From contig NZ_VWPI01000019.1 of assembly GCF_015155755.1 (NCBI RefSeq), positions 1 to 35,254 on the forward strand: a DNA stretch of 35,254 nt, read 5' to 3'. Source of the DNA: Komagataeibacter sp. FXV3 (GTDB lineage: Bacteria > Pseudomonadota > Alphaproteobacteria > Acetobacterales > Acetobacteraceae). The position numbers and the translations under genes are program-made. Below, one piece after another: positions 1 to 35,254 of this stretch. Each line of letters begins with the position of its first letter. Position 1 is the first letter of the stretch. The notes beneath the pieces are model-generated. The model made no database searches, was not told the origin of the DNA, and saw only the letters and a list, made by a program, of their open reading frames with translations.

Positions 1-298
1 GCCTGTCCTCGCCGCCCGCGGCGACCGCGGCCTGTTCTTCCGTATCGGCCTGCGCGCGTTCGGAATCCCGCACCGTGGCCGGGTCGATCTGCTGGATCAA
101 CGGGGTGGAATTGCCCAGGCGGGCGCGGTCTTCCTCGATCTGTGTCTGGACCTGTGCAAAGCCTGTCGCGGGCAGGGCCAGCGCGAAACATACGATACAT
201 GACCCCGTAAGCAGACGTCGCCGGACGGTGCTGAAGGAAAGGGCGGGAACGAAAAGGTTCGATCTCCCTGATAGATGCCGTGAATGGGGAAGGGTCAT
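1..298 (-). CDS. Secreted or outer-membrane protein, N-terminal fragment (runs off the left edge)
   Basis: Reading leftwards from an ATG at 298-296, the frame stays open to the window edge (about 99 codons). It begins with a basic stretch, then a hydrophobic core (LLTGSCIVCFALALPATGFA) followed by Q, which looks like a Sec signal peptide cleaved near residue 49. The mature start is polar and rich in Q, E, D and R with little else recognisable. Such a start fits a TonB-dependent receptor before its plug, or a TpsB/ShlB-type secretion porin before its POTRA domain; too little is present to choose. A Fur-box-like operator lies 16 bases upstream of the start codon, so iron repression is likely. 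No strong ribosome binding site is visible. I am fairly sure it is coding and exported, but unsure of the family. Confidence 0.6.
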   Translation of the reverse strand, partial: MTLPHSRHLSGRSNLFVPALSFSTVRRRLLTGSCIVCFALALPATGFAQVQTQIEEDRARLGNSTPLIQQIDPATVRDSERAQADTEEQAAVAAGGEDR

Positions 299-310
299 GA
301 TATCCGCCGC

Positions 311-347
311 AATTGAGAATCAGTATCAATAAGAATAACTCTCAATT
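311..347. promoter_or_regulatory. Fur-box-like operator upstream of the left-edge gene
   Basis: TGAGAATCAGTATCA at 314-328 matches the 7-1-7 Fur consensus TGATAATNATTATCA at 12 of 14 defined positions. It sits inside a wider inverted repeat, AATTGAGA (311-318) and TCTCAATT (340-347). Its position just upstream of the exported protein that reads leftwards suggests iron-dependent repression of that gene. Confidence 0.6.
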
Positions 348-404
348 ACATTTTGACGCAAAACCGTCAATCGCAAGCATCATGCGTATTTTGCAATGCA
401 GATA

Positions 405-923
405 TCAGCGCAAGAAAACTTTTGGTACACCTTCGCTATTCAGACACGACATGATCATCACACCGGTCCACAGGGACAGTGAAATACTTGCCCCGACCCG
501 TCCACGTAATGAAATGACCGGATTTCCCCTAAGTACCGACAGGTAAACCGAACGGTGGCACCACATGGCATTCAGCATGGCCAGCGTGATCAGCAGCAGC
601 TTGGGTGTCAGATACGCCCGGCTGCCGATGTGTACCGGGTCGTAGAAGAACAGCACGACACCCGTAACCATGGCGATGGCGAAGGCAATGTGTAGCGGGC
701 GTACCATCAACTGCGCCGTGGGCGCCAGGCGGGGCGCCATGCGGGGATTGAGGATGCCGAGGTCAAACAGCATGTCCATCCCGAAAAACATGGCCATGCT
801 GACAATGTGCACGATGCGGATCAGGTAATGGACCGGTTGCAGCCAGAAGTGCAGCATCCGGCTGTCCATTGCGACCAGGACCGCATAGGGCAGTCGCATA
901 AACGCGAGGGGATGGCTGATCAT
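405..923 (-). CDS. Small polytopic inner-membrane protein, iron-regulated context
   Basis: This 172-residue protein has about four hydrophobic segments: YLIRIVHIVSMAMFFGMDML, a stretch containing HIAFAIAMVTGVVLFF, a segment with LLLITLAMLNAMW, and a C-terminal one with ISLSLWTGVMIM. Histidines near membrane edges (IRIVHIV, RPLHIAFA, WCHRSVYL) recall small haem- or metal-associated membrane proteins of the CopD/DUF6644 sort, but I cannot name the family. The start at 923 is preferred because GGAG lies about ten bases before it; an in-frame ATG at 962 has no ribosome binding site and nearly abuts the Fur box. The gene diverges from the P19-like iron protein across a shared Fur box, so it may act with it in iron uptake or reduction. 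That role is inferred from position only. Confidence 0.65.
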   Translation of the reverse strand: MISHPLAFMRLPYAVLVAMDSRMLHFWLQPVHYLIRIVHIVSMAMFFGMDMLFDLGILNPRMAPRLAPTAQLMVRPLHIAFAIAMVTGVVLFFYDPVHIGSRAYLTPKLLLITLAMLNAMWCHRSVYLSVLRGNPVISLRGRVGASISLSLWTGVMIMSCLNSEGVPKVFLR

Positions 924-973
924 GGCAGGGGGTCTCCGTATGTATCGCACAGCACATACCATCCGTTGACAGT

Positions 974-992
974 GATAACAATTATCATTATC
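974..992. promoter_or_regulatory. Fur box in a divergent promoter region
   Basis: GATAACAATTATCATTATC matches the classical 19-base Fur consensus GATAATGATAATCATTATC at 16 of 19 positions. It lies between the membrane protein gene (reading left from 923) and the P19-like gene (reading right from 1105), so one site probably controls both directions in response to iron. Confidence 0.8.
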
Positions 993-1104
993 AGATTTGT
1001 GAAATCAGCCGGAAGGGAATCTGCAATCCAGGCATGGGATTACTGAAAGTTAAAAATAAAACAGAGACCATGACCTGATGTTCAGATATATGGAAACAGT
1101 CATC

Positions 1105-1632
1105 ATGAAGAAAAAGTGTTCTATACTGGCGCTGGCTATCACGGCCCTGCCTGTGGGCGTTACGGCGGCGCAGGCACGTGAATATCCCATCGGCGGCCCC
1201 GTTCAGGCGCATGACATGGAAATCGCTTCCAGCTACCTGACGGGTATCATGGTGGATCCCATGCCCGCCGGCATGACCGACAATACCAAGCCCGACACCA
1301 TCCACCTCGAAACCGACGTCCACGCCACTGCCGATAACGTGTGGGGTTATCCCGACGGGGCATGGGTGCCGTATCTTACGATCGGTTATTCACTGACCAA
1401 GGACGGCACGCCGTGGAAGGCTGAAGGCACGATGCACTTCATGACCGCCAAGGATGGCCCGCATTATGCCGATAACGTGCAGATGGACGGCCCGGGCCGC
1501 TATACGGTCGTGCTGACCTATTCCTCACCCGAACAGAGCGGCTTCCTGCATCACGTGGACAAGGAAACCGGCACGCCAGGATTCTGGAAACCGTTTACCG
1601 AGAAGTTCAATTTTGCCTATCCCCAGAAATGA
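1105..1632 (+). CDS. P19/Tp34-type periplasmic iron-binding protein (FetP-like)
   Basis: The protein is 175 residues from the ATG at 1105. A signal peptide (KKKCSILALAITALPVGVTA, then AQA-R) is followed by a single compact domain of the Iron_transport family (P19, Tp34, FetP). These are periplasmic cupredoxin-like proteins that bind copper and ferric iron and assist high-affinity iron uptake. Family hallmarks are visible: the early SSYLTGIMVDPM segment with its Met, HLETDVHA, the MHFM...GPHYADNV stretch and a late HHVD. Members usually sit beside an Ftr1 or FetM permease; here none is seen, and a Fec-type ABC importer follows 39 bases downstream. In-frame ATGs at 1078 and 1090 are possible, but 1105 gives the cleanest signal peptide. 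A Fur box lies about 110 bases upstream. Family call is confident; the transport partner is not established. Confidence 0.88.
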   Translation: MKKKCSILALAITALPVGVTAAQAREYPIGGPVQAHDMEIASSYLTGIMVDPMPAGMTDNTKPDTIHLETDVHATADNVWGYPDGAWVPYLTIGYSLTKDGTPWKAEGTMHFMTAKDGPHYADNVQMDGPGRYTVVLTYSSPEQSGFLHHVDKETGTPGFWKPFTEKFNFAYPQK

Positions 1633-1671
1633 TTTTTCCAGGGGTATGAGTACACAGGTTGGAGCAGGGTG

Positions 1672-2808
1672 ATGGGACGGATACTGGATCACTGGCGTGC
1701 GCTGGCATGCGGTACAGTGGTGGCCATGGGCCTGTCGGCAGGGCTGCCTGCGGCGCGGGCTGAAACCGTGACCGACCTGGCCGGCCGCAAGGTGGACATT
1801 CCGGCCAGTGTCCATCGCATCATCCTGGGGGAAGGGCGTCTGGTCTATGCCCTTGCCCCATTGGAAAAGCAGCACCTGTTTGACCGGATCGTAGGGTGGC
1901 AGGGGGAATTCCGTGGTGCGGATACCCAGAGCTACGATCAGTATGTCGCAACCTTCCCGCAGGCGGCCAGGGTGGCGCTGATTGGCAAGACCACGGCGGA
2001 TACGGTCAGTCCCGAACGCGTGCTGGACCTGCATCCCGATCTTGCGATCCTGACGGTATCCGGCCATGGGCCGGGGGCGGCGAGCGAACTGGTCACGCAA
2101 CTGGAAAGCGCCCATGTGCCGGTCGTCTTTGTCGATTTTCGTGCTGACCCGCTGCATGACACGGTTGCGTCCATGCAGATACTGGGCCGCGTGCTGCATC
2201 GGGAGACCGAAGCAGCGGATTACCTGTCCTTTTACCAGTCGCACCTGAAATACGTGACCGACCGGGTGGCGTCCTTGCCTGAAGCGCAGCGGCCCCGGGT
2301 CTTTATCGAAATGCTGGCCGCCATGCGCGAAAGCTGCTGCCATACGGCGGGCAAGGGCAACATGGGCGCGTTCATTACGGCGGCTGGTGGCCAGAATATC
2401 GCAGCGCCCCTGCTGCCGGGATATATCGGGGACATTGACCTGGAAAAGGTCATTTCCGCTGATCCGGACATATATATAGCAGACGGGACCAAGGGACCGA
2501 AGGCCAGCGGGCCGGGCCTGCGCATGGGGGCGGAGGTGACGCCGGACGTTGCACGTGCATCCCTGCAGCGTGTAACGGAGCGTCCGGGCATTTCCAGCCT
2601 GCGTGCGGTCACTACCGGACATGACTACGGCATCTGGCATTCCTTCTATGATTCGCCTTACAACATCCTTGCGGTCGAGGTGATGGCAAAATGGTTCCAC
2701 CCGGACCTGTTTGCCGACCTTGATCCCGATGCGACGCAGAAGGAACTGTATGACCGCTTTCTCCCCGTCAGGCAGGAAGGGACATTCTGGGTCAATGCGC
2801 GTCCCTGA
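1672..2808 (+). CDS. Fec/Btu-type ABC transporter periplasmic binding protein
   Basis: This 378-residue protein belongs to the periplasmic binding proteins for iron chelates, haem or cobalamin (BtuF/FepB superfamily). After a signal peptide ending near AARA, the family opening VTDLAGRKVDIPASVHRII is visible, then the characteristic pairs of lobes with ERVLDLHPDLAIL, and late DPDIYIADG. It would capture a metal complex in the periplasm and pass it to the permease encoded next. A CCH trio (RESCCHTAGKG) in the middle is unusual and might touch the metal or ligand. The ATG at 1672 has GGAG seven bases upstream; the adjacent GTG at 1669 is the alternative. The gene overlaps the permease gene by 14 bases, so they are one operon. 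Iron is the likely cargo because of the Fur-linked neighbours, but the ligand is not readable. Confidence 0.87.
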   Translation: MGRILDHWRALACGTVVAMGLSAGLPAARAETVTDLAGRKVDIPASVHRIILGEGRLVYALAPLEKQHLFDRIVGWQGEFRGADTQSYDQYVATFPQAARVALIGKTTADTVSPERVLDLHPDLAILTVSGHGPGAASELVTQLESAHVPVVFVDFRADPLHDTVASMQILGRVLHRETEAADYLSFYQSHLKYVTDRVASLPEAQRPRVFIEMLAAMRESCCHTAGKGNMGAFITAAGGQNIAAPLLPGYIGDIDLEKVISADPDIYIADGTKGPKASGPGLRMGAEVTPDVARASLQRVTERPGISSLRAVTTGHDYGIWHSFYDSPYNILAVEVMAKWFHPDLFADLDPDATQKELYDRFLPVRQEGTFWVNARP

Positions 2809-3901
2809 TGATGTACCGGTAAGCGCACCTGCCGTCCCGTCTTCTTCCGACCTGTCGGGGTATGCCCGGCAGGTGCGCGGCTCCTATCGCATGCTGCTGC
2901 GACGGCGGTTGGGGATTCTGGTGGTCATTGCCGTGTGTATCGTCGCGTCTGTCGTACTTGATTTCTGCCTGGGGCCGTCCGGCCTGTCGGTGGGGGCGCT
3001 GATCCATACGTTGCTGCATCCGCATGATGTATCTGCCGGGCAGAGTGTCATTGTCTGGCAGATCCGCCTGCCTTATGCGCTCATGGCCGTATGCGTGGGG
3101 GCGGCACTTGGGCTGGCCGGGGCGGAAATGCAGACCGTGCTGGCCAATCCGCTGGCCAGTCCGTTTACGCTGGGGGTTTCGGCTGCTGCGGCGTTCGGGG
3201 CCTCGCTGGCGATTATCCTGCAATGGCGGTTGCCCGGCGTGCCGGATGCGTGGGTGGTGTCGGCCGATGCCTTTGTGTTTGCCATCGGGTCCGTCCTGCT
3301 GCTGGATATGGTGTCGCGCAGGCGCAATGCGGGAACGGGCACGGTTGTGCTGTTTGGCATTGCCCTGGTATTCGCGTTCCATGCACTGGTTTCCCTGTTG
3401 CAGTTTGTCGCCAATGAGGACGCGCTGCAGGATCTGGTGTTCTGGACCATGGGCAGCCTGACGCGGGCGACATGGCCCAAGCTGGGGTTGCTGGCGGTGG
3501 CCTGCGTGGTGGTGGCGCCGCTTTCCTTTCGCGCTGCATGGAAACTGACCGTGTTGCGCATGGGGGAAGAACGCGCCGCCAGCCTTGGGGTGGATGTGCC
3601 ACGCGTGCGGCGGGGCGCGTTGCTGCGGGTCAGCATCCTGTCGGCGCTGGCGGTGTCCTTTGTGGGGACGATTGGATTTGTCGGGCTGGTCGCCCCCCAT
3701 ATCGCCCGCCGCCTGCTGGGGGAGGACCATCGTTTCTACCTGCCCGGCAGCATGTTTGTCGGTGCGCTGGTCATGTCGCTTTCGTCCGTTGCGGCGCGCA
3801 ACATCATGCCCGGTGTGGTGATCCCGACCGGTATCGTGACGGCGCTGGTGGGCATTCCGTTCTTCCTTGCCATTGTCCTGCGCAGGCAGGGGCTTTCATG
3901 A
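2795..3901 (+). CDS. FecCD-family ABC importer permease
   Basis: A 368-residue integral membrane protein of the FecCD/BtuC family, which forms the inner-membrane channel of type II importers for siderophores, haem or cobalamin. Multiple hydrophobic helices are visible, with the family motifs LPYALMAVCVGAALGLAGAE, NPLASPFTLGVSAAAAFGA, the coupling stretch RMGEERAASLGVD and GFVGLVAPHIARRLLG. The open frame extends further upstream, but starts before 2795 would bury the N terminus in the binding-protein gene and add an unrelated arginine-rich tail. The ATG at 2795 has GGAAGGG some distance upstream and overlaps the previous stop by 14 bases. The next gene starts in an ATGA overlap. The role follows from the family; the substrate is inferred to be an iron complex. 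Confidence 0.9.
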   Translation: MRVPDDVPVSAPAVPSSSDLSGYARQVRGSYRMLLRRRLGILVVIAVCIVASVVLDFCLGPSGLSVGALIHTLLHPHDVSAGQSVIVWQIRLPYALMAVCVGAALGLAGAEMQTVLANPLASPFTLGVSAAAAFGASLAIILQWRLPGVPDAWVVSADAFVFAIGSVLLLDMVSRRRNAGTGTVVLFGIALVFAFHALVSLLQFVANEDALQDLVFWTMGSLTRATWPKLGLLAVACVVVAPLSFRAAWKLTVLRMGEERAASLGVDVPRVRRGALLRVSILSALAVSFVGTIGFVGLVAPHIARRLLGEDHRFYLPGSMFVGALVMSLSSVAARNIMPGVVIPTGIVTALVGIPFFLAIVLRRQGLS

Positions 3902-4692
3902 TGGATGGCCTGTTCGCGGAACACGTAACCGTCAGATATGGTCGGCGCACCGTTCTGGACGACCTGACGGCCGGCCCGTTTCCAGCGGGAAAGGTATCTG
4001 CACTGCTCGGTCCCAATGGCAGTGGCAAGTCCACCCTGCTGCGCGCCATGGCGGGGTTGGGGGAAGCGGCGGGCCGGGTCATGCTCGGCCCGGATGAACT
4101 TTCGCGCATGTCGCTGGCGCAGCGGACGCGGCGTTGCCTGTACCTGCCCCAGACCCTGCCGGCGACGGTACATCTGCAGGTGCTGGAATCGCTACTGGCT
4201 GCCCAGAATGCCACGGGTGTCATGCCCGGGGGCATGGGTGGGGATGAAATCGATGCGGCGCTGCGTATGCTGGACATATTCGGCATAGCGGATCTGGCCA
4301 TGCGGTATATGGATGAACTGTCGGGTGGGCAGCGTCAGCTTGTGGGGCTGGCGCAGGCACTGGGGCGGCATCCCGATGCCCTGCTACTTGATGAGCCGCT
4401 TAGTGCGCTCGACCTGCATCATCAGTTTGCTGTCATGGAGGTGCTGCGGCGTGAGACGGAACGGCGCAACATCGTGACGGTCATGGTACTGCATGACCTG
4501 AATATTGCCGTGCGCATGACGGATTATGATGTGATCCTGCGCGAGGGTAAAATTATCGCGGCCGGCCCCCCGTGCGATGTCATTACGTCTGACACATTGC
4601 GTCAGACCTATGACATTGTTGCCCGTGTGGAAACCTGTAGTCGGGGATTGCCGCATATCATGGTGGATGGGTTGGCGCCTGTAAGTCACTGA
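3898..4692 (+). CDS. Fec/Btu-type ABC transporter ATPase
   Basis: This 264-residue ATPase powers the importer formed with the preceding two genes. Walker A (GPNGSGKS) is at residues 38-45, the Q-loop within LYLPQTLPA near 85, the signature LSGGQ at 141-145, Walker B (LLLDEP) at 162-167 followed by a D-loop SALD, and a switch His in VLHDLN. It starts in an ATGA overlap with the permease stop (ATG at 3898, with a second ATG at 3901), a sign of translational coupling. It is the last gene of the iron operon and is followed by a hairpin at 4740. Confidence 0.92.
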   Translation: MMDGLFAEHVTVRYGRRTVLDDLTAGPFPAGKVSALLGPNGSGKSTLLRAMAGLGEAAGRVMLGPDELSRMSLAQRTRRCLYLPQTLPATVHLQVLESLLAAQNATGVMPGGMGGDEIDAALRMLDIFGIADLAMRYMDELSGGQRQLVGLAQALGRHPDALLLDEPLSALDLHHQFAVMEVLRRETERRNIVTVMVLHDLNIAVRMTDYDVILREGKIIAAGPPCDVITSDTLRQTYDIVARVETCSRGLPHIMVDGLAPVSH

Positions 4693-4739
4693 TCGCTGGT
4701 TGAAAACAGTCTATTGATAAAAAAGTAAAAGTTTTGGGT

Positions 4740-4770
4740 GCTGCCTTTTTTCGAAAAGGCGGCATTTTTT
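4740..4770 (+). terminator. Hairpin with T-run, part of a dispersed AT-rich repeat
   Basis: GCTGCCTTTT (4740-4749) pairs with AAAAGGCGGC (4754-4763), with one wobble and a four-base loop, and is followed by a run of T. It lies 48 bases after the ABC ATPase and would end the iron operon. A second stem-like stretch follows (GAAGCTTTTTTGAAAAAA). A related but degenerate element occurs at 29724-29775, so this is probably also one copy of a genome-wide repeat. Confidence 0.7.
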
Positions 4771-6123
4771 GAAGCTTTTTTGAAAAAATTTACCAAAAGA
4801 TTCATTATAATTTGCACGATATCACAAGAATAATGGATCTCGCCCAATCCATACGTAATATTCAGGCCCTGCTCGTCCCTGCGGCAAAATATTGCTGCAG
4901 GGTTGACGGTGCATTCCGGCCGAACCGGGTCCATGGTAGCGCGCAGCCCAGCGTTGCATGCTGCGTGTGATATCAGGGAAGGCTGTGCCACCTGTAGGGA
5001 ATGGCTGACAGATGTTTTCAGATATTTTCCGCGAGTATATTAGAAACGTGGGGTTCGCCCAGCCATGTCCATAAAACCGACGGGATGTAATCAGGGACTG
5101 TCGCAATGCGATATGAAGGGCTGTGTACCTCGTTCATGGCTGTCATTCCCATTGCGATCGTTAAAAATTGAACCAGCGGTGAACAGGATCAGGGCTGATA
5201 GTCATATTGTCCATGGAACAGGAATGGAAACAGCGGGATTGGTGACATCATCCTGCTTTCTGCGTCTATTCATGGATTATCATGCAGGCATTATGATACA
5301 GTATGTTACCTCTTGCCGGGATTGGTCAGCATATCAACCAGACCTGAACATGGTGAACAGATATGCATGATGACATAGGCACAACCATGGCGTGTATTTG
5401 TGAAATGAATGTAATGATGGCAGATTACGGTCTGGTTTTGCAATAACGGAATAACAGCATGTATTGTAGCGCAGGTATGTGCGGATTACGGTCGGTAAGA
5501 TTCATGACATATGGATGGGGATCATGCTACCGACATGCATGGCATGCGTCAGGTCAGAATATGAATATATATTTGATATGATATGTAATTATTAAAAAAT
5601 TTCTGGTTGCATTATGATTTATTTCAGATATTATTTTATATAATAGGATGATATAACATATATTTACATAAAAATAACAATTACATGACTTTATATAATT
5701 AAAATGATATAGGTTATTTACTTTTACTCATGAATTTTGTTTGTATTTTGCATCTAATGCGATTGATGAGCAGGACATATATTCTATATGATGTGTTTAT
5801 AAAACATTGAAAATTCATTAACAAAAATCAGTAAATCAGAGATGTGAGATGCTGTTTTTTCAACTCCCCAAACAAAAAATTGCATATGTTCCATGGATGC
5901 GATAATGAATGGATTTATTATTGCGCAATCATGCTTGTCCGAATACAGAAAGGCGCACTGATATGCAACCCGTGCAGGCATTGCTGCGTATGTGCCTGTA
6001 ATGGGGATGATATAAAAAATATGCAGCAAAAGGCTTTGTTGTGGTTGCATAATAGACGCATGATTATTACTGATAGGGCAGACAGGTGCCCGGACGGCAA
6101 TCTACAGAGGAAAGATACAGACA
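4771..6123. other. Long gene-free region, partly very AT-rich, upstream of mucR
   Basis: I see no convincing gene here. Open frames on either strand are short, rich in Cys, His and Trp, and unlike any family I know. From about 5540 to 5900 the sequence becomes strikingly AT-rich, with long A/T stretches, unlike the surrounding coding DNA. A nine-base direct repeat ATTACGGTC occurs at 5424 and 5485. The region probably holds the mucR promoter and leader, and may be a binding platform for AT-rich-DNA binders such as MucR itself. AGAGGAAAG at 6106-6113 is the likely mucR ribosome binding site. Confidence 0.5.
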
Positions 6124-6624
6124 TTGGACAATAAAGATCTCCCGCATACCGAACTGGTATCCATGACGACAGAGATCGTGGCCGCACATACCAATCATAA
6201 TACCGTTGGCATTGAGCAGATCCCCACCCTGATCGAAACGGTTTATACTGCGCTGAAGGGGCTTGGTGCCGAAAAGGTGGTTGAACCCGCCCCGCTGCAG
6301 CCTGCCGTGCCGATCAAGAAATCAGTATTTCCTGATTACGTGATCTGCCTGGAAGACGGCAAGAAGCTGAAGATGCTCAAGCGTCACCTTCAGACGGCCT
6401 ATGGCATGACCCCGGAGCAGTATCGTGAAAAATGGGGTCTGCCCGCCAATTATCCGATGACCGCGCCCAATTATGCCGCGCATCGCTCGTCCCTTGCACA
6501 GAAGATCGGCCTGGGTCGCAAGGTTGTGGTTGAGCCGGAACCCGAAGTCGCGGCGGAAGCCCCGGCAAAGCCCGCACGCAAGACCCGTGCGCGTCGCAAG
6601 AAGGGCGCCGATGCACAGGCGTAA
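6124..6624 (+). CDS. mucR: MucR/Ros-family transcriptional regulator
   Basis: The 166-residue protein carries the Ros/MucR DNA-binding domain at about residues 69-125: DYVICLEDGKKLKMLKRHL, then MTPEQYREKWGLPANYPM and APNYAAHRS. In rhizobia these proteins bind AT-rich, T-A-step-containing DNA, oligomerise and act as global H-NS-like silencers. Only the first Cys and the His of KRH are kept from the zinc site; the second Cys is Asp and the last His is missing. This resembles the zinc-independent Mesorhizobium forms and is, as I recall, usual in acetic acid bacteria. The C-terminal tail is basic (KPARKTRARRKK). The start is a TTG with AGAGGAAAG 11 bases upstream; the ATG at 6163 lacks a ribosome binding site. 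A perfect terminator follows. The AT-rich DNA upstream suggests autoregulation. Confidence 0.9.
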   Translation: MDNKDLPHTELVSMTTEIVAAHTNHNTVGIEQIPTLIETVYTALKGLGAEKVVEPAPLQPAVPIKKSVFPDYVICLEDGKKLKMLKRHLQTAYGMTPEQYREKWGLPANYPMTAPNYAAHRSSLAQKIGLGRKVVVEPEPEVAAEAPAKPARKTRARRKKGADAQA

Positions 6625-6644
6625 TGGATACGCCGCATGATCGC

Positions 6645-6681
6645 AAATACCCAGCCTGGGAACAGGCTGGGTATTTGTATT
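6645..6681 (+). terminator. Rho-independent terminator of mucR
   Basis: A perfect 14-base stem, AAATACCCAGCCTG (6645-6658) with CAGGCTGGGTATTT (6663-6676), has a GGAA loop and is followed by GTATTTT. It begins 20 bases after the mucR stop codon. Confidence 0.9.
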
Positions 6682-7005
6682 TTCAGGGAATGAAAAGATA
6701 TTTTGCCATTTGTAATGACAGATGAATTATTGCGTTCCCGAACGTTATGAATGCATGCGGCTGTTCTCTTGTCCGTGGGGCTAGGGCCAGTCATTCCCCG
6801 TGTAAAGCGTAGTCCTTTGGGTGAATACCTTCATGCGGGGCAGGAGCATGATATTGCCTGTACAGTATATCGCAACGATATGATACACTATCCACCCCAC
6901 TGCCTGGCGGTGCCTTGTTTGTGCCCGGTGCAATAAGCCAGTCGGGAAAGAAGTATTCCGGCAGCAGGGTGCTGTATCGTGGTGACCGCCCGGTTGCACG
7001 CCACC
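6682..7005. other. Intergenic region between mucR and the M1 peptidase
   Basis: No gene is supported in these roughly 320 bases between two converging genes. The only structure I note is a short inverted repeat ATATCG-CAA-CGATAT at 6867-6881. No T-run hairpin for the minus-strand peptidase gene was found. Confidence 0.4.
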
Positions 7006-9000
7006 TTATTTCAGGCGGCGTATGTTATCGCTGCGGTCCGGATCGGGCAGGGTGTGGTCAGGATCAAGAATGGCCCTGTCGACTGTCGGACCGCCGGGGA
7101 AGGTTGCAGTCATGGTATTGGTCAGATGCCAGCTTTCCGTCGGGATGACCTGATCGACATGCGTGCCGTCGACATATTCCAGCCGTAACGTGACGGGCAG
7201 CATGAGCCTGCCCTTTGTGCGTATACGGACCTGTGTACCCTGACGGGCATCGTTATTGATATGGGACAAATCGGATATGCCGTAATCCGGCCAGTCGTTT
7301 TCAAAATACCAGCCACGCCAGAACCAGCCCAGATCTTCCCCGGCTTCACTTTCCATCAGCCGGAAGAAATCCGACGGGGTCGGGTGATGGTATGCCCATG
7401 CCCGGATATAACGGCGGAAGGCGGTATCGAACCGCTCAGGCCCCAGTATCTGTTCGCGCAGCAGCATAAGCCCGTACGCGCTTTTGAAATACGTGACCGG
7501 GTGCCGGTATGCTTCCGGCACCAGTTCCGCTGGCGTCATGAGGGGCGGTGCCTTCGGGTCTTTCAGCACCGGAATGATGTCATCGGCAGGTCGGCCGGTC
7601 AGGGGCGCGAATTCCGCGTCATGCTTGGGCGCGTATTCCCCATGGTTGAAATGTTGGGAAGCATAGGCGTCGATAAAGGTATTGAACCCTTCATCCATAA
7701 AGGCATCGCGTCGTTCATTACTGCCCACGATCATGGGGAACCAGTCATGGCCCAGTTCATGCGTGGTGATCCAGAACAGCGTATCGTTCCGGTCTTCCCA
7801 CCCGTCAAAGACAATGCCGGGATATTCCATGCCCGCCCCGTGGCCGCCCACATTGATGGCATTGGGCCAAGGATAGGGAAACCACTGGTTGGAAAAGTAT
7901 TCAATGGCATGTTTGACGTATTCGGTGGAGCGGTCCCATGCCTGCGGGCCGCTGCCTTCACGCGGGTAAACCGACATGGCCAGGCGTGGCACGGGTTTCC
8001 TGCCCGGTGCCGGACGCGCGGGGGGTAGGTCAATGCGTGCCGCATCCCACACAAAGGCAGGGGAGGCGGCAAAGGAGACGTCACGCGTATTTTCCATGTA
8101 AAAATGCCATGTCTTTTCCCCCATGTGCGCCGCGTGACTTGTGGGGTCCGTTACGTCATGCGCTGTGCGGATCATGACGGTCCGGTCGCTGCGGGCCGCC
8201 TGCGCCAGACGGGCGCGTTCGGTTTTGGTCAGCACATCACCCGGATTGAGCAGCGCGCCGGAACCGACCACCGTGAAGTTCCACGGCACCGTGACGCTGT
8301 AATCAAAATCGCCGTATTCCAGATAGAATTCCTGTCCCAGATAGGGCAGCGTGTCCCATCCCCGATGGCTGTCATAAACGCACATGCGGGGATACCACTG
8401 CGCAATTTCGTACATTTCGCCATCCCGGGCGGGGGTCACCGCCGTGCGGCCGCCCCACGGGCCGGGAACGGTGTAATGCCAGCGGATCCGGATCCGGACC
8501 TTCTGCCCATGGGGCAACGCCGTATCCGGCAGGACAAGCTGCATGCGGGTATCGAATATGCGCGGCGACAGTGGGGTTTCGCGCCCGTGGTGCATGATGG
8601 CGACTGAATCGATCACCATGCCGCCCGTCGTATGGGGATGACGTTCGGGATTGGCGAAACCTGCCCGGGAATGAGGCTGATAGATGTTCTGGTCCAGTTG
8701 CAGCCACAGCGTATCAAGGCTGTCGGGGCTGTTATTGGTGTAGGCCAGCGTTTCCTCGCCCGACAGGACATGGGCGGACGTATCGATACGGGCATGGATC
8801 ATGTAATCCGCCCGGTTCTGCCAGTAATCAGGCCCCGGCAAGCCCGAACCGGAATTGTAGCGGTTGGGCGCGTCAGGCAGGGACAGGGGGGCAAAGACCT
8901 GTCGCATGTCCATTGCGGTTGGGGCCGGGGCTGCCTGCGCCCCGATCGCCGCACAGCAGCCCGCACAGGTCAGGATGATCGCCAGCTTTCCGTATGCCAT
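7006..9000 (-). CDS. M1-family metallopeptidase (aminopeptidase N-like), exported
   Basis: A 664-residue zinc peptidase of the gluzincin M1 clan. A signal peptide ([20 protein letters not shown]) directs it to the periplasm or outside. A large beta-rich N-terminal half is followed by the catalytic domain: the substrate-binding loop [10 protein letters not shown] (about 386-395, the GAMEN equivalent), the zinc motif HELGH (414-418) and the third ligand Glu in MDEGFN (437). The tyrosine that stabilises the transition state may be in YFKSAYG further on. It would trim peptides in the periplasm. The ATG at 9000 has GGGAGG upstream. It lacks the long C-terminal domain of E. coli PepN, matching the shorter exported M1 group. 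It sits 92 bases after the TauE/SafE gene on the same strand, with no obvious functional link. Confidence 0.9.
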
Positions 9001-9092
9001 TACCCTGCCTCCCGCCTGTCATGGTTACGGTAGGGTAATGGATGGCGCCCGAAGCGCAAGATGCGGACGGGCACCGTGCGCGGCGCAGGCCC

Positions 9093-9893
9093 TCAGATAA
9101 CCTTCAGGCCAACTGTAACAAGGATCGCGGCCAGTATGGTGCGCTGCACCCGGTCGGGAACAAGCCCGATGCACAGGCTGCCCAGTATGATGCCCGGAAT
9201 GGACCCGCACAGCAGCGAAGTCAGCAGCGGGATATCAATATCCCCGATCCACCAGTGTCCCATGCCCGCGATGGCCGTAAGGGGCACGGCATGGGCAATG
9301 TCGGAGCCGACCAGACGGCGGATTTCCAGCGTGGGATACAGAAAGATCAGCGCCGCCATGCCGATGGCCCCCGCACCGACGGAAGACAGCGTGACCATGA
9401 CCCCCAGCACCGCGCCCAGCAGCGTGGTCAGCTGACCGGTCATGGCGGGGGAAACGCTACCGGCCTTCTGTCGCGACAGCATCTGCAGCCGATGGCGGAA
9501 CAGCACGCTGGGGGCCGTGATCAGCAGCGCTATGCCCAGTGCCACTGAAATCACATGCGTCACCTGTGCCGAGGGACTGCCCGCCCAGTGCAGGGCTGCA
9601 ATCGTAAGCAGGGTGGCGGGTATGCTGCCCAGCGCAAGCCGTCCCACCACGCGCCATTCCACCGACTGGCTGCGACCATGTACCAGCGTGCCCACCGTCT
9701 TGGTCAGGGCCGCATACAGCAGGTCCGTGCCCACGGCGGACTGTGGATGCACCTTGAACAGCAATATGAGCAGCGGGGTCATGAGCGACCCACCGCCAAC
9801 GCCGGTCATGCCGACAAGGAAGCCGACCCCAAGGCCAGACAGTACATAAAGCAGGTTGATCGATTCAGTCAGATGCATGGTCTGGGGCTTCAT
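9093..9893 (-). CDS. TauE/SafE (TSUP) family membrane transporter
   Basis: The 266-residue protein has about eight hydrophobic helices and the hallmark glycine-rich repeats of the TSUP/TauE/SafE family: GVGFLVGMTGVGGGSLMTPLL near the N terminus and a second half-repeat with TLLGAVLGVMVTLSSVGAGA and the helix LGSLCIGLVPDRVQRTILA near the end. Members export or import small organic or sulphur anions such as sulphite, sulphoacetate or taurine across the inner membrane. The substrate cannot be read from the sequence. Two starts are possible (ATG at 9893 or at 9878), neither with a strong ribosome binding site. Confidence 0.88.
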   Translation of the reverse strand: MKPQTMHLTESINLLYVLSGLGVGFLVGMTGVGGGSLMTPLLILLFKVHPQSAVGTDLLYAALTKTVGTLVHGRSQSVEWRVVGRLALGSIPATLLTIAALHWAGSPSAQVTHVISVALGIALLITAPSVLFRHRLQMLSRQKAGSVSPAMTGQLTTLLGAVLGVMVTLSSVGAGAIGMAALIFLYPTLEIRRLVGSDIAHAVPLTAIAGMGHWWIGDIDIPLLTSLLCGSIPGIILGSLCIGLVPDRVQRTILAAILVTVGLKVI

Positions 9894-10245
9894 GGTTCAA
9901 TGGTTGTGGGCCTGGGGCGTATCCGGTCCGGCGGCTGGGCTGGGGTACGTGTCCATCCGTTCCTGACTCGTTTTGCATCCAAATTATACTAAAAAGTTAA
10001 GTGATTTATGCCGGGTTGTGGGAATTGTTTATGTGTAATTCCCATGAAGCACAAGCCGGTTTGGTGATATGCAGCGACAACATTTTTGCATATAACCCGA
10101 AAAAATACGCGAAATCCCTGTTGTGCGGTAGGAAGGAGGTAATTGCGGGGGCCGGTCGGATAATCCTGCTGAAAAATGTCCACGGTGCCGCCGCAACCTG
10201 CCTGCACCATGCCCGTTGCATGTGGAACCATTCAGGAAAATGCGC
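9894..10245. other. Intergenic region, no gene recognised
   Basis: The leftward TauE/SafE gene and the rightward gene block diverge across this stretch, so promoters for both should lie here. I see a small hairpin, GGGAATT (10020-10026) with AATTCCC (10037-10043). No known operator was recognised. Confidence 0.4.
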
Positions 10246-10702
10246 CATGTTCAGCAGACAGGTAATGGCTACTCCCTGGAATTCCATTCCGGCGCGTCCA
10301 CCCCCGATCACGCCACCAGCGGTGGATGATCCCGATCATGGTGAACCCGATGAGAAGGAACCACTGGACCAGCCGGAAAAACATTTCCCCGATTATGATG
10401 AGGATGAACCCATAGATCCGGACAGGGACACTCTGGTCGAACCGCTGGAACCCGATGAGGAGGATGAAGGGCCTGTCACCGACCATGTCCATACGGTGAC
10501 ATGCATGACCATGGGAACCGGTTTGACGAAACTGAAAGTGTACTTGCGGATATCGCAAACACGAATCCATTATCCGGATGTTATATTCTGTTATCGAAAC
10601 AAATGGCAGAAGCCTGGGTCCACGGCAGGACACGCGATACTTGGAGATGGTGATGACGGATGTGATCCAGTCCGAATATGTAGACACTTCCATCCAGCAT
10701 GA
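10246..10702 (+). CDS. Possible small acidic, proline-rich protein of unknown function
   Basis: From the ATG at 10246 the frame reads a short lead, then a strongly biased stretch of about 65 residues rich in P, D and E (for example PARPPPITPPAVDDPDHGEP, later EPLEPDEEDEGPV). Such low-complexity acidic bias is hard to get by chance at this GC content and suggests true coding. After residue about 85 the composition becomes ordinary and noise-like, and the frame runs 50 bases into the dioxygenase gene. The real gene may therefore end earlier, with a frameshift near 10470-10490: an adjacent frame meets TGA at about 10498. No signal peptide or membrane helix is visible. I do not recognise the family. 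Confidence 0.35.
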
Positions 10703-11501
10703 GTTCGATCAGGACGGCGTCGTCTGCCTGCGGCAGGTGATATCCCCGGAATGGATTGCAAAACTGAAAAATGCCTTGCCCACGGCCATACAGTTGGCAG
10801 GGCCCAACCATTTCCGTTTTGAAAATCCCGGTGAAGCCGGACTGTTTTTTGGTGATGTCCTGGTCTGGCAGCGTGTACCCGTATTCGAGGAATTCATGCG
10901 CACGGGGCCCCTTGCCGCCGTGGCGGGCAGTCTCATGCAGTCCCGTACCGTCACGTTCTATCATGATTTCCTGCTTATCAAGGAAGCGGGTACATCCAAG
11001 CGTACCCCCTGGCATCAGGACCAGTCCTACTGGTGTGTCGGGGGCACGCAGGCGCTTACGATCTGGACGCCGCTTGATATGGTGCCGCTGGAAACGTCAC
11101 TGGAATTCGTAAAAGGCTCACACCGCTGGGGACAGTTGTTCGAGGCCGTGCCTTTCGATCCGTCAAGTAAATTCCGCGGGGACCGGGATGGACGTCCGCC
11201 GCTGCCCGATATCGATGCAGTGCCGGAAGATTACGACATCCTGCGTTGGGCGATGGAACCGGGTGACTGTCTGGTGTTCAATTGCAAGACGCTGCACGCA
11301 GCCCCCGGCAATCAGGATCCCCGGCGGTCACGGCGTGTGCTTTCGACCTGCTGGGCCGGTGATGACGCCCATTATGTCGAAATCAAAAGCGACATCGCCC
11401 CACCGGTCAAGGGCGATAACCTTACGCCCGGTCAGGCCCTTGCATGTCCCACGTTCCCACAGATCCTGCCGGTTCCCGGTCCGTTGCCTGAAACGGTCTG
11501 A
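10653..11501 (+). CDS. Phytanoyl-CoA dioxygenase (PhyH) family Fe(II)/2-oxoglutarate oxygenase
   Basis: A 282-residue cytosolic protein of the PhyH family, non-haem iron oxygenases that hydroxylate small molecules using 2-oxoglutarate and oxygen. The iron ligands are visible as the HxD pair in TPWHQDQSYW (H121, D123) and a distal His in NCKTLHAAPGN (H215). Arg226 or 227 in RRSRRVL is the likely 2-oxoglutarate anchor. The family fold signature LDMVPLETSLEFVKGSHRWG is present. GGAG six bases before the ATG at 10653 decides the start; the ATG at 10647 is less well spaced. The gene converges on the minus-strand catabolic operon across a hairpin, so it may prime the same substrate by hydroxylation, but shared regulation is not shown. 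Confidence 0.87.
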   Translation: MTDVIQSEYVDTSIQHEFDQDGVVCLRQVISPEWIAKLKNALPTAIQLAGPNHFRFENPGEAGLFFGDVLVWQRVPVFEEFMRTGPLAAVAGSLMQSRTVTFYHDFLLIKEAGTSKRTPWHQDQSYWCVGGTQALTIWTPLDMVPLETSLEFVKGSHRWGQLFEAVPFDPSSKFRGDRDGRPPLPDIDAVPEDYDILRWAMEPGDCLVFNCKTLHAAPGNQDPRRSRRVLSTCWAGDDAHYVEIKSDIAPPVKGDNLTPGQALACPTFPQILPVPGPLPETV

Positions 11502-11573
11502 ATATGTGGGGATGATGTGCCGATTACGCCTGCCGGGCATTATCGGACAGTCTCAACCGCATCATCCATCGTC

Positions 11574-11613
11574 CCGTAGCAGGGTGTGATTGTGTCATCA
11601 CACCCCGCTACGG
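11574..11613. terminator. Strong hairpin between converging genes (possible bidirectional terminator)
   Basis: A 17-base stem with one A/C mismatch, CCGTAGCAGGGTGTGAT (11574-11590) against ATCACACCCCGCTACGG (11597-11613), has a six-base loop. It lies midway between the stops of the dioxygenase (11501) and the carbamoylase-like gene (11660). No T-run follows on either strand, so a role as transcription stop or mRNA-end protector is likely but not certain. Confidence 0.6.
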
Positions 11614-11659
11614 ATCTACAGGGGGGGGAGCGTGACGGTTGTGCGGGTGGCCTTCTGAT

Positions 11660-12928
11660 CTATACAGGGTCGAAATGTGCATCGGCTGCCATGACGGCAT
11701 GCAGCAGCACATTGGCCCCGGCCACGATATCCCCCGCTTCCGCATGTTCCGCTTCGTTATGGCTCAGGCCATTACGGCAGGGAATAAAGATCATGGCCGT
11801 AGGGCAGATATGTCCCATGTAAGCGGCATCATGACCCGCGCCCGACACGATATCCCGACAGGTCTGTCCCGTCTGACTGGCTGCCCTGCGAACCAGCTCA
11901 ACACAGGCGGGATCAAAATGCACAGCCGGGGATTTCCATATACGTTTCATTGAAAATGCAATGCCCTGCTGTTCCGCCTGCCGGGCTGCTTCCTTGCGGA
12001 TGCACTCTTCCACGGCGGCAATTACATCATCATCGGGATGGCGCAGGTCCAGCGACATCTGTACTTCACCGGGGACCACATTGGTACTGCCAGGTTGCAC
12101 ATGAATGATGCCTACGGTCGCGCGTGTATCCTCACCATGAGACTGCGCGATTTCATCAATCATTATCATGATATGCGCGGCGGTCAGCAATGCATCCCGA
12201 CGCATGGCGCGCGGTGTCGTGCCGGCATGGGCTTCCTGACCGTTCAGGCGCAGGTCAAACCAGCGCATGGCCTGTACGCCGGTTACCGCGCCAATGGTCG
12301 TGCCTTCCTTTTCCAGAACCGGTCCCTGTTCGATATGCAGTTCAAAATAGGCGCGGACCGGATGCTGACCGCAAGGTTCGTCGCCCCTGTAACCGATTTC
12401 TTCCAGTGCCTGCCCAAAGGATATTCCGTCCACATCCCGTATTTCATAAGCCTGTAATTCAGTAATGGCACCGGCAAATACACCGGATGAAAACATGGCG
12501 GGTGCGAAACGGGATCCTTCCTCATTCGTCCAGTTGACCAGTTCAACAGGGTGCCGCATCCGGTAGCCACTGCGCTGCAGCGCGCGCAGGACCGACAGAC
12601 CGGCCAGGACACCATAGATGCCATCATATTTCCCTCCTGTCGGCTGTGTATCAAGATGACTGCCCATAACCAGCGGCGGCAGTGACGGATCGGAGCCGGG
12701 CAGGCGGATGAACTGGTTGCCCATGGAATCAACCGTCAGCACGCCGCCCAGTGCCGCCGCCTGTGTTCCTAACCAGTCGCGGACCTGACGGTCCTGTAGG
12801 GTAAGGGCCAGTCGGCAGATCCCGCCTTTCGCCGTGCCGCCAAACCTTGCGGTTTCGGCAATATCCGCCAGTAACGATGGGCTATCAACGGCAAGGTTAG
12901 TCCCCGTCCTCAATGTCTTCTGGTCCAT
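11660..12928 (-). CDS. M20 Zn-dependent N-carbamoyl-L-amino acid hydrolase / allantoate amidohydrolase-like enzyme
   Basis: A 422-residue cytosolic enzyme of the hydantoinase/carbamoylase family of M20 amidohydrolases, which release CO2 and ammonia from N-carbamoyl amino acids, ureidopropionate or allantoate. The two-metal site is intact: GSHLDTQPTGGKYDG (H91, D102), the Glu pair in NWTNEEGSRF (E136, E137), HIEQGPVLE (H198) and a late His in GAGHDAAYMG or LSHNEAEH. The dimerisation-domain stretch NGQEAHAGTTPRAMRRDAL is typical. It is the last gene of the six-gene minus operon, 104 bases after the binding-protein gene. In this setting it probably removes a ureido group made by an earlier step, either ring opening by the CE4-type enzymes or deimination by the amidinohydrolase. 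The exact substrate cannot be told. Confidence 0.9.
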   Translation of the reverse strand: MDQKTLRTGTNLAVDSPSLLADIAETARFGGTAKGGICRLALTLQDRQVRDWLGTQAAALGGVLTVDSMGNQFIRLPGSDPSLPPLVMGSHLDTQPTGGKYDGIYGVLAGLSVLRALQRSGYRMRHPVELVNWTNEEGSRFAPAMFSSGVFAGAITELQAYEIRDVDGISFGQALEEIGYRGDEPCGQHPVRAYFELHIEQGPVLEKEGTTIGAVTGVQAMRWFDLRLNGQEAHAGTTPRAMRRDALLTAAHIMIMIDEIAQSHGEDTRATVGIIHVQPGSTNVVPGEVQMSLDLRHPDDDVIAAVEECIRKEAARQAEQQGIAFSMKRIWKSPAVHFDPACVELVRRAASQTGQTCRDIVSGAGHDAAYMGHICPTAMIFIPCRNGLSHNEAEHAEAGDIVAGANVLLHAVMAADAHFDPV

Positions 12929-13033
12929 GTATTTTCCTGTTATTTACTATATTGTTTTCATTGTGCTGCAAACGGTGGCTTCCGTTGCGAAGCATATTAT
13001 TCTGGAACGGTAATATATTTCTGGTCTGTTCTG

Positions 13034-13849
13034 TTATTTATTTATACTGCCCGACAGGTTCCATTTATCCGCCAGGGTCATGAATTCATGATCCTGGCGC
13101 AGGCGGGCAAGGGCTTCCGAAAACAGGGCTTCGTTTTTTACGTCGCCTTTCCTGAAGGCCGCGACGATATTCGTTCGGTTGATGGGGGGAGCAATGGGAT
13201 GGAAATGACCGCCGCCCCTCAACCCGATAATGAACGCGACGACTTCCTGTCCATGCAGCGCGGCGCTTGAACGCCCTTCGCGCAGGTTGCTCAACTGCTG
13301 GCCAAGATCGGAATCCCACATGACCTTTATGGCGGGTTTCCCGGTGGCTTCGCAGTTTGTGGCGCTCCAGCGTGAGACCTGTTCGGCAAAACTGGTGCCC
13401 TGAATGGTGGTGACGGTCTTACCGCACAGATCGGTCAGCGTATGAATGTCGTCATGTTCGGCGGAGGTATAGAATTGCGATCCGGTCGTAAGGTAGGGAA
13501 TGAAATCAAAAAGCGCGTGCCGGGCGGGAATATCGTAAAAACCGCTGATGATCATGTTGGCCCGGCCTGACATCAGGGTCGGGATCAACTGTTCAAAAGT
13601 ACTGTCCACCCATTTGACCGGTCGCGCCGAAACCCGGCCAATCGCCCCGGCCAGATCAATATCAAATCCCTGCAGATGCGTGGTTTCCGGGTCACGGAAC
13701 TCCATTGGCGGGTTGCCGGTGTTGATGGCCACGACAATGGGGGCTTCCACCGTCACGGCCGTCGGGGCAGTCCGGAAACAAAAAATGCTGAGCAGGACAC
13801 AGGCGATCATGGCTGCCGGGATAATGGTCATTATCCATGTCCTGTTCAT
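13034..13849 (-). CDS. Family-3 periplasmic binding protein, lacks the usual amine-binding Asp
   Basis: A 271-residue amino-acid-type binding protein (SBP_bac_3). The N terminus has one hydrophobic segment (IIPAAMIACVLLSIFCF) that may be a signal anchor or a late-cleaved signal peptide. The domain opens with IVVAINTGNPPMEF and GFDIDLAGAIG. Arg110 (IPARHALFDF) matches the conserved Arg that binds the ligand carboxylate. The position equal to the Asp that binds the alpha-ammonium in GlnH or HisJ is Gly200 (LHGQEV against LHDTP in GlnH). Two Cys (142 and 166) match pairs in two paralogues on the plus strand, suggesting a disulphide. It lies 12 bases after the CE4-type hydrolase gene. It has no permease next to it and may share the one at 22070. 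Confidence 0.88.
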   Translation of the reverse strand: MNRTWIMTIIPAAMIACVLLSIFCFRTAPTAVTVEAPIVVAINTGNPPMEFRDPETTHLQGFDIDLAGAIGRVSARPVKWVDSTFEQLIPTLMSGRANMIISGFYDIPARHALFDFIPYLTTGSQFYTSAEHDDIHTLTDLCGKTVTTIQGTSFAEQVSRWSATNCEATGKPAIKVMWDSDLGQQLSNLREGRSSAALHGQEVVAFIIGLRGGGHFHPIAPPINRTNIVAAFRKGDVKNEALFSEALARLRQDHEFMTLADKWNLSGSINK

Positions 13850-13861
13850 GGTCGGGACTTT

Positions 13862-14779
13862 CTAACGCGTCGGAACGGAAAGGGGGGGCACGCCCCCGAT
13901 CCAGCGGGGGATCTGCTCTTCATGCGGTGTCCACGTGCCGCTGGCGATCAACGAAGCGATATGGGCTGCGATATCCTCCATCGGCGCAAACCAGACATCC
14001 CCTTTTTCCTGCATGTATCCGAGCAGTTTCACAATTTCCGCCGCACGCGACAGCCGGCCTGATACGAACGGGTGCCATATTGCAGACCACAGACCGCCAT
14101 ATTGCCAGGCCGCATCGAATTCGGCGCGGAACACGGCCATGGCTTCCGCGGGGGCGCGGATTGTCTGGGCCATTTTGAAGGCCTTGGTATGCACATATTG
14201 TGGCCAGTCATCCAATGCGTGGGTGGAAGGCAGTTCGATCAGCGAACCGGCATTGCCTTTCAGCAGGTAAGGCACGTCGTCGCCATACAGGGAAGCATCG
14301 TACCGGAAGCCATGTTCGACAAGAAGGTCAAGCGTATATTCCGAAAACGCACCCGACGGATTGCGGTATCCCGCTGGTTGGCGCCCGGTCGCTTTCTCGA
14401 TCGCGCGTATGCCTTTTTCAAGGATACGGCGTTCATCATCCGGGGAATGCTGGTTTACGCGTTCATGCAGCCAGCCATGATGGCCGATTTCATGTCCGTT
14501 TTCGACCAGAAGGGATATGGCGTGAGGATATTCTTCCACACACCAGCCCGGCACGTACATTGTCTGCCGGATCCCGAAGTGTTTCCAGATATCGACAATG
14601 CGTGGGACCGCAATCGTGGCCCCAAAGCGCAATTCGGACGCGGCGCTGACATGGCGGCCCGCATCTGCGCCGTAAAACAGGTGCAGCAGGCTCTCGGCAT
14701 CAAAATCAAAGCACATGCACACGGCGCACCGCGCGCCGCCTGGCCACGGGGGAGGGTTACTGATCAACTGAAGCGACAT
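13862..14779 (-). CDS. CE4-type polysaccharide deacetylase-superfamily hydrolase (PuuE / imidase-like)
   Basis: A 305-residue metal-dependent hydrolase of the NodB/CE4 superfamily. The metal site is visible as the Asp of CFDFDAES (D25, D27) and the two His of HEIGHHG (H96, H100). Further family motifs are GYRNPSGAFSEYTLDLL, the IELPST...DDWP stretch and WHPFVSGR. No signal peptide is present, so it acts in the cytosol. This, together with its HpPgdA/PuuE-like layout, favours a small-molecule amidase over cell-wall work: relatives include PuuE allantoinase and cyclic imidases that open five- or six-membered N-rings. A paralogue lies at 23731. GGAG precedes the ATG at 14779. It sits between the aldolase and binding-protein genes in the operon. 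Superfamily sure, reaction inferred. Confidence 0.86.
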   Translation of the reverse strand: MSLQLISNPPPWPGGARCAVCMCFDFDAESLLHLFYGADAGRHVSAASELRFGATIAVPRIVDIWKHFGIRQTMYVPGWCVEEYPHAISLLVENGHEIGHHGWLHERVNQHSPDDERRILEKGIRAIEKATGRQPAGYRNPSGAFSEYTLDLLVEHGFRYDASLYGDDVPYLLKGNAGSLIELPSTHALDDWPQYVHTKAFKMAQTIRAPAEAMAVFRAEFDAAWQYGGLWSAIWHPFVSGRLSRAAEIVKLLGYMQEKGDVWFAPMEDIAAHIASLIASGTWTPHEEQIPRWIGGVPPLSVPTR

Positions 14780-14821
14780 AAGGTTTTTCTCCGGCAGCGG
14801 CCTTCAGCCACGGGATGGTTT

Positions 14822-15589
14822 TCAGGTCATATAATCCGGCTGTTCTTTCTGCATCTTGCGACGCAGGGCGTTCCACAGCATCTCGCCCTTGTCCGGGCCT
14901 GTGGAAAACTGGCTGCGTACATGCGTAAGCATCTGGGGCGACGGAATGGAAAGGGGCTGCCCGCCAGATTGCGCGGCAAGCTGGATACGGCATGCCTGTT
15001 CCAGGTAATACATGTAGTAAAATGCTTCCGCGATGGTTCGCCCTACACTGAGCAACCCATGATTTTTCAGGATCATGACCTTGTGATCCCCCAGGTCGCG
15101 GACAAGCCGCTCCCGTTCGCTCAGGTTGCGGTCTTCCGCGATCCCTTCATATTCATGCACCGCCACCGCATTGTAGAATTCCATGCTGATCTGGTTGATG
15201 GGCAGCAGTCCACCCTGCTGCGCCGCGATCGCCATTCCGGCCAGGGTATGGGTGTGCATGACGCAGGCGGCATCGGGCCGCCTGCCATGCACTGCCGAAT
15301 GGATGACAAAGCCTGCCGGGTTGACCGGCATGGCAGTGGGCTGCGCAGGCAGGCCCTGTGCATCCACCTCGACAAGGGAACTGGCTGTGATTTCCTCGAA
15401 CAGATAGCCGTATGGATTGACCAGAAAGCGGTGCCCCGGCCCGGGCAGGCGGACGGACAGATGCGTATAGACCGTATCTGTCATGTCCAGATGTGCGAAC
15501 AGGCGGTAGGCAAGTGCCAGATCCTCCCGCAGGTGCTGCGTTTCGGTCGCGACATCCTGCGCCGCCGAAGGTATTTCAGCCGTGTTCAT
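14822..15589 (-). CDS. Class II aldolase/adducin family protein
   Basis: A 255-residue zinc protein of the class II aldolase/adducin fold, whose members cleave or epimerise hydroxy-acids and sugar phosphates (fuculose-1-P aldolase, ribulose-5-P 4-epimerase) or decarboxylate. The zinc ligands are HTH in VMHTHTLAGMA and the later His in ILKNHGLLSVG. The substrate-side Asp/Glu stretch (SLVEVDAQG) and the conserved HLSVRLPG and FLVNPYG segments are present. AAAGGAG lies nine bases before the ATG at 15589. It is third in the operon, 24 bases after the AbgB-like gene. A retro-aldol or decarboxylation step on the carbon skeleton, after nitrogen removal or hydroxylation, is the likely job. The true substrate is unknown. 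Confidence 0.88.
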   Translation of the reverse strand: MNTAEIPSAAQDVATETQHLREDLALAYRLFAHLDMTDTVYTHLSVRLPGPGHRFLVNPYGYLFEEITASSLVEVDAQGLPAQPTAMPVNPAGFVIHSAVHGRRPDAACVMHTHTLAGMAIAAQQGGLLPINQISMEFYNAVAVHEYEGIAEDRNLSERERLVRDLGDHKVMILKNHGLLSVGRTIAEAFYYMYYLEQACRIQLAAQSGGQPLSIPSPQMLTHVRSQFSTGPDKGEMLWNALRRKMQKEQPDYMT

Positions 15590-15613
15590 GCGCCTGCACT
15601 CCTTTGTGGTCCA

Positions 15614-17215
15614 TCAGTCGCGCACATTGCCCATGGACCATTCACTGCCGCGTGGCGTTTCCACGTATTCGGGCCAATGATAATCGACCGGCGCCTTGAA
15701 ATCGCTGGGCAGCAGTGGGGCGATCCAGCGCGTTCCCCCCACGCCACCGCCGGTGCGTTCGCGGAATTCGGCCTGTGCGGCTTCCAGGACGGCGGGTTTT
15801 GTCAGCAGGTCAAGCAGGGTAGTGGTGATGACCTGCGATGCCCGGCTCCACATCGGGTCGATGCAGGCAGTGTAACCGGCCATGGCATGGCGCGCCCATG
15901 CAGGGTAGCGGTAACCGGGGGCTTCGGGGTGATGCAGGGTGGGACGGGCGACATACAGCCGGACCGTTGGCGCGTGCCATGTATAATCCACGTAATCATC
16001 CGCCGCGTAATGCTTCTGCCATTGCGGCAGCTGTTCACGGAAGGCGGCTTCGGCTTCCTGCGGGGATGTTAGTTTCATCATGTTGGGCAGCAGCGGTTCC
16101 GCCGTTTCGGGCAGGCCGAGGGTCTTGTGGACTTCCTGGGCGAATCGCACTGCGTCCTCACCCCATTGTGGTGCGCCAAGTCTTTTGAAATTGGCAAAGG
16201 TGGTTTCGGCCATAACATGGTTGGGTAGGCCGGGACGGGTCTTGGTGATCCATTCCTTCTTGACGGTACAATGCGTCATCGCGGCGATGCTGTCGGCATT
16301 ACGATCAAGGATTTCAAAGGCCGAATGGCACATGTCCAGCGAGGGCGCGCGCATGGAATACTGGATCTGCCCGATTCCGGGGGCGAAATTGTCCGCCGTG
16401 GCCTGACCGGCAATCGGGATGAATTCGTTGATGGTCCAGCTACCGGTATGTGGCAGGATGGATTCCTTCATCATCTTGGAATTGGTGTACATCAGGCAGA
16501 CCGCATCGATCGCGCCGGGTGCGCGTGCGATAGCATGTATATGCGTGATTTCACCCGAAGAGATGTTCGCCTGCCATGTCTCGGGATCGGGACATTCAAA
16601 TGTATAGATACGACTCCAGTAAGGTGCGCTTGTTGTCTCCCAGAAACATCCATTCGTCAGCGCGGGAAAGGAATGGGGATGAAAACTGATGGCCGCATCC
16701 AGTCCGGCATAATAGCCGTGGGCGGCGTGCACCGGCTTTGAACCGCACATCTTTTCCGCCGGTTCACCAAAGAAGACGAGCGTGCCGGGAATGGAATGTT
16801 CTTCCATGGCCCGTTTTGTCGCCAGGAAACCGGCCAGTGCGCCGATACCCAGTGCGGAATGCGGGTCGGTATGGCCCGCCGCCAGCCGGCTTGTCCCCTT
16901 GCGCGGCTGCCGATAGGGAACCGCTTCCTGCGACTGTCCGGGTACCGCGTCATATTCCGCGTAGCCTGCCAGTACGGGACCGTCCCCATTGCGCCATTCC
17001 GCACGGAAGGCGGTGGGCATCCCTGCCGTGCCTTCCTCCACAGTGAAACCTTCGCTGCGCAGACGTTCGACATACCAGCGACTGGAGCGGTATTCGCGCC
17101 ATGACGGTTCCTGAAAATCCCAGATCGTCTTGTGATCCTTGGAAAACGCGGCCTGCCGTTCAATCAGCCAGTCGAGCGCCGTACGCTGCGCGTCGGAAAA
17201 TTCATCGTTCCACAT
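15614..17215 (-). CDS. AbgB-like M20 amidohydrolase with altered metal-site residues
   Basis: A 533-residue M20 amidohydrolase most like the AbgB branch (p-aminobenzoyl-glutamate hydrolase subunit B), enzymes that split N-acyl bonds. Visible features are the AGYAEYDAVPGQSQ entry, the AAGHTDPHSALGIGALAG segment with the metal His115, GEPAEKMCGSKP (E154) and SFHPH (H179, H181). Two canonical positions differ. The Cys before the first His is Ala (AAGH instead of ACGH), and the second Glu of the catalytic PAEE is Lys155, with a Cys two residues later (C157). Length is 50 residues over typical AbgB. The ATG at 17215 has GGGGAGCGG upstream; an in-frame ATG at 17236 would overlap the upstream gene's end. 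It lies 13 bases after the deiminase gene. Confidence 0.86.
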   Translation of the reverse strand: MWNDEFSDAQRTALDWLIERQAAFSKDHKTIWDFQEPSWREYRSSRWYVERLRSEGFTVEEGTAGMPTAFRAEWRNGDGPVLAGYAEYDAVPGQSQEAVPYRQPRKGTSRLAAGHTDPHSALGIGALAGFLATKRAMEEHSIPGTLVFFGEPAEKMCGSKPVHAAHGYYAGLDAAISFHPHSFPALTNGCFWETTSAPYWSRIYTFECPDPETWQANISSGEITHIHAIARAPGAIDAVCLMYTNSKMMKESILPHTGSWTINEFIPIAGQATADNFAPGIGQIQYSMRAPSLDMCHSAFEILDRNADSIAAMTHCTVKKEWITKTRPGLPNHVMAETTFANFKRLGAPQWGEDAVRFAQEVHKTLGLPETAEPLLPNMMKLTSPQEAEAAFREQLPQWQKHYAADDYVDYTWHAPTVRLYVARPTLHHPEAPGYRYPAWARHAMAGYTACIDPMWSRASQVITTTLLDLLTKPAVLEAAQAEFRERTGGGVGGTRWIAPLLPSDFKAPVDYHWPEYVETPRGSEWSMGNVRD

Positions 17216-17228
17216 TATTCCGCTCCCC

Positions 17229-18242
17229 TCATACATCGTCGCGGATCAGGGGGCCGGTCGAACAATGCAGGCCGCCACCACCGGAAATCATCTTGTCGTA
17301 CTTGACCGGAATGATATCGACGCCGGCACCCGTCAGCGCCTTGCGTGTTTTTTCGGATATGCCTTCGGGCATCACCACGCGACCGGGCGCAATTGCCAGG
17401 CAGTTGATGATTGAAACATCATCATCGTAACCGACTTCGATGATATGAATGCCTAATTCGCCAAGCTTTTCAATGAACCAGTAGGGTAGGAGGGCAATAT
17501 TGGCGATGGCGAGGTCAGGGGCGAGCATAACAAACACGCCGTCGATATGCAGCCTGTAACCGGTCAGTTGGATGCGCAGCAGTTCAACACCCTGCGTACG
17601 CAGCACTTCCTCGATCTGATCGGCTCCGCTTTCGGTGGTGCGTGAAGAGATCCCGATAACCGCGGTTGTCGGGTTCAGCCATGCAAAACTGCCGCCTTCG
17701 GCAACACCATTGCCTGAAATCGTCCGCAGGATCGGACAGCCCATGCGGGCCAGTGTCTGGGTAACGGGACGTTCTTCCCCCCGGCGGATTTTCGGGCCCA
17801 TACGCGTGACAATGGCACCCCCATTCACCGCAATGACCGAATCACGGGTAAAGCAGGATTTCATACGCCCCGGCGCGATGGAATCGAGATAGACAACTTC
17901 CACGCCTTCCCCGCGCAGGGTGGCGACGTAACCGTCGTGCTGCGCCTGCATGGCCGCAAGGTCGGGGCCAGTGTCGCCACGCCAGTACCAGCCGGCTTCA
18001 ACATCACCAAAAGCGTTGTTTTCCATCCGCTTGGATGTATCAACAATGTTAACTTCATCACCCGGCCGGTGCATCATGACCATACGCAGGCGCCCGACGT
18101 CGTTATTACATCCCCATTTCCGGCCCCATACGGCTTCCTGCTGCGCCGTGTCCTCGAACGCGGGTTCCGCTTCCGAGGGGAACAGCTTGATCAGCTGATT
18201 GTAACGCCATTCGCCTTCTGTAATCGCATTCATATCGCGCAT
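17229..18242 (-). CDS. Amidinohydrolase/deiminase-fold enzyme (DDAH / arginine deiminase / amidinotransferase superfamily)
   Basis: A 337-residue protein of the guanidino-group modifying superfamily (PF02274 type). The catalytic triad is readable: Cys327 in GGLHCSTGPL, His232 in YRLHIDGVFVML and the acidic partner in the CFTRDSVI (D134) and VAEGGSF (E182) segments. Known members attack the guanidinium carbon of arginine, methylarginine or agmatine, giving a ureido product, or transfer the amidino group. It is the first gene of the minus operon, next to the divergent control region, so it may carry out a key step. The start at 18242 is just after AGGTC; the ATG at 18233 has better spacing and is a real alternative. 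The superfamily call is firm; the guanidino substrate is inferred from the family. Confidence 0.88.
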   Translation of the reverse strand: MRDMNAITEGEWRYNQLIKLFPSEAEPAFEDTAQQEAVWGRKWGCNNDVGRLRMVMMHRPGDEVNIVDTSKRMENNAFGDVEAGWYWRGDTGPDLAAMQAQHDGYVATLRGEGVEVVYLDSIAPGRMKSCFTRDSVIAVNGGAIVTRMGPKIRRGEERPVTQTLARMGCPILRTISGNGVAEGGSFAWLNPTTAVIGISSRTTESGADQIEEVLRTQGVELLRIQLTGYRLHIDGVFVMLAPDLAIANIALLPYWFIEKLGELGIHIIEVGYDDDVSIINCLAIAPGRVVMPEGISEKTRKALTGAGVDIIPVKYDKMISGGGGLHCSTGPLIRDDV

Positions 18243-18861
18243 GACCTATTTTATATTATTGAATGTAAGTAATTAATCCCGGCTGCAGCAAAATCATGAT
18301 GGCTGCGTCGGTCATGGGATCATCTTATAGCGCCTTTGGGCCGACGCAAGAAAAACTTGGAGTTGACACCAAAAAGTCTGGACAGAACCGATTCATTGCG
18401 TTTACGTTTCTAATCATCCGGTATGGCAAGAGTGACCGGCAAACAGGGATATTAAAAAGTTCTGTGTTATTTCATGCAGGAACTCTATCCTGCGGTCAGC
18501 GGCAGTTCGTCTGCGGTGGAGCAGATCATCAGGCAGTCTGCGTTTCACAGATCGTCTGGCAGTGTTTAATTGTTTTTCAAAAGAAATGAATGGGAGGGGA
18601 TGGCCATCACGGCCGGGTGAACGTGCCATCAATTTCGTTTCGATATAGTTTCAATATCCAGATGCGCCAGGGGTATGGGAAATTCAGATTACGGACCAAT
18701 CTTTCAGACCCGATCAGGTTACGGCAGGGACCCGGGATGCTTCCCGTCTTTGCCGTCGGTCGCGCACGGTCTGTCATGTCCGGGTGCGTAAGCGGGTCAG
18801 AAGCAGAAATAAAAAGTAATGACTTCCAATAATCCTACGATCATATGTCAGGAGGCACGTA
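18243..18861. promoter_or_regulatory. Divergent control region of the catabolic island
   Basis: About 620 bases separate the divergent minus operon (start 18242) and plus operon (start 18862), so both promoters must lie here. No gene is supported. The 40 bases next to 18242 are AT-rich and could hold the leftward promoter. A TTGACA at 18363-18368 reads rightwards, but no good -10 box follows at the usual distance. AGGAGG just before 18862 is the receptor's ribosome binding site. No Fur box was seen, unlike at the iron genes. The TetR gene closing the plus operon is a candidate regulator, but I could not find a clear palindromic operator. Confidence 0.5.
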
Positions 18862-21216
18862 ATGAGACGTAGTCGATGTCTCGGGGTTTTTCTTGTCTGT
18901 TGCGTTCCATACGTTGATTCCGCAAAGGCGGCAGTCGAAAGTTCCGGATCCGCAACTGATTCAAAACAGCGGCATGGCGTTTCGGCCTCGTCCAGGACTG
19001 GTGCGCATACCGCGCGCCAGAGGGCAGCAGGCCCGGTGCAGGCGCATGAACCGGAACAGTTGCGTGTCATGTCCACCGCCCGTACCCAGTCACATGGGAC
19101 GAGCGAGGTGGTCAGTCGCGCCATGATGGACAAATTCGTGCCCGGCACCAGCGCGGTCAAGATGCTGGCCCAGTTGCCAGGCGTGCAGTTCACCTCATCG
19201 GATGCGCTGGGTGTGGATACGTGGTCTTCCACGCTGTACGCCCGCGGCTTCGTGCAGGACCAGATGGGCTTCACCCTTGATGGGGTTCCGCTGGGGGATC
19301 AGGGATATTTCACTTATAACGGCCTGAAATCCCAGGCCGCGATCGCACCGGAAAATATTGCGAGCATGGACATCTCGCAGGGTGCGGGTGCCGTGGATGC
19401 GCCGGGAACAACCAACCTGGGCGGCCAGATATCCATGGTTTCATCCAACCCTTTGCAGAAGGCCGGGGCACGTGTGTCGCAGTCCTTCGGGAGTTGGGAC
19501 GCGTACCATACGTTTGTCCGTGTTGACAGCGGTAACCTGAACAAATCGGGCACCCGGTTTTATGTTTCCTATGTTCGTAACGACACGAACAAGTGGAAAG
19601 GTGCGGGGTACCAGTTTGAACAGAACGTCAATGCCAAGCTTGTACAGCCCCTGAAGAACAACAGTGAACTGTCATTCTTCTTTGACTGGAACAATCTTGT
19701 GCAGCCAGTCGACTATCAGGATCTCAGCTTCAATTTCCTGAAGGTGTACGGTACCCGGCTGGACAATTATTATCCCAATTATACCAATGCCTACAACGCG
19801 GCAGCCGGGAAATACACGCTGGGCCAGGACAAGACGAACGACCCCAAGGACGTTGCGTATTATGACGTGGGGCGTGTCTGGAATGACTATCTGGCGTACA
19901 CGAAACTCAAGCTGAACATGACGAACAACCTGTCATGGGACACGACGCTGTATGGCCATGGCCAGAAGGCAATGGGGGTATTCACCAACCCGTTCCATGC
20001 ATCGCCCAATGGGGCGCCACTGTCTGAACAGATCAAGCGTCCGTGGCTCATGCGTTTCGGTTTCACGTCGGGCATGAACTGGCACATGGGGCACAATGTG
20101 CTGCGGGCCGGGATCTGGTATGAATACTACCGCAATGCCATAAGCCAGACACTGTACGAGGCCCCGCTGCTGGGGCAGGGCGTGCCTGATCCCAATCATC
20201 TGGGCCGCGAATTCGATCGCATGTGGGCCTTTGATTTCAATACCAATACTTTCATGGGGTATGTGGAAGACCAGTATTATATCAAACCAAACCTGGTTGC
20301 CTCCGTAGGCTTCAAGGCCATGACATCCACGACACGTGGGTCACAGGTGGCGAACAATACGGGTGAGGCAGCACTGGCACAGGGCAGCCTTAATGCATCC
20401 GACGGGTTCCTGCCGCATTTCAATGTCGATTATCATATCGACCGGCATAGCGAACTCTATTTCGATATCGCCAAGAACCTGCGTACCTATGCCGATGGTG
20501 GTTACGGCCTGGGCAGTGTCTGGGGTGTAACAAACCTGCAGACGTTCAACCAGATGAAGAAAGTCATCAAGCCGGAAACCGACTGGACCTACATGGCCGG
20601 TTATCGTTACCAGGCGAAGATGCTGTCCGCATCTGTCAGTTTCTACCACACTGATTTCTTCAACCGCCTGCAGACGATTGCATCAGGCAATATTGTCAAC
20701 CCGACTGATTCTGTCGCGAACGTTGGTAGTGTCCACATGAACGGCGTGGACGTGGGGGCGACCATACGCCCGGTCAAGGGGCTGAGTTTCTATAACAGCT
20801 TCAGCTATAACCATGGCTGGTATGGATCGGACGTGTCCGATGGCGGCACGACCTATCACACCAAGGGGAAGAAGATCGTCAATTATCCTTCCTTCATGTA
20901 TAAAACACAGCTTTCCTATGCCTATCGTGGGGCGGAAGTACATTTTGATGCATCCTACATGTCCAGCCGCCCGTTTGACTACATGAACACGCTGCATGTT
21001 CCGTCCTACTGGCTGGCATCCATGGGGGCACGCTACAACTTCAGCCGCGTCGGTCCGCTCAGCACGTTATCCGTTGGTTTCAACGTTTATAACCTGTTTA
21101 ATTCCACCTATATCGGAACAATGGGGGATAACGGAAATCCGATGCAGGGTGATTACCAGTCCTTCAGTATCGGGGCGCCGCGTTCCTTCTTCGGTACCAT
21201 TTCTGCTTCCTACTAG
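18862..21216 (+). CDS. TonB-dependent outer-membrane receptor
   Basis: A 784-residue outer-membrane receptor. A signal peptide (CLGVFLVCCVPYVDSAKA) is followed by a long polar linker, a TonB-box-like segment EQLRVMSTAR near residues 65-75, the plug domain (KMLAQLPGVQF, LYARGFVQDQMGFTLDGVPL, NIASMDISQGAGAVDAPG, LGGQISMVSSNP) and a 22-strand-type barrel with alternating aromatic residues ending in GTISASY. It takes a scarce or large ligand across the outer membrane using TonB energy. It opens a tightly spaced operon with an amino-acid-type ABC importer, only 13 bases before the binding protein, which argues for a small nitrogenous ligand and not a classical ferric siderophore. No Fur box is seen upstream. 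AGGAGG lies just before the ATG. Confidence 0.93.
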   Translation: MRRSRCLGVFLVCCVPYVDSAKAAVESSGSATDSKQRHGVSASSRTGAHTARQRAAGPVQAHEPEQLRVMSTARTQSHGTSEVVSRAMMDKFVPGTSAVKMLAQLPGVQFTSSDALGVDTWSSTLYARGFVQDQMGFTLDGVPLGDQGYFTYNGLKSQAAIAPENIASMDISQGAGAVDAPGTTNLGGQISMVSSNPLQKAGARVSQSFGSWDAYHTFVRVDSGNLNKSGTRFYVSYVRNDTNKWKGAGYQFEQNVNAKLVQPLKNNSELSFFFDWNNLVQPVDYQDLSFNFLKVYGTRLDNYYPNYTNAYNAAAGKYTLGQDKTNDPKDVAYYDVGRVWNDYLAYTKLKLNMTNNLSWDTTLYGHGQKAMGVFTNPFHASPNGAPLSEQIKRPWLMRFGFTSGMNWHMGHNVLRAGIWYEYYRNAISQTLYEAPLLGQGVPDPNHLGREFDRMWAFDFNTNTFMGYVEDQYYIKPNLVASVGFKAMTSTTRGSQVANNTGEAALAQGSLNASDGFLPHFNVDYHIDRHSELYFDIAKNLRTYADGGYGLGSVWGVTNLQTFNQMKKVIKPETDWTYMAGYRYQAKMLSASVSFYHTDFFNRLQTIASGNIVNPTDSVANVGSVHMNGVDVGATIRPVKGLSFYNSFSYNHGWYGSDVSDGGTTYHTKGKKIVNYPSFMYKTQLSYAYRGAEVHFDASYMSSRPFDYMNTLHVPSYWLASMGARYNFSRVGPLSTLSVGFNVYNLFNSTYIGTMGDNGNPMQGDYQSFSIGAPRSFFGTISASY

Positions 21217-21229
21217 GACAGGAGTATAA

Positions 21230-22054
21230 ATGCGCTTACATCGTCGCCAGTCCCGATCCGCATGGACCGCCGTCAGGTCCGTTCTTGCCACAGGGTGCGC
21301 CATGCTTTTCCTGTCGGGCAACACCGCCGGATACGGGGCGGCGGCGGTGCCGCTGGTCGTGGGGATCAATCCCGTTTACCCGCCCATGGAATTCCATGCT
21401 CCTGAAACGGGTGAACTTCAGGGTTTTGATGTCGATTTCGCCTATGCACTGGGAAAACAGATGGGACGCCCGGTGGAAATACGTGAGGCGTCCTTTCCCC
21501 AGTTGATGGTTGATGTCGGTTCGGGACGGATCGACATCATCATCAGTGGTCTGAATGATACGCCGGGGCGTCGGGGTGTGCTTCAGTTTGTTGATTATTT
21601 ACAGTCCGGTGCCCAGTTGCTGGTGTCGGGCAACAGTCCGTTCACGCGGGATACCGATCTGTGTGGGGGGACGGTATCGGCAGCGCGCGGTACTGATTTC
21701 GCCAGGATCCTGCAGGCATGGGGCGCACGCGTCTGTGGCGCAGCCCACATGCCCGACATTACGGTGGTGGGGACCGAGAACTCCGCCATGGCGCGTCTGG
21801 AACTGCGTGAGGGCAGGGTGCAGGCCGCCGTTCAGGGGGAAGAAACGGTGGGATACTTCCTTGATAACGCCCATTCCCTGTTCCGGCGGTTTCTATCCCC
21901 CATCAGCCATGCCTATCTTGCGATCGCCATGCGGCATGACAGCGCATTATTTGACGATATCAGCACTGATTTCGAACAGTTGAAAAAAAATGGGAAATAC
22001 CAGAGTCTTCTTCGCAAGTGGCACCTGGAAGCCAATACGGTCATCCCCTCCTAG
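21230..22054 (+). CDS. Family-3 periplasmic binding protein of the island's ABC importer
   Basis: A 274-residue SBP_bac_3 protein with a basic N terminus and signal-like hydrophobic core (SVLATGCAMLFLSG). The domain has LVVGINPVYPPMEF, GELQGFDVDFAYALG and Arg114/115 (TPGRRGVLQF) for the ligand carboxylate. As in its paralogue at 13034, the alpha-ammonium-binding Asp is replaced by Gly203 (VQGEET), hinting at a ligand without a free alpha-amino group. Cys145 and Cys169 form the same 24-residue-spaced pair as in the other two. AGGACAGGAG precedes the ATG. It is directly followed, after 15 bases, by the permease gene and is the most likely cognate binding protein. Confidence 0.91.
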   Translation: MRLHRRQSRSAWTAVRSVLATGCAMLFLSGNTAGYGAAAVPLVVGINPVYPPMEFHAPETGELQGFDVDFAYALGKQMGRPVEIREASFPQLMVDVGSGRIDIIISGLNDTPGRRGVLQFVDYLQSGAQLLVSGNSPFTRDTDLCGGTVSAARGTDFARILQAWGARVCGAAHMPDITVVGTENSAMARLELREGRVQAAVQGEETVGYFLDNAHSLFRRFLSPISHAYLAIAMRHDSALFDDISTDFEQLKKNGKYQSLLRKWHLEANTVIPS

Positions 22055-22069
22055 CCGCACAGGTGAAAT

Positions 22070-22900
22070 ATGTCTGCTGAAATGCAACTCGACGATCATA
22101 GCACAATCATAGAACGTGGCCGTTACCGCATGGTCATGTCGCTGGTGGTCGTGCTTGCGTTCGTGGCGTGGCTGGTTCATGCCTTTGCCGTTTCCGATAT
22201 CGAGTGGAAGTACGTCAGCCATTTTCTAATGGTCCGCACCATAATGCAGGGTGTGGCCGCAACGTTGTTCATGGCCGTATCGGCCATGCTGCTGGGTGTC
22301 GTGATCGGCCTGATCTTCGCCATCGTGCAGCAGTCCGGCAATCCGGTCTGGAAAACGGTCGCGGCCGGGTATGTCTGGCTGTTCCGCGGGACGCCGGTCA
22401 TTCTGCAGCTACTGTTATGGTTCAACCTGGCGCTGGTGTTTCCGCATATATGGGTGCCCGGTTACGGATCGGTACAGACGGTGCAGCTTATGACCCCGTT
22501 TCTGTCCGCATTGCTTGGGCTGGGGCTTAACCAGGGGGCCTACATAACGGAAATCATGCGCTCCGGCCTGACCAGTGTAGACAAGGGGCAGTATGAAGCC
22601 TGCTGCATGATTGGCATGACACGCCTGCAGGCGCTGCGCCGGGTCATCCTGCCGCAGGCGCTGCGGGTGGTCATTCCACCGTTGGGTAACGAGTTCATCA
22701 GCATGATCAAGCTGACATCGCTTTCCAGCATGATCCAGTATCCCGAAATCCTGCATAGTGCGCAGAACATCTATTACGCCAATGCCCGGGTGATCGAACT
22801 GCTGCTTGTGACCGGGTTCTGGTATCTTGCGATTGTTACGGTGCTGATGCCAGTGCAGTATTTCCTTGAAAAACGTATCAACAGGGGATGGTCGGGATGA
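22070..22900 (+). CDS. Amino-acid-type ABC transporter permease (HisM/GlnP family)
   Basis: A 276-residue inner-membrane permease of the polar amino acid uptake family. Hydrophobic segments begin at [20 protein letters not shown], with further helices around [40 protein letters not shown], and near the C terminus. The cytoplasmic EAA loop that docks on the ATPase is clear: [18 protein letters not shown] followed by LGMT-like [20 protein letters not shown]. It is a single permease and so probably forms a homodimer. It lies between the binding-protein and ATPase genes, overlapping the latter in an ATGA. The ligand class is inferred from the family. Confidence 0.92.
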
Positions 22901-23709
22901 CCGCCACAGATATTGCAGCCACGACTGCGCCGCCTATCCTTGAAGTCCGGAACATGCGCAAGGCATATGGGAACATGCCTATCCTGAAGGGGGTGTCATG
23001 CACCCTGAACCAGGGGGATGTGATGTGCGTGCTGGGGGGATCGGGGTCTGGCAAGACCACGCTCCTGCGCTGCATCGCGCAGCTTGAACGGTATCAGGGC
23101 GGTAGCGTGGTGGTTGATGGCGAACTGATGGGAATTGCCGAAAAGGGTGGGCGTTTTTACCGCCTGTCGGAACGTCAGATCGCGCGCCAGCGCCTGAAGA
23201 CCGGCATGGTCTTTCAGAAATTCAATCTGTTTTCGCATATGACGGCCATGCAGAACGTGATGGAGGGGCCGGTCCATGTCCTGTCCGTCCCGCCTGAGGA
23301 AGCGCGCAGTGAAGCCTGTCGCCTGCTGGAATGGGTGGGACTGGGGGAGCGAATGGACCATTACCCGGCCCAGCTGTCCGGTGGCCAGCAGCAGCGTGTC
23401 GCCATTGCACGGGCATTGGCCATGAAGCCCAAGGTCATGCTGTTTGATGAACCGACCAGCGCGCTTGACCCCGAATCCGTGGGCCGCGTGTTGGCCGTCA
23501 TGAAACAGGTTGCCGCAACGGGCATGAGCATGATCGTCGTGACCCATGAAATGGGCTTTGCGCGTGAGGTCGCAAGCCGGGTCCTGTTCATGGATCATGG
23601 GGTGATCGCGGAAGATGCCCCATCCGCACAGTTCTTTTCCGCGCCATCGCACCCACGGGCGGCTGATTTCTTGGCTTCCACGCTGGGCGCACGCGTACAG
23701 ACCAACTGA
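22897..23709 (+). CDS. Amino-acid-type ABC transporter ATPase (HisP/GlnQ family)
   Basis: A 270-residue ATPase of the polar amino acid importer family. Walker A is GGSGSGKT (47-54), the Q-loop in [10 protein letters not shown], the signature LSGGQQQR (160-167), Walker B MLFDEP (181-186) and the switch His in VVTHEMGFA. The start at 22897 gives the ATGA overlap with the permease stop and has GGGG nine bases upstream; an ATG at 22888 is an alternative. It is the only amino-acid-type ATPase in the window. It may therefore also serve the ATPase-less permease fusion at 30112 and the extra binding proteins. Confidence 0.93.
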
Positions 23710-23730
23710 AATTACAGGAATTCATACACT

Positions 23731-24624
23731 ATGTCCGCAACATATGACCGCTATCGTAATGTACCGTTGACCGCCCCCAATCAGGCGCCGCCCGCCCTGC
23801 GTTACCCCTGGCCCGAAGGAAACCGGGCCGCCATGTTCCTGTCGTTCGACATTGATGCGGAAAGTGCCTGGACCGGCAAGGATCCGTCCCATGCCGAACG
23901 GCTTGTTACCATGTCCTTTGGCGGGTTCGAGGCGCGGGTGGGGACGCCGGTCATCCTCAGACTTCTGCGTGAAATGGGGCTGAAGGCCACGTTCTTCATT
24001 ACCGGTTGGGCAGTTGAAGCCCATCCTGCCATGGCCGAAGCGGTACTGGCCGATGGCCATGAAATCGGGCATCACGGCTATCATCATCTTATCCCCGAAC
24101 CCGGTGCCGATCATATGCTGGAGGAACTGGATTACGGGCTGGAAGTGCTCAAAAGGCGGTTGGGCGTCGTACCCGTGGGCTACCGTGCGCCGATCGGGGA
24201 AGCGTCGGCTGAACTGTGCAAAAGTCTGAAGGAGCGCAACTTCCTCTATACCAGTTCCTGGTTTGATGATGTCCGCCCGTACCGGCACGTGATGAAGGAT
24301 GGATCGCCAGGCCTGATCGAACTGCCCCAGACCACCAGTTACGATGACTGGATGCACGGGCTTGCGAACCGCTTCAGTCCGCGTTCGATTTTCCCCAAGG
24401 AGCATGTGCTGTCGATGTGGCGCGATGACCTTGATGAGACCCGTGCATGGGGCGATCTGGTAACAACCGTGTTCCACCCACAGGTAAGCGGCCGGCCAAT
24501 GCGTTTCCGGCTGTTGCGCGAATTCCTGCAGTACACCGTCAGTTGCAACGATGTATGGATTACGACAGGGGAGGAAATCGCGCGGTATTACGAGCAGCAG
24601 GAAAAAGCCCTTGCGGTATCGTGA
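23731..24624 (+). CDS. CE4-type polysaccharide deacetylase-superfamily hydrolase, second copy
   Basis: A 297-residue paralogue of the enzyme at 13862, sharing the layout FLSFDIDAES (D40, D42), GHEIGHHGYHH (H110, H114), VGYRAPIGEAS, IELPQTTSYDDW and VFHPQVSGRP. No signal peptide is present, so the site of action is the cytosol. Relatives of this shape include PuuE allantoinase and cyclic imidases as well as HpPgdA. Sequence divergence from the first copy, mainly in the loop after DAES and in the C-terminal half, suggests a different substrate or a different form of it. It follows the ATPase after 21 bases and overlaps the third binding-protein gene by 14 bases, so import and hydrolysis are co-expressed. 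Confidence 0.87.
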   Translation: MSATYDRYRNVPLTAPNQAPPALRYPWPEGNRAAMFLSFDIDAESAWTGKDPSHAERLVTMSFGGFEARVGTPVILRLLREMGLKATFFITGWAVEAHPAMAEAVLADGHEIGHHGYHHLIPEPGADHMLEELDYGLEVLKRRLGVVPVGYRAPIGEASAELCKSLKERNFLYTSSWFDDVRPYRHVMKDGSPGLIELPQTTSYDDWMHGLANRFSPRSIFPKEHVLSMWRDDLDETRAWGDLVTTVFHPQVSGRPMRFRLLREFLQYTVSCNDVWITTGEEIARYYEQQEKALAVS

Positions 24625-25444
24625 CCGGAGCCGCAGGCTGATTGGGACCCTTCTGCCTGTTCTGTTGGGGCTGCTTTGGCCGTTCATGGCCAATGCGGCT
24701 CCGCGGCAGGTGATCATTGGGGTCTATCCCAGCTATCCGCCGCTTGACATGCGTGACCCGGAGACAGGGCAGTTGGAAGGCTTTGACATTGACCTTGCCA
24801 CCGCCCTGGCCCGGCAGAATGGATGGGCGCTGACCTTTCGCGAAATCAGCTTTGAAGAACTGTTGCCCGCGGTCCAGACCGGACGTGTGGACCTGTTTTT
24901 TAACGGCATGATCGACAATGCAGTGCGGCGGGAGTCAGTGGATTTTGTAGATTACCTGCAGGAAGGGTCGCGTTTTCTTGTGCCAACGCGCGATCTGGCG
25001 TCTTTCCGGACCCAGCGTGACCTGTGCGGCAAATACGTGGCCGCCAACCGGACCACCAGCCAGCCCGCGCAGATCCAGAAATGGAGCACGGAAAATTGCG
25101 GGGGAAACGAAATCCGGTTCTATCCTGCGGAAAATGACTCCGACGCCATGATCCAGCTTTATGAAGGGCGGGTGCAGGCGATGATGGTTGACAGCATTGT
25201 CACCCAGTATGTGATCCGAAGGGAAAAAGGTAAGATCACGGCGATGGAGGGACTGATTTTCCCACAGGAATTCGGGATTGGCGTCCATAAGGGGCGCACG
25301 GAACTGGCGGAACAGATCCGCAGCGGCCTGCGTGAACTCGTTCTGAATGGAAATTACAAAGAACTTCTTGATAAATGGGGTTTATCGCAGGAAAATGGTC
25401 TTGACGATGAATTACGGCAGTCGCCTGTATCTGTCAGTCCGTGA
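24611..25444 (+). CDS. Family-3 periplasmic binding protein, third copy, TTG start
   Basis: A 277-residue SBP_bac_3 protein. The best start is TTG at 24611: AGGA lies eight bases upstream and the protein then begins MRYRDRSRRLIGTLLP, a textbook signal peptide with cleavage near ANA-A. An in-frame ATG at 24551 would add 20 charged residues before it. The gene overlaps the CE4-type gene by 14 bases, which suggests translational coupling. The domain shows VIIGVYPSYPPLDM, QLEGFDIDLATALA and Arg106/107 for the ligand carboxylate. Unlike its two paralogues it keeps the amine-binding Asp (D194 in MMVDSI). The Cys pair is at 139 and 163. It may bring a second, true amino-acid-like ligand to the same permease. 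Confidence 0.88.
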   Translation: MRYRDRSRRLIGTLLPVLLGLLWPFMANAAPRQVIIGVYPSYPPLDMRDPETGQLEGFDIDLATALARQNGWALTFREISFEELLPAVQTGRVDLFFNGMIDNAVRRESVDFVDYLQEGSRFLVPTRDLASFRTQRDLCGKYVAANRTTSQPAQIQKWSTENCGGNEIRFYPAENDSDAMIQLYEGRVQAMMVDSIVTQYVIRREKGKITAMEGLIFPQEFGIGVHKGRTELAEQIRSGLRELVLNGNYKELLDKWGLSQENGLDDELRQSPVSVSP

Positions 25445-25486
25445 CGGACACGCGCGTACGGCCTGCTATCAGATGGACCTGCCGGT

Positions 25487-26122
25487 TTGACCACGCCACC
25501 CCGCTCATCAAGAAATCATAAAGAGTCCGAAGTTCTGGATGCCGCTGAACTGCTGTTCCAGAAACAGGGATATGAATCAACCAAGATCGAAGCCATTGCC
25601 GTGGAAGCGTCGGTTGCTTCGGCTACGGTCTATAACTACTTTGAAACAAAGAATAATATTTTTCTAAGTATTATCCTGCGCCATCTGGAGGCAGCCTTGC
25701 CTGAACGCCGTCGGTTCATGCGCGCGCTGCCAGATGACCCGGTGGCCGGTATCATCGCGTTCGAAAACATGCTGGCGGAGCAGGCGCTCCGCTTTCTGGG
25801 GCGGGATTCATGGAAAATCATCCTGACCGCCAAGCTGCTTGATGACCAGTCCGCCGCTTACCGCACGGCGCGGCGTCTGGATACCCTGATCTACAAGCAA
25901 TATATCCGCATACTGACCCGTTATCGTAACATGGGCCGCATCAGGGATGATGTTGATATTGCCCTGTTGGCTTCCCTGTTGATCGATGTCGGGAATGCCA
26001 TTCTGGCGCGGATCGTGGTTTCTGCCCATACGGTGGCGGAAGGCATGAAGCTGTGGGGCGATCCAAGCGTGCGCATGGTCCTGCGTGGCCTGATCGTTGA
26101 ACCGGAAGATACCGCCGCCTAG
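25487..26122 (+). CDS. TetR/AcrR family transcriptional regulator
   Basis: A 211-residue regulator. The N-terminal helix-turn-helix domain is typical: VLDAAELLFQKQGYESTKIE, then IAVEASVASATVYNYFETKN, followed by a mainly helical ligand-binding domain. A TTG start at 25487 is used because no ATG or GTG lies between it and the upstream in-frame stop; the ribosome binding site is weak. It lies 42 bases after the third binding protein and ends the seven-gene plus operon, so it probably senses the imported compound or a product and controls the divergent promoters. This regulatory role is inferred from position. Confidence 0.9.
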   Translation: MTTPPRSSRNHKESEVLDAAELLFQKQGYESTKIEAIAVEASVASATVYNYFETKNNIFLSIILRHLEAALPERRRFMRALPDDPVAGIIAFENMLAEQALRFLGRDSWKIILTAKLLDDQSAAYRTARRLDTLIYKQYIRILTRYRNMGRIRDDVDIALLASLLIDVGNAILARIVVSAHTVAEGMKLWGDPSVRMVLRGLIVEPEDTAA

Positions 26123-26281
26123 ACCCGCATCGGTCCGCAGAACCGTCTGTATTGCATATGAGTCGGATAGCCCGACAGGGAACAGGGGGGGGGCTGCGTT
26201 GGGACATACTGAATCCGTTGCCCGCAACGCGATGCGTGCATGCCAGGCCGGAGGAGGCCGTTGCAGTCCGCATGACAAGAC

Positions 26282-26985
26282 TTAATCCAGTGCCTTGTGG
26301 CTGGCATGGAGCAGAATGCTATCCCCTGCGGGGGGCGAACCCGCCCGCATGATACGTTACGGTAATGACGTTTTCCGTCGTAATATATTTGGTCAGGTCC
26401 GCATTCACGCCATCGAAAATCCCGTCATTGTAGGGTTGCTTTGGTCAGCAGCAGGGCCTCCATTTCCCCGACCAGTGACTGAAAACGGGGGAGGATAGAG
26501 AGTGGCCGTCCCAGATAGGCGGGCACGCGGTCGCTAAGATATCCGGTGAATCACGCTCGTAAGGCCTTTGCAATTCCGTTATGTAACGCACCCACTGCGT
26601 GGCAGATCCCAAGCCGTGTCGTGTAATCCGGCACGTAGGAAAGATCGACCAGACCTGCCACATAATCCTCTGGTGCCACGACATCTTCAAAAATGACGAT
26701 ATGGTTGCCAGTTGGCCGCATACCGATATGATCCCAGCTTTTTCCAATTTTCACGCCAGCCAGCCGACACGTGGATCATGTTCATCTGTTCTGACCCATA
26801 CCAGCGCCCAGGTCAGCTTTTCGTAAATCTACCAGATTCTGGGGCGGTAAGTTGCCATTTTTATCATATCGTGGGGCCTGCTGGATAAAACGTCCAGCCA
26901 GTTCATCCAATATAGATACGTCAGAATTCGTAATGATATCAGTATCAATGACAGTCGTAACAGATGGTTTTGCGACTGTATCCAT
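26282..26985 (-). pseudogene. Decayed acyl-CoA dehydrogenase-like flavoprotein (SfnB/DszC type) gene
   Basis: Reading leftwards from the ATG at 26985, an N-terminal fragment (SILDELAGRFIQQAPRYDKN, then NLVDLRKADLGAGMG) matches the opening helices of acyl-CoA-dehydrogenase-like flavin enzymes. After a large internal loss the mid-domain appears (KSWDHIGMRPTGNH, VIFEDVVAPEDYV, GALHNGIAKALRA). It is cut by an in-frame TGA at 26551-26553, then goes on in the same frame (FTGYLSDRVPAYLGRPLSIL, PRFQSLVGEMEALL). A frame change leads to YNDGIFDGVNADLTKYITTE, and a short deletion joins this to RHYRNVSCGRVRPPQ. One more shift ends in GDSILLHASHKALD and TAA. Several independent lesions show a dead gene. 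The intact ancestor was likely a flavin monooxygenase or dehydrogenase for a sulphur or nitrogen compound. Confidence 0.82.
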
Positions 26986-27362
26986 TTCCGGTGTTCTTCC
27001 CGCACCGTATGATATTTTGCGAAAGACAAAAGAAACCGCTGCATCATCGTGACAGGTGGTTGCCGTTTTCATGGGATGGCATGAAAATTTCAATCCGTGC
27101 CTGCATGGAGGGAATTTATGCACAGGCAGGGGGAACAGGCGTCATGTTCAGTTGATGGTGCGTACTGTGGATGATTGCTTTCGTTTTTATTCAAGTAAGA
27201 TTGCCCACAAAAATAACCTACTCAGTAAAATATATATGGGGCGTACCTGTCAAAAAAACGTTTCGAATATATAATATAATGTATCAGCAACGAATGCGCC
27301 GATTCACCGATGCGCCCGTGCTGCCGATCTCTATATCTGCGGTTCACGTTGTGGAGGATTAC
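26986..27362. other. Intergenic region upstream of the second TonB receptor
   Basis: No gene is supported. The open frame of the receptor extends back to 27171, but that extension has no signal peptide and no ribosome binding site. GGAGG at 27353-27357, five bases before the ATG at 27363, fixes the start. The stretch 27180-27290 is AT-rich and is the likely promoter. No Fur box was recognised. The stretch 26123-26281, left of the pseudogene, likewise holds nothing I can name apart from a run of nine G near 26185. Confidence 0.45.
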
Positions 27363-29663
27363 ATGGTTCCCAAAAAACAGTATCCACATCAGCAAGGACA
27401 GGGCCTTTACTTGTTCCGCCGGTTTCTGGCGGCATCAGTGCCAGTTGCCATTGTTGCCATTCCCGTTACATCGCATGCGGCAACGCCAGCACCATCTGCC
27501 AGGTCAGCTGTGCCCGCTCACATCGCCCGGCATCAGGCAAACGGGGGACAGCGCAGCACAAGTCGTCCGGAAGAGTTACGTGTGACATCTACTGCTCGCC
27601 AGCGTAATTTTTTACAGGCCATGACGGTCAATACCCTGTCGCGTGATGAAATCCGTAATCTCAATATCAATTCACCAAAGGATATTGCAGCTTTCGTACC
27701 CGGTGTTGCATCCGCCAATGCCACATCGGGAAGTACGCCTACCTTTTCCATACGCGGCATCGGGCTGGAAGATTACAGCGGCGCCAACATGAGTGGCACC
27801 GGCATATATTTTGATGGTCACCTGGCACCGTTCCCGGTTTTTTATAGTGGCCAGCTTCTCGATCTGCAGGAAGTAAATGTTGAAAAGGGTCCGCAGGGGT
27901 TTGACTATGGGCGCAGCACGACGGGTGGCGCCATCAATATGGTATCTGTCCAGCCTTCTGCCAAAAAGGAAGGCTATATCGACTGGGGTTATAGCAGTTA
28001 TAATACCAATACGGGAAAGCTCGCATGGAACGTTCCCATATCTTCCAAAGTCTATAACCGTGTCGCCTTCAGCTATACCAAGGGGGATGGTTGGCAACAT
28101 GATGTCCATACCAACCAGCGGTACGGGGCACAGGATACACTTGCACTGCGTAACCTGACAAAAATACTTGTTTCCCCGGATGATACGGTAACGCTCAACC
28201 TGCATTACTCGCGTGATGTGGGGACACCTGTATCACCGCAGAATACGAACGCCGATGCCACGGTATGGGGATCGAAGCCCGGTACTTACGGGATAGCCCC
28301 CAATAGTCCAGCCAATGCAGTAAATGTGGGCGCATTTGCACCCCGACGGCGTGAAAATGGCGGCGGGGTGTCGGTCAACTATTCCCATAAATTTGATAAT
28401 GCAACGTTTGAATCCGTTACATCCATTGATTTCATGCGTCGTAACATTAACGACAATTATGATGGTGAAGCAAAAAGCGTTGGCGATTTTGTATGGGACG
28501 ATACCTATATTTCTGAATCGCATGACATGCGGTTCAGTAGCAGTGTCGGCAACCTGTATCGCTACACGGTGGGACTGTATCAATCTTATGACAAGATTTC
28601 TGCCAATTACGTCAATGACGAGCAGGACCTGTTTGACAGTCCGCTTGGCACCATAAATTCGCATTTCAAGCAGCAGAATATTTCGGCCGGGATTTACGTC
28701 AACAATATCATCAATATAACCAAAAGCCTTGAATTTATCGCCAGTGGCCGTTTTTCCTATGATATTCGCGATTTCAAGGGTGGCACGATTGATACGGGCG
28801 GTTTTGTCACAGGCACGCCAGGATCATACCTGTCCTATCTTGATGAATCGCAGGCCTATCACCGTTTTACGGGAAAAGTCGGGCTACGTTATCGCATCAC
28901 ACCTAATATTCTGGTTTATGGAACGATCTCAAATGGTTACAAGGCGGGAACGTATTTTTCCGCGCCCGTTACGGCGTCACAGGGGCTGGATTATATCAAA
29001 CCTGAAGGTGTTCTGGCGTATGAAGTCGGGGCAAAAGCCCAGTTATTCCATCATCGGCTTGAACTGAGCGGATCCCTGTTCGATTACGAATACCGCAATC
29101 GCCAGACCCTGGTGGTCGCCAACATGCCGGGCAATACGATTTCGCTGACACTCGCATCGCTACCCCGCGCACGGAGCCGTGGCGGCGAACTTCAGGCGGT
29201 CTGGCATTCTCCCATTCCCCATCTGGATCTGCAGGCGGGCTTTGCCTATCTTGACGCGCAGACACTCAGTTCCATGAGTAACCTCAATGGTCTGTCACTG
29301 CTGTCCCCCGTTTCGTCACATACCCAGTTGCCTTATGCGCCTCGTTTTTCATGGGATGGCGTCGCGCGTTATACTGTAAATGTCTCGCCGCGTTACCATG
29401 TCGCGTTGCAGGTAAGCTATTCGTGGAAAGCCCGGTTCTGGTCGTCGCTGTCTGACCCCAATGCGCGGCTTGGACAGATGAGTTCCCTTGGCGCACGGAT
29501 GACCTTCGCGCCCCGGAATGACAAGTGGCAGGCGTCTGTATATGTCGAGAATGCCGCTGACAAACATACGGATGTCATGTCATTCACCACAAACGACAAT
29601 TCCCGCGTCCAGTATATCCAGACGCCCCGTTGGGTGGGGTGTGACCTGCGCTATAATTTCTGA
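27363..29663 (+). CDS. TonB-dependent outer-membrane receptor (FyuA/CirA-like layout)
   Basis: A 766-residue receptor from the ATG at 27363, which is preceded by GGAGG. A signal peptide (FLAASVPVAIVAIPVTSHA-A) is followed by a TonB-box segment EELRVTSTAR, almost the same as EQLRVMSTAR in the receptor at 18862. The plug has SPKDIAAFVPGVAS, TFSIRGIGLEDY, GIYFDGHLAPFP, LLDLQEVNVEKGPQGFDYG and TTGGAINMVS. The barrel ends with GCDLRYNF, the C-terminal Phe expected for BAM-inserted porins. Plug wording and barrel layout differ from the first receptor, so it probably takes a different ligand. It stands alone after the decayed flavoprotein gene and is followed by a hairpin repeat and a transposase remnant. 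Confidence 0.92.
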   Translation: MVPKKQYPHQQGQGLYLFRRFLAASVPVAIVAIPVTSHAATPAPSARSAVPAHIARHQANGGQRSTSRPEELRVTSTARQRNFLQAMTVNTLSRDEIRNLNINSPKDIAAFVPGVASANATSGSTPTFSIRGIGLEDYSGANMSGTGIYFDGHLAPFPVFYSGQLLDLQEVNVEKGPQGFDYGRSTTGGAINMVSVQPSAKKEGYIDWGYSSYNTNTGKLAWNVPISSKVYNRVAFSYTKGDGWQHDVHTNQRYGAQDTLALRNLTKILVSPDDTVTLNLHYSRDVGTPVSPQNTNADATVWGSKPGTYGIAPNSPANAVNVGAFAPRRRENGGGVSVNYSHKFDNATFESVTSIDFMRRNINDNYDGEAKSVGDFVWDDTYISESHDMRFSSSVGNLYRYTVGLYQSYDKISANYVNDEQDLFDSPLGTINSHFKQQNISAGIYVNNIINITKSLEFIASGRFSYDIRDFKGGTIDTGGFVTGTPGSYLSYLDESQAYHRFTGKVGLRYRITPNILVYGTISNGYKAGTYFSAPVTASQGLDYIKPEGVLAYEVGAKAQLFHHRLELSGSLFDYEYRNRQTLVVANMPGNTISLTLASLPRARSRGGELQAVWHSPIPHLDLQAGFAYLDAQTLSSMSNLNGLSLLSPVSSHTQLPYAPRFSWDGVARYTVNVSPRYHVALQVSYSWKARFWSSLSDPNARLGQMSSLGARMTFAPRNDKWQASVYVENAADKHTDVMSFTTNDNSRVQYIQTPRWVGCDLRYNF

Positions 29664-29723
29664 TCCAGACGTTTGGGGAGGAAAAACTCAGGTTTTCAAA
29701 TAACGTTCTGAAAAGAATATTAT

Positions 29724-29775
29724 GGGAAATGCTGCCTTTTGAAAAAAAAGTGGCATTTCCCGATGCGTTTTGAAA
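29724..29775 (+). repeat. Hairpin after the TonB receptor, related to the element at 4740
   Basis: GGGAAATGC (29724-29732) pairs perfectly with GCATTTCCC (29753-29761) around a loop containing TGCCTTTT and A8, and is followed by TTTTGAAAAAA. The order GCTGCC-T-run, A-run, GGCATTT, then TTTTGAAAAAA matches the hairpin at 4740-4790, with changes. It probably acts as the receptor's terminator and is a second, diverged copy of a dispersed repeat. Confidence 0.6.
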
Positions 29776-29829
29776 AAACTCCGGGGCTGGCATAGGTCAG
29801 GAAATTAAAAAAGAACTCCTATCGGAATA

Positions 29830-30048
29830 TTAGCCCAATGAGCGAGGGGTTATAGGCGTTTCCAGAGCATTATGTTCGGCAATACTTTCCCGAAGCTTGC
29901 GCCTGAACAGGGTCGCTGTATTGCGATTGACGTCAACGATCTCCACAGCACTACGTGCTGGCGTGCCCGCAACGGAGTACTCCAGAAGGCGTCTTTGGAC
30001 GGCAGGTTTCAGAGGGCTGCGATGACATGGTTTCATATGGCATATCAA
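29830..30048 (-). pseudogene. Truncated IS1595-family-like transposase (N-terminal fragment)
   Basis: This 72-codon minus-strand frame reads RRLLEYSVAGTPARSAVEIV, then DVNRNTATLFRRKLRESIAEH and NALE. That is the N-terminal helix-turn-helix segment of IS1595-family transposases, which normally runs on into a zinc-ribbon and DDE-type catalytic domain (DESYFGG motif). Here the match stops after NALE, and the frame ends eight residues later, so the catalytic domain is gone. An ATG at 30036 is a likely original start. No terminal inverted repeats or target duplication were recognised. It is a dead remnant of an insertion sequence at the right edge of the accessory block. Confidence 0.72.
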
Positions 30049-30111
30049 GCCTTTATTGGCTGGCCTATGCCAGCCCCGAACTTTTTATAATTTGCGGGTT
30101 GTTACAGGTGA

Positions 30112-31665
30112 TCAGGTATCATTGGCGGAAGCCAGTTGTCGGTCCGCCCATGAAAAACGCCGCTCAACCCGTTTCTGTATGAACAGGAAGAAAAAGACCA
30201 TTGCCAGGTAATAGACCAGGGCAACGGCATAATACTCTGTAAATTCAAAAGTGCGGGCGACCTGCACCTGTGTTACGGCCAGAAGTTCCTGCAACGAAAT
30301 AACTGATGCGAGGGAAGTCGTCTTGAGCAGATTGATGAATTCGTTGATTGTGGGCGGCAAGGCGATCCTGAGCGCCTGCGGAAAAACAACATGAAAATAG
30401 ACCTGCCGGCGGTTCATGCCCAGCGCATCCGCTGCCTGTTCCTGTCCTTTATCCACTGCGCTTAGGGCGGAGCGGTTGATTTCAACCTGATAAGCGGACT
30501 CATTGATCGACAGGGCCAGCCAGGTGGCGAGAAAGGGAGTAAACCATTCCTCACGGAAAACCGGCAGGAACTGCGGTAGGGCATTCCATATGAACAGAAG
30601 CTGCAACAGCGTCGGCGCGCCCCGGAATACCGATACATAAACACGCAATATCTGCCTGATGATGGAATTGGGCCCATTAAGGGTTATTGCCATCGGAATG
30701 GCGATCACGATGGCCGTAAGATGCGACAGCACGGCGATGCTGAGCGTAATGAACGCGCCTTTGATGAACGTGGAGGACTGCAGTGCTGAAAGGAACGTAT
30801 TCCAACGGAACGCGGATGGCTGTGCGTTTTGTGTAAAGGCGGTCCTGTCGTTACCGTTTATGGCCCATTTTTTCTGTATGGTCGTGATGGTGCCGTCTGC
30901 CTGCAGCGCTGCCATGGCCGTGATGAGTTTTTCACGATCGGCGGCGTTTTGCCGGATATAGATCGCAAAATGGCGGTATTCCGGATAATCGGGCGTCAGG
31001 ATTATGTTGACCTTGCCATGCAGCTGTTTCTGTCGGTAATAAAGCTCTACATCCTGACTGGCGAAAGCAAATACGCGCCCGATCAGAAGCTGTTGCACCA
31101 CCTGGTCTTCCGTCGGGTATTGCTGGATGATGATGGGTGGGCGACCGGATGCCGCCAGTTGCTGGTTTTCGCGTTCGATACGGGTGGCGTAACTGGTTCC
31201 CGTCTGGATTGCGATCGTTTTTCCCGACAGGTCAGCCATGGATGAAACCGGCGGGGTGCCTGCCCGTGCCACGATGGCCAGCGACGTATCGAAATAGGGG
31301 ACGGCATCAAAATTCTTCTCGCGTTCCGGCAGCTTGATGATCCCGCTTATGACCATGCCACAACGCTGTGCCGCCAGACTGGGAAACAGGCCGACAAAAT
31401 CCATCGGTGTCACGACCAGGCGGGCGTTCCAGTAGCGGGCCAGCGCCTGTGCCAGATCAATATCCACCCCCGCTGTGGCTGACGCATCCGTGCCTGCCAC
31501 GAATATCATGGGCGGCAGGGTGGGATTGACGCATATTGTCAGCGTCCCGTCATGCACGAACCCCGGTTGGTCAGCCGCCTCGGCACCAGACGGAGAAAGC
31601 GCCAGCAGACATAGTATGGCTGGCAGGTAGCGCAGGAAAAATACATGCAGGCGGGAGAGCGTCAT
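30112..31665 (-). CDS. Fused family-3 binding protein and ABC permease (GlnP-like), no adjacent ATPase
   Basis: The 517-residue protein joins two transporter parts. Residues 1-265 are a signal segment (YLPAILCLLALSPSGAEAA) plus an SBP_bac_3 domain (TLTICVNPTLPPMIF, GVDIDLAQALA, Arg in LPEREKNFDA, Asp in ASQDVELYY). Residues about 285-505 are a HisM-type permease with helices, the YVSVFRGAPTLLQLLFIW stretch and the EAA loop SALSAVDKGQEQAADALGMN then FPQALR. Such tethered binding domains occur in GlnP-type importers. No ATPase gene lies next to it, so it must borrow one, possibly that at 22897. The binding domain lacks the Cys pair of the other three and so is from a different branch. It follows the LysR gene by 51 bases on the same strand. 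Confidence 0.9.
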   Translation of the reverse strand: MTLSRLHVFFLRYLPAILCLLALSPSGAEAADQPGFVHDGTLTICVNPTLPPMIFVAGTDASATAGVDIDLAQALARYWNARLVVTPMDFVGLFPSLAAQRCGMVISGIIKLPEREKNFDAVPYFDTSLAIVARAGTPPVSSMADLSGKTIAIQTGTSYATRIERENQQLAASGRPPIIIQQYPTEDQVVQQLLIGRVFAFASQDVELYYRQKQLHGKVNIILTPDYPEYRHFAIYIRQNAADREKLITAMAALQADGTITTIQKKWAINGNDRTAFTQNAQPSAFRWNTFLSALQSSTFIKGAFITLSIAVLSHLTAIVIAIPMAITLNGPNSIIRQILRVYVSVFRGAPTLLQLLFIWNALPQFLPVFREEWFTPFLATWLALSINESAYQVEINRSALSAVDKGQEQAADALGMNRRQVYFHVVFPQALRIALPPTINEFINLLKTTSLASVISLQELLAVTQVQVARTFEFTEYYAVALVYYLAMVFFFLFIQKRVERRFSWADRQLASANDT

Positions 31666-31716
31666 GATGATGCAGCTTCGGCCGGGACGGACAGGTGGGT
31701 AGGAGGCATGGATGTG

Positions 31717-32697
31717 TCAGCACTCATTTTCGAGTATGGTGCGAAAGGTTTCGACCATAAGACTTGTTTCGGGGGAGGAGCGGTCCAGAAAATGGAACGT
31801 CGTGGTCAGATGCAGGTCATCCAGCCGGAGATGTCGCAGTACCCCGGCGGCAACCAGGGGACGGGCAAAGGGTTCGGGCAGGAAACCGACATAATTTCCC
31901 GTCCGGATCAGCAGCATGCGGGCATCCACGTTTTCCGCCGTGGCTGAAAAGGTCATGCGTTCGCGAATTCTGTCCCAACTGGGCGAACTGGCGACATCTG
32001 ATACTTCTATCATCTGCTGCGTGGCCAACACATCCAGCGTTATGTTGGCTTCCGCCATTGTAAACAGGGGATGGCGTGCGCCACAGTATAGGTTCAGGCG
32101 TTCGGTAAACAGAACCGTGTCCCTGTCATGCGGGCTGGAGTGGTAATAAAGCGCGATGCCCGCCGCAGCCTGTCCGTTCATTACCGCGCATTCCACTTCC
32201 CGGGTTGAAGCGGACCGCACGTCCATGAAGACTTCCCTATGCCGGGCGGTGAAGGTTTCAATGGCCCTCACGATGGCCGTTTCGCCATGGACCTGTGCAT
32301 TGTCGGTCACATACAGGCGAAATCGCCCGCTTAATACGCCACGGGCCGCATTGATGTGCTGCTGGAAGGCGTCGATGTCGCGCTGCAGTTGCTCCACGGC
32401 GTCGAGTACCATCCGGCCTTCGGCTGTCAGGGCGAAACCACTGCGGCCACGCTGGCACAGCCTGACATTCAACCGGTGTTCCAGCGCGGAAATATCGACA
32501 CTGATCGAGGACTTGCTTTTACCCAGGGCGATTTCCGCGCCGGCAAAACCGCCCTGTTGTGCGACCATGCGGAATACACGCAGCATCCGCAGGTCCACTT
32601 CGGCAATCTGGCCCTGAAAGTTGCCATGCCGCCGGGCGGGTCGTGTACGATGCACTGTAGCGGATCTTACAGATGCAGCGGACGGGGGACGCGTCAT
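31717..32697 (-). CDS. LysR-family transcriptional regulator
   Basis: A 326-residue regulator. After a 35-residue basic extension, the winged helix-turn-helix reads LRMLRVFRMVAQQGGFAGAE, ALGKSKSSISVDISALEHRL and VRLCQRGRSGFALTAEG, with a helical linker (VEQLQRDIDAFQQHINAARG) and a type I/II periplasmic-binding-like sensor domain with YVTDNAQVHGET and GNYVGFLPEPFARPL. GGAAA lies ten bases before the ATG at 32697; the long extension before the DNA-binding domain could mean a later start. It is upstream of and on the same strand as the permease fusion (51-base gap), so it probably controls that transporter in response to its substrate, either cotranscribed or autoregulated. Confidence 0.9.
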   Translation of the reverse strand: MTRPPSAASVRSATVHRTRPARRHGNFQGQIAEVDLRMLRVFRMVAQQGGFAGAEIALGKSKSSISVDISALEHRLNVRLCQRGRSGFALTAEGRMVLDAVEQLQRDIDAFQQHINAARGVLSGRFRLYVTDNAQVHGETAIVRAIETFTARHREVFMDVRSASTREVECAVMNGQAAAGIALYYHSSPHDRDTVLFTERLNLYCGARHPLFTMAEANITLDVLATQQMIEVSDVASSPSWDRIRERMTFSATAENVDARMLLIRTGNYVGFLPEPFARPLVAAGVLRHLRLDDLHLTTTFHFLDRSSPETSLMVETFRTILENEC

Positions 32698-33000
32698 GTA
32701 CGACAGTTTCCTTCGTGGCCGGATATGATACAGGCGGACAGAGGTATTCTATCGTTATCAATAAGCAACAAAAAAACATAAAGGGCAAAGGAAAATATCG
32801 TCGCGGGCGATCCCATCGTATCCCTTCTGCAATGAAGGGGATGCTCCCCCCTGCATCTTCTACGTCGTTATGGTCCGATGTCGCGCTCAGCGCCGGTGCG
32901 ATCTGGTGAATGGTTTCCAACACGGGCGGTTCTGGGGTACAGCAGGCGGGCATTCCCCGCGCGGGGGATGGCTTACGGGTTGTGAATAGGGCAAGGTCAC
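32698..33000. other. Intergenic region between LysR and small membrane protein genes
   Basis: These roughly 300 bases separate two divergent genes and should carry both promoters. An A-rich patch at 32755-32800 may belong to the leftward promoter. No gene and no clear operator were seen. AAGG just before 33001 is the next gene's ribosome binding site. Confidence 0.4.
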
Positions 33001-33231
33001 ATGATGGAACAGAAACTCCGGCAGATTAATGGGGACCGGACATTGCTGATGAACGCAGGCGCCTTCATGTGTGTCATCGCGATGCTGGGGATAGCAAATC
33101 TGGTCTGCCGTTTCGTGCTGCATACGGATGTGGTGTTCCTCATGCCATGGCTGGTGGCAGCCACGGGCCTGTATTTTTTTCTGCCGGCACTCATGCTCTG
33201 GCTCATTACAGGCCGTCCGTCCGGTTCCTGA
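33001..33231 (+). CDS. Small two-helix membrane protein of unknown function
   Basis: A 76-residue protein with two clear hydrophobic helices, about residues 16-38 (LMNAGAFMCVIAMLGIANLV) and 44-68 (VFLMPWLVAATGLYFFLPAL), joined by a short loop with a His and an Asp. AAGG lies a few bases before the ATG at 33001. I do not recognise the family. It sits 69 bases before the Hsp70-like gene on the same strand and may be cotranscribed with it. Confidence 0.6.
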   Translation: MMEQKLRQINGDRTLLMNAGAFMCVIAMLGIANLVCRFVLHTDVVFLMPWLVAATGLYFFLPALMLWLITGRPSGS

Positions 33232-33300
33232 ACCGGGCGGGGGGTGCAAAACAGGATTGGGTGGATGGACATGGCGCAGGCACATGCCTATTGAGGCAAT

Positions 33301-34587
33301 ATGTCTTCCATCGGATCCAACCGGAGCGTACGGCTCGGTATAGATTTTGGCACGACCAATACCGTCGTGGTCGTGCTGGATGCGCAGGGGCGGCCCACGC
33401 CCGCGCGTTTTTCCTTTCCCCATCATCCCCCGGCCGAAACCTGCCGGTCGCTGCTATGCCTGTGGTGTGAGGAAGGCATGCCGGGACGGTCGTCCCTGCA
33501 TGAGGCGATCGGGGCGGCGGCAATCGACGCCTATCTGGAAGACCCCGCGGACAGTCGGCTGATCATGTCCATGAAGTCCTATCTGGCGCAGGCGTCTTTT
33601 CGCCAGACCCGGCTTATGGGACAGGTCATGACGCTGGAAATGCTGATTGCAAGCTTCCTGGCCTGCCTCATGCGCACGATCGACGTTGACCCCGCCAATG
33701 TCACTGCAACGGTGGGCCGCCCCGTGCATTTCGCGGGTGAACGGCCTGATGATGCGCTGGGTGAGCAGCGCCTGCGCGACAGCTTCCGCGCGGCGGGGTT
33801 CCATCATGTTGATGTGGCGCTGGAACCCGAAGCCGCAGGCTGGCATTTCGCCCGGCGGCTGGATGCCCCCGCGACCGTGCTGGTGGGGGATTTTGGCGGC
33901 GGCACGAGTGACTTTTCCATCCTGCGCTTTGACCCGGCCGACCTGCGCAACGCCACCCCGCTGGGCTATGCCGGTGTTGGCATTGCGGGCGACCAGTTTG
34001 ATTACCGCATCATTGACAACGTCATTGCGCCCGAACTGGGCCGCCATGCCACCTATCGTGTCATGGGCGGCCAGCCGCTGCCGATTCCGGCCGAATGGTA
34101 TGCAAGCCTTGGGCGCTGGCACCGCCTGGCGCTGATGCGCACCCCACAGACCCTGCGTAACATTGCCGATGTCGCCCGCACCGCGTCCGAACCCGACAGG
34201 CTTAATGCTTTGATGCGCATCATTGATGAACAGCAGGGGCAGGCGCTGTATCGCGCGGTGGGGGCGGCGAAACGCGAACTGTCCACCGCCGGCCGCACGG
34301 TCCTGCGCTATGACCACCGTGATGTGCATATCAACCGCGAAATCACGCGCGCTGAATTCGAAGGCTGGATCGCCCCGGACCTGAAGCAGTTTGACGATGC
34401 CGTGGGGCTGGCGCTGGAACGGGCGGCACTGCCCGCCACGGCCATTGACCGTGTCTTCCTGACGGGGGGCACATCGTTCGTGCCCGCCGTGCGTGACCTG
34501 TTCAACCGGCGCTTCGGCGCGGAGCGCGTGGATATGGGCAATGAATTCGTCTCGGTCGCGGAGGGGCTGGCCCTGATGAACGCCTGA
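33301..34587 (+). CDS. YegD-like Hsp70-family protein
   Basis: A 428-residue actin-fold ATPase of the Hsp70 superfamily, closest to YegD in length and layout. Phosphate loop 1 is GIDFGTTNT (13-21), phosphate loop 2 DFGGGTSDFSI (197-207), the adenosine-binding stretch FLTGGTSFVPAV, and the connecting EPEAAGWHFA. It lacks the substrate-binding and lid domains of DnaK, so it cannot work as a classical peptide-clamping chaperone. YegD-type proteins are poorly understood. GAGG sits four bases before the ATG. No DnaJ or GrpE partner is present nearby. Confidence 0.9.
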   Translation: MSSIGSNRSVRLGIDFGTTNTVVVVLDAQGRPTPARFSFPHHPPAETCRSLLCLWCEEGMPGRSSLHEAIGAAAIDAYLEDPADSRLIMSMKSYLAQASFRQTRLMGQVMTLEMLIASFLACLMRTIDVDPANVTATVGRPVHFAGERPDDALGEQRLRDSFRAAGFHHVDVALEPEAAGWHFARRLDAPATVLVGDFGGGTSDFSILRFDPADLRNATPLGYAGVGIAGDQFDYRIIDNVIAPELGRHATYRVMGGQPLPIPAEWYASLGRWHRLALMRTPQTLRNIADVARTASEPDRLNALMRIIDEQQGQALYRAVGAAKRELSTAGRTVLRYDHRDVHINREITRAEFEGWIAPDLKQFDDAVGLALERAALPATAIDRVFLTGGTSFVPAVRDLFNRRFGAERVDMGNEFVSVAEGLALMNA

Positions 34588-34708
34588 TCGCAGCCGTCTG
34601 TCGCGTATTCCCGTCATTGTGTGTGTTTACAACTGTTTCGGTCCGAACTTATTGTTATCAAGCAGTAACAAACAGGGCCGCGCGTGGCGGTAGTGGAGTG
34701 GAATCGAC

Positions 34709-35254
34709 GTGAAACGACTTTCCTGGCGGTATTTACCTTCGCTTGCGATCATGCTTGCCACCATGACGTCGGGCACACTGGCGGGACAGGCCCATGCGGC
34801 ACGGGATGCGGGCGGCCCACAGGCGGCCGAGCCGTCCGCGCTGAGCGTGCAGACCGGCAGTGACATCCCCGCCCATGTCACCTTTCCCACCAGTGCGCGC
34901 AATTACATCAAGCGCGATGTCATGATCCCGATGCGCGATGGCGTGAAGCTGCACACGGTCATCGTCATTCCGCGTGACGCCACGAACGCGCCCCTGCTGC
35001 TGACCCGCACGCCCTACCATGCGTCCGAACGGGTGAACCGTATTACCGACGCGCCCGATATCCGTTCCATCCTGCCGCAGGGTGACGACGCGTTTGTCGA
35101 GGCAGGGTATATCCGCGTGTTTCAGGACATCCGCGGCAAATACGGATCGGAAGGGGACTATGTCATGACCCGTCCCCCCCGTGGCCCGCTGAACCCGACC
35201 CGCACGGATGAGACGACCGATGCGTGGGACACGATCGAATGGCTGGTCCATAAC
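34709..35254 (+). CDS. CocE/NonD-family exported hydrolase, N-terminal part (runs off the right edge)
   Basis: From a GTG at 34709 the frame is open to the window end (182 codons). A signal peptide is visible (YLPSLAIMLATMTSGTLA, then GQAHA-A). The start of an X-Pro dipeptidyl-peptidase/CocE-type alpha/beta hydrolase follows: NYIKRDVMIPMRDGVKLHTV, LLLTRTPYHA, the VFQDIRGKYGSEGDYVM segment and DAWDTIEWLV. Enzymes of this family (cocaine esterase, alpha-amino acid ester hydrolase, glutaryl-7-ACA acylase) cut esters or amides of small acids with a Ser-Asp-His triad, which lies beyond the edge. GGAG/TGGA upstream of the GTG fits a ribosome binding site. Confidence 0.85.
   Translation, partial: MKRLSWRYLPSLAIMLATMTSGTLAGQAHAARDAGGPQAAEPSALSVQTGSDIPAHVTFPTSARNYIKRDVMIPMRDGVKLHTVIVIPRDATNAPLLLTRTPYHASERVNRITDAPDIRSILPQGDDAFVEAGYIRVFQDIRGKYGSEGDYVMTRPPRGPLNPTRTDETTDAWDTIEWLVHN

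What the first reader, a model, noticed from the sequence alone, without database searches (positions are those of the whole stretch)
11660..26122. TonB- and ABC-coupled island for an unknown nitrogen-rich small molecule
Thirteen genes leave one 620-base control region: six leftwards (guanidino-modifying enzyme, AbgB-like and carbamoylase-like M20 hydrolases, class II aldolase, CE4-type hydrolase, binding protein) and seven rightwards (TonB receptor, binding protein, permease, ATPase, CE4-type hydrolase, binding protein, TetR). Gaps are 4-base overlaps to 104 bases, so these look like two real operons. Seen: gene order, families, spacing. Inferred: one pathway that captures a compound at the outer membrane, imports it and strips its C-N bonds. 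I know of no described system with this set.
Basis: partly seen in the sequence, partly recalled or inferred. Interest (0 to 1): 0.8.

Follow-up and report, generated by a model that had tools for sequence, protein, structure and literature searches.

The report
Mobile island for guanidino nitrogen compounds
A block of 13 genes, found complete in three acetic acid bacteria and once on a plasmid, looks like equipment for importing an arginine-like nitrogen compound and cutting it up; the exact compound is not known.

Summary
In detail: thirteen intact genes leave a 619-base divergent gap in two runs, all under purifying selection. The whole island was found in three genomes: this Komagataeibacter, K. 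diospyri, and a transposase-flanked Kozakia baliensis plasmid. Elsewhere the set splits. One module is an arginine-deiminase-like hydrolase with the AbgB-like M20 enzyme beside it (11 of 36 loci) and a class II aldolase nearby (17 of 36). The other is permease, ATPase and CE4-type hydrolase (16 of 23 loci), among hydantoin-type genes. Sister systems on Sinorhizobium and Shinella plasmids hold eight of the 13 families; they lack the deiminase-like gene but have an aminotransferase and a 5-guanidino-2-oxopentanoate-decarboxylase-family enzyme. A chromosomal Komagataeibacter locus repeats the theme. Best reading: an inducible catabolic island for an arginine-like guanidino acid or a cyclic or acylated derivative: guanidino to ureido to amine, then carbon-chain cleavage. 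Catalytic residues, gene order and conservation are shown; substrate, reaction order, receptor role and regulation are inferred. My library searches listed no description of this set.

The parts
17229..18242 (-). Arginine-deiminase/DDAH-superfamily hydrolase (ADI-like), first gene of the left operon
   Evidence: PF02274 70.8 bits; ADI-type residues D134, E182, H232, D234 in 39 of 39 rows and C327 in 38 of 38 rows that reach it
15614..17236 (-). M20-family amidohydrolase, weakly AbgB-like
   Evidence: TIGR01891 100.1 bits, below cut-off; directly beside the ADI-like gene in 11 of 36 other loci
14822..15589 (-). class II aldolase/adducin-family enzyme
   Evidence: NF005451 332.6 bits, above cut-off 207
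13862..14779 (-). CE4-type hydrolase (PDAa)
   Evidence: PF01522 70.8 bits; best-matching solved chain 3rxz, 208 bits
13034..13849 (-). family 3 solute-binding protein (SBPa)
   Evidence: PF00497 85.5 bits
11660..12928 (-). M20C hydantoinase/carbamoylase-family amidase (M20carb)
   Evidence: TIGR01879 414.5 bits, above cut-off 204; NF006769 557.6, above 452
18243..18861 (.). divergent control region
   Evidence: aligned with the Kozakia and K. diospyri copies; no Rfam match
18862..21216 (+). TonB-dependent receptor
   Evidence: PF00593 95.9 bits, PF07715 41.3 bits
21230..22054 (+). family 3 solute-binding protein (SBPb)
   Evidence: PF00497 97.6 bits
22070..22900 (+). amino-acid-type ABC permease
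   Evidence: TIGR01726 59.7 bits, above cut-off 42.2
22888..23709 (+). ABC ATPase, closest to amino-acid-type models
   Evidence: PF00005 118.4 bits; GlnQ model 294.8 bits, below its cut-off 379
23731..24624 (+). CE4-type hydrolase (PDAb)
   Evidence: PF01522 64.4 bits; relatives sit in hydantoin-type operons
24551..25444 (+). family 3 solute-binding protein (SBPc); start codon uncertain
   Evidence: PF00497 103.7 bits
25487..26122 (+). TetR-family regulator
   Evidence: PF00440 48.7 bits; 52% relative in the Sinorhizobium and Shinella sister systems
11574..11613 (.). inverted repeat, 17-base arms, 6-base loop; probable bidirectional terminator (inferred)
30112..32697 (-). flanking SBP-permease fusion (30112-31665) and LysR gene (31717-32697), paralogous to the chromosomal deiminase-like locus; may belong to the same physiology
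   Evidence: 74% and 63% identity to L127

Best explanation
A horizontally moved, probably inducible catabolic island for an arginine-like guanidino carboxylic acid, or a cyclic or acylated derivative, used as a nitrogen and carbon source. Inferred flow: the TonB receptor takes the compound through the outer membrane; three binding proteins feed one permease/ATPase pair; the CE4-type hydrolases open a lactam or cyclic ureide form and the M20 AbgB-like enzyme removes an amide-linked group; the ADI-like enzyme hydrolyses the guanidino group to a ureido group and ammonia; the M20C carbamoylase splits the ureido group to amine, ammonia and CO2; the class II aldolase cleaves or decarboxylates the remaining chain; TetR represses both operons until an inducer binds. 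Shown: gene order, families, intact ADI-type catalytic residues, presence as a unit in three genomes, purifying selection, pairing of relatives with guanidine-processing enzyme families. Inferred: substrate, reaction order, regulation, direction of transfer.
For: ADI-type catalytic residues conserved in 39 rows, in register with DDAH and ADI chains. Pairing with guanidine chemistry: the M20 AbgB-like gene adjoins the ADI-like gene in 11 of 36 other loci and a DDAH-family gene in 3 of 6 plasmid records opened; two more of the six, S. meliloti Rm41 and Shinella, are sister systems with an AruI-family decarboxylase (728.4 bits against cut-off 500 for the Shinella protein, 73% identical in Rm41) and an aminotransferase; an agmatinase-family gene (representative below the curated cut-offs) lies in 4 of 38 loci, three of them from one genus. 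The set recurs on the chromosome: of 7 loci opened, 5 have LysR, SBP-permease and ATPase beside a deiminase-like gene, 4 a class II aldolase, 3 an intact M20C and 1 M20C pieces. The permease/ATPase/PDAb module occurs in hydantoin-type operons. Selection on all 13 genes.
Against: No enzyme activity, transcript or growth data. The ADI-like protein misses every curated ADI and DDAH cut-off reported, so carrying substrate over from those families is unsafe; R201, opposite a carboxylate-binding arginine by recall, is kept in 35 of 39 only. In most ADI-like loci the transporter is a different ABC type (two permeases; 22 of 38), so substrates may differ. In 19 of 36 loci no class II aldolase and in 25 of 36 no M20 AbgB-like gene was found (some contigs are short). 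The AbgB-like family also lives without ADI: 160 of 299 family genomes have a match at E 1e-20, and five loci opened from its second clade held no other island gene. PDAa- and AruI-type relatives occur in other settings too. Receptor and regulator roles rest on position. No operator was found. The metal ligands of the AbgB-like enzyme may be altered (alignment, motif knowledge recalled), so even its chemistry is unsure.
Confidence: 0.45

Rival explanations
1. Island for a cyclic ureide or imide (hydantoin-like ring), in which the ADI-like enzyme hydrolyses an amidine or imino carbon of the ring rather than a free guanidino group.
For: PDAb relatives live with carbamoylase-like nitrilase, TRZ/ATZ-family and Asp/Glu racemase genes and, in some, a dihydroorotase-family gene; a 2-nitroimidazole nitrohydrolase is a distant relative of the ADI-like enzyme (31.2 bits); in Haloferax a NodB-like deacetylase, PotABD, AmaB2 and DpyS genes are up on alanine versus ammonium (PMC6801745, passages; homology of that deacetylase to PDAa or PDAb was not tested).
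Against: No hydantoinase or racemase among the 13 genes; AruI- and DDAH-family partners of the M20 enzyme point to open guanidino acids.
Confidence: 0.2
2. Uptake and destruction of a guanidine-containing natural toxin or antimetabolite (self-protection or competition) rather than nutrition.
For: Plasmid location with transposases in Kozakia, TonB receptor, TetR regulator, many hydrolases.
Against: Importing a toxin first is costly; three binding proteins and an aldolase fit nutrition better; sister systems add an aminotransferase and a decarboxylase. These are arguments, not tests.
Confidence: 0.15
3. Two functionally separate operons that merely travel together: an ADI-like catabolic operon and a hydantoin-type transport operon.
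For: The modules occur separately: ADI, aldolase and AbgB-like M20 in 0 of 23 PDAb loci; PDAb in 0 of 36 other ADI loci.
Against: Shared divergent control region, one permease/ATPase pair for the island, and sister systems in which PDAa, binding protein, permease and ATPase share a locus with the M20 enzyme, TetR and aldolase; one ADI locus (L049) also has aldolase, PDAa, SBPa, permease and ATPase together.
Confidence: 0.15

Closest known systems
Sinorhizobium meliloti Rm41 pSymA and Shinella sp. PSBB067 plasmid clusters (no characterisation found; L117, L118)
   Same: PDAa 62%, M20 AbgB-like 70/69%, TetR 52%, permease 52%, ATPase 53%, aldolase 47/49%, binding protein 35/36%, an M20C amidase at 32%
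   Different: AruI-family decarboxylase, aminotransferase and DMT transporter; no ADI-like gene or TonB receptor found in the 21.6 kb by tblastn, no close PDAb
Arginine catabolism in S. meliloti, including satABC (PMC7268258, passages read)
   Same: ABC transporter of the same type: a three-gene set in the S. meliloti 1021 stretch L123 has permease 45% and ATPase 53% identity; that it is satABC is inferred from gene order, the record carries no annotation
   Different: Arginase, deiminase, transaminase and decarboxylase enzymes; 'deacetylase', 'aldolase' and 'amidohydrolase' do not occur in the main text
Haloferax volcanii nitrogen-regulated region HVO_A0293-A0306 (PMC6801745, passages read)
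   Same: NodB-like deacetylase, hydantoinase/carbamoylase-family amidase and ABC transporter genes induced together
   Different: spermidine/putrescine-type transporter, dihydropyrimidinase and aminotransferase; no ADI-like gene named in the passages seen
Chromosomal Komagataeibacter deiminase-like locus (L127 and relatives)
   Same: ADI/DDAH-like, M20C, class II aldolase, ABC transporter; a TonB receptor in 2 of 7 loci
   Different: ADI-like protein only about 29-32% identical to the window's; no CE4-type or AbgB-like gene found there by tblastn

Membership tests
Arginine deiminase (ArcA) | curated score of TIGR01078 (489.1 bits) | tested here: not met
   79.4 bits
Arginine deiminase / DDAH superfamily | Asp, Glu, His, Asp and Cys catalytic set | tested here: met
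   D134, E182, H232, D234 in 39 of 39 rows; C327 in 38 of 38 rows that reach it; roles of residues recalled
Dimethylargininase (DDAH) | curated scores of NF045658 and NF045660 (450 and 340 bits) | tested here: not met
   63.0 and 63.7 bits
Hydantoinase/carbamoylase-family amidase (M20C) | curated score of TIGR01879 (204 bits) | tested here: met
   414.5 bits
Allantoate deiminase AllC | curated score of TIGR03176 (597.75 bits) | tested here: not met
   250.1 bits
PuuE allantoinase | curated score of TIGR03212 (424.6 bits) | tested here: not met
   96.2 bits for PDAa; PDAb itself not scanned, its relative L106 66.5 bits
AbgB/M20D amidohydrolase | curated score of TIGR01891 (153.75 bits) | tested here: not met
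   100.1 bits
Class II aldolase PRK07044 subfamily | curated score of NF005451 (207 bits) | tested here: met
   332.6 bits
Hydantoin utilisation operon | hydantoinase, racemase and carbamoylase together | tested here: not met
   carbamoylase family present, no hydantoinase or racemase among the 13
Arginine transaminase pathway (AruH/AruI) | aminotransferase and 5-guanidino-2-oxopentanoate decarboxylase genes | tested here: not met
   neither family among the 13 genes; both types present in the sister system L118
Ergothioneine utilisation (ErtE) | curated score of NF058540 (520 bits) | tested here: not met
   360.1 bits
Ectoine transport (Ehu) | curated scores of EhuA/EhuC/EhuD | tested here: not met
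   290.1 against 345.4; 128.3 against 196.95; 116.6 against 205.2
Guanidino-acid catabolic system | enzyme activity on a guanidino acid | not testable with these tools
   needs assay

The most novel reading that the evidence does not exclude
A TonB-coupled catabolic pathway for cyclised or N-substituted guanidino acids, for example glycated-arginine hydroimidazolones or other ring forms: CE4-type enzymes open the ring, the ADI-like enzyme releases the substituted nitrogen, the carbamoylase and class II aldolase finish the job. It would be a new nutrient route, spread by plasmids in sugar-rich fermentations. The named substrate is speculation from enzyme logic, not from a test.
Probability: 0.12. 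Interest if true: 0.8.

Novelty: new variant of a known kind. Interest (0 to 1): 0.5.

Why it matters
It ties five protein groups without an assigned function (an ADI-like clade, an M20 AbgB-like clade, two CE4-type clades and a class II aldolase) to a recurring guanidino or ureido context in acetic acid bacteria, rhizobia and other Alphaproteobacteria, and gives a compact, plasmid-borne set for finding their common substrate. If the substrate is found, many 'polysaccharide deacetylase' and 'amidohydrolase' annotations in such clusters would need correction.

Tried and rejected
Guanidine riboswitch or other known RNA in the control region: no Rfam match at gathering threshold in the window nor at E up to 5 in 18200-18900. 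Promoter and terminator scan of 18100-18950: one hit each, about the number in shuffles (1.1 and 0.9). Allantoin, ergothioneine and ectoine pathways: curated cut-offs not met. AlphaFold2 models of the ADI-like and AbgB-like proteins were too poor to use (mean pLDDT 49.6 and 39.4), so no fold search was made. TonB receptor as a substrate clue: 61 of 299 family genomes, own included, hold a match at E 1e-90, up to 50% identity outside the window itself, with at most three candidates scored per genome, so it is uninformative. Calling the Rm41 cluster satABC was rejected: the S. meliloti 1021 set is another copy (28% binding protein). An empty-site comparison in the genomes that lack the island was not done.

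Literature: ten searches. Five returned no paper. Searches listed 3, 2, 5 (of 6) and 1 papers; (K. diospyri genomes) listed 8. Of all these I read passages of three only: PMC6015842 (nothing relevant), PMC6801745 and PMC7268258; the others were seen as listings. Supplements were not read, and most subscription papers are not in the library. So 'no description' means none listed by these term sets.

Choices and dropped rows. The 36 ADI loci are the 17 other family genomes at 50% identity or more, 14 loci of the 12 other class genomes (G556 and G674 give two each), three plasmid records (H2, H4, H6; H3 and H5, also above 50%, were not opened) and two named loci. The 23 PDAb loci are 19 of the 57 matching family genomes (L108 dropped as the same record as L094) and 4 of 498 plasmid records, taken from the top. 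Thresholds: 45% identity, 60% of the query. Island copies (L031, L055, L090, L091) were kept out of both counts. Several contigs are short (L035, L039, L086), so absences are lower bounds; loci share ancestry, so counts are not independent events. The home-made gene caller missed some genes; it underlies, while one search uses tblastn. Two AruI-family relatives opened (Rhizobium jaguaris, Caballeronia) and one PDAa relative (Aminobacter) showed no ADI-, AbgB-like or aldolase gene in their annotation or, for the last two, by tblastn of the AbgB-like and aldolase proteins.


Full report
What is there. The thirteen genes exist as described. The divergent gap is 619 bases. An inverted repeat with 17-base arms lies between the end of the left operon and the convergent PhyH gene, so the left operon probably ends there (inferred).

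Real and mobile. The window is one whole contig (C101) of a 3.6 Mb genome of 208 contigs. Its genus is Komagataeibacter by inference: a same-genus genome, G679, has a 34,504-base contig, the length of the named K. diospyri record NZ_BDLU01000012. The same 13 genes in the same order occur in K. diospyri and on plasmid pKB16680_2 of Kozakia baliensis, with two IS110 transposase genes and a DDE-type gene on one side and an IS5 transposase gene across the record start. All 13 genes show dN/dS of 0.02 to 0.14. Island DNA identity is 88.0% window to K. diospyri, 87.8% window to Kozakia and 91.3% K. diospyri to Kozakia: the plasmid copy is nearer to one Komagataeibacter copy than the two Komagataeibacter copies are to each other, which suggests transfer between genera. 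I had no core-gene yardstick for Kozakia. The ADI-like gene, own genome included, is present in 2 of 19 genomes of the genus, at 50% identity or more in 18 of 299 genomes of the family, and at E 1e-60 in 13 of 385 genomes of the class sample.

The key enzyme. The ADI-like protein is remote from solved DDAH and arginine deiminase chains (52 bits at best), but the alignments place FTRD, RRGE, EGG, SRT, LHID and the C-terminal Cys in register with one or both. Across 39 rows (36 other loci and three island copies) D134, R153, E182, H232 and D234 are invariant, Cys327 is in the 38 rows that reach it and R201 in 35 of 39. It fails the curated ADI and DDAH cut-offs. So: a working guanidine- or amidine-hydrolysing enzyme is likely; the substrate is open.

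Two modules. In 36 other loci that hold the ADI-like gene, the class II aldolase is present in 17 (centres at most 6.7 kb away), the AbgB-like gene in 11 (each time next to the ADI-like gene, centres 1.30 to 1.38 kb apart), PDAa in 2, the permease and ATPase in 1, PDAb in 0. In 23 loci with PDAb, permease and ATPase are present in 16 each; ADI, aldolase, AbgB-like M20 and PDAa in 0. Most ADI-like loci have another ABC transporter with two permeases (22 of 38, window and K. diospyri included in the 38), whose binding protein resembles PotD only faintly (23.3 bits). PDAb loci carry carbamoylase-like nitrilase, TRZ/ATZ-type amidohydrolase, Asp/Glu racemase and, in some, dihydroorotase-family genes. 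The island thus looks like a merger of an ADI-type module and a hydantoin-type transport module, plus a TonB receptor from a family-wide expansion and an M20C carbamoylase. Intermediate states exist: L049 has ADI-like, aldolase, PDAa, SBPa, permease and ATPase; L057 has ADI-like, aldolase, TetR and PDAa.

Sister systems. The AbgB-like enzyme led to S. meliloti Rm41 pSymA (L117) and a Shinella plasmid (L118), where homologues of eight of the 13 families sit together: PDAa, binding protein, permease, ATPase, TetR, AbgB-like M20, aldolase and, at 32%, an M20C amidase. No ADI-like gene was found there; an AruI-family (5-guanidino-2-oxopentanoate decarboxylase) enzyme and an aminotransferase are present, the latter scoring 241 bits on the guanitoxin GntC model, below its cut-off of 415. 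In Phyllobacterium, Pararhizobium and Roseovarius the AbgB-like gene lies beside a DDAH-family gene; Pararhizobium also has an AruI-family gene. An Arthrobacter relative has no DDAH- or ADI-family gene annotated nearby, but a ThDP enzyme just under the AruI cut-off (454 against 500). I opened 6 of the 15 listed among 234 records with an AbgB-like match, so these partners are examples, not rates. The AbgB-like family is wide (matches at E 1e-20 in 160 of 299 family genomes), and five loci opened from its second clade had none of the other island genes.

The theme repeats on the chromosome. In this genome contig C23 (L127) carries another ADI/DDAH-like gene (29% to the window's), M20C (54%), class II aldolase (67%), LysR (63%), SBP-permease (74%) and ATPase (42%). 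Of seven such loci opened (six of the genus, one of the family), five have LysR, SBP-permease and ATPase beside the ADI-like gene, four the aldolase, three an intact M20C and one M20C fragments, two a TonB receptor; two (L132, L133) show only the ADI-like gene. The window's own right flank, SBP-permease fusion and LysR, is a paralogue of this locus.

Mechanism. Deimination followed by decarbamoylation, guanidino to ureido to amine, is the simplest logic that links an ADI-like enzyme with a carbamoylase; CE4-type and AbgB-like enzymes would prepare ring or acyl forms and the aldolase would cut the chain. This is inference from families and recurrence. Indirect physiological parallels: higher transcripts of a NodB-like deacetylase, a carbamoylase-family amidase and an ABC transporter on alanine than on ammonium in Haloferax (PMC6801745, passages), and a same-type ABC transporter, satABC, named a symbiotic arginine transporter, whose deletion lowered nitrogenase activity (PMC7268258, passages); that L123 25147-27781 is satABC is inferred from gene order.

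Verdict. A real, mobile and selected gene set with a better-supported guanidino/ureido context than before, substrate unknown. A new variant of the known kind of ABC-coupled amino-acid-derivative catabolic island, with an added TonB receptor.

Noticed in passing
G000:C23 (L127 2864-12774): Chromosomal locus with ADI/DDAH-like enzyme, M20C carbamoylase, class II aldolase, a protein that looks like a 2OG-dioxygenase by eye (no NCBIfam match), LysR, SBP-permease fusion and ATPase.
   Followed up: partly
window 27171-29663: Second TonB receptor beside the island; related receptors (53%) sit in the chromosomal deiminase-like locus of two other genomes.
   Followed up: partly
window 10578-11501: PhyH-family dioxygenase convergent with the left operon, kept in K. 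diospyri at 84%; the related arrangement L049 also has a PhyH gene next to its ADI-like gene, though not a close homologue.
   Followed up: partly
L049 9702-10232, L035 390-923, L057 18379-19431, L118 11626-12081: Small recurring protein beside aldolase, ADI-like or AbgB-like genes; no Pfam match for L049 and L035, no NCBIfam match for L057 and L118. That the L118 protein is related was judged by eye.
   Followed up: no
window 15614-17236: The AbgB-like family shows GHTDPHSALG and GEPAEKMCGSKP where canonical M20D metal motifs are expected (recalled); possibly altered metal site, conserved at 90% or more in 14 rows.
   Followed up: no
L126 (Aminobacter niigataensis plasmid p1): PDAa-like protein (49%) in a cluster with HpaB-like monooxygenase, flavin reductases, ArgE/DapE-family deacylase and amino-acid ABC transporter.
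   Followed up: no
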